A stretch of DNA of 64,000 nucleotides from Intestinibacillus massiliensis. GTDB taxonomy: Bacteria > Bacillota > Clostridia > Oscillospirales > Butyricicoccaceae. A program made the position numbers and the translations under genes. The stretch covers positions 124,001-188,000 of the forward strand of contig JAJUJC010000002.1 of assembly GCA_029267335.1 (NCBI GenBank). The letters run 5' to 3'. Positions 1 to 64,000 of this stretch are shown one piece after another (positions within the stretch are counted from its first letter, which is position 1; each line of letters starts with the position of its first letter). The notes beneath the pieces were generated by a model. That model did not search any database and was not told where the DNA came from. It worked only from the letters and a program-made list of their open reading frames with translations.

Positions 1-912
1 GGTCAGTGCACTTTCGGTCAGCTTGCCGCCGGACAGCGCACGCAGCGCAGGGTCAAGCGGCAGACGCACCCATGCGCCGTTCGGCACGCCAAAATCGGTG
101 AGCGGACCTTTGAGATAGAGTGCGCTGTCCGGACGGCTGATGACGCAGGAATACGTCGCGTTTTGCAGCTGTGAGAGCAGGTTTGCCACGCCCTCGGATA
201 CCGCGTCGCTGTCCTGCGCGAGCGCGGAAGTCAGCGCGGCGATGTCGGTCGTAACCTGAATGTCAAGCGCCGCTGAGGTCGTATCGCGCGTGCCGGAATA
301 GTTCACTTTCATAGGCACGGCGAAGTCGCCATTCGCCGCGTGCACCGTGTAGAGCACGCTCAGTGTGCCCGACACCGCGCGGCTGTCCGTGGGTGCGAGC
401 AGCGCAAGATAGCGATCCATCACCGTGAAATCGTTCGTGTTCACCGCGCCGCGCTTTGCCGCATCCACGATGACCACCGTGCGCGCTGCGGCATCCCAAC
501 CCACATTCGCGCCGAACGCCTGCGCCGCAAAGCGCACGGGCACATAGGTGCGCCCGTTTTCGAGGAAGCTCTTCGCGTCGGTCACGGCGGCGCGGGTCTC
601 GCCCTGCTCGGTGACGGTCACGGTCTTTTGCCCGATGACAAGCTGCACGGCTGTGCCGTCCCGCGTCGCAGACACGGTCTGGGTTTTGGCGTCCCAGCCG
701 ACCGTCGCGCCCATCGCCTCAAAGATCGCGCGCAGCGGCACATAGGTGCGTCCGCCGCGCAGCAGCGGCTGTCCCCCCGCTGCGGTAAATTGCAGCGCCG
801 TGCCGTCGACCGTGACCGCGATTGTATTCGCGGCGAACGCGGCAGGCGCACTCATGCCGAGCAGCGCCGTACTCAAAAGCACGGCGAGCAGCCGCGAAAT
901 CATCCTTTTCAT
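1..912 (-). CDS. Exported copper amine oxidase-like stalk-domain protein, C-terminus outside the window
   Basis: The frame is open for 304 codons from the ATG at 912 to the window edge. An AAGGAGTGGG ribosome binding site precedes the start. A basic N-terminus (MKRMISR) and a hydrophobic stretch ending AAFAAN form a signal peptide. Two copies of the motif RTYVP(L/V)R, each followed by a G-W-D motif (GWDA), identify copper amine oxidase N-terminal-type domains. In Clostridia these are non-catalytic stalk domains on secreted proteins. The remaining visible sequence, from about residue 120, is not recognised. The protein probably acts outside the membrane. The S41-like protein at 30374 has similar C-terminal repeats. 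The family call is firm, but the role is unknown because the rest is missing. Confidence 0.8.
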   Translation of the reverse strand, partial: MKRMISRLLAVLLSTALLGMSAPAAFAANTIAVTVDGTALQFTAAGGQPLLRGGRTYVPLRAIFEAMGATVGWDAKTQTVSATRDGTAVQLVIGQKTVTVTEQGETRAAVTDAKSFLENGRTYVPVRFAAQAFGANVGWDAAARTVVIVDAAKRGAVNTNDFTVMDRYLALLAPTDSRAVSGTLSVLYTVHAANGDFAVPMKVNYSGTRDTTSAALDIQVTTDIAALTSALAQDSDAVSEGVANLLSQLQNATYSCVISRPDSALYLKGPLTDFGVPNGAWVRLPLDPALRALSGGKLTESALT

Positions 913-1147
913 ATGTTCCCACTCCTTATTCTTTTGGAAATACTCTTTCCAATAAGACTATCACATCGGCACGCAAAGCACAATGCCCGCCTGTCGCCAA
1001 AACCTTCGTTTTTTCTTCACATAAGGTTCACAAACCGTTCACAACTGGGTCGTTTCGCGGTAGTATACTGAGTACATCAACAAGAGATTGTTGATAAAGA
1101 AGATATGTCGGTATCTTTTCGTTTCTCTTTACCCCCCTAAGTTTTAT

Positions 1148-1192
1148 AAAAACAGCAAAGGACGTCCATCCCCCGGATGTCCTTTGCTGTGA
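1148..1192 (-). terminator. Hairpin with a U-tract on the minus strand
   Basis: ACAGCAAAGGAC (1152-1163) pairs perfectly with GTCCTTTGCTGT (1179-1190). On the minus strand the stem runs into TTTTTATAAAAC. No minus-strand gene lies immediately upstream, so it may end antisense transcription or be part of a small RNA. Confidence 0.45.
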
Positions 1193-1245
1193 ACCCCCAC
1201 TTTTTTCTACCTTTTTTTCTCTTTTGACACCGCGTTTTCGGACGC

Positions 1246-1288
1246 AGGGCTGTTTTTCGGAACTACATCGAAAAGCAGCCCTTTTTTC
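1246..1288 (+). terminator. Rho-independent terminator
   Basis: AGGGCTGTTTTTCG pairs with CGAAAAGCAGCCCT (one G-U pair), followed by TTTTTT. It lies upstream of the ZIP gene with no plus-strand ORF before it, so it would end a short untranslated transcript. Confidence 0.6.
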
Positions 1289-1383
1289 TGCGCAAAAGAC
1301 GCGTAATTTCCCATAGGCGTACGGCGCATAGTGTGCTATACTCTCAGATAGGAAAACCGAAATTTAAAAAGGGAGGTGACACT

Positions 1384-2172
1384 ATGGATCATATGACAAC
1401 AGTTTTGATCGGTGTAGGGATTCCGCTGCTCGGTACGACGCTCGGCGCGGCGATGGTATTTCTTCTGAAAAACGAAATGCGCGAGGGCGTGCGCAAGGCG
1501 CTGCTCGGCTTTGCGTCGGGCGTGATGATCGCGGCGTCGGTCTGGTCGCTGCTCATCCCTGCGATTGATATGGACGAGGCGGCGGGCGGACGGGGCTGGC
1601 CCGCCGCACTCATCGGCTTTCTGCTCGGCATCGGCTTTTTGCTGCTGCTCGATACGGTCATCCCCCATTTGCACATGGACTCGGATAAGCCCGAGGGCAG
1701 ACCGAGCAAACTGGGCAAGTCGCTCATGCTCGTGCTTGCGGTGACGCTGCACAATCTGCCCGAGGGCATGGCGGTCGGCGTTGTGCTCGCAGGCGCGCTG
1801 TCGGGCAGCGCGGTCATCACGACGACGGGGGCGCTCGCGCTCGCGGTCGGCATCGCCATCCAGAATGTGCCCGAGGGTGCGATCATCTCCATGCCGCTCA
1901 TCGCAAACGGTCTGAGCCGTCGCCGCGCGTTCGGCTACGGCTTGGCGTCGGGTGTGGTCGAGCCGGTCGGTGCGCTGCTGACCATTGGGCTGACTGCGCT
2001 CGTGCGCCCTGTGCTGCCCTATATCCTGGCATTTGCGGCGGGCGCGATGCTCTATGTCGTGGTCGAGGAGCTCATCCCGGAAGCACAGGCGGGTGAACAC
2101 AGCAACATCGGAACGATCGGTGCGGCACTCGGCTTCGCGCTCATGATGGTGCTCGACGTTGCACTGGGTTAA
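1384..2172 (+). CDS. ZIP family metal (zinc) transporter
   Basis: This 262-residue polytopic membrane protein has about eight hydrophobic segments. Two histidine-glutamate motifs in the middle, HNLPEGMAVG and a related QNVPEGAIIS, are the metal-pathway signatures of ZIP (ZupT-like) transporters, which move Zn2+ and sometimes Fe2+ or Mn2+ into the cytoplasm. A short loop with HLHMD may also bind metal. I chose the ATG at 1384 because GGGAGGTG sits five bases upstream; the upstream ATG at 1333 has no such site. The gene is monocistronic, with its own terminator. The metal cannot be deduced from sequence. Confidence 0.9.
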   Translation: MDHMTTVLIGVGIPLLGTTLGAAMVFLLKNEMREGVRKALLGFASGVMIAASVWSLLIPAIDMDEAAGGRGWPAALIGFLLGIGFLLLLDTVIPHLHMDSDKPEGRPSKLGKSLMLVLAVTLHNLPEGMAVGVVLAGALSGSAVITTTGALALAVGIAIQNVPEGAIISMPLIANGLSRRRAFGYGLASGVVEPVGALLTIGLTALVRPVLPYILAFAAGAMLYVVVEELIPEAQAGEHSNIGTIGAALGFALMMVLDVALG

Positions 2173-2179
2173 GAAACAG

Positions 2180-2220
2180 AAAACGCCGCCTGATAATCGA
2201 TCAGGCGGCGTTTTCCTTTT
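2180..2220 (+). terminator. Terminator of the ZIP gene
   Basis: AAACGCCGCCTGAT (2181-2194) pairs with ATCAGGCGGCGTTT (2200-2213), followed by TTCCTTTT. A-runs on the other side make it potentially bidirectional, so it could also serve the convergent sugar-binding gene. A GC hairpin at 2246-2276 has no U-tract. Confidence 0.8.
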
Positions 2221-2298
2221 GCCGAGGGGGAAGCCGCGGCGTGTTGCCGCACGGTCAGAGAGGGGGCCCGTGCGGCCGCGCCGCGTGTTGGGGCAAAA

Positions 2299-3309
2299 TT
2301 ACTTCTTCTGATACTGTGCAACGTTGTCCTTGTTGATCCAGATGCACTCGGTATAGCTTGTCGGCTGTACGGTTTCGCCGTTCAGCAGCTTGACCATCGT
2401 GTCCACGCCGAGCGCGCCCTGACCGGGTGCGTCCTGCGAGATCGTACCCGACAGACGACCGGCTGCGATCGCTGCGACGGCGTCATCGACGGCGTCGATG
2501 CCATAGACCTTGATCTTATCCTGTAAGCCGGCATCCTCGACTGCCTTGAGCGCGCCCATTGCCATGCCGTCGTTCTGTGCGACGATCGCATTGAGCTCGG
2601 TGCCGGTCTGGAGCCAGTTCTCAACGAGCGTGAGCGCGTCGGCAGTGACCCAGTTTGCGGTCTCATCAAACACCATTTTCACATTGGGATTGGCTTTCAG
2701 CACCTTGTCGTAGCCCTGCTTGCGGATGAGCTGACCGTCGGAACCCATCGGACCATACAGCACGGCGATATTGCCCTTGCCGCCCAGTTCCTCACAGACC
2801 TTGGTCATTTGCAGCTCGCCTGCCTTGGAATCGTCGCCGCCGCAATAGGCCTTGGCATACTGCTCCTGGCCGCTCATTTTCTGTACCACGGTAATGACCG
2901 GGATCTTTGCGTCATTGGCTTCCTTGACTGCGGGTACGATGCCGTCGACCGAGACCGGCTCGACCAGAATGCCGTCATAGCCGGAGTTGATCGCCTGCTC
3001 GATCTGGCTCGTCTGCGTCGCCTGATCCTGCTTGCCGTCAAATACATCGACGGTCACGCCCAGTTCCTCGCCCTTTGCCTTTGCGCCTGCAGAAACCGCG
3101 GTCGTAAAGGCGTTGGTCTGGTGGCTCATGCACAGCGCGATGCGGTAGTTTTTGCCGCTTGCCGTGCCGGCAGCAGCATCCCCCGACGCTGCCGCATCGG
3201 TTTTCGTGCCTGCTGCGTCGTCGGTCTTTGCTGTGTCCGCACCGCCGCACGCCGTCATCGTCAGCGCCATCGCGCCTGCCATCAGCATTGCCAAAAGTCT
3301 CTTTTTCAT
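2299..3309 (-). CDS. Sugar ABC transporter substrate-binding lipoprotein (ribose/galactose type)
   Basis: This 336-residue protein starts with a lipoprotein signal peptide ending TMTACGG, where Cys is the lipidation site. An acidic, Ala-rich linker precedes a family 1 periplasmic-binding domain of the RbsB type: YRIALCMSHQTNAFT at the start, then GYDGILVEPVSVDGIVPAV, and INKDNVAQYQKK at the end. It should sit on the outer face of the membrane and deliver a sugar to the permease at 3372. It is last in the ATPase-permease-binding protein order, 62 bases after the permease. The ligand is not evident; ribose, galactose or another aldose are all possible. Confidence 0.9.
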   Translation of the reverse strand: MKKRLLAMLMAGAMALTMTACGGADTAKTDDAAGTKTDAAASGDAAAGTASGKNYRIALCMSHQTNAFTTAVSAGAKAKGEELGVTVDVFDGKQDQATQTSQIEQAINSGYDGILVEPVSVDGIVPAVKEANDAKIPVITVVQKMSGQEQYAKAYCGGDDSKAGELQMTKVCEELGGKGNIAVLYGPMGSDGQLIRKQGYDKVLKANPNVKMVFDETANWVTADALTLVENWLQTGTELNAIVAQNDGMAMGALKAVEDAGLQDKIKVYGIDAVDDAVAAIAAGRLSGTISQDAPGQGALGVDTMVKLLNGETVQPTSYTECIWINKDNVAQYQKK

Positions 3310-3371
3310 GGATAAGCCCTCCTAATATTGTCCCTTTTTTCAGTGGTTGTTATATCATCGGCGTGCGCAAA

Positions 3372-4349
3372 CTATGCTTTTTTGCCCTTGCCGCGGATAT
3401 CCATCAGTACCGCGAAAATAATGATAAATCCCTTGATGATGAGCTGGAAATTGGAATTGACGCGCAGGATGTCCAGACCGTTCGAGATGACCGCGAGCAT
3501 GAGCGCGCCGATGACGACACCGTGCCATTTGCCGGAGCCGCCCGACATGGATACGCCACCGATGACGACCGCTGCGATCGCATCCATTTCATAGGACTGT
3601 CCTGCGGTGGGCGAGCCGGTGATCGTACGGGAAGCGACGAGCAGACCCGCAAGTCCGGCGAGCACGCCCGAGATCGTATAGACCGCCACGCGCAGACGGC
3701 GCACATTGATGCCGGACACCTCCGCCGCGGTCTGGTTGCCGCCGATGGCATAAATGCGGCGGCCGAAGATGGTCTTATTGAGAATGAACGCGCAAATTGC
3801 TACGATGATAACCAGATAAAACGCGAGATACGGGATGCCCGCAAGCTTTCCGGAGGCGATCTTTTCAAATTTAGCCGTGACGTCAAAGACCGGAGAGCCG
3901 CCCGAAACGATGAGCGCAAGCCCGCGCACGATCGTCATAGAACCCAGGGTGACGATAAAGGGCGGGATGCCGCCATAGGCGATGCCCACGCCGTTGAACA
4001 CGCCCACCAATGCCCCGACGAGCAGTGCGGCGAGGATGGGCACGAGAAAGGGATACTGCCCTGCGCCGGTCGTCGCCCCCGTTGCCGCCGGATGCGCACA
4101 CATACACGCGACTACACCCGACAGACCGACGATCGAGCCGACCGAAAGGTCGATGCCGTCTGATAAGATGACAAACAGCATGCCCATCGCGAGGATGCCG
4201 TTCACCGAGGTCTGCTTCAATACGTTGATAAAGTTTTTCGCGTTTGCAAATTTACCGCCCGAGATGACCGACAGCGCGATGACCAGAACCAAAAAGATCA
4301 GCAGCAGTCCGAAATCCTTCATTAAATGCTTATTTTTCATTTTATCCAT
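3372..4349 (-). CDS. Sugar ABC transporter permease (RbsC type)
   Basis: This 325-residue integral membrane protein has eight to ten hydrophobic segments and the RbsC-family hallmarks GMLFVILSDGIDLSVGS and, near the C-terminus, AAVVIGGVSMSGGSGK. It forms the channel of the importer encoded by its neighbours. The ATG at 4349 has GGGGAG eight bases upstream. A GTG at 4358 that overlaps the ATPase stop codon as GTGA is a less likely start. The short overlap or spacing with the ATPase shows cotranscription and translational coupling. Confidence 0.88.
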   Translation of the reverse strand: MDKMKNKHLMKDFGLLLIFLVLVIALSVISGGKFANAKNFINVLKQTSVNGILAMGMLFVILSDGIDLSVGSIVGLSGVVACMCAHPAATGATTGAGQYPFLVPILAALLVGALVGVFNGVGIAYGGIPPFIVTLGSMTIVRGLALIVSGGSPVFDVTAKFEKIASGKLAGIPYLAFYLVIIVAICAFILNKTIFGRRIYAIGGNQTAAEVSGINVRRLRVAVYTISGVLAGLAGLLVASRTITGSPTAGQSYEMDAIAAVVIGGVSMSGGSGKWHGVVIGALMLAVISNGLDILRVNSNFQLIIKGFIIIFAVLMDIRGKGKKA

Positions 4350-4354
4350 TGCTC

Positions 4355-5845
4355 TCACTCCCCAAATTGTGCGGCATATGTCATGATGCGCTCCTGCGAG
4401 AACGCGCTGCGCTCGACCTCGCCGGTCAGCCGCCCCTCCGCCATGACAATGATTCGATCGGCAAGCCCCATGACCTCGGGGATCTCGGACGAGATGACGA
4501 TGACCGCCTTGCCTGCCTGGACCATCTCCCCGATGAGCAGATAAATATCGCGCTTGGCGCCGACGTCGATGCCGCGTGTCGGCTCATCGAGAATGATGAT
4601 GTCCGGCTCGGTGACGAGCCACTTGGCAATGACCACCTTTTGCTGGTTGCCGCCGGACAGGTTGCCGACGAGCTGCTCCGGTCCGGGCGTCTTGATCGAC
4701 AGCTCCTCGATATAGCGGTTCGCGATGCTTTTTTCTTTCGCGTGGTCGATCAGACCGGACGGAAACAGCCGCTTGAGCTCGACCAATGTGACATTTTCTG
4801 CGACCGAGCCGTCCAGATTCAGACCGGTGAATTTGCGATCCTCCGTAATGAGTGCCAATTTGTGTGCAATGGCATGCGCAGGCGTATCCAGTTTGACCGG
4901 TTTGCCGCCGATGAGGATGTCTCCCGCCGATTTGCGGCGCATCCCGAAGATGGTCTCGACAAGCTCGCTGCGTCCCGCGCCGACCAGTCCTGCAATGCCG
5001 AGCACCTCGCCGCGGCGCAGCGTGAAGCTGACGTTCCGCACGCGGCTGCCCATCGACAGACCGCGCACCTCGAGCAGTGTTTCACCGATCTGCGCGTCCG
5101 CCTTGGGGAATACCTCGGTGATGTCACGACCGACCATCATGCGGATGAGCTGCTCGCTCGTCATGTGCGCGGCGGCGTCCGTCCCGATGAATTTACCGTC
5201 GCGCAGCACCGTGATCGTATCGCAGATCTTGAAGATTTCGTCCATTTTGTGCGAGATATAGATGATCGCCACGCCTTCGCTGCGCAGGCGGCGGATCTGC
5301 GTGAACAGCGTATCGACCTCGCGGTCTGTGATCGCGGAAGTCGGTTCGTCCATCACGATGACCTTGGCTTCGATGGAGATCGCCTTGACGATCTCAATGA
5401 GCTGACACTGTGCGACCGACAGATCGCGCATGTAAGCGGTCGCGGAAATGTCGATGCCCAGCTTTTGCAGCAGCGCGGCAGTCTCCTTCTGCATGGTCTT
5501 TTGGTCGACCAGCATCCCGCGCTTTTTTTCCCGCCCGATGTAAATGTTTTCGTACACCTGCATATCCAGAATCGGATTGAGCTCCTGGTGGATCATCGCG
5601 ATGCCGCGATCCATCGCGTCGCGCGGATTGCGCACGGTAAACGGCTGTCCGTCAAAGACCAGTTCGCCTGCGTCCGCCGTATAGATGCCCATGAGGATCT
5701 TCATCAGCGTGGATTTACCCGCGCCGTTTTCCCCCATGAGCGCGTGCACCTCGCCCGGTCGGATGCGCAGCGTAACATCATCGAGTACCTTTACGCCCGG
5801 GAATGATTTTGCGATATGGTTCATCTCCAGTACGAATTCCGCCAT
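4355..5845 (-). CDS. Sugar ABC transporter ATP-binding protein (RbsA/MglA type)
   Basis: This 496-residue protein has two fused nucleotide-binding domains, as in RbsA and MglA. The first has GENGAGKST and VIVMDEPTSAI. The second has GLVGAGRSE, LSGGNQQKV and ILDEPTRGID. The arginine in the second Walker A (GAGRSE) is usual for this family, where only one site hydrolyses efficiently. It powers the permease at 3372. The ATG at 5845 has AGGAGGGG upstream; the longer frame to 5911 runs into the terminator hairpin and is rejected. All motifs are intact here, unlike the paralogue at 6866. Confidence 0.92.
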   Translation of the reverse strand: MAEFVLEMNHIAKSFPGVKVLDDVTLRIRPGEVHALMGENGAGKSTLMKILMGIYTADAGELVFDGQPFTVRNPRDAMDRGIAMIHQELNPILDMQVYENIYIGREKKRGMLVDQKTMQKETAALLQKLGIDISATAYMRDLSVAQCQLIEIVKAISIEAKVIVMDEPTSAITDREVDTLFTQIRRLRSEGVAIIYISHKMDEIFKICDTITVLRDGKFIGTDAAAHMTSEQLIRMMVGRDITEVFPKADAQIGETLLEVRGLSMGSRVRNVSFTLRRGEVLGIAGLVGAGRSELVETIFGMRRKSAGDILIGGKPVKLDTPAHAIAHKLALITEDRKFTGLNLDGSVAENVTLVELKRLFPSGLIDHAKEKSIANRYIEELSIKTPGPEQLVGNLSGGNQQKVVIAKWLVTEPDIIILDEPTRGIDVGAKRDIYLLIGEMVQAGKAVIVISSEIPEVMGLADRIIVMAEGRLTGEVERSAFSQERIMTYAAQFGE

Positions 5846-5882
5846 GCGTTTCCCCCTCCTTGCCCCTTTTTTGGTTGCTCCC

Positions 5883-5911
5883 ATCATACAAAAAATCCGC
5901 CCCCTGTACAA
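5883..5911 (-). promoter_or_regulatory. Promoter of the sugar importer, nested in the upstream terminator
   Basis: On the minus strand TTGTAC (5906-5911) and TATGAT (5883-5888) are separated by 17 bases. The -35 lies in the loop and the spacer in the 3' arm of the terminator at 5888-5926. It would give the importer its own transcript. Confidence 0.5.
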
Positions 5912-5926
5912 TGGGGCGGATTTTAC
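5888..5926 (-). terminator. Terminator of the regulatory/permease operon
   Basis: On the minus strand AAAATCCGCCCC pairs with GGGGCGGATTTT around a nine-base loop and continues into TTTTTTG. It separates the two sugar ABC units. Confidence 0.75.
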
Positions 5927-5942
5927 ATGATGGGGGACAAAA

Positions 5943-6869
5943 TTAAGATTTTGTTATTTTTGTGGAAATTGCAAGAAATAGGATGCCGCCTTTTATCAGG
6001 TTTTGATAATAATACGGCGTGCGCAGGCCGATAAACGCCGTACTGAGCGTGGCGAGCAGCAGCGTGGCGCACACCACGGGCAGGATCTTTCCGCGTCCGC
6101 CCTGAAAACCCACCCCGCCGAGCGCGGCGGCGGTCATGACGTCGAGCACGGATTCGCCTCCCGCGTCGAGCGACGCAAGCCCGATCCGTCCGGTGAAGGC
6201 GATCGCGCCGCACGCACACAGCAAGCTGCACAGCGCAAACGCGAGCACGCGTGTGCGGCGCACCGGCACACCCGCGCGCTCCGCTGTGCTTTCGTCGCTG
6301 CCCACGGCATAAAAAAATTTTCCCCAGTAGGTGTGGTGCAGGATCAGACCGGCGAGGAGCACGGTGCCCGCGAACAACAGCGAGCAAAACGAAAACCGAC
6401 CGATTTTGGCGGACACCATGCGCTCGAGCGAGCCCGGAATATTAAACAGCGGAAGCCCGCGTGCGACAATGTAGGTCACGCCTTGCAGCGTGACGGCGGC
6501 GGCAATCGTTGCGACCATGGAATTGAGCCGGCGCGTTTGAATGAGCCAGCCGAGCGTTCCGCCGATCACAAGCGCACACGCCATCGTCAGCAGCATTGCG
6601 ACCGGCAGGACGATGCCCTGTTTCATGAGATAGACGCATAAAACGCCGTAAAGCGAGGTCTGTGCGCCGATCGACAGGTCAATATCGCCGCAAATCAACA
6701 CAAACAGCATGCCGATCGCAAGAATGCCCGTGATGGATGCCTGTGTGAGGATGTTAAAATACATGCCCACATGATGAAAGCCGGGCACACACGCGCGGCA
6801 TACGAGCAGCAGCCCGAACAGCGCCGCGGCAACATAGGCGCCCGCATCCGCGCGAAGCGTTTTTTTCAT
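5943..6869 (-). CDS. Second sugar-type ABC permease (RbsC type)
   Basis: This 308-residue membrane protein resembles the permease at 3372: GMLFVLICGDIDLSIGAQ near residue 60 and TAAALGGVGFQGGRGK near the C-terminus, with eight or more hydrophobic segments. The ATG at 6869 overlaps the stop of the preceding gene as ATGA and has GGGAGGA upstream, so it is translationally coupled to the degenerate ATPase. No substrate-binding gene lies in this operon. It may share the binding protein at 2299, or it may act with the pseudo-ATPase as a sensor instead of an importer (inference). Confidence 0.85.
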   Translation of the reverse strand: MKKTLRADAGAYVAAALFGLLLVCRACVPGFHHVGMYFNILTQASITGILAIGMLFVLICGDIDLSIGAQTSLYGVLCVYLMKQGIVLPVAMLLTMACALVIGGTLGWLIQTRRLNSMVATIAAAVTLQGVTYIVARGLPLFNIPGSLERMVSAKIGRFSFCSLLFAGTVLLAGLILHHTYWGKFFYAVGSDESTAERAGVPVRRTRVLAFALCSLLCACGAIAFTGRIGLASLDAGGESVLDVMTAAALGGVGFQGGRGKILPVVCATLLLATLSTAFIGLRTPYYYQNLIKGGILFLAISTKITKS

Positions 6870-8194
6870 ACCGTATCCTCCCGCAAAGTCCCGCCTTCCC
6901 AATAGAGCAGCGACGCCGGATTGTCAAACAGCTCCTCCGCGCCCGAGGTGATGTGCACGACACAGCAGCCGTCCGCAAGCAGGCTTTGCGTCGCCTGTGC
7001 GAACACCGCACGGTCCGCGCGGTCTGCGCTCGGATGCTCAAGCACATAGACACGCGTCCCGCGCAGCGAGGCGCGATAGAGCAGCAGACTGAGCTGTTCG
7101 CCGTGCGTCAGCCGATCCGGCGTGCCCGAGAGCTGTGCGTCGCGCAGACCGGTGTGGGCGGCGCACTCCTGCCGCACCAGTCGGCGCATGCGCGCCCGAA
7201 TATGCCAAAACGGGCCGGCAATGCGCGTGGACACTGCGAGCAGCAAATTGTCAAGGATGTCCATGCCCGTGACCCAACTGTGCGCAGCGGCGTCTGCACC
7301 GAGCACCGCGGGCGCGGGCAGCTTTTCTTTGGCGCATGCATGCGAGAGCGCACGCACAAAATCATGTGCCGTACCGTCGTGGTCGAGGATTGCCACATAA
7401 CTGCCCGCATAAAACTGCCGCGCGCATGCGGTCACGAGCGGCGCACCGGCGGCGTCCTGCGCGAGGGACAGCCGAACGGGGGCGCAGTAGCCGTAGAGAT
7501 AAGGGCGCATCGCCGCGCGTGCGCCATCGAGCGGATGGAGGAGCTTTACGACGCGCCCGCGCTCGATTGCGGCGCAGCGCTGCAAGGAATAGAGAACCTT
7601 GTCCATATACGCAGCGGTGTACAGGACCGTCAAGCCGCGTGCGCGCACGCGGGCGATCGTATCCGCGAGCGCAATGCACTCTTCTACGGTGCAGCCGTCC
7701 GCTGCGCCATCGAGCGCAACAAAGCGCTTGCCTTGCAGCGCCGCACGCACGAGCAGCAGTCTGTGCTGCAACGGAGGCGGCAGCTCCGCAGGAGATGCAT
7801 CCAGATAGCGTTCCAGACCGTACGGCGCAAGCAGCTCGCCGCATAGCCGCCGCAGCCGCCGCGCAGGATACCAAAACCGCCGAAAAGACTGCGCAAGCAG
7901 CAGATTTTCCGCCACGCTCAGACCTTTGAGCAGGCGACTCTCCCGGTCGATGCGCAGGCTGACGCGCTGCAGGGTCTGGGCATCCGTAGGCTGTTCGTCG
8001 AGTAAAATGCAGCCGCCCTGCGGCACGATCTCGCCGCACAGTGCCTGGCACAGGCTGTGCTTGCCCGCGCCCGCCGTGCCCACGATGCCGAAGCCGCTTC
8101 CCGCGGTCAGCAGAATATCAACGTGATCGAGCCGGGGCTGCCCCGCATCGTCGCAGTACACAAGTCCGCAGGCGCGCAAGACCTCATGTTCCAT
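6866..8194 (-). CDS. Degenerate tandem ABC-ATPase (pseudo-ATPase), sugar-transporter family
   Basis: This 442-residue protein has the two-domain layout of RbsA-type ATPases, but most catalytic motifs are altered. Walker A of domain 1 reads GTAGAGKHS (39-47), with His at the usual Thr/Ser after the lysine. Its Walker B reads VALDG (159-163), with Gly in place of the catalytic Glu. In domain 2 the P-loop region is DHDGTAHDF (271-279), the signature is LTHGEQLSL, and LEHPS replaces LDEPT (385-389). Domain landmarks such as LSVAENLLLAQ remain. The reading frame is intact and coupled to both neighbours, so it is under selection and not a fresh pseudogene. It may bind ATP weakly, act structurally, or serve a signalling role. 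The ATG at 8194 has GGGAGAGG upstream. Confidence 0.75.
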   Translation of the reverse strand: MEHEVLRACGLVYCDDAGQPRLDHVDILLTAGSGFGIVGTAGAGKHSLCQALCGEIVPQGGCILLDEQPTDAQTLQRVSLRIDRESRLLKGLSVAENLLLAQSFRRFWYPARRLRRLCGELLAPYGLERYLDASPAELPPPLQHRLLLVRAALQGKRFVALDGAADGCTVEECIALADTIARVRARGLTVLYTAAYMDKVLYSLQRCAAIERGRVVKLLHPLDGARAAMRPYLYGYCAPVRLSLAQDAAGAPLVTACARQFYAGSYVAILDHDGTAHDFVRALSHACAKEKLPAPAVLGADAAAHSWVTGMDILDNLLLAVSTRIAGPFWHIRARMRRLVRQECAAHTGLRDAQLSGTPDRLTHGEQLSLLLYRASLRGTRVYVLEHPSADRADRAVFAQATQSLLADGCCVVHITSGAEELFDNPASLLYWEGGTLREDTV

Positions 8195-9206
8195 CGCTGC
8201 CCTCTCCCTGCTGCCGCGGCAGGAGCAGCACAACATCGGTGCCCGTGCCCACGGTGCTCATGATCTGCATGCCGTAATACTCCCCAAACATCAAGCGAAT
8301 ACGGCGTGCGACGTTTGGCAGAGCAAGACCGGTGCTGCGTCCGTCCGCACGCGCTTCCACGGTTTCGCCGCGCACGCGCGCTTGCAGCGCAAGCAGCGTC
8401 TCCTCGTTCATGCCCATGCCGTCATCGGACACGGTGACGATGACCAGATGCTCCGTCCCCTCCACGCGGATCATGATCGTACCCGTCGCAAGCATGCCCT
8501 CCATCCCGTGCAGGATCGCGTTTTCCAAGATCGGCTGTAACGACAGCTTGGGCAAACGGCACTGCTCCAAATCGTCCCGTGCAATGGGAAGAATGGACAG
8601 CCGAAACCGGTTATTAAATCGAAATTGCTGTATTTTAAAATAATTTCGCACGTTTTCAAGCTCTTCCTCCAGCGTGACCACACTGTCCCGATTGGAGATC
8701 GAGTACCGAAAAAAGGTGGAGAGCGCCTCGGTCATATCCGCAATATCCTCCGCCCCTTTGAAAAGCGCCTGTCCGCGGATGGAATCGAGCGTATTATAAA
8801 GAAAATGCGGGTTGATCTGGCTTTGCAGCGTGCGCAGCTCGACCTGTCCGCGCAGCAGCGCTTCGTCATACTGGGCATGCACTTTGCCGCCCAGTGCGCG
8901 CAGCGTCCGCCCTGCGGTGAAGCCGTCAAGCGTGGTCTGCGCATCGAGCCGTGTCAGCATGCGGTCAAACGGTTCCTCCGGCGTACCGAGCGCCGCCTCT
9001 GCGGTGCGCAGCGGACGGAATACCCAACGGTAGAGTGCGCATGCGCATGCAACGCTCACGCCCGACAGCGCGATCAGCCCCGCAAACGCAGGGATCACCC
9101 TGAGCATGCTCAGGAAAAGGAGCACAATAGCCGCGCCGCCGCTCAAGATCGTGAGCATGCTCAGGCGCGCGCTCAGATGACACCAACGCTCCCTCATCGT
9201 TTTCAC
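8184..9206 (-). CDS. Sensor histidine kinase of the LytS/YesM group without a sensor domain
   Basis: This protein of about 340 residues has two membrane segments (roughly 15-37 and 42-62) joined by only a few residues. A short HAMP-like linker precedes a His_kinase domain with the phosphoacceptor in INPHFLYNT (His134), and a C-terminal ATPase domain follows (QPILENAILHG, SDDGMGM, GTGTDVVL). YesM-type kinases normally carry a 200-residue extracellular sensor, which is missing here. It should phosphorylate the regulator at 9216. The start is either GTG 9206 or ATG 9197; neither has a strong ribosome binding site. It overlaps the start of the pseudo-ATPase gene by 11 bases, implying one regulatory unit. 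Confidence 0.88.
   Translation of the reverse strand: MKTMRERWCHLSARLSMLTILSGGAAIVLLFLSMLRVIPAFAGLIALSGVSVACACALYRWVFRPLRTAEAALGTPEEPFDRMLTRLDAQTTLDGFTAGRTLRALGGKVHAQYDEALLRGQVELRTLQSQINPHFLYNTLDSIRGQALFKGAEDIADMTEALSTFFRYSISNRDSVVTLEEELENVRNYFKIQQFRFNNRFRLSILPIARDDLEQCRLPKLSLQPILENAILHGMEGMLATGTIMIRVEGTEHLVIVTVSDDGMGMNEETLLALQARVRGETVEARADGRSTGLALPNVARRIRLMFGEYYGMQIMSTVGTGTDVVLLLPRQQGEGSDGT
9101..9163. repeat. Pair of perfect 12-bp palindromes TGAGCATGCTCA
   Basis: Exact copies lie at 9101-9112 and 9152-9163, 51 bases apart, inside the first 105 bases of the histidine kinase gene. The same palindrome occurs in pairs at 30414/30486 and 56814/56855. Confidence 0.8.
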
Positions 9207-9215
9207 CGCACTTTC

Positions 9216-10805
9216 TCACAGATACAACTTTTTGTATTGGGTAGGGTTGACCCCGACGACGCGCGTAAACAGCTTGCTAAAATATTTCGCGTCCTTGTAC
9301 CCGACTTTTTCCGCCGCGGTCAGCATGCTTTCCCCGTCGCGCAGCAGGGCTTTTGCGGTTTCGATGCGCACACCGGTCAGGTAATCCTTAAAATTCGTGC
9401 CGGTCTCTTTTTTAAACAGAACGGACAGATACACCGGATTGAGATCGACCGCCGCCGCCACTTGGTTGAGACTGAGCGGCTCCATGTAATGTGCCGCGAC
9501 AAGTTCCTTGACCTGCCGGATCGGGCGGTTTTCCGCCGAGCGCACGGCTTCGCGCACGGTTTCGATCTGTGCGGCGGCGACCTCGCCCAGGCGCCGTCCG
9601 ATACGAGGCACGTCCGGTATATGACGCAGCTCGCGCTCGAGCACAGGGCGGTCGAGGTAACGCGTGACATCCGCACCGATGTCGAACGCGCTGAGCGCAT
9701 GGTTCATTGTGCCGATCACCCATCCGGCGTAGCCGAATACGGCGGCGGCTTGTGCTGCATCGGAGCGTGCAAGCGCGGAAAACCCGCTCTCGATCTCGGT
9801 ACGCACCGTGACGCTGTCTAAGATCTGCATTGCCGCAGACAGCCTGCCGCATGCGTCAAAATCCACGACCGTGTGAAAATCCGCCTCGGTGCGCAGGGCG
9901 GCGGCTTCCTTGTGGATGCTGTGCGCCGGGTCAAAAAGCTGTTCGTATGCCGCGCTTTCCGCGCGCGCAAATAAGCGGTCGAAGGTCTCCTCGCCATGCA
10001 AAAATGCCGCGCCGAGAGAAACGTCCCATCCGCTGCAAATGGCGAGCACCGCGCGGCAGCCGTCGAGCATCAGGCGGAGCCCCGGCATGCCCTCCGCGGT
10101 ATCACACGCGCACAGCAGGAGCAGCCCGCTGTCTTGCCGCAGGAGCAAGTGTTCGCGGAACCACTCATCCGCCTGTGCGTCCAGATAGGTGCATACCTTG
10201 CCCTCAAGCAGCCGCAGGGTCTCCTCCGAAAAGGTGCTGTAGCACAAAAAATGCCATGCCAGTGCGCAGCATGTGCCCGATAGATCGACCGCATACTGTT
10301 CTGCCAAATAGGTGCGGGTCAGACGGTCGTCCTCTAGCGCGCCGCCCTGCCAATCCGCGAGCAGCCGCTCACGGTCGTGCTTTACGCGGTCTATCTCCGA
10401 TACGCCGCCCTCCGCGGGGTCGACGGACTGCTCTGCAAGCTCTGCGATCGCCTTGCGCAACGCGGTTTCCAGATCGTTCTTCTTCAGTGGCTTCACCACA
10501 TAGTCGGTCACGCCGAGCTGGATCGCCTTTTGTGCGTATTCAAACTCCCGATAGCCGCTGATAAGCACAAAACGACAGTGAAAGCCGCGCTCCCGCGCCT
10601 TTTCAAGCAGATCTATGCCGCTGTAGCCGGACATGCGGATATCGGAGATCACGATATGAGGACTGCATGCGGTGAGCATTTCAAAGGCTTCCACGCCGCT
10701 GTTTGCAATGCCGACGAGTTCCAACCCTAGCGCATCCCAGTCCACCAGATACTGCACAAGCTGACACACATGGATCTCATCGTCGCAAAGTAATACGCGA
10801 TACAT
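9216..10805 (-). CDS. Response regulator with AraC-type DNA-binding domain (YesN type)
   Basis: This 529-residue protein begins with a receiver domain: acidic pocket CDDE (7-10), phosphorylation site Asp55 in VISDIRM and Lys105 in VVKPL. A long middle region of about 280 residues has no motif I recognise. The C-terminal 100 residues form a double helix-turn-helix of AraC type (SLNQVAAAVDLNPVYLS, then FKDYLTGVRIETAKALL and VGVNPTQYKKLYL). Such regulators usually activate sugar uptake genes. It is the first gene of the kinase/pseudo-ATPase/permease operon and probably controls it, the importer at 2299-5845, or both. Confidence 0.9.
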   Translation of the reverse strand: MYRVLLCDDEIHVCQLVQYLVDWDALGLELVGIANSGVEAFEMLTACSPHIVISDIRMSGYSGIDLLEKARERGFHCRFVLISGYREFEYAQKAIQLGVTDYVVKPLKKNDLETALRKAIAELAEQSVDPAEGGVSEIDRVKHDRERLLADWQGGALEDDRLTRTYLAEQYAVDLSGTCCALAWHFLCYSTFSEETLRLLEGKVCTYLDAQADEWFREHLLLRQDSGLLLLCACDTAEGMPGLRLMLDGCRAVLAICSGWDVSLGAAFLHGEETFDRLFARAESAAYEQLFDPAHSIHKEAAALRTEADFHTVVDFDACGRLSAAMQILDSVTVRTEIESGFSALARSDAAQAAAVFGYAGWVIGTMNHALSAFDIGADVTRYLDRPVLERELRHIPDVPRIGRRLGEVAAAQIETVREAVRSAENRPIRQVKELVAAHYMEPLSLNQVAAAVDLNPVYLSVLFKKETGTNFKDYLTGVRIETAKALLRDGESMLTAAEKVGYKDAKYFSKLFTRVVGVNPTQYKKLYL

Positions 10806-10879
10806 ACGCAGCCCCTTCCTTGTTTACGCAACGGTACGCATTTTTTCGATGTGTACGCCAAAAAATGAAATGTATTCTT

Positions 10880-10909
10880 ATCATACCACAGCAAAGGCGG
10901 AAACCGCAA
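10880..10909 (-). promoter_or_regulatory. Promoter of the regulator/kinase operon
   Basis: On the minus strand TTGCGG (10904-10909), an 18-base spacer and TATGAT (10880-10885) lie 75 bases upstream of the regulator start. Confidence 0.55.
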
Positions 10910-10940
10910 CCGAAAGCGCGCGGATGATCGTGTACCGCTA

Positions 10941-10977
10941 TAAAAATCCCCCTGCTTGCTCAAACAGGGGGATTTTT
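10941..10977 (-). terminator. Terminator of the alcohol dehydrogenase operon
   Basis: AAAAATCCCCCTG and CAGGGGGATTTTT form a perfect stem directly after the stop codon of the gene at 10979. The U-tract reads out on the minus strand. Confidence 0.85.
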
Positions 10978-10978
10978 G

Positions 10979-12151
10979 TCACTCTGCAAGATTGTAGATG
11001 TGCAAAATGCGCTCGCGCGTCAGCTCGCCGTAGCACGAGGGTGGGGTCTTGGTGCCGCCGCCGGTCGTGAGATCCGCGATTGCGGCATAGTCCGCGGGCG
11101 TCACGCCCAGCTCCGCCATCGTGGTCGGCATACCGATCTCGCGGAAGTACGCGCGCATCGCGTCGATGCCTGCGCGTGCGGTGCGCGCGGGGTGATCGTG
11201 GTCCATCGTGCAGCCCCACACATTGACCGCAAGGCGCGCAAAGCGGCGCACATCGCGCTCCATGACCTCGTACATCCACGCGGGGAAGAGCACGGACAGA
11301 CCCGCACCATGCGCAACAGCAGGATGCAGACCGGAAATGTCATGCTCGAGCTTGTGCACGGTGAAGGCATAGTCCTTGCCGCAGCCGGTCAGCCCGTTGT
11401 GCGACAGGGTCGATGCCCACATGAGCGTTGCGCGCGCCTCGTAGTCATCGGGATGCGCAATCGCGACACGGCCCGCGTCGCGCACGGACACGAGCAGCGC
11501 CTCCGCGATACGGTCGGTCAGGTCGGTGTCCGTGTCGGGCGTGCAGTAGCGCTCGAGCGTGTGCATCATCGTGTCGACGATGCCGCAGCCGGTCTGGAAT
11601 TTGGACACGGTGAACGTGTTTTCGGGGTTTAAAAAGGAAATGAGCGGGCGGTTGAGCGGTGTGCTCAGCCCGCGCTTAAGATCGCCGTTCGTGATGACCG
11701 CGGAGTCGCTCATTTCGCTGCCCGTTGCGGACAAGGTGAGCACGGTGCCGAGCGGCGTGGTGCGGTCGGGCTTTTCGCCGGTCGCAATGAATTCCCACGG
11801 GTCGCGTCCGGTCGCATAGCCGTGCGCGATGAGCTTTGCGGAGTCGATGGCGGAGCCGCCGCCGACGGCGAGGATGAAGTCGATCTTTTCGCGCGCGCAT
11901 ACCTCCATGCCCTCGCGCACCAGCTCGATGCGCGGGTTGGGCTGTGCGCCGCCGAACTCGACGAAGGTCAGTCCCGCCTCGGTCAGGCTTGCCTCAACCT
12001 GATCCAGCAGACCGCTTTTCCTGACGCTGCCGCTGCCGAAGTGCAGCAGCACCCGCGTGGCGCCGAGCGCTTTGAGCTCCGTGCCGATGCGCGCCTCGAT
12101 TCCGCGTCCGAATACGATTTTCGTGGGTAAACACAGGTTAAAATCATGCAT
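10979..12151 (-). CDS. Iron-containing alcohol dehydrogenase (butanol dehydrogenase-like)
   Basis: This 390-residue group III alcohol dehydrogenase would reduce aldehydes with NAD(P)H, or the reverse, in the cytoplasm. The nucleotide-binding half has HFGSGSVRKSG and the cofactor loop GGGSAIDSAK (about 94-103). The metal-binding half has the His-rich stretch EHDISGLHPAVAHGAG and a later DHDHP. It starts at ATG 12151 and is the last gene of a four-gene minus-strand operon, 21 bases after the reductase. It differs clearly from the other iron dehydrogenase at 14059, so the two are unlikely to be a recent duplication. The substrate is unknown. Confidence 0.9.
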   Translation of the reverse strand: MHDFNLCLPTKIVFGRGIEARIGTELKALGATRVLLHFGSGSVRKSGLLDQVEASLTEAGLTFVEFGGAQPNPRIELVREGMEVCAREKIDFILAVGGGSAIDSAKLIAHGYATGRDPWEFIATGEKPDRTTPLGTVLTLSATGSEMSDSAVITNGDLKRGLSTPLNRPLISFLNPENTFTVSKFQTGCGIVDTMMHTLERYCTPDTDTDLTDRIAEALLVSVRDAGRVAIAHPDDYEARATLMWASTLSHNGLTGCGKDYAFTVHKLEHDISGLHPAVAHGAGLSVLFPAWMYEVMERDVRRFARLAVNVWGCTMDHDHPARTARAGIDAMRAYFREIGMPTTMAELGVTPADYAAIADLTTGGGTKTPPSCYGELTRERILHIYNLAE

Positions 12152-12172
12152 AATCGGGTACCTCCGTTTGCG

Positions 12173-13096
12173 TTATGAAATGGGAGCGGGACGCGCTTCG
12201 ATCGCGCGGATCGCATCGTAAAGGGTGTCGTTGACCGGTGTGGGGATGCCGTGTTTCACGCCCAGACGGCACACGGTGCCTGCGAACAGGTCTAGCTCGG
12301 TCTTGCGGCCGCGCAGGGTGTCCTGCCGCATGGAGGTCATGCCGCACGGGTCGAGCGTGTCGATGAGGGCGATCCAGTCGTCGATCTCGCGGTCGGTCAG
12401 GGTAACGCCCTCGCACGCCGCGACGCGCTGCGCTTCGACCATCGCCGCACGCATTTCGTCGCGCGGTGCGCCCGGTTGCTGCACACCTGCATAGGGTAAC
12501 CCGTGCGCTGCGGTCACCTGGTTGACGCCTACGTTGAGCATGAATTTGCTCCAGAGCTGATGGCGGATGTCGTCCGGCAGCCGATAGGCAAGCCCTGCGC
12601 GGTCGAGCGCGGCGCATACCGCGGTCAGCCGTGCGCTCGTGCCGCCGTTTGCCTCACCGAGCGCAAGATAGCCCGCGTTCGTCCAGCGCATATCCACGCC
12701 GTCGCGCGTCGCGTCCATGCCCTGCACCGTGCAGTAGAGCAGCTTGTCGCCGTAGACCGCGGCAATTTCCCCCTCGCTCACCACGCCGTTGAGCGTGCTG
12801 ACCAAAATCGTATGCGCGCCGACAAACGGGCGCACGCGCTGGGTAGCGTCTGCAAGCCCGGGGTATTTGACGCAAAACAGCAGTAAATCGACCGGTTCCG
12901 CGCCGTTTTCTCCGGTCTCGTAGCGGAAATCGCAGGGCACGCCGTTACACTGGACGCCGTCGCGCGTGTAGCGCGCTGCGCGGTCGGGATCGACAATAAA
13001 GCACACGTTCTCCCGTCCGAATGCACGCTGAAAGGCGTTTCCGTATAAAATGCCGATCGAACCCAAGCCGATCAGCCCAATTCTTTGAATTTGCAT
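12173..13096 (-). CDS. 2-dehydropantoate 2-reductase family protein (ApbA/PanE)
   Basis: This 307-residue protein has the Rossmann fingerprint IGLIGLGSIGILYG at the N-terminus, a central CVKYP where ketopantoate reductases have CVK, and the C-terminal helical region with the conserved Lys-Asn pattern (SKFMLNVGVNQ). The family reduces 2-ketopantoate to pantoate with NADPH in coenzyme A synthesis, but many paralogues act on other 2-keto acids. With no pan genes nearby and two alcohol dehydrogenases in the same operon, a catabolic 2-oxoacid reduction is equally likely (inference). It lies 21 bases after the asparaginase gene. Confidence 0.85.
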   Translation of the reverse strand: MQIQRIGLIGLGSIGILYGNAFQRAFGRENVCFIVDPDRAARYTRDGVQCNGVPCDFRYETGENGAEPVDLLLFCVKYPGLADATQRVRPFVGAHTILVSTLNGVVSEGEIAAVYGDKLLYCTVQGMDATRDGVDMRWTNAGYLALGEANGGTSARLTAVCAALDRAGLAYRLPDDIRHQLWSKFMLNVGVNQVTAAHGLPYAGVQQPGAPRDEMRAAMVEAQRVAACEGVTLTDREIDDWIALIDTLDPCGMTSMRQDTLRGRKTELDLFAGTVCRLGVKHGIPTPVNDTLYDAIRAIEARPAPIS

Positions 13097-13117
13097 GGTT
13101 AAAAAAAGTCCTCTTTG

Positions 13118-14032
13118 TCACAAGTCGCCGCACGCGATGGCGGCGAGACTGTCCTCAATGGTGCGCGCGCCCAGATCGACTGCGCCGCGCGCGCGCGCGC
13201 GGCAGCCGACCGCATACTTGGTCAGATCCGCGCCGCCGAACGGGCACTGGGTCGTGATGTATACGCGTGTGCGCGCGGCGATGAGCGCGCCCAGCGCGTC
13301 CTCCAGCCGTGCGGGGATGCCGCCCGCGCCGAAGCTCTCGAGGATAACGTGGTCGAAGCCGTGCAGCAGCGCAAACACGGCGGGATCGGTGTCGGGCGTC
13401 AGGCGCAGCACGAACACGCGCGTGTCGCGCGGCTCGACCAGACGGGGCGCGCGCGTGCGCGGCGGCTGCTGCGCGACGGATACCGTGCCGTCCGCGTGTA
13501 TGCTGCCGTCCGGCGGCGCGCCGACCGACATAAACGCCGCGACCGCTGCACTGTCGACCTTGACGACGCGGCTGCCGCGCAGGATGAGTCCGTGCACGCA
13601 CGCCGCAACGCCCGTGTACCTGCCGCTCGCCGCGACGCGGAACGCGCCGAGCAGGTTGCCCTCCGCGTCGGAATCGGGTGCGCCGATGGGGTACATCGAG
13701 CCGGTCAGCAGCACGGGCTTGTCAAAATCGGGCAGCATGTGTGCGAGCAGTGCGGCGGTATAGGCGAGGGTGTCCGTGCCGTGCGTCACGACGAAGCCGT
13801 CGTAGTCCGCACGCGCGTCCCAGATGACATGGGCCATGCGCACACGGTCGGCAGTGGTCAGATCGGTCGAGTCGAGCGCGCACACATCGCGCACTGTGAC
13901 GTGGCACACCTGCGCGAGCGTGGGCACGAAGCGCAGTAGCACCTGACCGGTCAGGGCGGGGGTTAGCCCCCCGCCCTGTGAAACGCGGCTTGCGATGGTT
14001 CCGCCCGTCGCAAGCATGAGAATGTGCTTCAA
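13118..14032 (-). CDS. L-asparaginase, cytoplasmic type
   Basis: This 304-residue protein has the first catalytic threonine loop LATGGTIASR at the N-terminus and the second, VTHGTDTLAYTA, in the middle. Both are diagnostic of the asparaginase/glutaminase family, which hydrolyses asparagine to aspartate and ammonia. There is no signal peptide, so it should be cytoplasmic and slightly shorter than the usual 320-340 residues. It is the second gene of the operon, 26 bases after the first dehydrogenase. Its place between reductases suggests an amino acid or amide fermentation pathway, but this is inference. Confidence 0.88.
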   Translation of the reverse strand: MKHILMLATGGTIASRVSQGGGLTPALTGQVLLRFVPTLAQVCHVTVRDVCALDSTDLTTADRVRMAHVIWDARADYDGFVVTHGTDTLAYTAALLAHMLPDFDKPVLLTGSMYPIGAPDSDAEGNLLGAFRVAASGRYTGVAACVHGLILRGSRVVKVDSAAVAAFMSVGAPPDGSIHADGTVSVAQQPPRTRAPRLVEPRDTRVFVLRLTPDTDPAVFALLHGFDHVILESFGAGGIPARLEDALGALIAARTRVYITTQCPFGGADLTKYAVGCRARARGAVDLGARTIEDSLAAIACGDL

Positions 14033-14058
14033 AATGATGTCCTTCTTATGTTGTGGTG

Positions 14059-15213
14059 TCAGCGGTAGCTGCGGCGCAGGATGTCGATGACGTCCTCACG
14101 CGAAAGCTGCTTGCGGTCGAGCTTGAAGAGCGCGCCCATGGTCGCGCGCGCGTTATCCGCGTAGTCCCCAAACTTTTCTTCGGTGATACCAAACTCGCTC
14201 ATGCGCAGGTCGTCCACGCCGCACGCGCGCTGCAAGTCCGCCAGTGCTTCGAGGAAGTCCTCCGCGCGGTTGGCGTCGGTCTTGCCCAGGGCACGCGCCA
14301 TGTCGATGAAGCGTTCGTCGCACACGCCGAGCAGTGTCTCAAAGTACGCGAGCGACAGCATGATAAGTCCCGCGCCGTGGGTCAGCTTGGGGTGGAACGC
14401 GCTCAGCGCATGCTCGATGGAATGCTCGGACACGCACGAGGACATGCTCTCGACAAAGCCGGACAGCGTGTTCGCGAGCGCAACGTCCGCGCGCGCGTCC
14501 ATGTCCATACCGTCTGCGACCGCGCGCGGCAGGCTCTTGCCGATGAGCTCGATGCTGCGCAGCGCATACATGTCGGTGATGGGGCTGGCGATGGTCGCGA
14601 TGTAGCCCTCGACCGCGTGGAACAGCGCGTCAAAGCCCTGATACGCGGTCATGCGCGGCGGCACAGTGCTCATGAGCTCGGGGTCGACGATGGACAGCGT
14701 CGGGAAGGTCTTGTCGCCGCCCGAGCCGATCTTTTCCTCGCCGTGCGTCACGACCATCCACGGGTCGGCTTCGGTGCCCGTGCCCGCGGTCGTGGTGATG
14801 GCGACGATGGGCAGCGGGTCGTGCTCCATGCGCTTGCCGCCGCCCGTGCCGCCATAAACATAGTCCCAGTAATCGCCGGGGTTTGCCGCCGCAACCGCGG
14901 TCGCCTTGGCGGTGTCGATGGACGAGCCGCCGCCCAGACCGACGACGAAATCGCAGCCCTGCTCGCGCGCAAGCGCCGCACAGGCGCGCACGCTGTCGAT
15001 GGTCGGGTTGGGCTGCACCTGATCGTACAGCACACTGTCTGCACCCGCCTGCGTCAGCAGCGAGCGCACCAGATCGACATAGCCGAGCTTGGTCGTCGAG
15101 CTGCCGCCCGTGATGAGCAGCGCTTTTTTACCCGGGAGACGGGTTTTTGCAAGTTTTTTGACGCTGCCCGCGCCAAAAAAGATGCGTGTAGGCATATAGT
15201 AGTTAAATCCCAT
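14059..15213 (-). CDS. Iron-containing alcohol dehydrogenase, first gene of the operon
   Basis: This 384-residue group III enzyme begins with YYMPTRIFFGAGSV. It has the cofactor loop GGGSSIDTAKATA (about 95-107), GTGTEADPWMVVT and the metal-ligand region HSIEHALSAFHPKLTHGAG. It should interconvert an aldehyde or ketone and an alcohol. The ATG at 15213 has AGGAGG upstream; the longer frame to 15282 is not supported. A weak minus-strand promoter (TATAAT at 15335-15340, -35 TTTATT) would start the operon. Sequence outside the motifs differs from the paralogue at 10979, so different substrates are likely. Confidence 0.9.
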   Translation of the reverse strand: MGFNYYMPTRIFFGAGSVKKLAKTRLPGKKALLITGGSSTTKLGYVDLVRSLLTQAGADSVLYDQVQPNPTIDSVRACAALAREQGCDFVVGLGGGSSIDTAKATAVAAANPGDYWDYVYGGTGGGKRMEHDPLPIVAITTTAGTGTEADPWMVVTHGEEKIGSGGDKTFPTLSIVDPELMSTVPPRMTAYQGFDALFHAVEGYIATIASPITDMYALRSIELIGKSLPRAVADGMDMDARADVALANTLSGFVESMSSCVSEHSIEHALSAFHPKLTHGAGLIMLSLAYFETLLGVCDERFIDMARALGKTDANRAEDFLEALADLQRACGVDDLRMSEFGITEEKFGDYADNARATMGALFKLDRKQLSREDVIDILRRSYR

Positions 15214-15419
15214 AACGGTGTCCTCCTGTGTGTTTCCGCCCGCTCGCGCGGGCGTCAGTCCTGTGTATGGTCGTACGCGCACCCTATGTGCGCAAGGGCA
15301 ATCCCCTGCAAGGAATAAAAACCCCAGTATTTATATTATAGCAAACTTTCTCGCGCAATAAAAGCACAAAATGACGATTTTTAGCCCTTCTTTTTGTACC
15401 GTTTTACGCCTTGAAACCG

Positions 15420-15448
15420 TTGACTTTGCGCCCTTTCGGTGTTATCAT
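15420..15448 (+). promoter_or_regulatory. Sigma-A-type promoter with no conventional gene downstream
   Basis: TTGACT (15420-15425), a 17-base spacer and TATCAT (15443-15448). Transcription would start near 15455 and enter about 900 bases without a recognisable gene. Confidence 0.6.
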
Positions 15449-15514
15449 AAAGGCACAAAAAGAAGCGTGGATACAAACAAAAAGTATCGCGTTTCCCCGA
15501 AAGGAGTGAGTCCA

Positions 15515-15565
15515 ATGGTAAGTCAGCAGAGCTCTCACCGGCAGGGCTCGCAGCCAGCGCTGTAG
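15515..15565 (+). CDS. 16-residue ORF with an ideal ribosome binding site
   Basis: AAGGAG (15501-15506) lies eight bases before an ATG that opens MVSQQSSHRQGSQPAL and stops at TAG. The start is about 60 bases into the transcript predicted from the promoter at 15420. It could be a leader peptide or the translated part of a dual-function RNA. The peptide resembles nothing I know, and a chance ORF is possible. Confidence 0.35.
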   Translation: MVSQQSSHRQGSQPAL

Positions 15566-16321
15566 TGTAAACCACCAACCCTCGGCGGTGCGGATGTTGA
15601 CCCGCCCCGCAAACTTCAATCTTCCTTTATATAGAACTTTGAAAGTGAGTGAGTCCGTGTCCTTACAAACAGCACACCACAGCCTTCGTTCCACGGCATG
15701 TCCCTTTCCCTAGCACGGCGGCAACCCAAAGGGGAGCTTTCCCCTCGATCTTACGATCAAAACATGAATTTCCGCTCGTTTAGGCAACCGAGAAACAGCC
15801 AACGGAACCACCCGCGAAACACGCGCACCGCGCCGCCTGATAAGCGGCATACGGGCACACGACCTCCACCGCAGCACACCGACCGACCCGAGAAAGGATT
15901 TCCCCTCCAAGAGTGAATTCTCCAAAGCGGAAAAAAGGGAAAAGGTTTCTGATCCTTCGGACACCGCACACAGCACGGTCATCCGCCGATGGGCATGCCG
16001 ATGGGCAAACGATGCACCGCCGCGATGCAGCAGCGAGAGACAAGGTCGAAAAAAATGCAGTTTCGCGCTTATCAAATCCAATCATTTGGCGTCAAAAACC
16101 ACAAACCTCCCCAAAAAAACAGTCTGGCAGCGACCCTGCATCGGTGATGAGCACCCACAGCACACCGAAAAGCCCGATCCTGAACACCCCGTCAACACGC
16201 AAATTGATCGGGACACACAAACACAACTGCGGAGACCATCATTCCCGCAGAATCCAAAAGTCCAAGTGGGGAAAATCTAAAAGAAACAGGTAAAACCAAT
16301 GCACAATTTCATATCGGCTGG

Positions 16322-16360
16322 TTAAAGCCCCCTGTTCATCGGAAACAGGGGGCTTTGGTC
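16322..16360 (+). terminator. Hairpin ending the 15.4-16.36 kb unit
   Basis: AAAGCCCCCTGTT pairs with AACAGGGGGCTTT around a short loop. The run of seven T lies about 15 bases further on, so termination may be inefficient. The hairpin overlaps the 3' end of the small minus-strand ORF at 16322. Confidence 0.5.
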
Positions 16361-16483
16361 TGCGCGGTTTTTTTGTTCTTGCACTACGCCGACGATGGCC
16401 CCACCCGCGATGGGTGCCGCGCCGAGCGCGCACGCGACCGCGCGCAGCGCGCACAAATAAGCGCTGTTTGTCGATCTGACCAT
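16322..16483 (-). CDS. Possible 53-residue membrane peptide
   Basis: The ATG at 16483 opens a 53-residue frame with one hydrophobic segment (ALGAAPIAGGAIVGVV) followed by a charged tail with EQKNR. GGGGACGAGAAG precedes it as a weak ribosome binding site, and a minus-strand promoter lies at 16528-16556. The last dozen codons fall in the hairpin of the opposing transcript, which weakens the case. I do not recognise the sequence. It could be a small membrane protein, a hydrophobic toxin, or chance. Confidence 0.3.
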   Translation of the reverse strand: MVRSTNSAYLCALRAVACALGAAPIAGGAIVGVVQEQKNRADQSPLFPMNRGL

Positions 16484-16527
16484 GCTTCTCGTCCCCAGTC
16501 CGGCTATTTATTTCAGCACTGTGCTAA

Positions 16528-16556
16528 AGTATGGCACGCGTTTTGTGCGCAAGCAA
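16528..16556 (-). promoter_or_regulatory. Possible promoter of the small membrane peptide
   Basis: On the minus strand TTGCTT (16551-16556), 17 bases and CATACT (16528-16533), about 45 bases upstream of the ATG at 16483. Confidence 0.4.
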
Positions 16557-16579
16557 GCAAGTTTTTTCTATAAAAGTGC

Positions 16580-16608
16580 TTGACAAACCCGCGCCGCACG
16601 CATATAAT
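16580..16608 (+). promoter_or_regulatory. Consensus promoter of the T-box/trpB unit
   Basis: TTGACA (16580-16585), 17 bases and TATAAT (16603-16608): a perfect sigma-A promoter starting the T-box leader. Confidence 0.85.
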
Positions 16609-16614
16609 GACACC

Positions 16615-16925
16615 AAGGTCACGGAGCGCCGTGGCTGCCAAACCGATGACGAAGACGAGTAGGCCGAATTTTCCGCCTTCCAGAGAGCCGCGGGCGCTGT
16701 GAGCGCGGCAGGGGGAACCGGTGCGAATGGACTTCATCAGGGCGAGCCGAACCGCCGCAGGGCGCAGTACGCAAGACGGGGACTCCACCCGTTACCAGGG
16801 GAGCGTGCATTTTTTTGATGTGCGAAAACGAGTGGGCGCCCACGGGCGTCAATCCGGGTGGTACCGCAGAGGCTTCGGCTTTTGTCCCAGAATTATTGCA
16901 TGGGGCGAAGGTCGTTTTTTTATGC
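16615..16925 (+). promoter_or_regulatory. T-box leader with a tryptophan specifier
   Basis: The leader has the Stem I element AGAGAGC (from 16682), a specifier loop whose codon is UGG (16728-16730, in GCGAATGGACTT) and the T-box sequence TGGTACCGCA (16859-16868). The antiterminator bulge would pair with the acceptor end of uncharged tRNA-Trp. A competing terminator can form between CTTC...GTCCCA and TGGGGCGAAG, ending in TTTTTTT at about 16914. Downstream is a tryptophan synthase beta gene, which fits the specifier. Expression should rise when tRNA-Trp is uncharged. Confidence 0.88.
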
Positions 16926-16973
16926 CTTCTTCCCAAATCATTTGTCACAAGCGATGAAAAGGAGAACACGATT

Positions 16974-18356
16974 ATGGCTAAAATTCCTCACAGACTGTAC
17001 CTCACCGAAGACCAGATGCCCACCCAGTGGTACAATCTGCGCGCCGATATGCCTGCGCAGCACGATCCGCTGCTCAACCCCGGTACGCTCCAGCCCATCA
17101 CCGAGCCCGAGCTGTACCCCATTTTCTGCAAGGAGCTTACCCATCAGGAGATCGACAGCGCGACACGCTTTGTCGACATCCCGGAAGAAGTGCAGGAAAT
17201 CTATAAAATGTATCGTCCTTCGCCGCTTTGCCGCGCATATCATTTGGAAAAGGCGCTCGGCACGCCCGCGAAGATCTACTATAAGTTCGAGGGCAACAAC
17301 ACCTCGGGCAGCCACAAGCTCAACTCCGCGGTCGCGCAGGCGTACTATGCGAAGGAGCAGGGCATCACCAAGCTGACGACCGAGACCGGCGCGGGCCAGT
17401 GGGGTACCGCCCTGTCCGAGGCGTGCGCATACTTCGGCATCGACCTCGACGTGTTCATGGTCAAGGTATCCTATGAGCAGAAGCCCTTCCGCAAGGCGGT
17501 CATGCAGGTGTTTGACGCAAACGTCACCCCCTCTCCGAGCGCGCTGACCGAGATCGGCAAGAAAATCCTTGCGGAAAACCCCGGCACGGGCGGCTCGCTC
17601 GGCTGCGCGATCTCGGAAGCGGTCGAGCGCGCGGTTACGACGGAAAACTGCCGCTATGTGCTCGGCTCGGTGCTCAATCAGGTGCTGCTGCACCAGTCGA
17701 TCATCGGTCTGGAGAGCGCGATCGCGATGGAGCAGCTCGGCGAATATCCCGATGTTGTCATCGGCTGCGCGGGCGGCGGCTCGAACCTCGGCGGACTGAT
17801 CGCGCCTTTCATGCGCGACAAGCTGACCGGCAAGGCGAATCCGCGCATCGTCGCGGTCGAACCCGCGTCCTGTCCGTCCTTTACGCGCGGCAAGTACGCC
17901 TATGACTTCTGCGACACGGGCAAGGTCACGCCGATGGCGCGCATGTACACGCTGGGCTCGGGCTTTATGCCCGCCCCGAACCACGCGGGCGGTCTGCGCT
18001 ATCACGGCATGAGCCCCATTTTGTCAAAGCTGTACCACGACGGCTACATGGAAGCGGTCTCGGTCAAGCAGACCGACGTGTTTGACGCCGCGGTGTTCTT
18101 CGCGAAGAACGAGACCATTCTGCCCGCACCCGAGTCCGCACACGCCATTCGCGGCGCGATCGATGAGGCGCTGCGCTGCAAGGAGACCGGCGAGGCAAAG
18201 ACCATTCTCTTTGGTCTGACCGGCACGGGCTACTTTGATATGACCGCATACGCCGCCTATCACGACGGCAAGATGGTCGACCATGTGCCGAGCGATGAGG
18301 AGCTGCAAAAGGGGTTCGACACCCTGCCGCACATCCCGCAGAACGAGGGAATCTAA
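16974..18356 (+). CDS. trpB: Tryptophan synthase beta chain-like protein (TrpB2 type)
   Basis: This 460-residue PLP enzyme condenses indole with serine to give tryptophan. The cofactor lysine is Lys115 in NTSGSHKLNSA; GAGQWG and the phosphate-binding GCAGGGSN follow. The long N-terminus and extra C-terminal region place it in the TrpB2 group, which often lacks a neighbouring trpA. None is present here, so it probably uses free indole or an unlinked alpha chain. The ATG at 16974 has AAAAGGAG upstream; the open frame extending to 16815 is T-box leader. Regulation is by the tryptophan T-box. It is monocistronic. Confidence 0.92.
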   Translation: MAKIPHRLYLTEDQMPTQWYNLRADMPAQHDPLLNPGTLQPITEPELYPIFCKELTHQEIDSATRFVDIPEEVQEIYKMYRPSPLCRAYHLEKALGTPAKIYYKFEGNNTSGSHKLNSAVAQAYYAKEQGITKLTTETGAGQWGTALSEACAYFGIDLDVFMVKVSYEQKPFRKAVMQVFDANVTPSPSALTEIGKKILAENPGTGGSLGCAISEAVERAVTTENCRYVLGSVLNQVLLHQSIIGLESAIAMEQLGEYPDVVIGCAGGGSNLGGLIAPFMRDKLTGKANPRIVAVEPASCPSFTRGKYAYDFCDTGKVTPMARMYTLGSGFMPAPNHAGGLRYHGMSPILSKLYHDGYMEAVSVKQTDVFDAAVFFAKNETILPAPESAHAIRGAIDEALRCKETGEAKTILFGLTGTGYFDMTAYAAYHDGKMVDHVPSDEELQKGFDTLPHIPQNEGI

Positions 18357-18358
18357 TA

Positions 18359-18394
18359 GAAAGAGACGAAGCCGCGCGGCTTCGTCTCTTTTTT
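18359..18394 (+). terminator. Terminator of trpB
   Basis: AAAGAGACGAAGCCGC pairs with GCGGCTTCGTCTCTTT, followed by T residues, directly after the stop codon. Confidence 0.9.
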
Positions 18395-18432
18395 GCTGTT
18401 CCCGCGCGCACACCGGAAAATGGTGCGGTCGG

Positions 18433-18462
18433 TTGCTTTTGCGCCGCGCGCTGTGATACAAT
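18433..18462 (+). promoter_or_regulatory. Promoter of the ABC exporter
   Basis: TTGCTT (18433-18438), 18 bases and TACAAT (18457-18462), about 40 bases before the TTG start codon. Confidence 0.45.
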
Positions 18463-18500
18463 AAAGTCAAGAATAAATCCACAAAAAGGAGGTCCCAACT

Positions 18501-20270
18501 TTGGAAAAACAGACCATCGGAACGTGGACGCTCATCCGGCGCTTTGCGCCGTTTTTCCGCAAGTACCGCGGCACGCTCGCGCTCGACCTGCTGTGCGCGG
18601 GGCTGACCTCGCTGTGCGACATCGTGCTGCCCATGATGGTGCGCTATCTCGCGCAGCGCGGCATGAACGGACTGGCGTCGCTCAGCGTAGGCATGATTTT
18701 GCGCGTTGCGGCACTGTATCTCGTGCTGCGCATCATTGATGTGTCCGCACAGTATTTTATGTCCAACGTCGGTCATGTCATGGGCGCGAAGATCGAAACC
18801 GACATGCGCTCCGCGCTCTTCCGGCATTTGCAGGGGCTGTCCTTCACCTTTTATAACGGTACCAAGGTCGGCCAGCTCATGGCGCGCATCACGAGCGACC
18901 TGTTCGACGTGACCGAGTTCGCGCACCACTGCCCCGAGGAATTTTTCATTGCGGGGCTCAAGATCGCGGTATCGTTTCTCATCCTGTGCGGCATCAATAT
19001 CCCGCTCACGCTGCTCGTGTTCCTCATCGTGCCGCTCATGGTCGTGTGCTCGTCGCGGTTCAACCACGCCATGCGCGCGACCTTCAAGCGCAACCGCGAG
19101 CAGGTGGGCGAGGTCAACGCGCAGGTCGAGGACTCGCTGCTCGGCATTCGGGTGGTCAAGTCCTTTACGGCCGAGGGACGCGAAATCGAGAAATTCGAGC
19201 GCGGCAATTCCGACTGGCTCGACATCAAGAAGGAAAACTATCGCTGGATGGCGGCATTCAACTGCACGACGCGCGCATTTGACGGGCTGATGTACCTCAC
19301 GGTCATCGTGGGCGGCGGACTGTTCATGCTGCGCGGCGACATCGGTGCCGCAGACCTGATGGCGTATATTATGTATGTCACGACGCTGCTCGCGACCATT
19401 CGCCGCATCGTGGAGTTTGCCGAGCAGTTTCAGCGCGGCATGACCGGTATCGAGCGGTATTTTGAGATCATGGACATTTCTCCGGACATCAAAGATCCGG
19501 AAAATCCGACCACACTCGGGGAGATTCGGGGCGACATCGACTTTGAGCAGGTCGCCTTTGCCTATCAGGACGACCTCGACACGCCGGTTTTGAGCCATGT
19601 CGACCTGCACATCCGCGCGGGCGAAAACGTCGCGCTTGTCGGTCCGTCGGGCGGCGGCAAGACCACGCTGTGCAACCTCATCCCGCGCTTTTTCGATGTG
19701 ACCGAGGGCAGCGTCAAGGTCGACGGACACGATGTGCGCACGCTGTCGCTCGATTCGCTGCGCGCGCAGATCGGCGTGGTGCAGCAGGATGTGTACCTGT
19801 TTGCGGGCACCATTTTCGAAAATATCGCCTACGGCAAGCCGGGCGCGACGCGCGACGAGGTCGAGCAGGCGGCGCGGCTCGCGGGCGCGCATGAGTTCAT
19901 CGCCGCCACGCCGCACGGCTATGACACCTATGTCGGGGAGCGCGGCGTGCGTCTGTCGGGCGGACAAAAGCAGCGCATTTCCATTGCGCGCGTGTTCCTG
20001 AAAAACCCGCCCATCCTGCTGCTCGACGAGGCGACGAGCGCACTCGACAACGAGAGCGAGTTCATCGTGCAGCAGTCGCTCGAGCGGCTGAGCCGCGGGC
20101 GCACGACGCTGACCATCGCGCACCGGCTGTCCACCATTCAGGGGGCGGATCGCATCCTCGTGCTCGACCGCGACGGCATCGTCGAGCAGGGTACACACGA
20201 GGAGCTGCTACGGCAGGGCGGCGTATATGCCCACCTCGCCGGTGTGATAAAGTCAACGGCGGACGGCTGA
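18501..20270 (+). CDS. Multidrug/lipid-type ABC exporter half-transporter
   Basis: This 589-residue protein has six predicted membrane segments in its first 320 residues (ABC exporter type I fold), then an ATPase domain with GPSGGGKTT, the signature LSGGQKQRIS and Walker B ILLLDEATSALD. Such half-transporters usually form homodimers that export lipids, drugs or peptides. The TTG start at 18501 has AAGGAGG upstream. It stands alone with its own promoter, with no peptidase domain, partner half-transporter or biosynthetic neighbour, so the substrate is unknown. The lipoprotein gene downstream has its own ribosome binding site 160 bases later. Confidence 0.92.
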   Translation: MEKQTIGTWTLIRRFAPFFRKYRGTLALDLLCAGLTSLCDIVLPMMVRYLAQRGMNGLASLSVGMILRVAALYLVLRIIDVSAQYFMSNVGHVMGAKIETDMRSALFRHLQGLSFTFYNGTKVGQLMARITSDLFDVTEFAHHCPEEFFIAGLKIAVSFLILCGINIPLTLLVFLIVPLMVVCSSRFNHAMRATFKRNREQVGEVNAQVEDSLLGIRVVKSFTAEGREIEKFERGNSDWLDIKKENYRWMAAFNCTTRAFDGLMYLTVIVGGGLFMLRGDIGAADLMAYIMYVTTLLATIRRIVEFAEQFQRGMTGIERYFEIMDISPDIKDPENPTTLGEIRGDIDFEQVAFAYQDDLDTPVLSHVDLHIRAGENVALVGPSGGGKTTLCNLIPRFFDVTEGSVKVDGHDVRTLSLDSLRAQIGVVQQDVYLFAGTIFENIAYGKPGATRDEVEQAARLAGAHEFIAATPHGYDTYVGERGVRLSGGQKQRISIARVFLKNPPILLLDEATSALDNESEFIVQQSLERLSRGRTTLTIAHRLSTIQGADRILVLDRDGIVEQGTHEELLRQGGVYAHLAGVIKSTADG

Positions 20271-20431
20271 GTGCCGCTATGACCGCCGCGGGGACGGGAG
20301 TGACACCGCGTACACCGCACTCCCCTCCTTTATCGACAGGCTTCTGCTTGCATTTTCCGCGCGAACAGGGTATGATGAAAGTAGAAAAACACATCCTAAC
20401 CGCAACGAATACCGTTCAGGAGGGAATTTCC

Positions 20432-21112
20432 ATGAAAAAGAATACTAGAAAGCTGCTCGCCGGGCTGAGCGCCGCGCTGCTGCTGTTTTCCATGAGCACC
20501 GCGCTGACCGGCTGCGGCAAGAAGGTGGACATCACGCCCCCGACCCAGACCGAGCAGCCCACCACCCCGACCCCGACCCCGCAGGAGCCGGCAAAGACCC
20601 AGCTGACCGAGGACGAGGCCAAGGCGCTCGTCACGGAGAAGCTGCCCGAGGGCTATCAGGCGACCGCGTCGGGCACAGTCGAGAGCGACCAGATCAAAAA
20701 GGGCGCGACCTATGCGCTGTTTGCGGTCGCAGATCAGGACGGCAAGCAGGTCGGCACGGTCGCAATCGACCGCGAGAGCGGCGACCGCTATAACTATGCC
20801 GGCGAGGGCACGCTGAGCGAATACAGCGACTTTCCGCTGTATGACGCGGCGACCGACGCACAGTGCGACTGGAACGGCGTATTCCAAAACGGCGAGATTT
20901 CGATCGAACTGATGCAGGCGGACTCGACCTCGTTCGAGTTTTACTTCTCGGACAGCGGCGACGGCGTCGCGCGCGTCAAGGGCAACACCGCCCAGACGAC
21001 AGACGGCAAGTATACCTTCACCTACGACGAGCAGGATGACGGCTCGGTTGTGCTGCGCATCGGCGGCACAGACACCGCACACGCGGGAAACTACACCAAG
21101 GCAAAGAGCTGA
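20432..21112 (+). CDS. Lipoprotein of unknown function
   Basis: This 226-residue protein has a lipoprotein signal peptide (basic MKKNTRK, hydrophobic core, ALTGCGKK with the lipidated Cys near residue 29). A Pro/Thr linker rich in TPTPTP spans about residues 35-53, after which a soluble domain of about 170 residues is rich in Asp, Gly and Tyr. The linker suggests the domain is held away from the membrane through the cell wall. The domain is not recognised. The ATG at 20432 has CAGGAGGG upstream. It may be cotranscribed with RNase HI, 36 bases further on. Confidence 0.75.
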   Translation: MKKNTRKLLAGLSAALLLFSMSTALTGCGKKVDITPPTQTEQPTTPTPTPQEPAKTQLTEDEAKALVTEKLPEGYQATASGTVESDQIKKGATYALFAVADQDGKQVGTVAIDRESGDRYNYAGEGTLSEYSDFPLYDAATDAQCDWNGVFQNGEISIELMQADSTSFEFYFSDSGDGVARVKGNTAQTTDGKYTFTYDEQDDGSVVLRIGGTDTAHAGNYTKAKS

Positions 21113-21148
21113 CCCAAGATTTTATAACAGCATATGAAGGAAATTCGC

Positions 21149-21586
21149 ATGAAAAAAGTGACGATCTACACCGACGGCGCATGCTCGGGCAACCCGGGAC
21201 CGGGCGGCTGGGGCGCGATTTTGCAATACGGCGCACACGAAAAGGAGCTGTCCGGCGGCGATCCGTCGACGACCAACAACAAAATGGAGCTGACCGCCGT
21301 CATCGAGGCGCTGCGGCTGCTGCGCGAGCCGTGCGAGGTCGATCTCTACTCCGACTCGAAATACGTTATCGACGGCATCACCAAGGGCTGGGCGGTCGGC
21401 TGGCGGTCACGCGGCTGGAAGAAGGCGGATAAGACCCCCGCAAAGAACCCCGAGCTGTGGGGCGCGCTGCTCGACCTGCTCGACCAGCACACGGTGCACT
21501 TTCACTGGGTCAAGGGCCACGCCGATAACCCGAAAAACAACCGCTGCGACGAGCTTGCCGTTGGCGCATACCAGAAATATAAGTAA
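21149..21586 (+). CDS. rnhA: Ribonuclease HI
   Basis: This 145-residue enzyme cleaves the RNA strand of RNA-DNA hybrids. All four acidic catalytic positions are visible: Asp in [11 protein letters not shown], Glu in [13 protein letters not shown], Asp in [11 protein letters not shown] and Asp in NNRCDELA. The basic stretch [12 protein letters not shown] corresponds to the substrate-binding handle region. I prefer ATG 21149, which has AAGGAA six bases upstream, to the in-frame ATG at 21134. RecQ follows after 17 bases, probably in the same transcript, linking R-loop removal with helicase repair. Confidence 0.93.
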
Positions 21587-21603
21587 AGAGGGGCACGGGC
21601 TTT

Positions 21604-23436
21604 TTGGACACCGCGGTGCAGATTTTAAAACAATATTTTGGATATGATGCGTTCCGCCCCGGTCAGGATACATTGATCGGGGCGGTTTTGTCGCGCCGCG
21701 ACGCGCTGGGCATCATGCCGACGGGCGCGGGCAAATCCATCTGCTATCAGGTGCCCGCGCTCGCGCTGCGTGGGCTGACGATCGTCGTGTCGCCGCTCAT
21801 TTCGCTCATGAAAGATCAGGTCGGCGCGCTCGTGCAGGCGGGTGTGCCCGCGGGCTGTCTCAACAGCACGATGGACTATGCCGAGTACGACGAGACCGTC
21901 TATCGTGCAATGCGCGGCGGGCTGAAGCTGCTATATGTCGCGCCCGAGCGGCTCGACACGCCTGCGCTCGCACGCATCGCCGCGCACACGCCCATTTCCA
22001 TGGTGACGATCGACGAGGCGCACTGCGTGTCCCAGTGGGGGCAGGATTTCCGACCGAGCTATCTGCGCATCGCGGACTTCATCGCCTCATTGCCCGCGCG
22101 TCCGATCGTGTCCGCGTTCACCGCGACCGCGACCGCCGAGGTGCGCGACGACATCGTGCGCCTGCTTGGGCTGCACGAGCCGCAACTGGTCACCACCGGA
22201 TTCGACCGCCCGAATTTGCAGTTTGCGGTGCGCCGTCCGCAGGGCAAGATGCAGGAGCTGCTGCGCATCTTGCGCGAGCACGGGCGGCAATGCGTAGCCA
22301 TTGTGTACTGTGCGACACGCAAAAATGTCGAGCAGGTATGCGAAACACTGTGCGAGCACGGCTATGCGGCGACGCGCTATCACGCGGGGTTGTCCGACCG
22401 CGAGAGACGCGACAATCAGGATGATTTTCTGTTTGATCGCAAGACGATCATGGTCGCAACGAATGCGTTTGGCATGGGCATCGACAAATCCAATGTGTCG
22501 CTCGTCGTGCACTATAACATGCCAAAAAACCTGGAAAGCTACTATCAGGAGGCGGGTCGCGCGGGGCGCGACGGCTCCCCCGCCGCGTGCATCCTGCTCT
22601 ATGCGGGAAAAGATGTGCAGACCAACCAGTTCCTCATCGAAAACAGCGAGCCGGACCCCTCGCTGAGCGAGCAGGCGCGCGCCGCGATCCGCAAAAAAGA
22701 CCTCGACCGTCTGCGGGATATGACCTTTTACTGCTCCATCGACGGCTGTCTGCGCCAATATTTACTGCGCTATTTCGGGGAGCACGCACCCGATTTCTGC
22801 GGCAACTGCGGCAACTGCCTGACCCATTTCGACACGGTCGACGTGACAATCGAGGCGCAGAAGATCGTGTCCTGCGTCTACCGGCTCGCGCAGCGCGGGC
22901 ATCGCTTTGGCAGGGGCATGCTCTCCGACATCCTGCGCGCGGGCGACGATCCGCGCATCGCGGCGTACGGGCTGACCGATCTGTCTACCTACGGCATCAT
23001 GCGCGAGGAAAAGCCCGCGCGGCTGCGTGCAATCCTCGAGCATCTGCTGCTCCACGGCTATCTCGCGCAGACCGCGGGCGACAAGCCCTGCATCGTGCTG
23101 ACCGCGCGCTCGGCAGAAATTATCCGTGAACGCCGCCCCGTGTCGATGAAGCTGCCGCGCCGCCACAGCACCGTGTCTGCCGCGCAACCGCGCGCGACCA
23201 CGCCGGTCGACAGCAGCCTGTATGATGTGTTGCGCGATCTGCGTGCCAAGTTCGCGCGCTCGGCAGGCGTGCCGCCCTACGTCATCTTCTCGAACGCGAC
23301 GCTCGAGGATATGGCGGCGCGCAAACCGCGCACGCACGCGGAATTTCTCGATGTGTCGGGCGTGGGCGACACAAAAGCGCAAAAATACGGCAAGCAGTTT
23401 CTCGAAGCGATCGCATCTTATGAAACACAGGCATAA
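21604..23436 (+). CDS. recQ: ATP-dependent DNA helicase RecQ
   Basis: This 610-residue superfamily 2 helicase unwinds DNA 3' to 5' in recombination and repair. The N-terminus LKQYFGYDAFRPGQ is typical. Walker A is PTGAGKS, Walker B is DEAH followed by CVSQWGQDFRP, and the zinc cluster includes CGNCGNC near residue 400. A winged-helix RQC region and a single C-terminal HRDC domain (VSGVGDTKAQKYG) complete it. The start is TTG 21604 with only a weak GAGGGG upstream, chosen because the usual N-terminus begins there. It is cotranscribed with RNase HI and ends at a strong terminator. Confidence 0.93.
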   Translation: MDTAVQILKQYFGYDAFRPGQDTLIGAVLSRRDALGIMPTGAGKSICYQVPALALRGLTIVVSPLISLMKDQVGALVQAGVPAGCLNSTMDYAEYDETVYRAMRGGLKLLYVAPERLDTPALARIAAHTPISMVTIDEAHCVSQWGQDFRPSYLRIADFIASLPARPIVSAFTATATAEVRDDIVRLLGLHEPQLVTTGFDRPNLQFAVRRPQGKMQELLRILREHGRQCVAIVYCATRKNVEQVCETLCEHGYAATRYHAGLSDRERRDNQDDFLFDRKTIMVATNAFGMGIDKSNVSLVVHYNMPKNLESYYQEAGRAGRDGSPAACILLYAGKDVQTNQFLIENSEPDPSLSEQARAAIRKKDLDRLRDMTFYCSIDGCLRQYLLRYFGEHAPDFCGNCGNCLTHFDTVDVTIEAQKIVSCVYRLAQRGHRFGRGMLSDILRAGDDPRIAAYGLTDLSTYGIMREEKPARLRAILEHLLLHGYLAQTAGDKPCIVLTARSAEIIRERRPVSMKLPRRHSTVSAAQPRATTPVDSSLYDVLRDLRAKFARSAGVPPYVIFSNATLEDMAARKPRTHAEFLDVSGVGDTKAQKYGKQFLEAIASYETQA

Positions 23437-23466
23437 AAAAAGCCGCCCGTTTGGGCGGCTTTTTTG
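23434..23466 (+). terminator. Bidirectional terminator after recQ
   Basis: AAAAAAGCCGCCC and GGGCGGCTTTTTT flank a short loop. A-runs and T-runs on both sides let it end recQ on the plus strand and the convergent minus-strand unit. A near-identical stem lies at 25873. Confidence 0.88.
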
Positions 23467-23481
23467 GACGGTTTTGGTGCG

Positions 23482-23667
23482 TTAGAGCGCTTTTCCCATC
23501 TCCTCGAGGGTCTTGACGGTTTCCTCTGCGACCGGGGACATGCTGTCGTCGACAATGGAGAGATGCCCGATGTCGCGCTTGCGCGTTGCAAAGGTGCTGT
23601 CCATGCGGCGCACGCTCTCCTGCGTGTCGCCCGCTGCGCTCTGCATGCGCACATGCGCTTGCTGCAC
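23482..23667 (-). CDS. Small ORF of unknown function after the UDP-sugar dehydrogenase
   Basis: This frame encodes 61 residues from GTG 23667 and stays open a further 16 codons upstream, overlapping the dehydrogenase stop. About five in six third codon positions are G or C, like neighbouring genes. The composition is that of a soluble helical protein (for example SPVAEETVKTLEEMGKAL at the end). No ribosome binding site supports the start. It may be a small coupled protein or the C-terminal remnant of a lost gene. I do not recognise it. Confidence 0.45.
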   Translation of the reverse strand: MQQAHVRMQSAAGDTQESVRRMDSTFATRKRDIGHLSIVDDSMSPVAEETVKTLEEMGKAL

Positions 23668-23690
23668 ATAGTCTGCGATGTGCTGCGTGC

Positions 23691-24902
23691 TCAGTCCTCG
23701 AGCATGCCGACGCAGTCAAAATACGGCTTTTCGCGAATTTTATCCTTGTTTTCCTTGAACAGGCTGTGTGCGAGCGTGACGACGACATAATCCGCCTTCG
23801 TCATCGCGTCCTCGAAGGACACATTTTCGATGCCGTGCACCTGACCGAGCGGCGCAAACGGCTCGACCGCGACAAAATGCACGCCCTTGTCGCGCAGGAT
23901 GTTGCACAGCTCGATGGAGGGCGACTCACGCAGGTCGTCGACGTCGGGCTTGTAGGACAGGCCGAGCACGGCGACGGTGTCGGTCGCGGGGTTTTTCAGC
24001 GATGCCACGATCTTTTCCGCAACAAAGCGCGGCTTGTTCTCGTTGCGCAGACGGGACGCGTGGATGACCTTGGCCTCCTCGGGGAACTGCTCATAGATAA
24101 ACCACGGGTCGACCGCGATGCAGTGGCCGCCGACGCCGACGCCCGGGGTCAGGATATTGACGCGCGGGTGGCAGTTTGCGAGCTTGATGAGCTCAAACAC
24201 GTCGATGCCCATCTTGTCGCAGATGACGGACAGCTCGTTTGCGTATGCGATGTTGACGTCGCGAAAGGTATTTTCGGTCAGCTTGCACATTTCCGCGGTG
24301 ATGTCGTCGGTGACGCGCACAACGCCCTTATCGAGCACGTTGTCGTAGATCTCCTTCGCCATCTGCGCCGCCTCGGGCGTGCGTGCGCCGACGATACGGT
24401 CGTTGTTCTTGAGTTCGTACATCATGTTGCCCGGAATGACGCGCTCCGGGCAGTGCGCGACGTGCAGCGAGTCCATCGGGAAACCGGACTCCTCGCTCAG
24501 CACGCGGGCGAGCATTTCGGACGTGCGCGGAGGCACGGTGGATTCCAGGATGACGAGGTTTTCCGGACGGAGCACCTTGCCCGCCATGCGGCCGGCGCTC
24601 TCGACGTACTTGAGGTCCGCCTTGTGTGCGCCGGTCTCGTCCTCGTAAAACGGGGTCGGGACGGCGATATAGAATACGTCGGACGGGGACAGCTCACCCG
24701 AAAAGTGCAGATGACCGCCTGCGACCGCCTTGTCGAAGGCTTCCTGCAATCCCGGCTCGACAATGTGGATCTTGCCGTTTTTGAGGCTGTCGATGACCGC
24801 GGGGGTCACGTCGAAGCCGCAGACCTCATAGCCCGCGCCCGCCAGCGTGATCGCCGTCGGCAGACCGATATAGCCCAGACCCATGACAGTGATTTTCTTC
24901 AT
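23691..24902 (-). CDS. UDP-N-acetyl-D-mannosamine dehydrogenase family protein
   Basis: This 403-residue nucleotide-sugar dehydrogenase has the NAD-binding fingerprint GLGYIGLPTA. The active-site region includes TENTFRDVNIAYANELS, and the catalytic loop GVGVGGHCIAVDPWF contains the nucleophilic Cys. The C-terminal domain has GLSYKPDVDDLRESPS. This pattern fits WecC-type enzymes that oxidise UDP-ManNAc to the uronic acid for surface polysaccharide, although UDP-glucose dehydrogenases are related. The ATG at 24902 follows AAGGAAG. No other polysaccharide gene lies nearby. Confidence 0.88.
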   Translation of the reverse strand: MKKITVMGLGYIGLPTAITLAGAGYEVCGFDVTPAVIDSLKNGKIHIVEPGLQEAFDKAVAGGHLHFSGELSPSDVFYIAVPTPFYEDETGAHKADLKYVESAGRMAGKVLRPENLVILESTVPPRTSEMLARVLSEESGFPMDSLHVAHCPERVIPGNMMYELKNNDRIVGARTPEAAQMAKEIYDNVLDKGVVRVTDDITAEMCKLTENTFRDVNIAYANELSVICDKMGIDVFELIKLANCHPRVNILTPGVGVGGHCIAVDPWFIYEQFPEEAKVIHASRLRNENKPRFVAEKIVASLKNPATDTVAVLGLSYKPDVDDLRESPSIELCNILRDKGVHFVAVEPFAPLGQVHGIENVSFEDAMTKADYVVVTLAHSLFKENKDKIREKPYFDCVGMLED

Positions 24903-24943
24903 TGTTCCCAAACTTCCTTCTATCGTATTTCGTGTCATCAATT

Positions 24944-24972
24944 AGTATAGCACAGCGCGCGCAAAAGCGCAA
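24944..24972 (-). promoter_or_regulatory. Promoter of the UDP-sugar dehydrogenase
   Basis: On the minus strand TTGCGC (24967-24972), 17 bases and TATACT (24944-24949). Confidence 0.55.
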
Positions 24973-25086
24973 AAAAATGCCGCCGTACCATGTCATTCTA
25001 TGGCGCGCCCGCAGAGCGGGTGACCGCTTTGCAGTCATTGTATCACAAATACGCCGCGCTTACAATTTGTATTTGCACAAAAAACG

Positions 25087-25115
25087 TTGAATTTTCACCT
25101 GCTCAGGACTATAAT
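25087..25115 (+). promoter_or_regulatory. Promoter of cysE
   Basis: TTGAAT (25087-25092), 17 bases and TATAAT (25110-25115). Confidence 0.75.
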
Positions 25116-25191
25116 GTACTGTGAATGATAATCTCGGGCGGCTGTGCACGCTGCGGCACGGGGTCGCCCCAACCGAACAGGGAGTATTTCT

Positions 25192-25866
25192 ATGATCTTC
25201 AAAGGACTGCTCGACGACGCGCGCTCCATCCGTGAGCGTGACCCCGCCGCGCGCACCACACTCGAGGTTTTTTTGCTCTATCAGGGCTTCCACGCGCTGT
25301 TTTATCACCGGCAGGCGCACTGGCTGTACACCCATAAGCACTTTTTTCTGGCGCGCGCGCTGTCGCAGTTCGCCCGCCACATGACCGGCATCGAGATCCA
25401 TCCGGGTGCAAAGATCGGCCGCCGCCTGTTCATCGACCACGGCATGGGCATCGTCATCGGAGAGACCGCGGAGGTCGGGGACGACTGCACGATCTACCAC
25501 GGCGTGACGCTCGGCGGCACGGGCCATGACAAGGGCAAACGCCATCCGACCATCGGCAACAATGTGCTTATTTCCACCGGCGCGAAGGTGCTCGGCCCGT
25601 TCAAGGTGGGCGACAATTCGCGCATCGGTGCGAACGCGGTCGTGCTGCAGGAGGTCCCCCCGAACTCGACGGTCGTGGGCGTCAAGGCGCGCGTTGTCAA
25701 GATCGACGGACAGCGCGTCGGCGTGACGCCGGCATACGATCTCGATCAGGTGCACATCCCCGATCCGCTCGCGCAGGAGCTGTGCCAGCTCCAGCGCCGC
25801 GTGTACGCCAACGAGCGCAAGATCAGCGAAGCCGAGCGCGAAAAGCGTGAGTACGACGGAAAGTAA
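25192..25866 (+). CDS. cysE: Serine O-acetyltransferase
   Basis: This 224-residue protein acetylates serine with acetyl-CoA, the first step of cysteine synthesis. The left-handed beta-helix hexapeptide repeats run from about residue 65 ([11 protein letters not shown]) to 180. Catalytic histidines are in [12 protein letters not shown] and [11 protein letters not shown], and the substrate loop HPTIGNNV follows. The C-terminal tail is charged and coiled. The ATG at 25192 follows CAGGGAG. The 76-base leader after the promoter shows no T-box motif. No cysK lies nearby. Confidence 0.92.
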
Positions 25867-25872
25867 ACACGA

Positions 25873-25903
25873 GAAAAAGCCGCCCAAACGGGCGGCTTTT
25901 TCG
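25873..25903 (+). terminator. Terminator of cysE
   Basis: AAAAAGCCGCCC and GGGCGGCTTTTT enclose AAAC. The stem is the reverse complement of that at 23434. Confidence 0.88.
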
Positions 25904-26189
25904 TATGCGCGCATCAGAGCACGCGGGACATTTCCTGTAGGCGCCTACGACAATCTGCGGTTTTTTCATTTTTCTCTAATAAATATAATACATTTTTTGC
26001 ATAAAGAGTGTAAACTGGTTACATAAAAAAATGGACATTGCAAACCGTATTCTGCAAATGAAATCGTTGTGTGCGAACGCGTAAAATTCGGGATGTCGAC
26101 TACGCACAGAAAAAAACGGTTTCATTTGTTTAAAACGCAGTATTGTTACCAAAATAACATGCTTTCTATACTTTTGTTGCGTTTTCCCG
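25904..26189. other. AT-rich spacer upstream of the Fur-family gene
   Basis: About 285 AT-rich bases with no ORF carrying a ribosome binding site. Several T- and A-runs are present and could provide regulator sites, but I see no clear motif except near the promoter downstream. Confidence 0.3.
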
Positions 26190-26218
26190 TTGACAAGTGC
26201 ACTTTGCTTCGCTATACT
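26190..26218 (+). promoter_or_regulatory. Promoter of the Fur/PerR gene with an operator-like palindrome
   Basis: TTGACA (26190-26195), 17 bases and TATACT (26213-26218). Just downstream, 26229-26245 carries AGAATGATTATT, close to the PerR/Fur core AAT-N-ATT with flanking symmetry, which suggests autoregulation. Confidence 0.75.
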
Positions 26219-26269
26219 GTAAACAGAAGTAAGAATGATTATTTGTTTCTAGTTTAAAGGATGAGGCTT

Positions 26270-26656
26270 ATGAACCGCACAAAACAGCGCCAGCTCGTAT
26301 ACGAGATGGTACAAAACAGTTTTTCCCATCCCACCGCCGACGATATATTCCAGTCCGTGCGCGCCGAAATGCCCAATATCAGTCTGGGCACGGTGTACCG
26401 CAATCTGGGCGTGCTGGTTGACATGGGCATGCTCCGCAAGATCGCCGTGCCCGGTCAGCCCGATCATTTCGACCGTATGAGCGAATGGCACGACCACATG
26501 GTCTGCGAAAAATGCGGCCGCCTGTTCGATGTCAAGCTGGAGCATTCCCTGCCGGAGCAGCTCGCGGAGCGTTCGGGCATGCAGATCACGGGATATTCGC
26601 TCGTGGCGAATTGTATTTGTCCGGATTGCGCCGCCCACACGACCTTCCAAATGTAA
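26270..26656 (+). CDS. Fur family transcriptional regulator, PerR-like
   Basis: This 128-residue metalloregulator has an N-terminal winged helix (PTADDIFQSVRAEMPNISLGTVYRNL) and a C-terminal metal domain with HFDRMSEWHDHMVCEKCGRLFDV and a second CxxC in CICPDC. The two CxxC pairs form the structural zinc site. The His/Asp cluster would bind the regulatory Fe or Mn, as in PerR. PerR controls peroxide defence; Fur or Zur roles are possible because key ligands overlap. I chose ATG 26270 because AAAGGATGAGG precedes it. The start nine bases earlier has no spacing for a ribosome binding site. Confidence 0.88.
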   Translation: MNRTKQRQLVYEMVQNSFSHPTADDIFQSVRAEMPNISLGTVYRNLGVLVDMGMLRKIAVPGQPDHFDRMSEWHDHMVCEKCGRLFDVKLEHSLPEQLAERSGMQITGYSLVANCICPDCAAHTTFQM

Positions 26657-26706
26657 AAAACGACCCCGACTGCACAAAAGCGGCACTCGGGGTCATTTTT
26701 TTATGC
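26657..26706 (+). terminator. Terminator of the Fur-family gene
   Basis: GACCCCGA pairs with TCGGGGTC, extended by a partial inner stem and followed by ATTTTTTT. Confidence 0.82.
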
Positions 26707-26745
26707 ATCTCGGTAAAGAGGAAGGCGCACGCCGCGCGAGCGCGT

Positions 26746-27798
26746 TCAAAAGATGCAAAATCCGTTGCGCCCCTCGTTTTTGACGCGGTAGAGCGCGGTG
26801 TCCGCCTGTTCATAGTACCGCTCGAAGGTGCCATTGCCCGAGCACCGTGTGATACCGATGCTTGCGGTCACGTTGCAGGTGTGTTCGCCGTCGGACACGG
26901 TCTTGCGCAGCGCGGTCAGCAGCCGGTCGGCCTGCTCGCGGATGACCTCGGGCGCGGTCGCGCCCGTGACGAACACGAGAAATTCATCGCCGCCGAGCCG
27001 CGCGACGTAATCGGTCGAGCGGAACGAAGCGCGGATGGTCTGCGCAAAGTCGATGAGCACATGGTCACCCCACAGGTGTCCGAGCGTGTCGTTGAGGTTT
27101 TTGAAGCAGTCGATGTCGAGGATCCACAGCGTGGCCTCGCCGCCGGAATGCATGAGACAGGCGCGAATGTGTTTTTCCGCCGCCTGCCGCGTGCTGATGC
27201 CGGTCAGTCCGTCGGTGTCGCGCTCCGCGATGAGCGCCGCGCGGCTCGACAGCTCGCGTAGTTTCATGCCGATCAGCGTGTAACTCATGAAGCACGCGAG
27301 CAGCGAAAACCCGATCGCGTTGCAGCAATCGATTATGGCGATGTCAAAGGGCTTATACGCGAGGGCAAAGACGCACATGCACAGGCATGCAAGGCTCTGG
27401 AACACGGCAAAGCGCAGCGGGCGGTCGATCATCAGGAAGGGCGCAAGCGTGAAGAAACCCACGACCGTGGCAGAGGTGCCGGTCTGGAAGAGCACGGTAC
27501 CGTTGACGATGGCGGACAGCGTCATGATGCCCATATAGGTATACAGCCAGACGGTCGCACCGCGGCGCAGCGGCTGCGCTTCGTGGCGGCACAGCCCGTA
27601 AAACAGCAGATTGGTCGCGATCCACATCAGGTAGACCGGCAGGGAGTTCCACGGGGAGGGAAACAAAAAACTCAAAGCCAGTGACAGCAGGCTCGTGAAG
27701 GTGCCGAACAGCGAGATGCTTTGCAGCATGCGCAGGTTGGACACAGCGATCTCCTCGCGGTAGAGCGCAAAATAAGACTTGTCGATTCGCCGTAGCAT
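26746..27798 (-). CDS. Membrane-bound diguanylate cyclase (GGDEF)
   Basis: This 350-residue protein has about six hydrophobic segments in its first 190 residues, then a GGDEF domain with DTDGLTG, LDIDCFKNLNDTLGH and the intact active-site loop LGGDEFLVF, ending in YEQADTALYRVKNEGRN. It should make cyclic di-GMP from two GTP; the membrane part presumably senses a signal. The start is ATG 27798 with GAGGGG upstream; a TTG at 27825 and an ATG at 27804 are alternatives. It is transcribed alone on the minus strand. A second cyclase lies at 41186. Confidence 0.9.
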   Translation of the reverse strand: MLRRIDKSYFALYREEIAVSNLRMLQSISLFGTFTSLLSLALSFLFPSPWNSLPVYLMWIATNLLFYGLCRHEAQPLRRGATVWLYTYMGIMTLSAIVNGTVLFQTGTSATVVGFFTLAPFLMIDRPLRFAVFQSLACLCMCVFALAYKPFDIAIIDCCNAIGFSLLACFMSYTLIGMKLRELSSRAALIAERDTDGLTGISTRQAAEKHIRACLMHSGGEATLWILDIDCFKNLNDTLGHLWGDHVLIDFAQTIRASFRSTDYVARLGGDEFLVFVTGATAPEVIREQADRLLTALRKTVSDGEHTCNVTASIGITRCSGNGTFERYYEQADTALYRVKNEGRNGFCIF

Positions 27799-27932
27799 AC
27801 CCATCCCCTCGCTTTCCGCAGGCAAGTGTCTTCGAATTCTTTTACTACACTGTACGCGCGAGGGGCGCGGCTGTCAAGCGGCGGAACGCGAATGGTCCAA
27901 AAAAATCACGGGCAAAATGCAGCGTTTGGCGG

Positions 27933-29468
27933 TCACACCGCACGCTTGGCGGGTACGCGGAACCAAAAACGGACACCGCCCGGCGTGTTCTCCGCACCGC
28001 ATGCACCGCCGTGGGCGTCCGCGATCGCGCGCACGATGGATAGCCCGATGCCCGAGCCGCCCGACTCGCGCGAGCGCGCCTTATCCGTGCGGTAAAATTT
28101 TTCAAAAATCATTTCCAGATCGTGCTCCGCGATGGGCTCGCCTTCGTTTTCAATGGCAAAGGTGACCGCGCCGTCCGGCTCGGTCGCGGCGTGCAGCGTG
28201 ATGTGTCCGCCTGCCGGCGTGTAACGGATGGCGTTCGACACGAAATTCGTCACGACCTGCTCGAGCATGCCGTAGTCCGCGTACATACTTTCGTGCGTGT
28301 CCGTGTAGTCAAGGTGCAGATCGCGCTCCGCGGCGAGCACGGCGGTCTTTTCCGCCACGCTGCGGCACAGACCGTACAGGTCGACGTCGGTCGGCTCAGG
28401 GGTCTCGCGTCCAAGCTCGAGCTTGGACAGGTCGAGCAGCTGCATGACCAGATGGTTCATGTGCTGCGCCTCGTCGACGATCGTATCGCAGTAAAATTCG
28501 CGGTCGTCGTCGCTCGTCGTGATGCCCACGCGCAGCCCCTCGGCGTAGCCCTGAATGAGCGCGATCGGGGTCTTGAGCTCGTGCGATACGTTGACGATGA
28601 ACTCGCGGCGCATGCTGTCGATGCGCTCTTTTTCCTCGATCTCGTGTGCAAGCTCCTCGTTTGTACCCTTGAGCGCACAGATCGCCTGCGCCAGATGCTC
28701 GCTGAGCAGGTTGATGCTCTGCCCGAGCCGTCCGATCTCGTCGGTCGCCGCGCCGGTGTACTGCTTGGAGAAGTCGAGCTCCGCCATCGCGGTCGCGACC
28801 TCCTCGATCTCGATGAGCGGGCGCGTGAACTGCCGCGACACGAAATACGCCAGAGCGATGCACACGGCAAGTGTCAGCAGACCGGTGATGGCGAGAAAGG
28901 TCAGGTTAAAGGAAGAGTTCTGCTCGACATAGGCGAGCGGGACGCGTGCGATGATGAGGGCATTGTTCGCGTCCAGCCGTCCGACGAGCGCGAGAAAGCC
29001 CGTGTGCGGCATGCGTCTGGTCGGCTCGTCGCGGTCGACCACGGTCGTGAAGGTATAGCCCTGCCGCTTCATCTGCTCCAGATTTTCCTGTGTCAGCGTC
29101 GCCCCGCTGAGCGGAAAATCGTAAAGCTGCACCCGAAATGGCGCGGTGCTGTCGTCGTTCATCTGGGCGCGCTGCTCGCGGAAAATAGAGTCGTATTGGA
29201 TGATGCCGGTCGCGGACACGATGGACACGCGCACGCCCGTCGTGTTTTCGAGCTGCTCGAGCGAGTCGGAAATGTTCGTGATCGTGCCGTCATAGGTGCG
29301 ATTGACGTCGCGGTAGAGGTCTGCGAGCGCGCCGCGCCGCTCAAAGGTGTAGTAGTCATCATAAAAGAACACGTTGAGCGCGGTCAGGATGCCGACAAAC
29401 GCAAGCGCGATCGCGGAAATGACCGCAAACAGCTTGAATTTGATGGAATGGCGCACGAATCTGCTCAT
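27933..29468 (-). CDS. Sensor histidine kinase of the EnvZ/PhoR type
   Basis: This 511-residue kinase has a first membrane segment at about 12-32, an extracellular domain of about 150 residues, a second membrane segment near 190, a HAMP region and the dimerisation helix with the phosphoacceptor in NVSHELKTPIALIQGY. The ATPase domain has NFVSNAIRYTP, a late G1 region and a G2 loop in GGSGIGLSIV. It overlaps the regulator gene upstream by ATGA. The ligand is unknown; nothing transport-related lies nearby. Confidence 0.92.
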   Translation of the reverse strand: MSRFVRHSIKFKLFAVISAIALAFVGILTALNVFFYDDYYTFERRGALADLYRDVNRTYDGTITNISDSLEQLENTTGVRVSIVSATGIIQYDSIFREQRAQMNDDSTAPFRVQLYDFPLSGATLTQENLEQMKRQGYTFTTVVDRDEPTRRMPHTGFLALVGRLDANNALIIARVPLAYVEQNSSFNLTFLAITGLLTLAVCIALAYFVSRQFTRPLIEIEEVATAMAELDFSKQYTGAATDEIGRLGQSINLLSEHLAQAICALKGTNEELAHEIEEKERIDSMRREFIVNVSHELKTPIALIQGYAEGLRVGITTSDDDREFYCDTIVDEAQHMNHLVMQLLDLSKLELGRETPEPTDVDLYGLCRSVAEKTAVLAAERDLHLDYTDTHESMYADYGMLEQVVTNFVSNAIRYTPAGGHITLHAATEPDGAVTFAIENEGEPIAEHDLEMIFEKFYRTDKARSRESGGSGIGLSIVRAIADAHGGACGAENTPGGVRFWFRVPAKRAV

Positions 29469-30148
29469 GCGGTCGCCTCGAAGCGGTAGCCGTAGCCGCG
29501 CACAGTCGCGATCATCTCGCCGCAGTCGCCCAGCTTGGCCCGCAGCTTTTTGACATGCGTGTCGACCGTGCGCAGGTCTCCGAAGTAGTCATAGCCCCAC
29601 ACCGCGTTTAGGATGCTCTCGCGTGAGAGCGCAATGTTTTTGTTGTTTTTAAAGTAGATGAGCAGTTCGTATTCCTTGGGCGTCAGCTCGCACACCGCGT
29701 CCGCAACGCGCACCTCGCGGCGCATCTCGTCGATTTGCAGCGCGCCGAACGCCCCGACCGTGCGATCCTCTCTGCCGTAGCGACCGAGCAGGGTCTTGAC
29801 GCGCGCGGCGAGCACGAGCGGGGAAAAGGGCTTCGTGACATAATCATCCGCACCGGAGGACAGCCCGTAGACCTCGTCTGCGTCCTCTGCGCGCGCGGTC
29901 AGCATCATGACGGGTACGCGTGTGGGCGCGCCGCTCTCACGGATATGCCGCAGCACCGCAAAGCCGTCCGCACCCGGCATCATCACATCAAGGATGACCA
30001 GATCGAACCGGCCGGGCTGCCGGTCAAACAGCGCAATCGCCTGCTCGCCGTCGCCCGCTTCCACGACCGTGTGACCGTCTCTCTTTAAAAAATCAATGAC
30101 CAAACGGCGAATGCGTGCTTCGTCATCCGCCAGAAGAATCGTTCCCAT
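29465..30148 (-). CDS. OmpR/PhoB family response regulator
   Basis: This 227-residue protein has a receiver domain (ADDEAR at the start, phosphorylated Asp in LVILDVMMPGADG, Lys in YVTKPF) and a winged-helix C-terminal domain (LTPKEYELLIYF and VDTHVKKLRAKLG). It pairs with the kinase at 27933 through a four-base ATGA overlap. AGGGAGGA lies before ATG 30148. A minus-strand promoter lies at 30182-30210. Confidence 0.92.
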   Translation of the reverse strand: MGTILLADDEARIRRLVIDFLKRDGHTVVEAGDGEQAIALFDRQPGRFDLVILDVMMPGADGFAVLRHIRESGAPTRVPVMMLTARAEDADEVYGLSSGADDYVTKPFSPLVLAARVKTLLGRYGREDRTVGAFGALQIDEMRREVRVADAVCELTPKEYELLIYFKNNKNIALSRESILNAVWGYDYFGDLRTVDTHVKKLRAKLGDCGEMIATVRGYGYRFEATA

Positions 30149-30181
30149 ATCGCAAGTTCCTCCCTGTCAGGTTGTGCCTAC

Positions 30182-30210
30182 AGTGTAGCACAAACGGTTT
30201 CATTGTGCAA
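30182..30210 (-). promoter_or_regulatory. Promoter of the OmpR-type two-component operon
   Basis: On the minus strand TTGCAC (30205-30210), 17 bases and TACACT (30182-30187). Confidence 0.65.
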
Positions 30211-30373
30211 AGTATATCACGGTATTTTGTCCATTTTGTGTCTTTATGGCGAGAAAATCATGAAAAACTGCGGCGAAAACCAAAAATTTTTGCCCGAAAG
30301 CCGTAGACGCACGGGCGTTCGCGTGTTACCATGGACAGGAAAGACAAATCGGAGGAAAGGAGGGCAAGCGTCC

Positions 30374-32047
30374 ATGGCTTTTTTGCGCCGGATCCTGGCG
30401 GGCGTGCTGACGCTGAGCATGCTCAGCTTTCCCGTCTGTGCAGCGGATTGCGCCGACGCGCGCCGCGTGGAGCTCGACCGTGTCGTGAGCATGCTCAGCG
30501 AAAACCACCCCGATCTTTATGCGCATGTCAGCCGTGAGGCGTTCGCCGCAAAACGCGCGTCCATTGCACAAAATGCCGCGAGCTGGGACGATTTCGGCTT
30601 TGCGCTTGAGGTGCAGTCGCTCACCGCGATGGTGGGCGATGCGCATACCGCGCTCAGCCTGCCGGTGGACGGTGCGGGCACGCTGCCCTTTACGATCGCG
30701 TGGATGAACGGCGCATGGGTCGTGACCGCGGTCGCCGCGCCGCAGCGCGTTTGTTTGGGCTGGCGGGTCGAGGGCATCGCGGGCAGACCCATCGCGGCAG
30801 TTGAGCGCGCGCTCGACCCCTATCTCAGCTACGACAACGACACGCGCCGCCGCCGCATGTTCGCGAGCGCGGTCACCCTGCGCGGTGCGCTCGTGCATGC
30901 GGGCGTGCTCAGCGAGAGCGCGGAGACCGTGGCGCTGCATGTCGTATCGCCGGACGGGCTGCACCGCGACGCGACGCTGCCGGTGCATGCAGACGGTATG
31001 TGCACGCTGTCCGCGCTGCGCCGTGCCGTGCCCGTGACCGAGTATGACCCGAATGTGATCTACAAGGCGTTGGATCTCGTTCCTTACACGCTGTATATTC
31101 AATATAATGCGTGCAAAGAGGACGAAAACTACCCCATGGCGGCATTTGCCGCGCAGGTGCGCGACACGCTGACACACGGCAGCTATGCGCGTGTGATCGT
31201 CGACCTGCGCGCGAACGGCGGCGGTTCGGACGGCGTGCTGCGTCCGGTCCTGCATGAACTGATCGCGGCGCAGCAGCGCGGCATAAAGGTCTATGCGCTC
31301 GTGGGCGAGGGCACGTTCTCCGCGGCGGTCACGGGCGCGGTGCAGCTTGCACAGCTTGGCGCGGTCACGGTCGGCACGCCGACGGGCGGCAGCGTCGATC
31401 ACTTCGGCTCGGTCGTGCGGGAGGTCCTGTCCGACGGCTCGCGGCTGAGCTGCTCCACCCAGTGGGTCGCGCTCAGCAGCTATTATCAGGCAGCGCGCGC
31501 GTTCGGCGCGGATTCACTCACGCCTGCGCTGTCCGCGCCCCAACCGGTCGACGATTATCTCGCGGGCGGAGACCGTCCGGTCGCGTGTGTGCTCGCGCAG
31601 CCTGACCATTTGCCCGCACGCACCGCAGCGGCGACGGCGACGGGCGCAATCTTTACGGTCGACGGCAGCAAAAGCGCGCTCACCGGCGTGCGCATCGGCG
31701 GCGCGGTCTATGTGCGGCTGCGTGATCTCGCGGCGGCGCTGCGCGGCACACGGGCGGCGTTCGACGTTGCCTGGTCGGAACGGGACGGCGCGGTCTATGT
31801 GTTTGACGGACAGCCTTATCTGCCGGTCGGCGGCGAACTGACACCGGTCACGGGCGGCACGGCGTACGCGGCGGACACCCCGATCCTGCGCGGCGATACC
31901 CAACCGCTCGCCTATGCGGGCGCGCCGGGCGCGCTGCGCGTGTACGATCTGCGCGGCAGCCATTTTGTGCGGCTGACCGACCTTGCGGCGAAGCTGCGGT
32001 TTTCCGTCGCGGCAAGCGGCAGCGCGGTGCGCATCACCACGAAATAA
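30374..32047 (+). CDS. Exported S41 peptidase-like protein with C-terminal stalk domain
   Basis: This 557-residue protein has a signal peptide (MAFLRRILAG to FPVCAAD). The middle resembles S41 C-terminal processing peptidases: IVDLRANGGGSDGVL, then GEGTFSAAVTGAVQLAQLG with the candidate nucleophilic Ser, and GTPTGGSVDHFGS. No PDZ domain is visible. The last 130 residues contain YVRLRDLAAAL and VRLTDLAAKL repeats like copper amine oxidase N-terminal stalk domains, also seen at 1-912. It should act outside the membrane. The ATG at 30374 follows AGGAAAGGAGG. Two copies of the palindrome TGAGCATGCTCA lie in the first 125 bases. Confidence 0.85.
   Translation: MAFLRRILAGVLTLSMLSFPVCAADCADARRVELDRVVSMLSENHPDLYAHVSREAFAAKRASIAQNAASWDDFGFALEVQSLTAMVGDAHTALSLPVDGAGTLPFTIAWMNGAWVVTAVAAPQRVCLGWRVEGIAGRPIAAVERALDPYLSYDNDTRRRRMFASAVTLRGALVHAGVLSESAETVALHVVSPDGLHRDATLPVHADGMCTLSALRRAVPVTEYDPNVIYKALDLVPYTLYIQYNACKEDENYPMAAFAAQVRDTLTHGSYARVIVDLRANGGGSDGVLRPVLHELIAAQQRGIKVYALVGEGTFSAAVTGAVQLAQLGAVTVGTPTGGSVDHFGSVVREVLSDGSRLSCSTQWVALSSYYQAARAFGADSLTPALSAPQPVDDYLAGGDRPVACVLAQPDHLPARTAAATATGAIFTVDGSKSALTGVRIGGAVYVRLRDLAAALRGTRAAFDVAWSERDGAVYVFDGQPYLPVGGELTPVTGGTAYAADTPILRGDTQPLAYAGAPGALRVYDLRGSHFVRLTDLAAKLRFSVAASGSAVRITTK
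30414..30497. repeat. Second pair of palindromes TGAGCATGCTCA
   Basis: Exact copies at 30414-30425 and 30486-30497, 72 bases apart, in the start of the S41-like gene. Confidence 0.8.
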
Positions 32048-32087
32048 AAAAATCTGCCGCAAGTGCTCGCTTGCGGCAGATTTTTTG
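32046..32087 (+). terminator. Terminator after the S41-like gene
   Basis: AAAAATCTGCCGCAAG pairs with CTTGCGGCAGATTTTTT. It may also serve the convergent gene at 32136. Confidence 0.9.
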
Positions 32088-32135
32088 CTATTCACGCGTT
32101 TCTTGTGGTGGAAACGCAATCAGCTTGCACTGTTT

Positions 32136-32804
32136 TCAGTAATGCCACACATCATAGATGAGTGCTCCCGCGCATACAAGCGCGCACAGCAGCCAACTGA
32201 CGGATACGAGGATGGGGGTCTTGTGTGCTTCACGGGAGGGTGCGGGGTTTGCATCGGCTGCGCATGGTATGCGCGTCTCTTTTTTGGGAGATTCCCACGG
32301 CATGCCGCCGTCCAACCGCTGCTGCACGAACAGCGTGAACACGACCGCACAGAACACCCAAGGCAGGGCGCGTCCCGTGCCGCGCGTCGCGGTGGGATAG
32401 GCGCGCGCGAGGTCGAAGGCATCTGCGGCGGTCGGCGGCTGCGCAAGCGTGGCGTGCGCGGAGCGCGCATGCAGCGCACGATAGATGGGGTCGGCGCGAT
32501 AGGCGCGGTCGAACACCGTGCTGCCGTCCTTGCCTGTCACGGTCGCGTGGTCGCCCGCCTGCGTGACGGTGAAGCGGTGCGTGCCCACGGGCAGCGCAAG
32601 CGTGAGCGTGGTACCGTCCGCCGTTGCTTGGACATGGATTGTGCTGTCGCCCGCGGTGTATACGGTGTCGGTGCGGTCACCGCGCGGGGCAAAAAAGATT
32701 TCGCCGTGGTAGCGCAATGCGGGTGTGGTGTACAAAAAATAGTACCACGCGGCAAGGCACAGCGCGAGCGCCATGCCGAGCGCGATACGCACGTTTCGGG
32801 GCAT
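32136..32804 (-). CDS. Membrane protein of unknown function
   Basis: This 222-residue protein starts with a membrane segment (residues 7-25), has an extracytoplasmic domain rich in Thr, Asp and Gly (about 26-145), a second membrane segment near 148-165, a hydrophilic loop and a third segment near the C-terminus. It shows no motif I recognise. It is 29 bases downstream of the patatin gene on the same strand and probably ends the RNase R-patatin operon. Codon use is like the neighbours. Confidence 0.65.
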   Translation of the reverse strand: MPRNVRIALGMALALCLAAWYYFLYTTPALRYHGEIFFAPRGDRTDTVYTAGDSTIHVQATADGTTLTLALPVGTHRFTVTQAGDHATVTGKDGSTVFDRAYRADPIYRALHARSAHATLAQPPTAADAFDLARAYPTATRGTGRALPWVFCAVVFTLFVQQRLDGGMPWESPKKETRIPCAADANPAPSREAHKTPILVSVSWLLCALVCAGALIYDVWHY

Positions 32805-32833
32805 GCGATCACCTCCCTATGTAGCGGGACAGA

Positions 32834-33676
32834 TCAGTTAAACAGTCGACGAATGTCATCCAGACGGCGCTCCGCGAGGGCATAGCCCGCCCGATAGCTT
32901 GCTTCCAGCTGCGCGACATCCTTTTCAAAGCTGGAAAGCGGCGCGGACGGACGCAGTACGACGGTCGTATCGGGGCGGTGCGTTTCGAGCTGCTGTACAA
33001 AGCACAGCGTGTCGTTATACCGCTTGGGACGCTGCGCGATGACCGCGGGCAGCGCGGGAAACCGCCGACCGACCCGCAGCGCGGCGAGCCGGTCGGTGCG
33101 GGTGGGCTGCTTGCGGTAGGCGCTCGTGCGGGTCAGAATGATGAGGTTTTTGTGCGACCCGTCCGCGAGCGCGCGGCGGATCGGAATGGGGTCTGCGATG
33201 CCGCCGTCAAAGTAGGGCGTGCCGCCAATGTCGATGGGCGGAAAGAGCAGCGGCAGCGCACAGGTCGCGCGCAGCATCGTGCATTTGTCGTCGAGCGCGC
33301 GCCCGTCGAGATAGACCGGCGCACCCGTGCGCGCGTCCGTCACGCCGACGCGCAGCCGCCCGTCGTAGCGGCGGAGCGTGTCGTAGTCGTATGGCAGGTG
33401 CGTGCGCGGAATGTCCTCAAACATGAAATCCAGTCCGAACACACTGCCGCAGCGCAGCAGGTTGCGCGCGCCGAAGTAGCGGCTGTCGTTGCGAAAACGG
33501 CGTAAAATCTCGAGATTGCGCCCAGGCTGACGGGAAACATAGGAAAATGCGTTGGAAATACCCGCGGACACACCGATGATATAGTCAAACATCAGGTCGT
33601 GCGCGAGCAGCGCGTCGAGCGCGCCGGCAGTGAAGATCGGGCGGAACGTGCCGCCCTCCAGGATGAGTCCGGGCAT
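32834..33676 (-). CDS. Patatin-like phospholipase
   Basis: This 280-residue protein has the oxyanion loop LEGGTFRPIFTAG at the N-terminus, the nucleophile elbow GVSAG at about residue 36 and the catalytic Asp in FDGGIAD (about 156). These are the three signatures of bacterial patatin-like acyl hydrolases. No signal peptide is present, so it should act on cytoplasmic lipids or the inner membrane face. It follows RNase R by 18 bases and is presumably cotranscribed with it. The functional link is not clear. Confidence 0.9.
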   Translation of the reverse strand: MPGLILEGGTFRPIFTAGALDALLAHDLMFDYIIGVSAGISNAFSYVSRQPGRNLEILRRFRNDSRYFGARNLLRCGSVFGLDFMFEDIPRTHLPYDYDTLRRYDGRLRVGVTDARTGAPVYLDGRALDDKCTMLRATCALPLLFPPIDIGGTPYFDGGIADPIPIRRALADGSHKNLIILTRTSAYRKQPTRTDRLAALRVGRRFPALPAVIAQRPKRYNDTLCFVQQLETHRPDTTVVLRPSAPLSSFEKDVAQLEASYRAGYALAERRLDDIRRLFN

Positions 33677-33694
33677 GTTGTCACTCCTATGGGG

Positions 33695-35800
33695 TCAATG
33701 GGTTTCGCTCGCGGGCTGATCGGCGGGGACGAAGTCGATCTGTCCCGTGATATTGGATGCTGCGACGAGCCGCACGCGCATGGGTGTACCGAAGGTGATG
33801 CGCTGGCCGCTGCGCGCGGTCAGCGTCATGCGGGTGGCGTCAAACTCCCAGCCGCTGCCGGGCAGCTCCTCGATGCGCACAAGTCCCTCGACCGTGTTGG
33901 GCAGCTCGATGAACACGCCGAACGAGGTCACGCCCGCGACCACGCCGTCAAATTCCTCGCCGAGGAAGCGGGACATATAGTCCGCGAGATAGAGCTTGGT
34001 CACGTCGCGCTCGCAGTTGTCCGCCGCCTGCTCGCGCAGGGTGGACTGCACCGCGGCTTCCGCACAGAACACATGGTCCGCGTTTGTGAAGCTCTGGGCG
34101 GTGAGCGCCTTGAACAGCATGCGGTGCGCGACCAGATCGGGATAGCGGCGGATGGGCGAGGTGAAGTGCAGATAGAACTTCGCCTGCAAGCCGTAATGGC
34201 CGATGCACTCCGCATCATAACGGGCGCGGGCGAGCGAGCGCAGCAGCATGGTCGGCAGGATGCGCTGATCGGGCTTGTCCTTCGCGCCGTTCAGCACCGC
34301 CTGCAGCTGTGCGGTGTCCTGCGGCTTGCCCGCGTCGACGCGATAACCAAACTGCTTGGCAAAGCTCGCGAATGCGCGCAGCTTTTCCGGGTCGGGGTTT
34401 TCGTGCACGCGGTAGACCGTCGGGTCGTCGCGCTTGTCCATATATTCCGCGACCGCCTCGTTGGCAAGCAGCATGCACTCCTCGATGAGCTTTTCCGCGT
34501 CGCCGCGCGGGCGCGCGATAACGTCGGCTGCCTGCCCGTCCTGCATGACGACCTCGGCCTCGGGAATGTCAAGATCGAGCGCACCCCGCTCCATGCGGCG
34601 GCGGCGCAGCGTGTGGGTCAGGTCGTTTAGCTGCTCAAAGGTCGGCACGAGGGCGGCATACTGCGCGCGCAGTCCCTCGTCGCCCGCGAGGATGGCGTTG
34701 ACCTTATGATAAGTCATGCGCGCCTTGGAACGGATGATGGTCTTGGCAAAATTCGCCTTGTGGCGGCGGCCGTCGCGATCGAGTTCCATAAACGCGGAAA
34801 AGGTCAGGCGGTCAACGTCGGGATTGAGCGAGCACAGACCGTTGGACAGCGCGACCGGCAGCATGGGCACGACATGTCCCGGGAAATAGACCGAGGTGCC
34901 GCGTTTCCACGCCTCATCATCGAGCGGCGAGCCGGGCGTGACATAGTGGGATACGTCCGCAATGTGCACGCCGAGCAGCACATGCCCGTTTTCAAGCGGC
35001 TCGAGCGAGACTGCGTCGTCAAAATCCTTCGCGTCGTCGCCGTCGATCGTGAAAATGGTCTTGTCACGCAGATCGACCCGGCGCGCCGCTTCGGCGGGGT
35101 CCACCGTGTCGCCGCATGCGTCGGCCTGCGAGAGCGCATCGTTCGGAAATGCGTCAAACACTGCGTTTTCGTGCAAAATTGCCGCGATCGCCGCGTCCAT
35201 CGAGCCGCTTTCCCCGAGCAGCGCGGTCACGACGCCCTGCGGCGGCAGGCGCTTGCCATCATCGCCCCAGAACACGACGCGTACCGCCGCCTTGTCGCCG
35301 GGCTGTCCGCCCGCCTGCCGGTTTTTTGCGATCTCGATCACCGGGAACTTGCCGGAGTCCGGCTCGAGAAAGAACGCGCGGCCGCGCTTGCGGAGCGTAC
35401 CCGTGATGTCCTTTTTCGCGCGTTCGAGCACGCGTACGACCGCGCCCTCGGGGCGGTTTTTGTCGCGGGGCGTGTCGGACAGGCGGATGAGCACACGGTC
35501 GCCCTGCCATGCGCCGCCGTCCGCGCGGGGCGGGATGAATACATCGTCGCCGCCATTCTCGGGCGACACGAACGCAAACGCGCGCTCGGTCGCGAGGAAC
35601 GTGCCGCGCATACACCCAAAATCCTCCGCGCGACCGTATTTATTTTTTTTGCTGCGCACCAGCAGCCCCGCGCGTGTCATGCGGTCGAGTGCGGCGGCAA
35701 GGTTGCGTTTCGACACATCGGGCAGTGCCTTCGCCAGTTCGTCTCCGCGCGCGGGTTTTGCAAGCTGTGCAAGGATGCGGCTGTCCAGTTCGTCCATCAT
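33695..35800 (-). CDS. rnr: Ribonuclease R (RNB family exoribonuclease)
   Basis: This 701-residue 3'-5' exoribonuclease degrades structured RNA. It has an N-terminal winged helix, cold-shock domains, then the RNB catalytic domain with TIDGDDAKDFDDAVSLE (metal-binding Asp residues) and, further on, HFTSPIRRYPDL. A C-terminal S1 domain begins FDGVVAGVTSFGVFIELP. The basic tail common in RNase R is short. AAAGGAGG lies upstream of ATG 35800. A minus-strand TATACT (35831-35836) is the likely -10. In many Firmicutes rnr neighbours smpB; here it does not. Confidence 0.93.
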   Translation of the reverse strand: MMDELDSRILAQLAKPARGDELAKALPDVSKRNLAAALDRMTRAGLLVRSKKNKYGRAEDFGCMRGTFLATERAFAFVSPENGGDDVFIPPRADGGAWQGDRVLIRLSDTPRDKNRPEGAVVRVLERAKKDITGTLRKRGRAFFLEPDSGKFPVIEIAKNRQAGGQPGDKAAVRVVFWGDDGKRLPPQGVVTALLGESGSMDAAIAAILHENAVFDAFPNDALSQADACGDTVDPAEAARRVDLRDKTIFTIDGDDAKDFDDAVSLEPLENGHVLLGVHIADVSHYVTPGSPLDDEAWKRGTSVYFPGHVVPMLPVALSNGLCSLNPDVDRLTFSAFMELDRDGRRHKANFAKTIIRSKARMTYHKVNAILAGDEGLRAQYAALVPTFEQLNDLTHTLRRRRMERGALDLDIPEAEVVMQDGQAADVIARPRGDAEKLIEECMLLANEAVAEYMDKRDDPTVYRVHENPDPEKLRAFASFAKQFGYRVDAGKPQDTAQLQAVLNGAKDKPDQRILPTMLLRSLARARYDAECIGHYGLQAKFYLHFTSPIRRYPDLVAHRMLFKALTAQSFTNADHVFCAEAAVQSTLREQAADNCERDVTKLYLADYMSRFLGEEFDGVVAGVTSFGVFIELPNTVEGLVRIEELPGSGWEFDATRMTLTARSGQRITFGTPMRVRLVAASNITGQIDFVPADQPASETH

Positions 35801-35868
35801 ATAAAGTACGACCTCCTTTCGGCTGTTTTCAGTATACCACGCACCGGCGCGATTTAACAGTCAAACCC

Positions 35869-35897
35869 TTGCAAAAAAACGTGCGGCGGGGTATCAT
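35869..35897 (+). promoter_or_regulatory. Promoter of the short-chain dehydrogenase
   Basis: TTGCAA (35869-35874), 17 bases and TATCAT (35892-35897). Confidence 0.65.
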
Positions 35898-35932
35898 AAA
35901 AGCAAACATTTGATTGTAGGAGGTACAAGGTC

Positions 35933-36685
35933 ATGCGGGCACTTATCACGGGGGCAAGCGCCGGACTGGGGCGCGACATTGCACGCGAGCTGGCGGCGCG
36001 CGGCTTCGATCTCATCCTGGTCGCGCGGCGGGAGGAACGGCTGCGGCTGCTCGCGGCGGAGTTGCCGGTCGATTGTCAGATCATCCGCGCCGACCTGTCG
36101 GACACCGCGTCGGTGTACGAGCTGTACGAGCGCGTGCGCGGCGAGGACATCCGCATTGTGGTCAATAATGCGGGCTTTGGCATGTTCGGAGAATTCGCGG
36201 CGACCGAGCTGACGAGCGAGCTGCGCATGATCGACGTCAATATCCGCGCGGTACACATCCTGACCAAGCTGTTTCTGCGCGACATGAAGCGCAAAAACCG
36301 CGGCGCGATCCTCAATGTGGCGTCGTCCGCGGGCTTTATGGCGGGGCCGCTCATGGCGACCTATTACGCGAGCAAGAACTATGTCCTGCGGCTGACACAG
36401 GCCATCCGCGAGGAGCTGCGCCAGTCGGGCAGCCGCGTGCGCGTGTGTGCGCTGTGCCCCGGGCCGGTCGATACCGAGTTCAATCAGATCGCAAACGTGC
36501 GCTTCACGGTCAAGGCGCTCACGAGCCGCGAGGTCGCGAAGTGTGCAGTCGAAGGCATCCTCGCAAACCGCGGGGTGATCGTGCCCGGGCTGCAAATGAA
36601 GGCGGCGCTCGCGCTGCGCCGGTTCGCGCCCGAGGCCCTGGTTTCGCGCATCGTCTATGCGCTGCAAAAGAGCAAAAACAGCTAA
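35933..36685 (+). CDS. Short-chain dehydrogenase/reductase
   Basis: This 250-residue classical SDR has the cofactor motif TGASAGLG (7-14), the structural NNAG (about 79-82), a catalytic Ser in NVASSAG and the YxxxK pair in YYASKNY, followed by CPGPVDTEF. It oxidises or reduces an unknown alcohol or keto compound with NAD(P)H. An Arg after the second strand (VARREERL) suggests NADP preference. It is monocistronic between its own promoter and terminator. Confidence 0.9.
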   Translation: MRALITGASAGLGRDIARELAARGFDLILVARREERLRLLAAELPVDCQIIRADLSDTASVYELYERVRGEDIRIVVNNAGFGMFGEFAATELTSELRMIDVNIRAVHILTKLFLRDMKRKNRGAILNVASSAGFMAGPLMATYYASKNYVLRLTQAIREELRQSGSRVRVCALCPGPVDTEFNQIANVRFTVKALTSREVAKCAVEGILANRGVIVPGLQMKAALALRRFAPEALVSRIVYALQKSKNS

Positions 36686-36707
36686 AGAAATCACAGTCCG
36701 CCGTCCA

Positions 36708-36737
36708 TGAGCCACCGCTTCGTGCGGTGGCTTTTTT
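36708..36737 (+). terminator. Terminator of the short-chain dehydrogenase
   Basis: GCCACCGC pairs with GCGGTGGC around TTCGT, followed by TTTTTT. Confidence 0.88.
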
Positions 36738-36753
36738 GCGCCAAAACGGCGTG

Positions 36754-36900
36754 AAATGTTCTGGAAAAGCACAATATAAAAATGTTCCGAAAAGGCACTA
36801 AAATGCATAAAATGTTACTGAAAGTAACGAAAAGAGGCGTAATTGTACTATATAAGAACATTTCTGTTACACATGTGTTACATAAGGCGCAGAAATGTTG
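36754..36900 (+). repeat. AAATGTT repeat cluster upstream of the S-layer gene
   Basis: Two 19-base direct repeats (36754-36772 and 36780-36798) share AAATGTTC and GCAC ends with a GAAAAG core. AAATGTT recurs at 36810 and about 36893, and inverted at about 36857. The palindromes GTTACT-GAA-AGTAAC (36814-36828) and GTTACACATGTGTTAC-like (36866-36881) lie between. They sit just upstream of the promoter and are probably regulatory. Confidence 0.6.
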
Positions 36901-36926
36901 ACGCTCAAAAAAGTTTGGTTTAAGAT
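36898..36926 (+). promoter_or_regulatory. Promoter of the large SLH protein
   Basis: TTGACG (36898-36903), 17 bases and TAAGAT (36921-36926); the start codon follows 48 bases later. Confidence 0.65.
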
Positions 36927-36974
36927 GTGAACACAACGGAGAAAACTCCGAACGAAAAAGGAGGCAAAAAACCT

Positions 36975-39900
36975 ATGAAGAATCTCAAGAAGGTTCTCGC
37001 ACTGGGTCTGTCTGCGACCATGGTTTCGTCCATGTTCGTAACGGCTGGTGCGGCGTTCACCGACCAGGCGGACATCAAGTCGACCGACGCGGTCAACATG
37101 CTGTCTGCTCTGGGCGTCATCAACGGCTACGAAGATGGCAGCTACAAGCCGGAGACGGTAGTCACCCGTGCAGAGATGGCGAAGATGATCTTCGTCGTCC
37201 GCAATAACCAGGTCGATGATTCTGCTTATCAGAACTTCGCCACCAAGTTCACGGACATCAAGGGTCACTGGGCTGCAGGCTACATCAAGTTCTGCGAGTC
37301 TCAGGGCATCATCGCGGGCAAGACCGCGACCCAGTTCGATCCGGACGCACCGGTAACCGGTGTTGAAGCGGCCAAGATGCTGCTCGTTCTGACCGGCTAC
37401 ACCCCGGACAAGGCTGGTCTGACCGGCTCTATGTGGGCGACCAACACCCTGAAGTGGGCGGCTGAGGCCGGCATTCTGGACGACGTAAACTCTGCTCTGG
37501 AGCAGGGCCTGCCCCGTCAGTATGCAGCGCAGGAGATCTACAACACCCTCGACGCATATCGCGTTAAGTGGTCGACCGACTCCAACAGCTTCGACTACTT
37601 CCAGAACGGCGGCGTTCAGGAGAAGGTCGGCCGCAAGTACATGGGTCTTTACAGCTCTGTCGGTACGCTGGTCAGCGTAGCCAAGCAGAACCTGACCCTC
37701 ACGAATGTTGAGGGCGCAGAGAGCGATCCGATCAGTACTTCCACTAGCGGCGCTACCGTCACTTATCAGTACGGTACTGATTTCAGCAAGGTCACGACCG
37801 ACTATTCCAACATGCTGGGCCAGAAGGTCAAGATTATGTTCAAGGACGGCAAGACCAACACCGTTCTGGGCGTATATCCGACGAGCGACAACACGATCTA
37901 CACGGCAAATGCGAACAGCGTTGAGCCGGACGGTGAAAAGGTCAAGGTAAACGGCAGCTCCTATTCGATGAAGGTCACCACGACCGATGCCACGCCGGTG
38001 ACTGTAAACGATAAGATCGCTGTATACTATACCGATGTTGACGGCACGACCACGGAGTACACCAAAAACACTGGTTCCACTGTCAAGGATGCTTCTTACT
38101 TTGACGATCTGGACCAGTCTGCGAACATGCTGACCTTCGTTGATTCTGACGCAGACAGCAAGCTCGACACCGCGATCATCACCGAGTATGCGGCAGCAAA
38201 GGTCACCTATGCTTCTGCTTCTCAGATCGTTGCGGGCGGCGTTACCTACAAGTACGCTGACGACAAGATCGCAGACGGCATCCAGAAGGACGACTGGGTC
38301 GTTGTTTCTTATGACCGTTTCAACGATTGCCAGAAGGTCACCAAGGCTGACAAGATCACCGGCAAGCTGACCGCGACCAAGACCGGCACCCTGTCCACCA
38401 AGGCTACCTTCAACAAGTACAGCATTGACGGCACATGGTACAATGTTGCTACGAATGGTACAGTGAAGGGCAATCAGACTGACCTGAACACCGTCAAGGC
38501 GGGTGATTCCGTCGAGGCAGTTGCAGTCAACGGCGTTCTTTACTATGTCAAGCGCACCTCTACTGCAACCAACGGCAATATCTCTGATGTTGCAATGATT
38601 CTCGATACCGACACGGTAGTCGGCACCAAGAAGGCGTCCATCGCGCTGTTCGACGGCACCAAAATGACCGTTGATATTGACAGCGATACCGCTGTTACGC
38701 TGACTCCGGGTAACGTTTATGAGTACACGGTCTCCGGTTCGGACTATAAGTTCACGAATCTGCTGACCGGCGAAAGCGCGAACAAGGAGCAGTACAGCGA
38801 CTTCACCGCGTACGATTCCTCTCTGGGCCTGAATGCTGCGAAGGATGAGGTTACGGGTGTTGAGTCTTCTGCAAAGATCGACGACTCTGCAAAGGTTCTG
38901 CTGTATGCTGATAACGATCGCAAGGCGATCACTGGCAAGCAGTTCAAGGCTCTGGACTTCACCGCGATCACGGTTGTAGGCGTCACCTCTGCGTTCAAGG
39001 GCGACATGGGCGGCCTGACCCGCATCGGTGCGATGACCGTTGAGGTCTCGGCGCTGCCGGATACGCTGACCACCAAGGACAACTATGCTTATATTCTGGA
39101 CGACGCGGTCAAGACCGGTTCTGACACCGTTTCTTACCCGATCTGGAACGGCACCCAGAAGATCGACGCTACTGAGAAGTTCAGCGGTAACCTCTCTGAG
39201 CGTGCAGCTGGCACCGTCATTGGCTACAAGTCGATCGATACCGCTAACAGCAACAAGCTCGATGACGTTACTGTCATGAACATGGGCGTTGCGCGTATCT
39301 CTGATAAGTCTGCGGACGGCAAGACCCTGAATCTGGTTGCAACCGCTGCAAAGGCTCTGGCGGACACCACGTTGGCTGCTGGCGAGCACGACATCGTCAA
39401 CGACACCACCGTATTCTATGTCAACTCTGACAACGACTACAACGCGAACGAAGAGGGCGGCAACATCGGTATCGCCGGTGGCTCTGTCAATACCTCTGAT
39501 TACACCAACGTTCTGTATCTGCTCGACGGTACGGACTTTGAGCTGGTCGTTATCGACGTACAGGGCAAGTTCGTTGACAGCCCGTATGCAGTCAATGATG
39601 GCGCTACCACCGCAACGCTGTCGGGCGACATGACTAACAGCGCTAAGCTCCAGACGAATTATGGTACTGCGCTGAATACGACTGGCACGACTGGCACGCT
39701 GACACTCTCTGCTGTTGCTAGCACGACTGCTGCAACGCTGGTTAACGTTGAACTGTTCAAAAATGGCACTTCTGTAGCAAAGGCGGATTCCACGGTAACT
39801 TCGGATGGAATCACGGTTACTGCGGACGACGTTGCCAAGAACGGCAAAACCTCTGCGCTGAAGATCGTAACCGGCACCACCACTTCGGTAGGCACCTATA

Positions 39901-40319
39901 AGGCTGTATTCACGGTTGCTGACACGACCACTGAGGTTACCTTTACGGTTGATAGCAATAAGGTTGCTTCCCTGGCGGCTATTACGACTGCAGATAATAC
40001 CGTGGTAAATGCTGCAGGCGCACCGATTAACGGCCAGACTGTAGGCGCGGTTGCGGGTGCATATGTTACTAACGGTACCGCTAATGTAACAGCATCCTAT
40101 AAAATTAAGCTGGCTGGCGGTGTTGTAGTTGATTCGACGAAGGTACTGGCAACCGGCGATATGATCGTTGTTACTGCCACCTTTGAGCCTGCAACCGGCT
40201 GTGAGATCACCGCAACTGCTGCACCGGCACTGAAGGGTGCCACTGCGGATAGCTTTAACGTCAATGCAGATGGCACTGCTACTGCAACCTACACGCTGAC
40301 GGTTGTTAGTGGTGTATAA
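36975..40319 (+). CDS. Large SLH-domain surface (S-layer) protein
   Basis: This 1114-residue protein has a signal peptide ending near TAGAAFTD and three SLH repeats in the first 190 residues (INGYEDGSYKPETVVTRAEM is the clearest), which anchor proteins to secondary wall polymer. The remaining 900 residues are low in Cys, rich in Thr, Asp, Val and Gly and probably form beta domains. Codon use is strongly biased to GTT, GCT, CTG and AAG, unlike the GCG/CGC-rich neighbours, as expected for a very abundant protein. AAGGAGG precedes ATG 36975. It is likely the main S-layer protein; that is inference from size and codon bias. Confidence 0.9.
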   Translation: MKNLKKVLALGLSATMVSSMFVTAGAAFTDQADIKSTDAVNMLSALGVINGYEDGSYKPETVVTRAEMAKMIFVVRNNQVDDSAYQNFATKFTDIKGHWAAGYIKFCESQGIIAGKTATQFDPDAPVTGVEAAKMLLVLTGYTPDKAGLTGSMWATNTLKWAAEAGILDDVNSALEQGLPRQYAAQEIYNTLDAYRVKWSTDSNSFDYFQNGGVQEKVGRKYMGLYSSVGTLVSVAKQNLTLTNVEGAESDPISTSTSGATVTYQYGTDFSKVTTDYSNMLGQKVKIMFKDGKTNTVLGVYPTSDNTIYTANANSVEPDGEKVKVNGSSYSMKVTTTDATPVTVNDKIAVYYTDVDGTTTEYTKNTGSTVKDASYFDDLDQSANMLTFVDSDADSKLDTAIITEYAAAKVTYASASQIVAGGVTYKYADDKIADGIQKDDWVVVSYDRFNDCQKVTKADKITGKLTATKTGTLSTKATFNKYSIDGTWYNVATNGTVKGNQTDLNTVKAGDSVEAVAVNGVLYYVKRTSTATNGNISDVAMILDTDTVVGTKKASIALFDGTKMTVDIDSDTAVTLTPGNVYEYTVSGSDYKFTNLLTGESANKEQYSDFTAYDSSLGLNAAKDEVTGVESSAKIDDSAKVLLYADNDRKAITGKQFKALDFTAITVVGVTSAFKGDMGGLTRIGAMTVEVSALPDTLTTKDNYAYILDDAVKTGSDTVSYPIWNGTQKIDATEKFSGNLSERAAGTVIGYKSIDTANSNKLDDVTVMNMGVARISDKSADGKTLNLVATAAKALADTTLAAGEHDIVNDTTVFYVNSDNDYNANEEGGNIGIAGGSVNTSDYTNVLYLLDGTDFELVVIDVQGKFVDSPYAVNDGATTATLSGDMTNSAKLQTNYGTALNTTGTTGTLTLSAVASTTAATLVNVELFKNGTSVAKADSTVTSDGITVTADDVAKNGKTSALKIVTGTTTSVGTYKAVFTVADTTTEVTFTVDSNKVASLAAITTADNTVVNAAGAPINGQTVGAVAGAYVTNGTANVTASYKIKLAGGVVVDSTKVLATGDMIVVTATFEPATGCEITATAAPALKGATADSFNVNADGTATATYTLTVVSGV

Positions 40320-40356
40320 TCTCCCTACCTCACGGTAAGCAGATTCGTATCTAGCA

Positions 40357-40396
40357 CAAAAAGCCCCCTCGGGATTTTCCCGAGGGGGCTTTTCTA
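40357..40396 (+). terminator. Terminator of the S-layer gene
   Basis: AAAAGCCCCCTCGGG pairs with CCCGAGGGGGCTTTT around ATTTT. It also suits the convergent gene at 40400. Confidence 0.9.
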
Positions 40397-40399
40397 TGT

Positions 40400-40924
40400 C
40401 TATCCACGCAGCGCAATATAGATAAAGCGATAATTGAGCACATTTAACCCATTACGGACGGAGGCGTCCTGCTTTAGAAGAAAACCATCGTCTAAAATCG
40501 TGTAGAATGTCTCTTCTTTTCCACTGTCAATGAACAGTGCATGACCGACGTAGCCCAAACTGCTGCGTGTCGCATCGTGATATTGGGCATATACCGCTTT
40601 CGGACGAAAGCCTAGCGCGACTTTGCGCGGATACACACCGTCTCCGATATATTCTCCCACGACAATATCGCTTTGCATAACGATATTCTTTCTCAGATTG
40701 GATTCCAGCATATCCTCGCGAATCGCGTCCGGAAAGGTCGTGTCGATGATGCCGTTCACCCTGCTCTCAAGCGCCGCCCCATCCTCGCACACGCCGTTCA
40801 GCGATTGCCGCAGCTCCTCCGGCGCGGCATCGAACCAGTTTTTGAGCGCCTGCGGCTCGATATTGGGCTGATCGGGCAGCCCGCCCACCGTTTTGGTGAA
40901 TTTTTCAATTTTGTGGTCAAACAT
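40400..40924 (-). CDS. Phage tail-like orphan protein
   Basis: This 174-residue soluble protein contains, near residue 15, the pattern GGLPDQPNIEPQALKNWFD followed by APEELRQSLNGV. This module is common in tail-fibre or baseplate-adjacent proteins of Firmicute prophages. The rest has short beta-rich segments (FRPKAVYAQYHD, TFYTILDDGF). No other phage gene lies nearby. The ATG at 40924 has AGGAGGG upstream. It may be a domesticated phage gene. The comparison rests on memory of the family, not a search. Confidence 0.6.
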   Translation of the reverse strand: MFDHKIEKFTKTVGGLPDQPNIEPQALKNWFDAAPEELRQSLNGVCEDGAALESRVNGIIDTTFPDAIREDMLESNLRKNIVMQSDIVVGEYIGDGVYPRKVALGFRPKAVYAQYHDATRSSLGYVGHALFIDSGKEETFYTILDDGFLLKQDASVRNGLNVLNYRFIYIALRG

Positions 40925-41185
40925 TGCTTGTCCCTCCTTGTCGGTTTCCCCTCCCTCATGCGCATGATTCAGGTTGCCTTTCATAATACGAACAAAAGTT
41001 CATTTTGTCAATCTTTTCACCGATTGTTCGTAAAAAGAACGTTTTCGGTACACTTTTCGTACCGTTTCTCGTATTTTGATAAATTCCGCTAATCCCATAG
41101 TATTTTTACTAAAACTGTGCTATACTGGTCGTGTATCCCGCTGCGCATCGTTTTTGCACGGGAAACGCCGAATGGAAGTGAGAGA

Positions 41186-42814
41186 ATGCCGCTTTTCAGC
41201 ATGAAAATCAAGCATAAACTGCCGCTGCTCGCGATTTTGCTGTCCGTCGTGCCGGTGCTGTTTCTGTCGGTGGTCATGCTGCATGTCAGCCGCGAGACCT
41301 CGCTGCGTAGTTATCGCATGATCCTGTCCGATCAGGCGCAAGCCTCCGCGCAGCACCTGTCGAGCCTGTATATTGCCCAGAAAAACGGTCTGGTCTACGC
41401 CTCCCGTCTGGAAATCTATCGCAAATACCTCACTGCCTTGCGCGCCGGGGACACCGCGTCCGGCGCTGCCCTGCGCGAATCGGTGGAGGATCTACAGCGC
41501 GTCGCGGTCGCGACCGACGAGTCCATCAACCGCATCATCCTGACCGATATCAACGCCAGGGTCGTCGCCTGCTCGGACGGCAACTGCATCGGCACGTCTA
41601 TGGCGGATTATCCCGCCTATTATCAGGCGGTCGCGCGCCACAGCGATGCATATCAAATGCTGTCCACCAAGCGGGGCAAGGCTGTGCTGCTCGGCTATCC
41701 CGTGACCGATAACGACGGCAGAATGCTCGGCGTTATCCTGCGCGAGCTGAGCCTGACAGACATCAAGGATTATGTCACCGACCTGCGCATCGGGCAAAGC
41801 GGCTATCTGTTTGTGCTCGACCGTGGTGCGGAGCCGCTGACCAATACGGCTGCGATCCACGATGCGCTCGACCGCGCGCTGCAAACGAACGATACCCTGC
41901 GCGCCCTCGCTCGCGACACCCAAAACGGCACGGTCTCCACGCGCGACCCGTTTATGCGGTATTCTTTGGGCGGACAGGCGACCGTCGCCGCGTGCAGCGT
42001 CGTGCCCGCGATCGGCTGGGTCACGGTCGCCGCCGTTCCGGAAAACGAGATCAACCACAGCAGCACCGTCGCAACACGCATTTTCCTGCTCACCGCGCTG
42101 TGCACCGGCCTGGTTTCGCTTGGCAGCGCACTGTGGCTCGTGCGCACCATCACCGCACCGCTCGGCACGCTCATTGAGAACATCAACATCGTTGCGGACG
42201 GGCAGCTTGACCACACGGTTGAGGAGCGCCGCAGAGACGAGTTCGCGCAGGTGTACGACGCGGTCAACCTCATGGCGCGCCGTCTGAGCATGAGCTATAG
42301 TCAGCTTTCCGCCGCCGCACGCACCGATGTGCTCACCGGACTTGCCAACCGTAAGGCGGTCTATGAGATCATGGAGCGCGATTTTTCTGCGCACAGCGCC
42401 GCGTTCATGCTCGACCTCGACGGCTTTAAGGAGGTCAACGACTGCTACGGGCACGATTCCGGCGATGGGGTGCTCATCGCAGTCGCAGAGGTGCTGCGCA
42501 CACTTGAATATCCCGGCGCGTGCGCCGCGCGCTTGGGCGGCGATGAATTTTTCGTGTTTTTTGCACAATATGATAATGCCCTTTCCGTTGTTTCGACTGC
42601 ATATAAGCTGTGCGAGGACATTTGCACGATCTGTGCAGTCAATGATTGTGAGATCATGATTTCTGCAAGTATCGGCATCGCATTCGCTGTGGCGGAGGAT
42701 ACCAGCTATCAGCGATTGTTGAAAAAAGCCGATCTTGCGATGTATGAGGTCAAAAAGAGCGGAAAAAGCGGCGTATATGTCTATCCGGACGCGCCGAAAA
42801 AGCTACAAGAATAA
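41186..42814 (+). CDS. Diguanylate cyclase with extracellular Cache-type sensor and HAMP domain
   Basis: This 542-residue protein has a membrane segment at about 13-33, an extracellular sensor of about 240 residues with Cache-like motifs (GYPVTDNDGRMLGVIL and IGQSGYLFVLDRGAEPL), a second membrane segment near 290, a HAMP linker and a GGDEF domain (TDVLTGLANRKA, LDLDGFKEVNDCYGH, LGGDEFFVFF). It should make cyclic di-GMP in response to an external small molecule. The ATG at 41186 follows GGAAGTGAGAG. It is transcribed alone. Confidence 0.9.
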   Translation: MPLFSMKIKHKLPLLAILLSVVPVLFLSVVMLHVSRETSLRSYRMILSDQAQASAQHLSSLYIAQKNGLVYASRLEIYRKYLTALRAGDTASGAALRESVEDLQRVAVATDESINRIILTDINARVVACSDGNCIGTSMADYPAYYQAVARHSDAYQMLSTKRGKAVLLGYPVTDNDGRMLGVILRELSLTDIKDYVTDLRIGQSGYLFVLDRGAEPLTNTAAIHDALDRALQTNDTLRALARDTQNGTVSTRDPFMRYSLGGQATVAACSVVPAIGWVTVAAVPENEINHSSTVATRIFLLTALCTGLVSLGSALWLVRTITAPLGTLIENINIVADGQLDHTVEERRRDEFAQVYDAVNLMARRLSMSYSQLSAAARTDVLTGLANRKAVYEIMERDFSAHSAAFMLDLDGFKEVNDCYGHDSGDGVLIAVAEVLRTLEYPGACAARLGGDEFFVFFAQYDNALSVVSTAYKLCEDICTICAVNDCEIMISASIGIAFAVAEDTSYQRLLKKADLAMYEVKKSGKSGVYVYPDAPKKLQE

Positions 42815-42815
42815 A

Positions 42816-42842
42816 CGGGACACGCTGAAAGAGCGTGCCCCG
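42816..42842. terminator. Hairpin between convergent genes
   Basis: CGGGACACGCT pairs with AGCGTGCCCCG; moderately T-rich sequence follows on both strands. It serves the cyclase gene and probably the thioesterase gene. Confidence 0.6.
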
Positions 42843-42850
42843 CTTTGGTT

Positions 42851-43246
42851 TTATGCGTTATTCCGCTTTTCCTGTGCGCGGCTCTCGAACCGCTCGGTCG
42901 CAACGATCGCACGCTGGTGCATACCCTGTCCGATCAACCCCGCGGCGTCATACGCTGCAACCTTGAAGGTCAGCAGCTTGCCGTTTGCGCTGATCTCGGT
43001 CAGCTCGGTCTCGAAGCGCACTTCCATGCCGCACGGCGTCGCGGCCTCGTGCGTCACATCGACGCGCGTGCCGACCGTAGTCTTACCCTCACCGACGTAG
43101 GGCTGCACGCTCTCCGCGGCGGTCTTTTCAATGCCAGCGATCATCATTGGGGTGGCGAATACCGCAACCAGTCCGCTGCCTACACGGCTTGCGAGTTGCT
43201 CCTCGGTCACGCGATGACTGTAGCTGCCCTTGATGCCGATTTCCAT
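42851..43246 (-). CDS. Hotdog-fold thioesterase, FlK type
   Basis: This 131-residue protein follows the pattern of fluoroacetyl-CoA thioesterase-like proteins: VFATPMMIAGIEKTAAE, VGTRVDVTHEAATPCGMEV and AYDAAGLIGQGMHQR. The Thr, Glu and His positions used for thioester hydrolysis are present. Family members hydrolyse short acyl-CoAs, and most are uncharacterised. The ATG at 43246 has GGAGGA upstream; the longer open frame to 43453 has no start support and crosses the promoter. It is convergent with the cyclase gene. Confidence 0.82.
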   Translation of the reverse strand: MEIGIKGSYSHRVTEEQLASRVGSGLVAVFATPMMIAGIEKTAAESVQPYVGEGKTTVGTRVDVTHEAATPCGMEVRFETELTEISANGKLLTFKVAAYDAAGLIGQGMHQRAIVATERFESRAQEKRNNA

Positions 43247-43289
43247 GATTTTTGTCCTCCGTTTTGGTCTGTTTGTTTGGGATAGTTTC

Positions 43290-43318
43290 AGCATAACGGC
43301 TTTTTTGAACCTTGTCAA
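43290..43318 (-). promoter_or_regulatory. Promoter of the thioesterase gene
   Basis: On the minus strand TTGACA (43313-43318), 17 bases and TATGCT (43290-43295). Confidence 0.7.
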
Positions 43319-43443
43319 TTCCTGTGCGGCAAAAAATCGGCGGCGACCCATTACTTGGAAACCGCGGTTTACATATTTTCCGCACGATAAAGAGATAATA
43401 CCAGTATCGCAAGCCGGAATAAGGTATTGGAGGTTATCCGAAT

Positions 43444-43980
43444 ATGAAAGCAACTGGAATTGTCCGCCGCATCGACGATCTCGGTCGCGTCGTCATCCCC
43501 AAGGAGATTCGCCGCACGATGCGCATCCGCGAGGGCGACCCGCTCGAGATCTACACCGATCGCGACGGCGAAGTGATTTTCAAAAAGTATTCCCCGATGG
43601 GGGAGCTGGGCGCGTGTGTGTCTGAACTGGCGGATGCGCTCGCGCGCACCTCGGGGCTGTCCTGCGCGATCTGTGACCGCGACGCGGTGATTGCGGCAGC
43701 GGGCGGCGCGAAAAAGGACATTTATGAAAAGACCGTCAGCCCCGATCTGGAAACGCTGATGGAGCAGCGCCATGTCTATGAACATCATGACGGCGACACT
43801 ACCGTCAGTATCTCCGGAAACGACCCGTATCATGTGGTCGTCGCCGCGCCCATCATCACCGAGGGCGATGTGTCGGGCTGTGTCGCGTTCCTGTCGGATG
43901 CCGCGGTCGATGCGAGCGAGGTCGAGAGCAAGCTCAGCCAGACCGCCGCAAGCTTTTTGTCCAATCGCATGACGATGTAA
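43444..43980 (+). CDS. spoVT: Stage V sporulation protein T, AbrB-type regulator
   Basis: This 178-residue regulator has an N-terminal AbrB swapped-hairpin DNA-binding domain (KATGIVRRIDDLGRVVIPKE, then REGDPLEIYTD) and a C-terminal GAF-like domain of about 125 residues. This architecture and length match SpoVT, which tunes forespore gene expression late in sporulation. GGAGG lies before ATG 43444. I could not identify a clear sigma-G promoter. It supports a spore-forming host. Confidence 0.9.
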   Translation: MKATGIVRRIDDLGRVVIPKEIRRTMRIREGDPLEIYTDRDGEVIFKKYSPMGELGACVSELADALARTSGLSCAICDRDAVIAAAGGAKKDIYEKTVSPDLETLMEQRHVYEHHDGDTTVSISGNDPYHVVVAAPIITEGDVSGCVAFLSDAAVDASEVESKLSQTAASFLSNRMTM

Positions 43981-44047
43981 TGTTTTGTGCGCGTCCCGCG
44001 GTTTTGTGGTATACTGATACTATAAAACCCAAAAGGAGACGACAGCG

Positions 44048-44827
44048 ATGGAAGAACTGAGACAGTCGATCGAGCGCGCGATGCGTCAGGCGGGCGACAA
44101 GCTGCCCACGCAGCGGGATTTTGCCGTGCGTTCCAAGGCAAATGACCATGATTTTGTCACGGACATGGATGTGCGCATGCAAGAAGAGCTGCGCGTGTCG
44201 CTCGCCAAGGTGCTGCCCGAGGCGGCGTTCCGCAGCGAGGAGGACCTGTCGCAGCAGCCCGCCCGCGGACAGCTTTACTGGCTGGTCGACCCGATCGACG
44301 GCACGACAAATTTCGTGCGTGATCTGCATTTGAGCTGCCTTGCGGTCGCGCTGTGCCGCGACGGGGAAGCCCTTGCGGGCGCGGTGTACTGCCCGTGGAG
44401 CGGCGAGTTCTTCTGGGCGGAGCAGGGGCGCGGCGCGTTCTGCAACGGACAGCCGATCCATGTATCGGACAAGGTGCTCGCGGACGCGGTCGTGTGCTTC
44501 GGACAGGGCTACGGCGAGCGTCCGGTCACGCTCGGCAAGCTGTATCCGCTGCTCGAAAAGTGCTATATCGAATGTGTCAATGTGCGCGCGCTCGGCGTGG
44601 CGGAGCTGATGCTGTGCTATGTCGCCGCGGGGCGCATGGACGGCTACTTTGAGTATGCGATCATGCCGTGGGACTACGCCGCCGGCGGTCTGATCCTGCG
44701 CGAAGCGGGCGGCGTGTGCACGACATGGACGGGCGATGCACCCTCCCTCGCGCATGGTGGCAGCATCCTCGCGGGTAATCCCGCCTGCCATACCGCGCTG
44801 CAGCCCCTCGCGCGCGATTCCTATTAA
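44048..44827 (+). CDS. Inositol monophosphatase family protein
   Basis: This 259-residue enzyme has motif A WLVDPIDGTTNFVRDL (metal-binding Asp residues) and motif B MPWDYAAGGLILREAGG. Glu67-region SEED supplies another metal ligand. The family hydrolyses inositol phosphate, 3'-phosphoadenosine phosphate or related sugar phosphates with Mg2+. Context does not reveal the substrate. A TATACT (about 44010) may be its -10. AAAAGGAG precedes the ATG. Confidence 0.88.
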   Translation: MEELRQSIERAMRQAGDKLPTQRDFAVRSKANDHDFVTDMDVRMQEELRVSLAKVLPEAAFRSEEDLSQQPARGQLYWLVDPIDGTTNFVRDLHLSCLAVALCRDGEALAGAVYCPWSGEFFWAEQGRGAFCNGQPIHVSDKVLADAVVCFGQGYGERPVTLGKLYPLLEKCYIECVNVRALGVAELMLCYVAAGRMDGYFEYAIMPWDYAAGGLILREAGGVCTTWTGDAPSLAHGGSILAGNPACHTALQPLARDSY

Positions 44828-44843
44828 GATACCATGCCGCTTC

Positions 44844-44872
44844 AATCGCTCCGGTCGGCGCCGGAGCGATTT
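44844..44872 (+). terminator. Weak terminator after the inositol phosphatase gene
   Basis: AATCGCTCCGG and CCGGAGCGATT form a perfect stem around TCGGCG; the T-tract is short. Confidence 0.55.
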
Positions 44873-45014
44873 GTATTTACAATAAAAAGAAAAAAATATA
44901 GCATATCGTAGTATTCTGTGCCCATGCTTTTGACGCTGCCCCGCGAAGTTTGTTTTTTCGCGCAGCATCCTGTGGTATAATGAATAGAATACCGCACAAG
45001 GGAGGAACTAGACT

Positions 45015-45803
45015 GTGGACAACATGCAGCGCATCGCGGTGCTCATCGACGCGGACAACACCCAACTCGTCAAGCTGGAGGCGGTGCTTCACGAGCTGAC
45101 GACCTACGGGCGCATCGTCGTCAAAAAAGCCTACGGCAACTGGAAGAAGCCCACGCTCAAGAACTGGGAGAATGAGGTCAAGCGGCTCGCCATCAAGGCG
45201 GAGCAGCAGTTCGACTACGTTTCCGGCAAGAATACGACCGACATCGTCATGGTCATCGACGCGATGGATCTGCTGCACACCGGACTGTATGATGCGTTCG
45301 CCCTTGTGTCGAGCGACAGCGATTTCACGCCGCTTGCCATCCGGCTGCGCGAGTCGGGCGCATATATCATCGGCGTGGGTGAAAACAAGACCCCCGAGGC
45401 GTTCCGCAATGCGTGCGACGATTTCCTGCTGCTCGATTATCTGGCGCAGGCGGATGCGCCCTGTCCCCCGCCCGCCATCGCGCCCCCCGTACCCGCTGCC
45501 GTCGAGCCTGTGCCCGCACCGGTCGCGGACGAGCCGGAGCCGGTCGAGGCGGTCGCGATGCCCAACATCGAGGACGTGCACAACCTGCTGCGCATCGCCT
45601 ATGAGCGCTATCAGGATGAGGACGGCTTTGTCAATGTCGCGTCCGCAGGCACTTACATTAAGCGCGCCAAGCCGGATTTCACGCCGCGCACCTACGGCTA
45701 TGCCAAGCTGCCCGACCTGATCGCGGCATTTCCTAAAAAATATCAGATGAAGCGTTATCGCGGCAAGGGCACGACCGACATCGTCGCGTATATGTGCGTG
45801 TAA
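45015..45803 (+). CDS. NYN-domain protein with C-terminal OST-HTH/LOTUS-like domain
   Basis: This 262-residue protein begins with a PIN-like NYN domain: VLIDADNTQ (14-22 region), KNTTDIVMVIDAMDLL and VSSDSDFTPLAIRLRE carry the acidic residues expected for a metal-dependent RNase. A Pro-rich linker (about 150-185) follows. The C-terminal 80 residues, ending near KYQMKRYRGKGTT, resemble OST-HTH RNA-binding domains. It probably processes or binds RNA in the cytoplasm. The start is GTG 45015 with GGAGG upstream; ATG 45024 is possible. TATAAT at 44976-44981 is the likely -10. Confidence 0.88.
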   Translation: MDNMQRIAVLIDADNTQLVKLEAVLHELTTYGRIVVKKAYGNWKKPTLKNWENEVKRLAIKAEQQFDYVSGKNTTDIVMVIDAMDLLHTGLYDAFALVSSDSDFTPLAIRLRESGAYIIGVGENKTPEAFRNACDDFLLLDYLAQADAPCPPPAIAPPVPAAVEPVPAPVADEPEPVEAVAMPNIEDVHNLLRIAYERYQDEDGFVNVASAGTYIKRAKPDFTPRTYGYAKLPDLIAAFPKKYQMKRYRGKGTTDIVAYMCV

Positions 45804-45807
45804 AATG

Positions 45808-45845
45808 GACCCCCCGACACAGCCTGTGCTATGTCGGGGGGTTTG
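45808..45845 (+). terminator. Terminator of the NYN gene
   Basis: CCCCCCGACA pairs with TGTCGGGGGG, followed by TTTGCTGTTTTT. Confidence 0.82.
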
Positions 45846-45891
45846 CTGTTTTTACAGTGCGCTGCGGAACATTTCAATGCATTACTCGACC

Positions 45892-46060
45892 ATAGCTGCC
45901 ATCATCTGAATGGGCAGGTTATCGGTCTCGGTCGGGCGGTTATACAGTTCCTTCGCCTTGCCGAGCAGATCCTGTTCTTCCGTCCAGCCGTTCAGCGTGC
46001 GGTAGCTTTCCGGCATCGGCTGCGCAGTCTTCCCCCGTGCGTGCCGAACTTGCTGACGTT
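45892..46060 (-). pseudogene. C-terminal remnant of a lost gene, divergent from the LysR remnant
   Basis: The minus strand from about 46027 to the TAA at 45892-45894 encodes QPMPESYRTLNGWTEEQ, continuing with LLGKAKELY and ending QMMAAMVE. GC-rich third positions and composition look like real protein. A short piece with SKFGTHGG lies just upstream in another frame, implying a frameshift. No start, ribosome binding site or N-terminal half remains. A flavoprotein-like oxidoreductase is possible but not shown. Confidence 0.5.
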
Positions 46061-46255
46061 GCCTTGGGAAAGTGCTATTCTTTTGCCATATCGGTGCATT
46101 AGCCAGATAAAGTGTTTTTTTACAAGAAAGTTTGTGATGCTTGCCAAACCGGACGGACTGTGCGATAATAAAGCAACAAAGAGACAGCGAGATCGAATGG
46201 GGAAGGAAAATTCCGTGCGACCATTGCCCCGCGCCTCATCAGACAAACAGACGGT

Positions 46256-46566
46256 ATGGAAATTCAGCATGTGCATGCTTTCGCGGAGGCACTGTTCATC
46301 ATGCAGCCCTCAAGCAGCTTGAGTCCGATATGGGCGTGCAGCGCATCAAGCGCACGAGCAAATCCTTTTATCTCACGCAAGCGGGCGAAGTATTCTATCT
46401 CAAGGTGTGCGCAGGCGAGTTGCTCGCGGTGCTGCCGCGTCCAATCGACTGGAAGATCGGTGTGTTCTATCTGCGCGACGGCTACCGCTTCTTTGCATGG
46501 GTTAAACTGTACGACTTTATCGTATTTCAAAAAGCGGTAAGATCCAAATACTTTGAAATTATTTGA
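46256..46566 (+). pseudogene. Decayed LysR-family regulator gene
   Basis: ATG 46256 begins MEIQHVHAFAEAL, a typical LysR start. A different frame then carries ALKQLESDMGVQ and KSFYLTQAGEVFYLK, the end of the LysR helix-turn-helix region. Some 25-30 codons and the frame are lost between them. The effector-binding middle is missing: the frame passes directly to LPRPIDWKIGVFYLRDG, similar to the end of LysR proteins, and stops at 46564. It is clearly non-functional and was probably the divergent regulator of the fragment at 45892. Confidence 0.7.
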
Positions 46567-46581
46567 TTTTTATGGTAAAAT
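46553..46581 (+). promoter_or_regulatory. Promoter of the prepilin-like gene
   Basis: TTGAAA (46553-46558), 17 bases and TAAAAT (46576-46581), overlapping the end of the LysR remnant. Confidence 0.7.
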
Positions 46582-46627
46582 AATAATAATAAGCCTTGCA
46601 GGACAGGGCAAAAGGCGGGCGGATACC

Positions 46628-47434
46628 ATGAGAAAAAGAACGGATGCAGGCGGCTTCACCTTGATGGAACTACTGCTTGTCCTTGCGATAATCGGTATTC
46701 TGGTGGCGATCGCGGTTGCGGTGTTTGCCGCCCAGATCACGCGTGCCAGTGCCGCAGTCGACCGCGCGAACGTGCGCAATGCCAAGGCGGCAGCGGTCAC
46801 GGCGTATCTCACCGATCCGACGGATCGGGCGACCTATTATTTCGACGCGGACAGCGGCACGGTCACCACGGACAAGACAGCGGCAGCGGCGTTCACGGGG
46901 TATGGCAAATCGACTGCCGCCGTCGAGGGCTCGACCGGTATTCCGCTTAAAAACGGCAGGGCGCAGATCGTCGCCGTCACGGTGAAGAACGACGGCACGG
47001 AAACGGCTGCATGGGGCCTGGGTACGGAACTGGATACGTTTGCGGCGCAGGCGGCAGCGCAGGAGGCGGCGTTTAACGGTCCGTCGCATACCGGAGATGC
47101 GCTGATCGAGGCTATGGGCGAGTTGCCATCGGTCGCGGTGTCCGAGTTGTTTGGCAGCGAGTCGATTTCCGGCGGAGGCAACACGCTCTATTGGCGACCG
47201 AAGGTCGTGACCGTGAACGGCACGAAAACCATCTTTTTATACGCCAACACCTCTTCGACCGGATATGCAGGCTGGAACGGGTATGCCGTGTACTACCAGG
47301 GGGCGACCTATGTGTCCGAGGTGCGGCATCCCTCTACGCATAAAATCGATGGGGCCAGTGTGCTGTTTCCAGACATCGAGGGCGATTTGGAAACCTATTT
47401 GCTCGGCACAAACCGTTGGCGCAAGCTGGGATAG
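46628..47434 (+). CDS. Type IV prepilin-like protein
   Basis: This 268-residue protein starts with a short basic leader and the prepilin cleavage/methylation motif GGFTLMELLLVLAIIGILV, with Glu at position +5 of the mature protein. An extracellular domain of about 230 residues follows, rich in Ala, Thr and Gly. The hydrophobic helix would insert in the membrane and, after peptidase cleavage, assemble into a pilus or pseudopilus. No prepilin peptidase, ATPase or platform gene is near, so assembly relies on unlinked genes. The ribosome binding site before ATG 46628 is weak. The terminator at 47477 ends it. Confidence 0.85.
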   Translation: MRKRTDAGGFTLMELLLVLAIIGILVAIAVAVFAAQITRASAAVDRANVRNAKAAAVTAYLTDPTDRATYYFDADSGTVTTDKTAAAAFTGYGKSTAAVEGSTGIPLKNGRAQIVAVTVKNDGTETAAWGLGTELDTFAAQAAAQEAAFNGPSHTGDALIEAMGELPSVAVSELFGSESISGGGNTLYWRPKVVTVNGTKTIFLYANTSSTGYAGWNGYAVYYQGATYVSEVRHPSTHKIDGASVLFPDIEGDLETYLLGTNRWRKLG

Positions 47435-47476
47435 TGCAGAGATTTCTTCGCGCGATCCCCCCCAAAAAAAAGCAGC

Positions 47477-47514
47477 AAAAAGCGCCCTGTATCACGCGAT
47501 ACAGGGCGCTTTTT
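47477..47514. terminator. Bidirectional terminator between the prepilin gene and tRNA-Leu
   Basis: AAAAAGCGCCCTGTATC pairs with GATACAGGGCGCTTTTT. Plus strand ends in TTTTTGTGG; minus strand continues TTTTTGCTGCTTTTTTTT, terminating the tRNA. Confidence 0.88.
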
Positions 47515-47515
47515 G

Positions 47516-47602
47516 TGGTGCCGCTGACGGGAATCGAACCCGTACAGTATTGCTACCGAGGGATTTTAAGTCCCTTGTGTCTACCAGTTCCACCACAGCG
47601 GC
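47516..47602 (-). tRNA. tRNA-Leu (anticodon UAA)
   Basis: On the minus strand the 87-nt gene starts GCCGCTG and ends CAGCGGC-A-CCA, so CCA is encoded. The anticodon loop CTTAAAA gives UAA (47566-47568), matching leucine UUA codons. It has the long variable arm of a class II tRNA and the GGTTCGATTCC T-arm. A consensus promoter lies at 47615-47643 and the terminator at 47477. Confidence 0.97.
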
Positions 47603-47614
47603 AAATGCATATTC

Positions 47615-47643
47615 ATTATAGCAACTTTGTGCGCCCCTGTCAA
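47615..47643 (-). promoter_or_regulatory. Promoter of tRNA-Leu
   Basis: On the minus strand TTGACA (47638-47643), 17 bases and TATAAT (47615-47620): perfect consensus. Confidence 0.88.
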
Positions 47644-47650
47644 CAAAGCA

Positions 47651-47684
47651 AAAGTGCCGCTTCTCTGTGAGAAGCGGCACTTTG
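47651..47684 (-). terminator. Terminator of the SLH gene at 47697
   Basis: AAAGTGCCGCTTCTC pairs with GAGAAGCGGCACTTT; on the minus strand T-rich sequence follows. Confidence 0.82.
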
Positions 47685-47696
47685 TTACAGCGGAGA

Positions 47697-49565
47697 TCAG
47701 GTGACGGGGGTCGCGATGAGTACGCGCACGCGGCCGCCGTTTGCATCGGTGTCGTCATAGTAGGCGCGCACATGGTAGGCACTCAGGCTGAGCGAGCTGC
47801 GCTCGATCTGTGTATAGATGCCGTCACGCACCACATAGACCGCCGCACGATCCCAGATTGTGTGCGTTTCGTCCGCGCTTTTGATCGTCTGATCGGTCAG
47901 CGCAACGACGTTTTTGAGTTCGGTCAGCTTGGTTGCGCGCGTCACGGTGCCGCCCGAAAGTAGCAGCTTTGCGGGCCCGGTCGACGTGCCGAGCGTGAAC
48001 ATCGTGCCGTTTGTCGTGAGGGCGGTCGTCTTGCCGTCGATGAGGAAGCTGTAATTGACGGTATAGTTGGTTTCGCCCTGATTGAGCGTCGCCTGCGTTG
48101 CGATGCCGTAGCTGTAGCAGTCGCCGGTCGCGTCACCCAGCAGCAGCGTCGCGATCTTGCCCTCCGTGTCCAGCTCATAGTAGTACACATCGCCGTTTTG
48201 CAGCGTCATGCCCGCAAGCCGCGACGGATAGACGCGCACACCGGTCTCATCCGCGATGTCGAGGATGTTCACGTCGTCCGCAAAGCGATAATTGCCCACG
48301 CCTGCGGTCGTGACCTTGCCGGTCAGCGAATTTTTGGACAGATATTTGACCGAAGCCCCCGCATTGGTATAGGTCGCGCGCACGAGCGTGCCCGTCGTGA
48401 TGGTACTGTCGAGCGTCGTCACCGGTACGGTGTAGGTCTGTCCGTCCGCGGCGAGCACGGTCAGCGTCTTGGCGGTATAAGTCGAGCCGTCTGCGTTCGT
48501 ATAACTGGACTTGTTCACCGCCGTGACCAGTCCGACAAAGTCGGTGGTCAGCGTGCTCGCGGGATATGCCGCGACAATGCCGCCGTCCTTGCCGAGCAGG
48601 ATCGTGATGCTCGAGCCGATCGCAAGACCGCCCTCGGTGCTCAGCTGCGTGATCGCGGACGGCGTGTCGACCGTGTAGGTCACACCTGCCACCTTGACCG
48701 AGGTCGGGCTTTCCTTGTTCGGCGTCGCGGCTTCATAGGTGCCTGTGATGCGGCGTGAATATGCCCACACGGTCCCCCGCGCGGCGGAATAATAGAGCAC
48801 ATCATAGCGTTGCAGCGCGGCGACCGTCGCGGTCGCGCCGTTGCGATAGACCGTGGTCGGCGTGAAGCCGAGCGTGCCGTAAACATTGCCGCTCGTAAAC
48901 ACGACCGGACCGTCCATCGTCGATTGCAGCAGCGCGTTGTAATCGGGATCGCCGTTCGTGTCGAGCTTGTAGCCGAGCTGCTCCATATAGCTCTTGCTGC
49001 CGTCCTTGAGGTCGACCGAGAGCAGATTATAGAACAGCCGCATGCAGTTTTGGCGCGTCATTGCGGTCGTTGACCCCGCGGAAATGCCCTCCGACAGCTT
49101 GAGGGAGCGGTAAAGCGCCATCTGTGCATAGGGATAAGAGCCGGAAAAATCGGTCGCGGTGTAGCCGAGCAGTTTGAGTACGGCGGTCGCGGCTTCCGCG
49201 GTCGTGACCGGATTTTCCGGACGGTAGCTGCCGTCGAGATAGCCGGTCAGCCAGCCCTGATTGACCGCGGTCTTGATGTAGCTTGACGCCCAGTGGGTGT
49301 ACGGCACATCCTTAAACGGCGAAGCGTTGCCCGCAGCGGACACCGTGTCCTTGTAGCTCGACGCGCTCACGAGCATTTTGGCGAATTCCGCGCGCGTCAC
49401 GGGTGCAGTCAGGCGCAGATTGCCGCTCGCGTCGCCGGTCACGATGCCGAGCGCGCCCACCACCTGCTGCACGGTCGTCTGGTCGCCGGTCGCCGCGCGC
49501 GCGGACAGCGGCAGCGCAGAGAGCACAAGCGTCGCACTCAGCGCGAGTGAAATCAGTCGTTTCAA
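47697..49565 (-). CDS. SLH-domain exported protein
   Basis: This 622-residue protein has a signal peptide ending LSARAATG, then two clear SLH repeats (VTRAEFAKMLV; TGYLDGSYRPENPVTTAEA) and a weaker third up to about residue 190. The remaining 430 residues are beta-rich, with Tyr, Thr and Gly, and are not recognised. It should be held on the wall by the SLH domains like the protein at 36975, but codon use here is ordinary (GCG, CGC), so expression is probably lower. The start is TTG 49565 with AGGAGG eight bases upstream; the ATG-like frame further out is rejected. Confidence 0.88.
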   Translation of the reverse strand: MKRLISLALSATLVLSALPLSARAATGDQTTVQQVVGALGIVTGDASGNLRLTAPVTRAEFAKMLVSASSYKDTVSAAGNASPFKDVPYTHWASSYIKTAVNQGWLTGYLDGSYRPENPVTTAEAATAVLKLLGYTATDFSGSYPYAQMALYRSLKLSEGISAGSTTAMTRQNCMRLFYNLLSVDLKDGSKSYMEQLGYKLDTNGDPDYNALLQSTMDGPVVFTSGNVYGTLGFTPTTVYRNGATATVAALQRYDVLYYSAARGTVWAYSRRITGTYEAATPNKESPTSVKVAGVTYTVDTPSAITQLSTEGGLAIGSSITILLGKDGGIVAAYPASTLTTDFVGLVTAVNKSSYTNADGSTYTAKTLTVLAADGQTYTVPVTTLDSTITTGTLVRATYTNAGASVKYLSKNSLTGKVTTAGVGNYRFADDVNILDIADETGVRVYPSRLAGMTLQNGDVYYYELDTEGKIATLLLGDATGDCYSYGIATQATLNQGETNYTVNYSFLIDGKTTALTTNGTMFTLGTSTGPAKLLLSGGTVTRATKLTELKNVVALTDQTIKSADETHTIWDRAAVYVVRDGIYTQIERSSLSLSAYHVRAYYDDTDANGGRVRVLIATPVT

Positions 49566-49692
49566 TATAGATCCTCCTATTATCGTGCCCTTTTCATAGA
49601 TCCTGTCCCGCACCTGCATGCCTTTGGCGGTGTTTGACCGACGGGTGGTTTGTCTTTCGTCCCGCCGCCGACATGCCTACGCCTGCGAGGCG

Positions 49693-50865
49693 TCAGTCGT
49701 AGCGCAGGGCGTCGATCGGGTTGAGTTTGGCGGCTTTGTTCGCGGGCATAAAGCCGAAGAATACGCCGATCGCGACGGATACGCCGAACGCGACAAGCAC
49801 CGCACTCACCGAGGGCGTGACGTTCATGCCGATGACCTTGCCGACCACGATCGCGACGACCGCGCCGAATACAATGCCGATCACGCCGCCGCAGGCGGAG
49901 GTCGTCGCCGCCTCAATGACAAACTGCCGCATGATGTCGCGCCGCTTCGCGCCGAGCGACTTGCGAATACCGATCTCGCGCGTGCGCTCCGTGACCGAAA
50001 CGAGCATGATGTTCATAATGCCGATGCCGCCGACCACGAGCGAGATCGCCGCAATGCCGACGACGAGCAGCGTCATCGTGCCGGTCAGCTCCTCCATGGA
50101 GGACAGCATCTCCGACATATCGGAAATCTTGTAAAAATCCGCGCTCTGGAACACCTTGTAGAGCGCATTGTCCAGAATCGTCGTCGCCTGCGTGTTAAGG
50201 GTCGGGTCGACGGTCATAAAAATGTAACTGGAGACGCGGCTCTGTCCGAGCTTGGACGCGACGGTGTAGGGAAGAAACAGGCAGTCATCCGACGAGCCTT
50301 CGGTCGAGTCGTCCTGTTCGCCCAGCACACCGATGACCGTGAATGCATTGCCGTTTATTTTGATGGTCTTGCCGAGTGCGTCGCCCGTAAACGCAGTTTG
50401 CGCGAGATACGAGCCAATGACGCACACCTTGCTGCGCTTTTCCATGTCGACATAGCCCAGCCAACGACCCTCGGACAGGTCGTATTTCTGGATGGACTGA
50501 TAGTCCTCGCTGACCCCCGTCACCGTAGTCGAATCATAGCTTGTCGTGTCCTGCTTGACGGTCGCCTGCATGGACACCGTCGGGCTCATCGCGCCGAAAT
50601 AATCGGGATTTTCGTCGTAAAGCGCATACATGTCGTCGACGTCGACCGAGCGCGACGAGCCGCGCCCCGTGATCGAAATGGTCAGACGGTTCGTGCCCAG
50701 ATCCTCAAAGGTCGAGGTCATCTTGTTCGACATGCCCTGCATGAGCGACACCAGAATGATGACCGAGCCGACACCGATGATGATGCCGAGCATGGTCAGG
50801 AAGGAGCGCATTTTGCTGCTCGTCAGGCTCTTGAGCGCGAGCCGGAAGGCTTGCACAAACCCCAC
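49693..50865 (-). CDS. MacB-type ABC transporter permease
   Basis: This 390-residue protein has an N-terminal membrane helix (FLTMLGIIIGVGSVIILV), an extracellular domain of about 200 residues and three C-terminal membrane segments with RTREIGIRKSLGAKR, the FtsX/MacB signature. It works with the ATPase at 50866 and the adaptor at 51627 to move substrates outward by mechanotransmission. The GTG start at 50865 directly follows the ATPase stop, with GGGAGGTGGGC before it. The substrate is unknown. Confidence 0.9.
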   Translation of the reverse strand: MGFVQAFRLALKSLTSSKMRSFLTMLGIIIGVGSVIILVSLMQGMSNKMTSTFEDLGTNRLTISITGRGSSRSVDVDDMYALYDENPDYFGAMSPTVSMQATVKQDTTSYDSTTVTGVSEDYQSIQKYDLSEGRWLGYVDMEKRSKVCVIGSYLAQTAFTGDALGKTIKINGNAFTVIGVLGEQDDSTEGSSDDCLFLPYTVASKLGQSRVSSYIFMTVDPTLNTQATTILDNALYKVFQSADFYKISDMSEMLSSMEELTGTMTLLVVGIAAISLVVGGIGIMNIMLVSVTERTREIGIRKSLGAKRRDIMRQFVIEAATTSACGGVIGIVFGAVVAIVVGKVIGMNVTPSVSAVLVAFGVSVAIGVFFGFMPANKAAKLNPIDALRYD

Positions 50866-51630
50866 TCAGCCCACCTCCCTGTCGAGCGCGTGCACACCCG
50901 TGGCATACTGCACCTGATCGGCGGGCACGGACGGACCGTCATATACGATGCGCCCGTCCGACAGGCGGATGATGCGCTCGGCTTCGGATGCGATCGAGTT
51001 GTCATGCGTGATGAGCACGATGGTGTTGCCCTCGTCGTTGAGTTTTTTGAGGAAGTCGAGCACTTCGCGGCTTGTGCGGCTGTCAAGCGCGCCGGTCGGT
51101 TCGTCCGCAAGAATGACCGACGGGTCGCCCGCAAGCGCCCGCGCGATGGACACACGCTGCTGCTGTCCGCCGGAGAGCTGCGAGGGCAGGTTTTTCGCCT
51201 TGTCCTCCAGCCCGACGCGCGCGAGCGCACCATGTGCACGCAGTGCCCGTTCATGCGCGGGCACGCCCGCATACAGCAGCGACAGCTCGACATTTTCGAG
51301 CACGTTCAGCTTGGGGATCAGGTTATACTGCTGAAAAATGAAACCCAGCATACGGTTGCGGAAATCCGCCTGTTCGTCGTCGGTCAGCTCGGAAACATCC
51401 TCGCCGCGCAGCAGATACTGCCCGCTCGTGGGCACATCGAGGCAGCCGATGATATTCATGCAGGTCGACTTGCCCGAACCGGACTGTCCGACGATTGCAA
51501 CAAATTCGCCCTCGTAAATGCGGAAGGATACGCCGTCGGCGGCGTGTACTTCGCTGTCGCCCATGTGATAGATCTTGAAAATATCGCGAAACTCGATCAG
51601 GGGCGTGCAGTTGTTACCCTTGTGTGTCAT
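50866..51630 (-). CDS. MacB-type ABC transporter ATPase
   Basis: This 254-residue ATPase has Walker A GQSGSGKST, the Q-loop in IFQQYNLIPKLN, the signature LSGGQQQRVSIARAL and Walker B VILADEPTGALD, with the switch His in LITHDN. It is of the LolD/MacB subgroup that pairs with FtsX-like permeases. Its ATG overlaps the adaptor stop codon (ATGA), and the permease follows with no gap, so the three genes form one coupled operon. Confidence 0.93.
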   Translation of the reverse strand: MTHKGNNCTPLIEFRDIFKIYHMGDSEVHAADGVSFRIYEGEFVAIVGQSGSGKSTCMNIIGCLDVPTSGQYLLRGEDVSELTDDEQADFRNRMLGFIFQQYNLIPKLNVLENVELSLLYAGVPAHERALRAHGALARVGLEDKAKNLPSQLSGGQQQRVSIARALAGDPSVILADEPTGALDSRTSREVLDFLKKLNDEGNTIVLITHDNSIASEAERIIRLSDGRIVYDGPSVPADQVQYATGVHALDREVG

Positions 51631-53471
51631 CCGGGCATTCCTCCCCCGCCGCCCATGCCGCCGCCACTCGGCGGTCCGCCGGAGCCGCGGCTCATGTCGC
51701 CGCCCGCCATACCACCGCCCATGCCGGGCATGCCTTGCTGCTGCTTGCTGCTGTCGCTCGTGTGCGTCACCTGCGGCACATAGACGATGTCGCCCTCGCG
51801 CAGGCCGCTCGTCACTTCAATGTAGCTGTCGTCGGACAGACCGGTCTTGACGCTGACCGCGTGATAGCCGTCGGGCACCTTGCTCGCTGCGGCGCTGCCC
51901 CGCTGTCCGGACTTGCCGGCCGCCGACCGGGTCGCGTCGCCCGCCGTGGGTGCTGCCGGCGCGTTCGCATCCTGTGGGTCAGTTGCGTTCGAATCGCTTG
52001 CCGTATCGGTCTGCGTGCCGTCGGTATTCTTGACATAAACCGTGTTGCCGCGCTGGATCGCCGCCACCGGTACCGCAATCGCATCCTTCGCCTCGTCGAC
52101 GATGATCGACGCGTTGACATTCATGCCGGGCAGCAGCTTTTCCGGTGGGTTTTCGATCTGCACCGTGACCGGATAGGTCGTCGCGCCGTTCGTCGTCGTG
52201 CCCGCGACACTGATATTCGTGATCTTGCCCGTGAAGGTCTCGCCGTCAAGCGCGTCGACCTCGACCTCGACGCTCTGGCCGACCGCGACCTCGTTGACGT
52301 CGAGTTCATCGAGCGCGATGTCGAACTTGAGCGCGGACATGTCATAAATGACCGCGAGCGCTGTGATGCCCGAGGACGAGTCGATCGAGTCGCCTGCCTT
52401 GGTGTTGCGCGTGACGATCGTGCCCGAAATCGGCGCAGTAATATTATAATCCTCGAGGGAATTGACCGTACTTTGCAGCGACTTCTGCGCGCTTTCGAGC
52501 GAAAGCTGCGCATTTTTCACCTGATTTTGCAGCTCGGTGCTCGCAAGCTTGGCGGCGACCTGTCCCGCTGTGACCGTGCCGCCCTCGCGGATGCTGAGCG
52601 ACGCGAGCTTGCCCGCGACCGCTGCGGTGATCGTGGATTCCGCGTTATATTCAAATGCTGCGCCCGTGTTGCACGCGATGCCCGCGACCGTTGCGGTCGC
52701 GGAAGCAGAGGACGACAGCGCGCCCGGGTTCGTCACCGCAATCGTCACATAGCGCACCATCTGATAGCCGCTGAGCACGGTGTCCGCGCCGTCGATCGCG
52801 GTGATCGCGCCGGACAGGGTTTCAAAGCTGCCGTCGATGGTCACGGCAGCCGCCTGCCCAACGTGGAAATTCTGCGCGTCCGCGGAGTTGAACGGCACCT
52901 TGAGCTTCATCGTCGCGCTGTCGCGTACGGTCGCGATCGTGTCGCCCGCCTTGAGATCGTCCCCGACCTCGACCGCCACATCGGTGACCACGCCCGACTT
53001 TTCCGCCTTAACCGTCAGATCGGCGAGGTTTTCAAGCTGCTGCTGATAGGACAACTCGCTCTGCTGCACGGAGATCTGGCTGCGGTCGATGGAATCCTGC
53101 ACGTCGGAGGAGTCGATCGTATAGAGCAGGTCGCCCTGTTTGACCACGTCGCCCTGCTCAAAGGTGCACGAAGTGACCTCGCCCTTTACGAGCGTCGTCA
53201 CGTCGTACTGATTGAGCGGCGCGAGCGTACCCGTGCCCGTCAGCACGCTCTGGATGTCGCGCCGCGCGACTGTGGCATCGGTATAGGTCTGCGTGGTGTC
53301 GGTGTTTTTGCTTTTCCAGTAGCGGTAGCCCGCGCCGCCCGCAATGCCCATCAGTACGACAAGGGCAACGATGCGTTTGAGGTGCTTGGGTTTTTTGCGC
53401 TTTTTCACCGGCGCCGCGCCTTCCGCGCGGTCGGGTGCAGCGTCCCCCCTGTTCTTAAACGGCAGTTTCAT
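51627..53471 (-). CDS. Membrane fusion protein of the MacA/HlyD type with a Gly/Met-rich tail
   Basis: This 614-residue adaptor has a charged N-terminus, a membrane anchor (about 33-50), a lipoyl-like half (LTGTGTLAPLNQYDV), a coiled coil, the second lipoyl half (NITAPISGTIVTRN) and beta-barrel regions (VEVDALDGETFTGKI). The last 40 residues are almost only Gly, Met, Pro, Ser and Gln. It should bridge the permease to the cell surface layers. The ATG at 53471 has GGAG upstream. It is the first gene of the MacAB-like operon. The tail may be a disordered or metal-binding segment. Confidence 0.88.
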   Translation of the reverse strand: MKLPFKNRGDAAPDRAEGAAPVKKRKKPKHLKRIVALVVLMGIAGGAGYRYWKSKNTDTTQTYTDATVARRDIQSVLTGTGTLAPLNQYDVTTLVKGEVTSCTFEQGDVVKQGDLLYTIDSSDVQDSIDRSQISVQQSELSYQQQLENLADLTVKAEKSGVVTDVAVEVGDDLKAGDTIATVRDSATMKLKVPFNSADAQNFHVGQAAAVTIDGSFETLSGAITAIDGADTVLSGYQMVRYVTIAVTNPGALSSSASATATVAGIACNTGAAFEYNAESTITAAVAGKLASLSIREGGTVTAGQVAAKLASTELQNQVKNAQLSLESAQKSLQSTVNSLEDYNITAPISGTIVTRNTKAGDSIDSSSGITALAVIYDMSALKFDIALDELDVNEVAVGQSVEVEVDALDGETFTGKITNISVAGTTTNGATTYPVTVQIENPPEKLLPGMNVNASIIVDEAKDAIAVPVAAIQRGNTVYVKNTDGTQTDTASDSNATDPQDANAPAAPTAGDATRSAAGKSGQRGSAAASKVPDGYHAVSVKTGLSDDSYIEVTSGLREGDIVYVPQVTHTSDSSKQQQGMPGMGGGMAGGDMSRGSGGPPSGGGMGGGGGMPG

Positions 53472-53590
53472 AACGCTCCGATTCCTTTCCTGCATCACTA
53501 TAATTTAGGATGTTACAAGCATATCGGGCGCATGTGTCGGTTGTGTGAACAGGTCATGTAGCTTTGGCGAAGTGCCATGCGCACAAAGAA

Positions 53591-53623
53591 CAAACCGTGC
53601 GTCGCAGACGCACGGTTTGGAGG
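53591..53623 (-). terminator. Terminator of the thiazole operon
   Basis: AAACCGTGCGTC pairs with GACGCACGGTTT; on the minus strand TTGTTCTTTG follows, a modest U-tract. Confidence 0.65.
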
Positions 53624-53649
53624 GGGGATTGGACGCCCACGGTAGTCAT

Positions 53650-54231
53650 TCAGGCGTTTTGCAGCGCGTGGAGGTAGGCGGCGGGGTCGGGACAGGTCAT
53701 AAGCGCGCTCATCACGCACGCACCCGCCGCGCCTGCCGCGCGCACGGCAGGCATACGCTCCGGTGTGACCCCGCCGATGGCATAGACCGGCACACCCGCC
53801 GCCGCGCGTACGGTATCGCCCAGGAAATGCGCGCCCCGTCCGGGCGTGCCCGCCTTGCACGCGGTGTCCCACACATGCCCCGCGACGAGCCAGCACGCAC
53901 CCTGTGCGCATGCGGTGCGCACCTCTTCGGGTGCGTGCACGGATACGCCGAAGCCGGTGAGTGTGCGCCCCTCGCCCACTGCCGCAAGCGAAAGCTGCGC
54001 GGGCAGACCGCGCTGCGCCGCGAGCGCGGCGTGTCCGTTCAGCACGAGCGGCACGCCCCAAAAGGTGCAGATCTCGTGCACGCGCGCCGCAAGCACGGCA
54101 TATTCTTCGTCCGACAGGTCTTTTTCCCGCAAAATGATGGCATGCGGCCCTGCTGCCGCGATGCGCGCGAGCCGCGTTGTAAAGTCCTCGCGGCACAGCA
54201 TACGGTTTGTCACGCAGAGGATGTCAGACAT
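53650..54231 (-). CDS. thiE: Thiamine phosphate synthase-like protein (ThiE/TenI)
   Basis: This 193-residue TIM-barrel protein starts MSDILCVTNRMLC and has ILREKDLS (pyrophosphate-binding region), LVLNGHAALA and GVSVHAPEE, ending with AIGGVTPERM. ThiE joins the pyrimidine pyrophosphate and thiazole phosphate into thiamine phosphate; TenI paralogues aromatise the thiazole. The Asn in the LNGH position and the short length leave both possible. It overlaps thiH by eight bases and ends the operon. Confidence 0.85.
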   Translation of the reverse strand: MSDILCVTNRMLCREDFTTRLARIAAAGPHAIILREKDLSDEEYAVLAARVHEICTFWGVPLVLNGHAALAAQRGLPAQLSLAAVGEGRTLTGFGVSVHAPEEVRTACAQGACWLVAGHVWDTACKAGTPGRGAHFLGDTVRAAAGVPVYAIGGVTPERMPAVRAAGAAGACVMSALMTCPDPAAYLHALQNA

Positions 54232-55384
54232 AGACGTAATCTGCCATGACGGGCTGCAAGCCGTGCTGGGTGATCGCGGCGAGCACCTCGTCCACCGTGC
54301 GGCCGTCCGAAATTTCAAACTGCTCGTCGCCCTTTTCCTCGCCCGCGTGTCCGCCGATGCCGACATCGACCCCTGCGGAGATTTTGGTCGCGGCAAGGCC
54401 GATGATGTGGTCGCGGAAGTGCGCGCGCTCGCGCGTGGAGATCGTGATGGACGCGAACGGCATGAAGATGCGGTACGCACACACGACCTGTAGCAGCTGC
54501 GGCTCGTGTACGTCCTTGGGATTGATTTTGTCGTTGTTGATGATCGGGCGGAGGCGCGGACACGAGAACGCAATCTCCGCGTGCGGATATTTGCGTTGCA
54601 GCAGCCACGCGTGCATACCGGTCGCGAACGCGTCGCGCCGGAAGTCGTCCAGACCGAGCAGCGCCGCAAAGCCGACCCCGCGCATGCCGCCGCGCAGCGC
54701 GCGCTCCTGCGCACACAAACGGTAGGGGAAAATACGTTTATGCCCCGCAAGGTGCAGTGTTTCGTACTTTTCGAGGTTGTAAGTCTCTTGAAAAACCGTC
54801 ACATAGTCGACGCCGCACTCGTGCAGATACGCGTACTCGTCGGTGTTGAGCGGATAAATTTCCACACCGATGACGCGGAAATACTTGCGCGCCAGGCGGC
54901 ACGCCTCCCCGATGTAGGAAACGGGCGACATTGTGCGGCTTTCGCCGGTCAGGATCAGGATTTCCTGCAAGCCGGTTGCGGCAATCGCCTGCAGCTCGCG
55001 CTCGATTTCATCCGGCTCGAGTTTGGCGCGGCGGATGTGGTTGTGACAGTTAAAACCGCAGTAAATGCAGTAATTTTCGCAGTAATTCGCGATATAGAGC
55101 GGCGTGAACAGGCACACTGCGTTGCCGAAATGGCGGCGCGTCTCCTCCTGCGCGCGCTGCGCCAGTTCTTCGAGAAAGGGGAACGCCGCAGGCGACAGCA
55201 GCGCGGCAAAATCTTCGGGAGACAGGGTATCGCGCGCGAGCGCGCGGCGTACATCCGCGGCGGTGTAGGCGTGCTCGTCATAGGACGCGCGGCGCGCAAG
55301 CACCTCGTCCATGACCGAATTGTCCGCCAAAACCTCCATGCTGGGCAGATATTGCATGGGATCAAGCCGTTTTTCGTTCATCAT
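54224..55384 (-). CDS. thiH: 2-iminoacetate synthase ThiH
   Basis: This 386-residue radical SAM enzyme cleaves tyrosine to dehydroglycine (2-iminoacetate) and p-cresol for thiazole synthesis. The cluster-binding motif is CENYCIYCGF, near residue 90. ILTGESRTMSP and VFQETYNLEKYETLHLAG fit ThiH. The start ATG 55384 overlaps the thiG stop codon; a second ATG lies directly after it. It is strictly anaerobic in mechanism, in keeping with the host. Confidence 0.93.
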   Translation of the reverse strand: MMNEKRLDPMQYLPSMEVLADNSVMDEVLARRASYDEHAYTAADVRRALARDTLSPEDFAALLSPAAFPFLEELAQRAQEETRRHFGNAVCLFTPLYIANYCENYCIYCGFNCHNHIRRAKLEPDEIERELQAIAATGLQEILILTGESRTMSPVSYIGEACRLARKYFRVIGVEIYPLNTDEYAYLHECGVDYVTVFQETYNLEKYETLHLAGHKRIFPYRLCAQERALRGGMRGVGFAALLGLDDFRRDAFATGMHAWLLQRKYPHAEIAFSCPRLRPIINNDKINPKDVHEPQLLQVVCAYRIFMPFASITISTRERAHFRDHIIGLAATKISAGVDVGIGGHAGEEKGDEQFEISDGRTVDEVLAAITQHGLQPVMADYVYV

Positions 55385-56148
55385 CACGCCTCCAGGAAAC
55401 CGGTCAGCGGCGAGGACGCGCTTGCGGTCTCGCGCACGCGACCCAATCCCGACAGGTACGCCGCGCGCCCCGCCTCGATCGCCTGCTTGAACGCATGCGC
55501 CATGTGCGGCACATCGCCCGCGGTCGCGATCGCGGTGTTTACCATGCACGCCGCCGCGCCCAGCTCCATCGCCTCGCACGCCTGCGACGGGCGCCCGATG
55601 CCCGCATCGACAATAACCGGCAGGTCAATTTCGTCAATGAGGATTTTGATGAAATCGCGCGTGCACAGCCCCTTGTTCGACCCAATCGGCGCGCCGAGCG
55701 GCATGACCGCCGCCGCACCGGCGCTTACAAGGTCGCGCGCGGCGTTGAGATCGGGGTACATGTAGGGCAGCACGACAAAGCCCTCCTTTGCGAGCACTTC
55801 CGTCGCGCGAATGGTCTCATAGTTGTCGGGCAACAGGTATTTGGAGTCGTGCACGACCTCAATTTTGATGAAATCGCCGCAGCCGCACGCGCGCGCGAGC
55901 CGCGCGATGCGCACTGCTTCGTCCGCGGTGCGTGCGCCCGAGGTGTTGGGCAGCAGCGTTACGCCCTCCGGAATGTAGTCGAGAATGTTTGCGATACCGC
56001 CCTCATTTGCGCGGCGCAGCGCGAGCGTGACGATCTGCGCGCCTGCGTCCTCGACCGCCGCGCGCATCAGCTCGAGCGAAAATTTGCCCGAGCCGAGGAT
56101 GAAGCGGGACGTAAATTCGTGTCCGCCCAGAATTAGCGTATCTTGCAT
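55384..56148 (-). CDS. thiG: Thiazole synthase ThiG
   Basis: This 254-residue protein forms the thiazole ring from 1-deoxyxylulose 5-phosphate, 2-iminoacetate and ThiS thiocarboxylate. The Schiff-base Lys is in [26 protein letters not shown] and [12 protein letters not shown] are conserved phosphate-binding and barrel motifs. It begins 42 bases after thiF and is coupled to thiH. Confidence 0.94.
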
Positions 56149-56190
56149 GAAAAACCCTCCGTTTTGTTCGTTTTCTGTTGTTTCTCTTTT

Positions 56191-56820
56191 TTACGGTTCT
56201 TGCCCGAGCAGCAGCCGCAACGCAGCGGTCGCCTGATGTGCGGCGCACACCGCGACGCGCGGCGCCATCAGCCCGAGTCCGTCCGCCACATCCGAGGTGC
56301 CGTCGCCGCACACATACAGCCTGCCCATGCGGCGGCGCGTGACGATGTCGTTCGCGGAGCCGATGCCTGCCATGCCGCTGCCCGACACGATGGGCACCTC
56401 CGGCAGCGCGGGCAGCAGCGTTTCGATGAGCATCGCCTTTTGGTCGGCGCGGTCGAACGCCTCGCACAGCACATCGCACCCCGCAAACAGCCGCACGGCG
56501 TTCGACGGAATGACACGCTCGGTATACGTTTCGTAATTTAAATAGGGATTGATTGCTTCTAGTTGTTCGAGCAGCGCGAGCGTTTTGGGCACGCCGAGAT
56601 CCTTCATCGTGTAGTGCTGTCGGTTGAGATTGGTCACGTCGACCACATCAAAGTCGACGAGCACAAGATGCCCGACGCCGAGCCGCGCGAGATGCACCGC
56701 GATGTTTGAGCCTAATCCGCCCAGTCCCGCGATGCCGACGGTCGCGCGGTCGAGCACCGCCTGCACGTCCGCGCCGTGCCGCGCGACGAGTGCGTCGTGC
56801 AATTCCTTGTGTGTGAGCAT
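56191..56820 (-). CDS. thiF: ThiF family adenylyltransferase for ThiS
   Basis: This 209-residue E1-like enzyme adenylates the ThiS C-terminus. It has the ATP-binding GIAGLGGLGSNIA near residue 28, VDFDVVDVTNLNRQHY (Asp and Arg contacting ATP) and SGSGMAGIGSAND. The zinc-binding CxxC seen in longer E1 enzymes is not obvious, as in short clostridial ThiF proteins. I chose ATG 56820 with AGGAGG nine bases upstream; GTG 56826 is an alternative. A TGAGCATGCTCA palindrome spans the start. Confidence 0.9.
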   Translation of the reverse strand: MLTHKELHDALVARHGADVQAVLDRATVGIAGLGGLGSNIAVHLARLGVGHLVLVDFDVVDVTNLNRQHYTMKDLGVPKTLALLEQLEAINPYLNYETYTERVIPSNAVRLFAGCDVLCEAFDRADQKAMLIETLLPALPEVPIVSGSGMAGIGSANDIVTRRRMGRLYVCGDGTSDVADGLGLMAPRVAVCAAHQATAALRLLLGQEP

Positions 56821-56866
56821 GCTCACTTTCCTCCTTGCGTTGTGCGTATTCTTCTGAGCATGCTCA
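56814..56866. repeat. Third pair of palindromes TGAGCATGCTCA
   Basis: Exact copies at 56814-56825 (over the thiF start) and 56855-56866 (over the thiS stop), 41 bases apart. They flank the thiF ribosome binding site. Confidence 0.8.
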
Positions 56867-57052
56867 GCCGCCGCCTACGAATGACACGATCTCAAGCACA
56901 TCATCGTCCGCGAGCACGGTCGCGGCGAAGGCGTCGCGCGGCACGATAGCGCCGTTCCGTTCGACCGCAACACGCTGCGGGTCGAGCCCGCGCAGCGCGA
57001 GCAGCGCCGCGACGGTATGCGTGCGATCGCAAAATTGTCCGTTTACCTTCAT
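56864..57052 (-). CDS. thiS: Sulfur carrier protein ThiS
   Basis: This 62-residue ubiquitin-like protein starts MKVNGQF and ends VSFVGGG; the terminal Gly-Gly is thiocarboxylated to donate sulfur to Thi[13 protein letters not shown] matches the ThiS core. AAAGGAGG precedes ATG 57052. It is the first gene after the TPP riboswitch. Confidence 0.92.
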
Positions 57053-57073
57053 CAAAAGTCCTCCTTTGGACGC

Positions 57074-57114
57074 AAAAAAAGCTCCGGCCCACCATGTTTG
57101 GTAAGCCGGAGCTG
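57074..57114 (-). terminator. Expression-platform terminator of the TPP riboswitch
   Basis: On the minus strand AGCTCCGGC...GCCGGAGCT forms a stem followed by TTTTTTT, directly before the thiS ribosome binding site. TPP binding should favour it and shut off the operon. Confidence 0.88.
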
Positions 57115-57149
57115 CAAGATACAGTTCCCTGACAAAAGCTGCTATGTCA

Positions 57150-57237
57150 CGCTTCCCTACGATGGTGTTAACCAACAGGTTCAAAGGGTGGTGACTGTGA
57201 ACCCAGTCATCTCAACCGCCTGTGCGGTCCCCCTGCT
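57150..57237 (-). promoter_or_regulatory. TPP (thiamine pyrophosphate) riboswitch aptamer
   Basis: On the minus strand the conserved elements occur in order: GGGGG, then GGTTGAGATGA (pyrimidine-binding arm), ACCCTTTGAACCTG and, at the end, CGTAGGGAAGC (pyrophosphate arm). Spacing fits a THI box. It controls thiS-thiF-thiG-thiH-thiE by transcription termination. Confidence 0.95.
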
Positions 57238-57245
57238 ATGTGGAC

Positions 57246-57275
57246 AGTATACGCCCGCGCATGCGGGATTGTCAA
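57246..57275 (-). promoter_or_regulatory. Promoter of the thiazole operon
   Basis: On the minus strand TTGACA (57270-57275), 18 bases and TATACT (57246-57251), just upstream of the riboswitch. Confidence 0.82.
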
Positions 57276-57290
57276 GGGTCTGCGCCCGTT

Positions 57291-57917
57291 TTAGCGGGTA
57301 AAATAGCGGCTGCGCACCTCTAAATAGGCGAGGATCGCTTCCATTGTGCCGTCAAAACCGAGCACCGCGCTGTTGAGCGACAGGTCGTAGTTGCGCGCAT
57401 CCTTCCACTCCTGACCGGTGTAATACTTGTAGTATTTCGCGCGATAGTCGTCGATTTCAATGGTTTTGCGGATGACATCGCGCTCGGGCAGCGAGTCGAC
57501 CTTCATTGCCTCGCGCAGGCAGAAATCGTCGGGCGCATGCACAAACACGCGCACCACGTCCTTGCGCTCACGCAGGATATGGTCAGCGCAGCGGCCGATG
57601 ATGACGCATGGCCCCTGCTCGGCAAGGCGGCGGATGATCTTCTCCTGATAGCGGAAGAGGTTGTCGTCGCGTGTGAACTTGCGATCCTCCGGCGAGACCG
57701 GATCGCCGCCCGGAAAGTGGCTGCGCAGCCGGTGGGCGAGATCGGGCTTTAAGCGCTCGTCGGAAAAGAGCACGGCGTTGACACCACTGTCCTCGGACGC
57801 CATCGTGATGATGTCACGGTCGTAATACGGGATGCCGAGCCGCTCCGCGAGCATTTTGCCGATCGTCTTGCCGCCCGAGCCGTACTGACGGGCGATCGTG
57901 ATGATAAACGGTTGCAT
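57291..57917 (-). CDS. Cytidylate kinase-like family protein
   Basis: This 208-residue P-loop protein starts IITIARQYGSGGKTIG; the phosphate-binding loop is GSGGKT. DRDIITMAS and VIIGRCADHIL are typical of the cytidylate kinase-like group (PF13189). The family is common in Clostridia and its substrate is mostly untested; it may phosphorylate a nucleotide. ATG 57917 has AAGGGGGAAA upstream. It sits between the liv operon end and the thi promoter. Confidence 0.85.
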   Translation of the reverse strand: MQPFIITIARQYGSGGKTIGKMLAERLGIPYYDRDIITMASEDSGVNAVLFSDERLKPDLAHRLRSHFPGGDPVSPEDRKFTRDDNLFRYQEKIIRRLAEQGPCVIIGRCADHILRERKDVVRVFVHAPDDFCLREAMKVDSLPERDVIRKTIEIDDYRAKYYKYYTGQEWKDARNYDLSLNSAVLGFDGTMEAILAYLEVRSRYFTR

Positions 57918-57936
57918 GACGATTTTCCCCCTTTTT

Positions 57937-58644
57937 TTATTCCCCGAGATAGGCCTTTTTGATCGCATCATCGTCCATCAGCGTCTTTGCGTCGCCCGAT
58001 TTGACGATGTGACCGGTCTCAAGCACATACGCGCGATCCGCGATGGACAGCGCCTTTTTCGCGTTCTGTTCGACAAGCAGCACGGTCGTGCCCGCCGCGC
58101 TGACCTCCTCGATGATCTTGAAAATTTCGCCGACGAAGAGGGGAGACAGACCCATCGACGGTTCATCAAGCAGCAGCAGGCTCGGGCGGCTCATGAGCGC
58201 GCGCCCCATCGCAAGCATTTGCTGCTCGCCGCCCGACAGCGTGCCCGCGAGCTGGTTTTTGCGCTCCTCCAGACGGGGGAAACGCTTGTAAACGCTCGCG
58301 AGGGAGTCCGGAATTTCCTCCTTTGGGCGGGTATACGCGCCCATTTTGAGATTTTCGAGCACGGAAAGCTCGGAAAAGACGCGGCGACCCTCGGGCACAT
58401 GGCTCATGCCCAGACGCACGATCTCGTGCCCGGGCTTCTTCGTGATGTCATGTCCCTCGAACGTGATCGTGCCGCTTTTCGCGCCGAGCAGACCCGTGAC
58501 CGTGTGCAGCGTCGTGGTCTTGCCCGCGCCGTTCGCGCCGATGAGCGCGACGACCTCGCCCTTGCCGACCTCGAAGGAAACGTCGCGCAGCGCGTGGATC
58601 AGACCGTAATAAACGTTGAGATTTTGTACTTCCAGCATTGCCAT
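57937..58644 (-). CDS. livF: Branched-chain amino acid ABC transporter ATPase LivF
   Basis: This 235-residue ATPase has Walker A GANGAGKTT, VPEGRRVFSELSVLENL, the signature LSGGEQQMLAMGRAL and Walker B LLLLDEPSMGLSP. These are LivF hallmarks. It pairs with LivG on the LivHM permease. AGGAGG lies upstream of ATG 58644. It is the last liv gene; the cytidylate kinase-like gene follows 19 bases later and may be cotranscribed. Confidence 0.93.
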   Translation of the reverse strand: MAMLEVQNLNVYYGLIHALRDVSFEVGKGEVVALIGANGAGKTTTLHTVTGLLGAKSGTITFEGHDITKKPGHEIVRLGMSHVPEGRRVFSELSVLENLKMGAYTRPKEEIPDSLASVYKRFPRLEERKNQLAGTLSGGEQQMLAMGRALMSRPSLLLLDEPSMGLSPLFVGEIFKIIEEVSAAGTTVLLVEQNAKKALSIADRAYVLETGHIVKSGDAKTLMDDDAIKKAYLGE

Positions 58645-58662
58645 GGCGTGATTTCCCTCCTT

Positions 58663-59421
58663 TTATTCGCCCAGATAGGCGGTGACGACCTCGGGATTGC
58701 GCAGCACCTCGGCGGGTGTGCCCTGCGCGAGCAGACGACCGAAATTGAGCACATAGAGGTATTCGCAGATGCCGGAAACCAGCTTCATGTCATGCTCGAT
58801 GAGCAGGATCGTCACACCGAATTTTTCGCGCACGAGCTGAATGGTCTCCATCAGTTCGCCGGTCTCCTGCGGGTTCATGCCCGCGGCAGGCTCGTCGAGC
58901 AGCAGCAGCTTGGGATCGGTCGCGAGTGCGCGCGCAATCTCGAGCTTGCGCTGCTTGCCGTACGGCAGGTTGGACGCCTTGTAATCCGCCACGCCGTCCA
59001 GATCGAACACCTTAAGAATTTCGAGCGCGCGCTTGTCCATGCGGCGTTCCTTGCGGCGGTACGAGCCAAAATGGAACAGGCTCGCCGCAAGGGAGTAGGA
59101 AATCTGGTTGTGCAGACCGACCTTGACGTTGTCGAGCACGCTCAGCCCGGGGAACAGGCGGATATTCTGGAATGTGCGCGCCACGCCCAGGCGCGAAATT
59201 TCATGCGGCTTTTTGCCGACAAGATTCTGTCCGTCCAGACGGATGCCGCCGTCGGTCGGGCGGTATACGCCGGTCAGCATGTTGAAGGCGGTGGTCTTGC
59301 CCGCGCCGTTCGGCCCGATCAGACCGACGAGTCCGCCCTTTTCGATGTTCATGCTCAGTTCGTCGACGGCGCGCAGACCGCCGAACGAAATGCCGAGCGA
59401 GGTGACTTCAAGCATTGCCAT
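58663..59421 (-). CDS. livG: Branched-chain amino acid ABC transporter ATPase LivG
   Basis: This 252-residue ATPase has Walker A GPNGAGKTT, ARTFQNIRLFPGLSVLDNV, the LivG-type signature LPYGKQRKLEIARAL in place of LSGGQ, and LLLLDEPAAGMNP. It is the LivF partner. The ATG at 59421 has AAGGAGGG upstream and lies next to the livM stop. Confidence 0.93.
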   Translation of the reverse strand: MAMLEVTSLGISFGGLRAVDELSMNIEKGGLVGLIGPNGAGKTTAFNMLTGVYRPTDGGIRLDGQNLVGKKPHEISRLGVARTFQNIRLFPGLSVLDNVKVGLHNQISYSLAASLFHFGSYRRKERRMDKRALEILKVFDLDGVADYKASNLPYGKQRKLEIARALATDPKLLLLDEPAAGMNPQETGELMETIQLVREKFGVTILLIEHDMKLVSGICEYLYVLNFGRLLAQGTPAEVLRNPEVVTAYLGE

Positions 59422-59422
59422 A

Positions 59423-60487
59423 TCACGCGCCCTCCTTTTTCTGTGCCTGCTCGGCGCGCTTTGCCGCGCGTCCCGCGAACACACGCTGCTTGAGCCCGGA
59501 ATTGTTGAAGAGCATCATCGCGATGAGCAAAATTGCGTAGATGAGCATGCGATAGTCGTTGACCGCGCGCAGCAGCTCGGGCAGAACGGTGAGCAGCGCC
59601 GCCGCAATGATCGAGCCCCAAATGTTGCCCAGACCACCCAGAACGACGAAAACGAGCACCAAAATCGAGGTATTGAAGTCGAATTTGGACGCGACGACGG
59701 TCGAGTAGTTCATCGCGTACAGCGTGCCCGCCATACCCGCGAGCGCTGCGGATACAACGAATGCGAGCAGCTTGTAGTGCGTGGTCGCGATGCCGATGGA
59801 GTCCGCCGCGATCTGGTTGTCGCGCACCGCCATGATGGCGCGCCCCGCGCGGCTGTTGATGAGGTTGAGCACGATGAACAGTGTGATGACGATGAGCACA
59901 ACACCCGTGCCAAAGGTCGAGATCTTGCGGATGCCGGACACGCCCATCGGCCCGTTAATGATCATTTTGCCGCCGTCGCCAAGCTGAAAGCCCTGCTGCA
60001 GCAGGCTGAAGTGCAGACCGTTCGCATCTCTGCCGACGTAGAGCACGTTCACGAGGTTCTTGATGATCTCGCCGAACGCGAGCGTGACGATCGCGAGGTA
60101 GTCACCCTTGAGGCGCAGCACGGGCACGCCGACAATGACGCCCGCAATGGCGGCGCAGATCGCCGCGACGACCATTGCGATGGCAAGACGCAGGGGCGCG
60201 AGCGGCACGAGGTCGGTCAGGCTGTTCGTGACGATGATGCCCGCGAACGCGCCGACCGACATGAAGCCCGCGTGGCCGAGAGACAGTTCGCCGAGGATAC
60301 CCACGGTCAAGTTGAGCGAAATCGCCATGACGATGTACGCGCAGATCGGTACGAGCTGCCCCTTAAAGGAGCTGGTCAGCAGCCCTGCGCCCATCATGGA
60401 CTGCACGATGACAAAGAACACCGCGACAATGATATAGCATGCCAGGCTGTTGCGTCTGTCTGCAAGCCACTTTTTCTTGTTTTGCAT
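59423..60487 (-). CDS. livM: Branched-chain amino acid ABC transporter permease LivM
   Basis: This 354-residue membrane protein has 9-10 hydrophobic segments, with GILGELSLGHAGFMSVGAF and VFVVLGGLGNIWGSIIAAA, both typical of LivM. It pairs with LivH to form the amino acid channel. It is three bases downstream of livH. Confidence 0.93.
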   Translation of the reverse strand: MQNKKKWLADRRNSLACYIIVAVFFVIVQSMMGAGLLTSSFKGQLVPICAYIVMAISLNLTVGILGELSLGHAGFMSVGAFAGIIVTNSLTDLVPLAPLRLAIAMVVAAICAAIAGVIVGVPVLRLKGDYLAIVTLAFGEIIKNLVNVLYVGRDANGLHFSLLQQGFQLGDGGKMIINGPMGVSGIRKISTFGTGVVLIVITLFIVLNLINSRAGRAIMAVRDNQIAADSIGIATTHYKLLAFVVSAALAGMAGTLYAMNYSTVVASKFDFNTSILVLVFVVLGGLGNIWGSIIAAALLTVLPELLRAVNDYRMLIYAILLIAMMLFNNSGLKQRVFAGRAAKRAEQAQKKEGA

Positions 60488-60490
60488 GTC

Positions 60491-61372
60491 TTACACCTTC
60501 TCGTTTCTGTGCTTGCCAAGCAGTCCGTCAGGCTTGACGATGAGCACGACAATGAGCACCGCGAACACGATCGCGTCGGAAAGCTGTGTAGATATGTACG
60601 CCTTTGCGAAAATTTCGATCACGCCGAGCAGGATACCGCCGAGCATCGCGCCCGGGATCGAGCCGATGCCGCCAAACACCGCCGCCGTGAACGCCTTGAT
60701 GCCGGGCATAGAGCCGGTGGTCGGCATGAGGGTGGGGTAGGCGGAGCACAGCAGCACGCCCGCGATCGCCGCGAGGCCCGAGCCGATGGCGAACGTGACC
60801 GAAATGGTCGTGTTGACGTTGATGCCCATGAGCTGCGCCGCACCCTTGTCCTCACTGACTGCGCGCATCGCGGTGCCCATTTTGGTGTGACCGGTGAACC
60901 ACGTCAGACCCACCATGATCACGATGCACGCGAGCACGGTCACGATGGTGACATGGGAAATGGTCAGCGCGCCGTCAAACAGCTTGACCGAGCCGCCGCC
61001 CACGACCGAGGTAAAGGTCTTGGGGTTGGAGGTCCAGAGCAGCAGCGCGGCGTTTTGCAGAAAATAGGACACGCCGATCGCGGTGATGAGCACGGCGAGC
61101 GAGGTCGCCTGCCGCAGCGGCTTATACGCCAGACGCTCGATGACGACGCCGAGCGCGGTACATACGACGACCGCGAGCAGCACGCCCATCCACGGCGCCC
61201 AGCCCAGATATGCGCCCGCGATAAAGGACATGTATCCGCCGACCATAATGACGTCACCGTGTGCGAAGTTCAGCATCTTTGCAATGCCGTAGACCATGGT
61301 ATAGCCCAGCGCAATGATCGCATACACGCTGCCCAGACTGATACCGCTGATGAGGTAGGATAGAAAGGTCAT
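60491..61372 (-). CDS. livH: Branched-chain amino acid ABC transporter permease LivH
   Basis: This 293-residue membrane protein has about eight segments, with YAIIALGYTMVYGIAKMLNF and FGGIGSIPGAMLGGILLG of LivH. ATG 61372 has GAGGTG six bases upstream; the GTG at 61381 is less likely. It is separated from the binding-protein gene by a terminator-like hairpin, so it may be expressed at a lower level than the binding protein. Confidence 0.93.
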   Translation of the reverse strand: MTFLSYLISGISLGSVYAIIALGYTMVYGIAKMLNFAHGDVIMVGGYMSFIAGAYLGWAPWMGVLLAVVVCTALGVVIERLAYKPLRQATSLAVLITAIGVSYFLQNAALLLWTSNPKTFTSVVGGGSVKLFDGALTISHVTIVTVLACIVIMVGLTWFTGHTKMGTAMRAVSEDKGAAQLMGINVNTTISVTFAIGSGLAAIAGVLLCSAYPTLMPTTGSMPGIKAFTAAVFGGIGSIPGAMLGGILLGVIEIFAKAYISTQLSDAIVFAVLIVVLIVKPDGLLGKHRNEKV

Positions 61373-61467
61373 TCGATACACCTCGATTCAAATCTTTTTG
61401 TTTGGTCACATATGGTGTGGGGCGGGGGTTCGCGTTCAAAAGTCAAGCCTTCGCCCCGCACCGTATG

Positions 61468-61526
61468 GAAAAAAGAGCAAAGAAGGATCGTCGCTTGGAT
61501 AAACGGCGTCCTCCTTTGCTCTTTCT
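61468..61526 (-). terminator. Hairpin between the binding protein and livH
   Basis: AAAGAGCAAAG and CTTTGCTCTTT, with an imperfect inner stem (AGGAT/TCCT), followed on the minus strand by TTTTTTCC. It may attenuate readthrough into livHMGF. Confidence 0.75.
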
Positions 61527-61554
61527 CAAATTCTGCCGATACGACCGGATGGAA

Positions 61555-62754
61555 TTACATACCGACGTATGCGCCGTTCTGGATGACCATGCCCTTCGGG
61601 GTCTTGGAGACCGCGCCGGTCGTATCCCACGTCACGCCCGAGCCGGTCAGACCGTCGAACTTCATGGTCGGGAAGGTCGCGACGAGCTTCTCACAGATGT
61701 CCTGTGCGTTCATGTCCGCGGTGCAGCCTGCTGCTTCGAGCGCCTGCTTGTATGCATAGACGCAGTCATATGCGTCCGCTGCGAACTGGTTGGGCACATC
61801 GCCAAACTTTTCCTTGTAGATCTTGACAAAGTTCACGGTCTTTTCGTCAGTCGCGTCCGCGTTGAACGGGGTCAGCAGCATGACGCCTTCTGCCAGTGCC
61901 TTATCAAAGCCCTCAAGGGTAAGGATGCCGTCCATGCCGTCAACGCCGAACACCTTGGGTGCATAGTTCATGCTCTTTGCCTGCTGCAGGATGAGCGATG
62001 CGGGCTGATAGTAGATCGGGAGGAAGAGCAGATCCGCGCCCGCCTTCTGTGCCTCGCCGAGCTGTACCGTGAAGTCGTTCGCGGAAGCGTCGGTGAAGGT
62101 CGTGGTCGAGACAATGCTCAGACCCTTGGCATCGGCCTGCGCCTTAAACTTGTCGAAAATGCCCGAGGAGTACACGTCGTCGTTCTTGTAGATGACCGCG
62201 ACCTTGGTGCCGAGCTTGTTCGTCGCGATGTAGTCCGCGGATGCGGTGCCCTGGTTCGGGTCTGCAAAGCACATCTGGAACATGTTGTCCTTGTCAGCGG
62301 TGACTGCGACCGCGGAAGCGGACGGTGTCAGCGCGAAAATACGGTCGGAGTAGGTCTCAGCCGCAGTCGCCTCGCAGGGCTTGGACGTGACCGAGCCGAG
62401 GGAGATCTGCATGCCCCAGTCCTTGAGCGCGTTGTAAGCGTTGACCGCCTTTTCCGCATCATGCTCGTCGTCCTCATACTTGAGTTCAAACTGAATATCG
62501 CCGCCTGCCGCGTTGATCTCGTCGACCGCGATCTGCGCGCCGTTCTTTGCAGCGTTGCCGTAAATAGCGGCTGCGCCGGTCAGCGGGCCTGTGCCGCCGA
62601 GCTTAAAGGCGGTGCCGGAAGCCGAGGTGGTGGAGTCGCCCGCCTTGGCGTCGGTGCCATCCTGCTTCGCAGTGCTGTCCGTGCTGCCCCCGCAGCCGGT
62701 CAGAGCGGTCGCGAGCATTGCTGCGGCGAGAAGTGCGCTCAAAGTCTTTTTCAT
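61555..62754 (-). CDS. livJ: Branched-chain amino acid ABC transporter substrate-binding lipoprotein
   Basis: This 399-residue protein has a lipoprotein signal peptide ending ALTGCGGS and a linker, followed by a type I binding fold: FKLGGTGPLTGAAAIYGNAA, FELKYEDDEHDAEKAV and GVDGMDGILTLEG. It binds Leu/Ile/Val or a related amino acid outside the membrane and delivers it to LivHM. A minus-strand TATAAT (62833-62838) is the likely -10, with only a poor -35. Confidence 0.92.
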   Translation of the reverse strand: MKKTLSALLAAAMLATALTGCGGSTDSTAKQDGTDAKAGDSTTSASGTAFKLGGTGPLTGAAAIYGNAAKNGAQIAVDEINAAGGDIQFELKYEDDEHDAEKAVNAYNALKDWGMQISLGSVTSKPCEATAAETYSDRIFALTPSASAVAVTADKDNMFQMCFADPNQGTASADYIATNKLGTKVAVIYKNDDVYSSGIFDKFKAQADAKGLSIVSTTTFTDASANDFTVQLGEAQKAGADLLFLPIYYQPASLILQQAKSMNYAPKVFGVDGMDGILTLEGFDKALAEGVMLLTPFNADATDEKTVNFVKIYKEKFGDVPNQFAADAYDCVYAYKQALEAAGCTADMNAQDICEKLVATFPTMKFDGLTGSGVTWDTTGAVSKTPKGMVIQNGAYVGM

Positions 62755-63137
62755 GTAGAATGCCTCCTAACGTATGTGTGGACGCCCCGCCGCACCATAT
62801 CAGACCGGCGCGGGCTGCCTGTATACTTAATCATTATACTACAAATCTGTGATTTGCAACGTATTTTTATCGGGATTCCGACCCCTCACACACATTTTCG
62901 GAGTTTTTAACGATTCTTGCGGGTTTTCTTCTACCGTTTTTGACATACATGACAGGGAGCGCTTTCACTCTTGCAGTTTTAGCCGATTTTTGCCTTATTT
63001 TCGCAGGTGACGAGAAATTTTTTGCAGCATGATAGAGGTGCTTCCCGCAAAGAAATCAGTGCTTTAATCTGCAAAACCATAAGCAGATGAAAGGGAAAAA
63101 CGCATGTGGGAGGTTTTTTTGTGTGCGAAAACGCGGC
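62755..63137. other. Intergenic region upstream of the livJ gene
   Basis: About 380 bases, AT-rich in the centre. It holds the livJ ribosome binding site and -10 element. I see no other gene or riboswitch. Confidence 0.3.
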
Positions 63138-63168
63138 AAAAAGCGGACGCCAGTCGGCCGTCCGCTTT
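63138..63168 (-). terminator. Terminator downstream of the ECF S-component gene
   Basis: AAAGCGGACG pairs with CGTCCGCTTT; on the minus strand TTTTTGCC follows. It lies about 90 bases after the stop codon. Confidence 0.7.
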
Positions 63169-63254
63169 GGATGGATCAAAAATTGCTGCGCGGCACATCC
63201 GCGCGCCGTCGGGCACGAAACGGGGGGTTCCGCCTGTGCTGCCGCTGCGCATGC

Positions 63255-63842
63255 TCAGGCGGTCTTGCCGATGTGCAGTTTGTCGTAAATATGTGCGGCG
63301 TCGAGCGCACGGCGCAGTCCGGGCAGGAGCGCCATCGACACCACGACCGCGATGACGATGTTGATGCTCGAGGACACGATCTTGGTCGCCTGTGCGACAA
63401 GCGCAGGCACGAACGCGCTGCCGCCGAGCAGGAGCACGACAACGCCCTTCACAATGTAAAATACGGTCGAAAACACCGACGCGACCACACCTGCGACCAG
63501 ATTGCGTGCGGGTTTGCGTCCCTGCGCGCCACCTGACCATGCAATGCCGCCGCAGATCGCGCCCATGAGGAAGAAGCGGATAAAGGTCAGCCACGCCTCC
63601 GCGACATAGTTCGGGTCGGTGAAATCATAGAACATCGAGCCAAGTCCTGCTGCCAGTCCGCCGCGCCAGCCGCCGAACAGCATGCCCGCGAGCAGCATGA
63701 AGGCGTTTGCAAGCTTGATCATAGTCTGACCTGCGGGGGTCGGGATTTTGATCGATAGCAATGAGGTCACAACGAACACGATCGCCGCCATGAGTGCGGT
63801 CACAATAATGTCGTACAAGCTGATTTTTGTCTTGGTTTCCAT
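63255..63842 (-). CDS. ECF-type transporter S component
   Basis: This 195-residue membrane protein has six predicted segments: YDIIVTALMAAIVFVVTSLL, then KLANAFMLLAGMLFGGWRGG and AAGLGSMFYDF. These are typical of energy-coupling factor S components that bind vitamins. ATG 63842 has AAAGGGGGA upstream. No A or T components lie in the window, so it would use a shared module. The vitamin is not evident; the thiazole operon nearby is not adjacent enough to imply thiamine. A near-match (TGCGCATGCTCA) to the 12-bp palindrome covers its stop codon. Confidence 0.78.
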   Translation of the reverse strand: METKTKISLYDIIVTALMAAIVFVVTSLLSIKIPTPAGQTMIKLANAFMLLAGMLFGGWRGGLAAGLGSMFYDFTDPNYVAEAWLTFIRFFLMGAICGGIAWSGGAQGRKPARNLVAGVVASVFSTVFYIVKGVVVLLLGGSAFVPALVAQATKIVSSSINIVIAVVVSMALLPGLRRALDAAHIYDKLHIGKTA

Positions 63843-64000
63843 GAGAAATCCCCCTTTAACGGTATCTTGGATGATTCCTAGCATACGCGCAAGGTGGCTG
63901 GATTCAAAGTGCCAAAACATGATTATTTTACCATGCCAGTTTAGGCGCTCACACAAGGGTGCGATCGCGGTCGGGGTGCTCGCCTGACCAGCCCGTCTGG
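63843..64000. other. End of window upstream of the S-component gene
   Basis: Upstream region of the gene at 63255; I see no certain gene or riboswitch in these last 158 bases. Confidence 0.3.

Follow-up and report, generated by a model that had tools for sequence, protein, structure and literature searches.

The window analyzed here is a 64,000-nucleotide stretch of Intestinibacillus massiliensis DNA that carries two adjoining gene units on the minus strand (Table 1). The regulator and kinase genes are separated by 9 nt, the kinase and pseudo-RbsA genes overlap by 11 nt and the pseudo-RbsA and perm2 genes overlap by 4 nt, confirming, at the same coordinates, the single coupled operon of a preliminary description. 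The start of pseudo-RbsA is a chosen ATG at 8194; the longest frame begins at 8236. By Pfam, the two-component pair is of the LytS/YesM-YesN type, with His_kinase (PF06580) and HATPase_c domains in the kinase and a receiver and an AraC-type domain in the regulator. The complete, normal sugar importer reported to follow the operon was also recovered: the RbsA motifs are intact, and RbsC and the sugar-binding protein (SBP) are ordinary by Pfam and NCBIfam. The SBP gene sits in the importer unit, outside the two-component operon.

Table 1. Features of the two-component operon and the adjoining importer in the window
Feature	Position	Strand	Basis
YesN/AraC-type response regulator (RR), 529 aa	9216..10805	-	Translation; Pfam Response_reg, HTH_18, HTH_AraC
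LytS-type histidine kinase, sensor-less, 340 aa	8184..9206	-	Short hydrophobic N-terminus, then His_kinase + HATPase_c
Pseudo-RbsA, degenerate tandem ABC-ATPase, 442 aa	6866..8194	-	Neither half keeps its catalytic motifs; ABC fold retained in the model
perm2, extra RbsC-type permease, 308 aa	5943..6869	-	Pfam BPD_transp_2, residues 36-300
Strong hairpin 3' of perm2, candidate intrinsic terminator between the two units	5880..5934	-	-33.2 kcal/mol, z -5.32
RbsA/MglA-type tandem ATPase, normal, motifs intact	4355..5845	-	Pfam, NCBIfam, motif check
RbsC-type permease of the importer	3372..4349	-	Pfam, NCBIfam
Sugar-binding protein (Peripla_BP_4), candidate ligand presenter (putative role)	2299..3309	-	Pfam, NCBIfam

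The hairpin has a 12-bp core with arms at 5913-5924 and 5892-5903, next to a T run; its 9-nt loop exceeds the 8-nt limit of the simple terminator list, which omits it. Two promoters had been proposed earlier. The promoter scan of the window found no promoter-like match at 10880. At 5883 a match does exist (5910-5883), but it lies inside the hairpin region, and the scan gave 6 matches against 3.5 +/- 1.9 expected.

The open frame of the window kinase is only 343 aa with no start further upstream, which excludes a missed sensor domain and leaves the kinase as one without an extracellular sensor. Hydropathy analysis of 28 kinases, with a cutoff of our own, resolved a pair of peaks separated by 2-22 residues in 20 kinases, no peak in seven and one merged peak in the window kinase; the G713 kinase was missed by the pattern. 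The two membrane helices previously assigned to the window kinase thus rest on its relatives, because its own profile shows a single merged peak. The seven kinases without a membrane helix belong to one clade, and their input should therefore arrive via a cytosolic partner. The G068 kinase has a 755-aa open frame and was counted as short because an in-frame stop lies five codons upstream of the start used.

Kinase-profile searches covering 394 genomes of the order, 391 of the class and 299 of the phylum recovered at least 37 distinct members of this kinase subfamily that lack a sensor. A degenerate RbsA-like protein is present in the genome of each of the 37 listed kinases; the two genes are adjacent in 34 cases, including one convergent pair (G508) and one cut by a contig end (G460), two genes apart in G185 and G592, and unlinked in G763 (kinase on C30, pseudo-ATPase on C6). 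The pairing reaches outside the class of the window, within the phylum, and since it recurs in other genomes the arrangement is above chance; the original observation is real and a local case of a wider pattern. A scripted count placed a pseudo-ATPase within 1.5 kb in 34 of the 37 listed locus rows for kinases of up to 400 aa, against none of the 26 rows for control kinases of at least 444 aa, one of which (L112) is cut by the end of its stretch. After removal of three duplicate loci the counts were 31/34 listed rows and 0/26 (Fisher p 5e-14). Short kinase frames reaching contig ends (G056 C14:39455, G035 C54 and G118 C6) were left out, as was G491 C89 (266 aa, match from 113). The G026 locus (L013), with a chimeric-looking contig, 6% contamination and only the C-terminus of a kinase, was used just among the ATPases.

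In the loci read, only the window, G081 and a second system in the window's genome showed an extra permease, and many systems adjoin a complete RbsA-RbsC-SBP importer without one. The kinase is constantly accompanied by the pseudo-ATPase rather than by the extra permease. The second system has the order RR-SBP-kinase-pseudo-ATPase-permease, with the SBP gene between those of the regulator and kinase. No live ATPase was found near it in the 17 kb read, and an MFS_2 symporter gene lies nearby. Further live RbsA-like genes occur elsewhere in the genome and could serve this system.

Used as sole query, the window ATPase found matches in 3 of 149 genomes, its own included, at a threshold of E 1e-15, and against genome contigs it gave one match, in a Microbacteriaceae MAG (28% identity over 178 residues). 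The resulting impression of rarity was overturned by profile searches. Profile A7 scored the window pseudo-RbsA at 351 bits and live RbsA at up to 375, so the score alone undercounts divergent members. In a reverse search of 196 class genomes with A7, all 11 proteins scoring at least 420 bits belonged to these systems, eight of them being rows of the profile itself. The G763 pseudo-ATPase scored 542.6 bits, yet does not lie beside a kinase. A PDB sequence search with A7 had generic ABC proteins among the matches listed (60 of 575).

The catalytic motifs of the window protein are broken in both halves, in line with the degenerate tandem ABC-ATPase of the preliminary description. No Ser/Thr follows the Lys of the first Walker A, the second Walker A and both signatures are gone, and neither the catalytic Glu nor the H-loop His remains. 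We compared 28 pseudo-ATPases with 21 RbsA proteins; those of G070, G040, G019, G056, G501, G528, G460, G763, G1006, G1099 and G974 are not among the rows for motifs and tree. Walker A1 is retained in 3/28 pseudo-ATPases versus 21/21 RbsA, Walker A2 in 1/28 (G592) versus 21/21, the second signature in 0/28 versus 20/21, the Walker B1 catalytic Glu in 4/28 versus 21/21 (the Asp-Glu pair in 1/28) and the H-loop His in 3/28 versus 21/21. The element after the Q-loop, which we take to be where such ABC motors dock under the permease, largely persists in both halves, with Asp/Glu in 27/28 and Asn in 20/28 in half 1, and 23/28 and 28/28, respectively, in half 2. Homologues with restored motifs, named earlier as evidence against the proposal, were found in small part: G592 retains most ATP-site motifs (Walker A2, both Asp-Glu pairs and the H-loop His) but neither signature, and G185 retains several of the same motifs. 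ATP may therefore retain a role in some members of the family.

The window protein resembles RbsA/MglA in its predicted tandem NBD fold, its length and the Asp/Glu-Asn element. It gave a single ABC_tran match in Pfam, in the first half (48.1 bits; cut-off 25), and its structure model (mean pLDDT 86.1, pTM 0.66) matched single NBDs such as 5x41_D (Z 25.4, 228 residues, rmsd 2.8) and the DppABCD chain 8wda_D (Z 24.5, 427 residues, rmsd 4.7), qualifying it, on the model, for the ABC-ATPase superfamily with a tandem NBD fold. It falls outside the active RbsA/MglA class, which has intact Walker A, signature, Walker B Glu and H-loop. A further difference from RbsA lies in the N-terminal M-x-x-E-x-x-R of the pseudo-ATPases (Glu in 27/28, Arg in 24/28); at those two positions most RbsA proteins carry Tyr (14/21) and Glu (19/21). 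Among the NCBIfam sugar-ATPase models, the window protein reached at best 69.6 bits where YtfR requires 850, a weak test because the live neighbor RbsA also falls under the equivalog cut-offs (597.6 versus 828, MglA).

The pseudo-ATPase gave dN/dS values of 0.03-0.17 in the six closer pairs with finite estimates, showing purifying selection in these pairs. For the G000/G081 pair, where dS is near saturation, the values were 0.40 for the pseudo-ATPase, 0.25 for the kinase, 0.27 for perm2 and 0.09 for RbsA. Across 17 systems, pseudo-ATPase distances correlated with those of RR (0.96), kinase (0.94), SBP (0.92), RbsA (0.90) and RbsC (0.89), so that the regulator and kinase are tracked more closely than RbsA. 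All these values are inflated by common ancestry, and SBP and RbsC are simply the nearest copies. In a quick tree, in which long branches meet, all 28 pseudo-ATPases fell on one side of a branch with support 98, apart from their neighbors' RbsA, and the window protein was not sister to its own RbsA. A recent local duplication of the adjoining RbsA is therefore unsupported.

We think it rather probable that a catalytically dead ABC importer serves as the receptor for a blind kinase, with pseudo-RbsA as the sensory adaptor of the kinase. Pseudo-RbsA would retain the ABC-motor fold and the permease-docking element without the ATP-cycling parts, and would dock on a permease, perm2 here and the RbsC of the importer elsewhere, to form a non-transporting receptor. 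The shared docking on RbsC is assumed because most systems read have no extra permease. On arrival of the ligand-loaded binding protein the permease would change, and the dead motor would relay this to the catalytic part of the kinase. The YesN regulator, once phosphorylated, would set expression of the adjoining importer; docking, relay, ligand and target promoter are all inferred. The earlier proposal of the pseudo-ATPase and its permease as sensing unit gains from the association with the kinase, the selection, the membrane-less kinases and the second system, but the extra permease is inconstant.

Pseudo-RbsA might instead bind live RbsA or RbsC when idle or working and report transport to the kinase, much as MalK reports transport activity to MalT, or BceAB to BceS. 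The many systems that adjoin a complete importer with no extra permease and the co-divergence with RbsA (0.90) fit such a sensor of flux or occupancy; the window, however, possesses an extra permease, and the second system offers a permease and SBP while the 17 kb read there contain no live ATPase, so we hold this to be unlikely. Still less likely is a dead nucleotide site turned into a pocket for a sugar-phosphate or nucleotide, controlling the kinase without permease contact. Such a cytosolic ligand sensor would suit the kinases lacking membrane segments and G053 C8, where RR-kinase-pseudo-ATPase has importer genes only on the opposite strand about 3 kb away, but not the post-Q-loop element kept in both halves or the frequent linkage to RbsC-type permeases.

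LsrC/LsrD is a known system with two different permeases, and perm2 and RbsC have conserved positions in common, which would suit a heteromeric perm2-RbsC permease with a structural pseudo-ATPase and a kinase linked only for regulation; the terminator-like hairpin between the units and the pseudo-ATPases that accompany kinases where no second permease is seen make a plain transporter subunit very improbable. A decaying RbsA duplicate, a pseudogene in progress, would fit the lost motifs, the faster divergence of the window lineage and the shortened gene in G005, but the low dN/dS of the closer pairs makes this unlikely for the family, and with the separation from neighboring RbsA in the quick tree and recurrence outside the class it is scarcely credible.

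The receptor reading has partial parallels in known systems. According to PMC7828314, the kinase of BceAB-BceRS, which has no extracellular sensor, depends for sensing on a partner ABC transporter, and BceB-like permeases belong to a functional transporter and have an extracellular loop of about 200-250 aa. The window kinase likewise has no extracellular sensor, but it is LytS-type, its permease is RbsC-type, its partner ATPase is dead, and perm2, with BPD_transp_2 over most of its length, has no such loop; the earlier comparison with BceS holds as an analogy and not as a relationship. CuaDSR of Clostridia pairs a YesN-type regulator with a kinase tied to a sugar-binding protein, which contacts the extracytosolic sensor part (CuaS helices 30-49 and 316-339), and XylFII-LytS is grouped with it as a Clostridia three-component system (PMC10384115 and a reference cited there). 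The window kinase differs in having no extracytosolic SBP-binding part, with a dead ABC-ATPase present instead, and its operon contains no SBP gene. MalK-MalT is alike in that an ABC motor protein controls gene regulation. MalK, however, is an active ATPase, and its target is a transcription factor rather than a kinase. No description of a dead-ATPase/kinase pair was found in the literature searched, a scope without most subscription journals and all preprints.

We regard as evenly balanced the broader claim of a new receptor class, in the class of the window and beyond it in the phylum, in which an importer became a sensor by death of its motor and the dead tandem ATPase is the obligate relay for a kinase without a sensor and, in one clade, without a membrane anchor. 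If so, the second system would be its pure form, made up of an SBP, a permease and a dead ATPase, having no motor of its own and leaving uptake to the symporter. Communication between an ABC motor domain and a kinase becomes testable here because evolution removed the ATPase cycle. If true, the receptor reading would supply a sensing mechanism for a group of blind-looking two-component systems, and would show conversion of an ABC importer to a pure receptor to be possible, giving bacteria a counterpart of the transporter-like nutrient receptors (transceptors).

We examined the claim of the preliminary description that a kinase with no external sensor is operonic with a degenerate ATPase beside a normal sugar importer, and both elements of the claim were borne out. 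The regulator and kinase genes are separated by a 9-nt gap, the kinase and ATPase genes overlap by 11 nt, and the ATPase and extra permease (perm2) genes overlap by 4 nt. The open frame of the kinase is 343 aa, with His_kinase beginning at residue 123, which leaves no longer start and therefore no room for a sensor; a hidden sensor domain was thus ruled out. The catalytic equipment is gone from both halves of the ATPase-like protein (pseudo-ATPase), and the adjoining RbsA is intact. The hairpin 3’ of perm2 has a T run after its stem, with A and T runs flanking its two sides, and the sensing unit and importer may form separate or only partly coupled transcripts.

Features of the window, related loci and arrangements of the unit (RR, response regulator; SBP, sugar-binding protein; G, genome; C, contig; L, stretch read)
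Feature	Location	Strand	Remark
YesN/AraC-type regulator	10805-9216	minus	
LytS-type kinase	9206-8184	minus	
Degenerate tandem ABC-ATPase	8194-6866	minus	
RbsC-type permease (perm2)	6869-5943	minus	
Hairpin between sensing unit and importer	5880-5934		-33.2 kcal/mol, z -5.32
Normal RbsA	5845-4355	minus	
RbsC of importer	4349-3372	minus	
Binding protein of importer	3309-2299	minus	
ZIP-type metal transporter	1333-2172		by eye
Two iron-type alcohol dehydrogenase-like genes	10979-12151, 14059-15282	minus	by eye; upstream of regulator
Ketopantoate reductase-like gene	12173-13096	minus	by eye; between the dehydrogenase-like genes
Asparaginase-like gene	13118-14032	minus	by eye; between the dehydrogenase-like genes
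TrpB-like PLP enzyme	16815-18356		by eye
Second own-genome system: RR, binding lipoprotein, sensor-less kinase, pseudo-ATPase, RbsC-type permease	G000:C1 about 250426-256745 (L079 5427-11746)		
IolB-, IolE-, IolD-like genes	L115 (G473) 11573-17001		by eye; inositol catabolism type, upstream of system
Unlinked pseudo-ATPase	G763 C6 (L170 9115-10569)		beside ileS-like and peptidase-like genes (by eye)
RR-kinase-pseudo-ATPase, then RbsA-RbsC-SBP	G173, G108, G473, G478, G544, G699, G797, G1099, G974		
Unit after RbsA-RbsC-SBP	G050, G068, G031, G053 C17		
Unit after RbsA-RbsC	G006		
RR-kinase-pseudo-ATPase-SBP-RbsA-RbsC	G713		
Pseudo-ATPase convergent to kinase	G508		
Importer genes on other strand only	G053 C8		

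Arrangements of this kind occur in other genomes. The window ATPase as sole query gave the impression of a rare protein: among 149 genomes, we recovered matches, besides the window's own genome, only in G081 (42% identity), which carries the identical seven-gene series in the same order, and in G026. The G026 contig (L013; G026:C33:10000-29000) looks chimeric: on it, a degenerate ATPase comes after the C-terminal part of a kinase and abuts an opposite-strand permease fragment. A profile from three ATPases of the order retrieved degenerate ATPases adjoining short kinases; the results were clearer with a profile built from those kinases. At E < 1e-80 it matched 19 kinases across 17 of the 394 genomes of the order, all short genes as read; most of the weaker matches were kinases whose frames span about 600 aa. 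The class (391 genomes) yielded at least 19 kinases in 18 genomes with frames below 380 aa and matches from residue 20 or earlier, and among 299 genomes of the phylum, E 1e-80 was reached by three besides the window's own, all outside the class. The non-overlapping total is at least 37 sensor-less kinases, and every genome of those listed has a degenerate RbsA-like protein. Among the 37 listed, the pseudo-ATPase is adjacent to the kinase in 34, two have the order pseudo-ATPase-RR-kinase (G185, G592) and one is unlinked (G763, where a live importer directly follows the kinase on C30, L122). By scripted count, a pseudo-ATPase lies within 1.5 kb in 34 of 37 rows whose kinase is at most 400 aa long, compared to 0 of 26 whose kinase has at least 444 aa; minus three duplicate loci this becomes 31/34 versus 0/26 (Fisher p 5e-14, a guide only, because rows share descent and the profile was built from positives). 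In the reverse test on 196 class genomes, the pseudo-ATPase profile scored 11 proteins at 420 bits or higher, all of them members of these systems, but 8 were rows of the profile itself. One clade includes seven kinases (G006, G031, G050, G053 C17, G061, G064, G068) for which no membrane segment was predicted; their paired pseudo-ATPases have no recognisable first Walker A.

Motif counts cover 28 pseudo-ATPases, with 21 live RbsA proteins for comparison. Walker A1 (3/28), Walker A2 (1/28, G592), the Walker B1 Glu (4/28), the Q-loop Gln (1/28) and the H-loop His (3/28) are rarely retained, compared to 21/21 RbsA for each; the Asp-Glu pair occurs in one pseudo-ATPase, and the second signature in none versus 20/21 RbsA. 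Even the least degenerate, G592 and G185, with several ATP-site residues present, have neither signature. Downstream of the Q-loop, the element that is at the permease interface in known importers is largely retained, with an acidic residue in 27/28 and Asn in 20/28 (half 1), and in 23/28 and 28/28, respectively (half 2). The pseudo-ATPases share two new features: an N-terminal M-x-x-E-x-x-R (Glu 27/28, Arg 24/28), and Asp in place of the initial Gly of the second Walker A (21/28, compared to Gly in 21/21 RbsA). The model of the window protein, built from an alignment of 28 relatives (mean pLDDT 86.1), has an ABC-ATPase fold, matching DppABCD chain 8wda_D (427 aligned residues, Z 24.5, rmsd 4.7) and single NBDs over about 228 residues (Z 25).

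The pseudo-ATPase is under purifying selection in six closer pairs (dN/dS 0.03-0.17), one of which, G006/G031, has dS 2.3; G699/G797 yielded no estimate. For the distant pair G000/G081, with dS near saturation, dN/dS was 0.40 for the pseudo-ATPase, compared to 0.25 (kinase) and 0.09 (RbsA). A quick tree placed all 28 pseudo-ATPases on one side of a branch with support 98, not nested with their neighbours' RbsA, which is no demonstration of a single origin because the branches are so long. Over 17 systems, pseudo-ATPase distances correlated with those of RR (0.96), kinase (0.94) and RbsA (0.90), and the value between kinase and RbsA was 0.86; in wider sets the pseudo-ATPase gave 0.92 with SBP and 0.89 with RbsC, all values being raised by shared ancestry.

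The best-supported reading of these sequences is that the pseudo-ATPase would be an ABC motor that docks without turning and serves the kinase as its input subunit. It would dock on a permease (in the window its own perm2) to form a receptor, the conformation of which would track the ligand-loaded binding protein; the kinase would sense that conformation and the regulator would tune the importer. The genes, their association, the lost and retained motifs and the selection in closer pairs are observed, whereas the docking, the direction of the relay, the ligand and the target promoter are putative; the inositol-catabolism-like neighbours hint at the ligand of the G473 system. The main rival is that the kinase senses flux via the live importer. 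The second own-genome system makes flux sensing less likely: no RbsA was found in the 17 kb read around it, where dehydrogenase-like genes and an MFS_2 symporter come after the system. Live RbsA-like genes are present elsewhere in this genome.

The kinase/pseudo-ATPase system is real and recurrent, and as far as our searches show it is undescribed; we found no description of a dead ATPase with a sensor-less kinase in the literature searched. BceS-type kinases likewise have no sensor of their own and depend on an ABC transporter; the difference is that theirs is functional, with a permease that carries a loop of around 200-250 aa (PMC7828314). In CuaDSR and XylFII-LytS, a sugar-binding protein is coupled to an extracytosolic part of the kinase (PMC10384115), whereas the present kinases are without that part and have a dead ATPase in its place. 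Longer kinases of the same family with an adjoining SBP gene (L070, L071, L073, L074, L077) resemble the XylFII-LytS arrangement. Judged from its genes, the sensor-less system would be a new form of transporter-assisted kinase sensing, and perhaps a distinct class of receptor.
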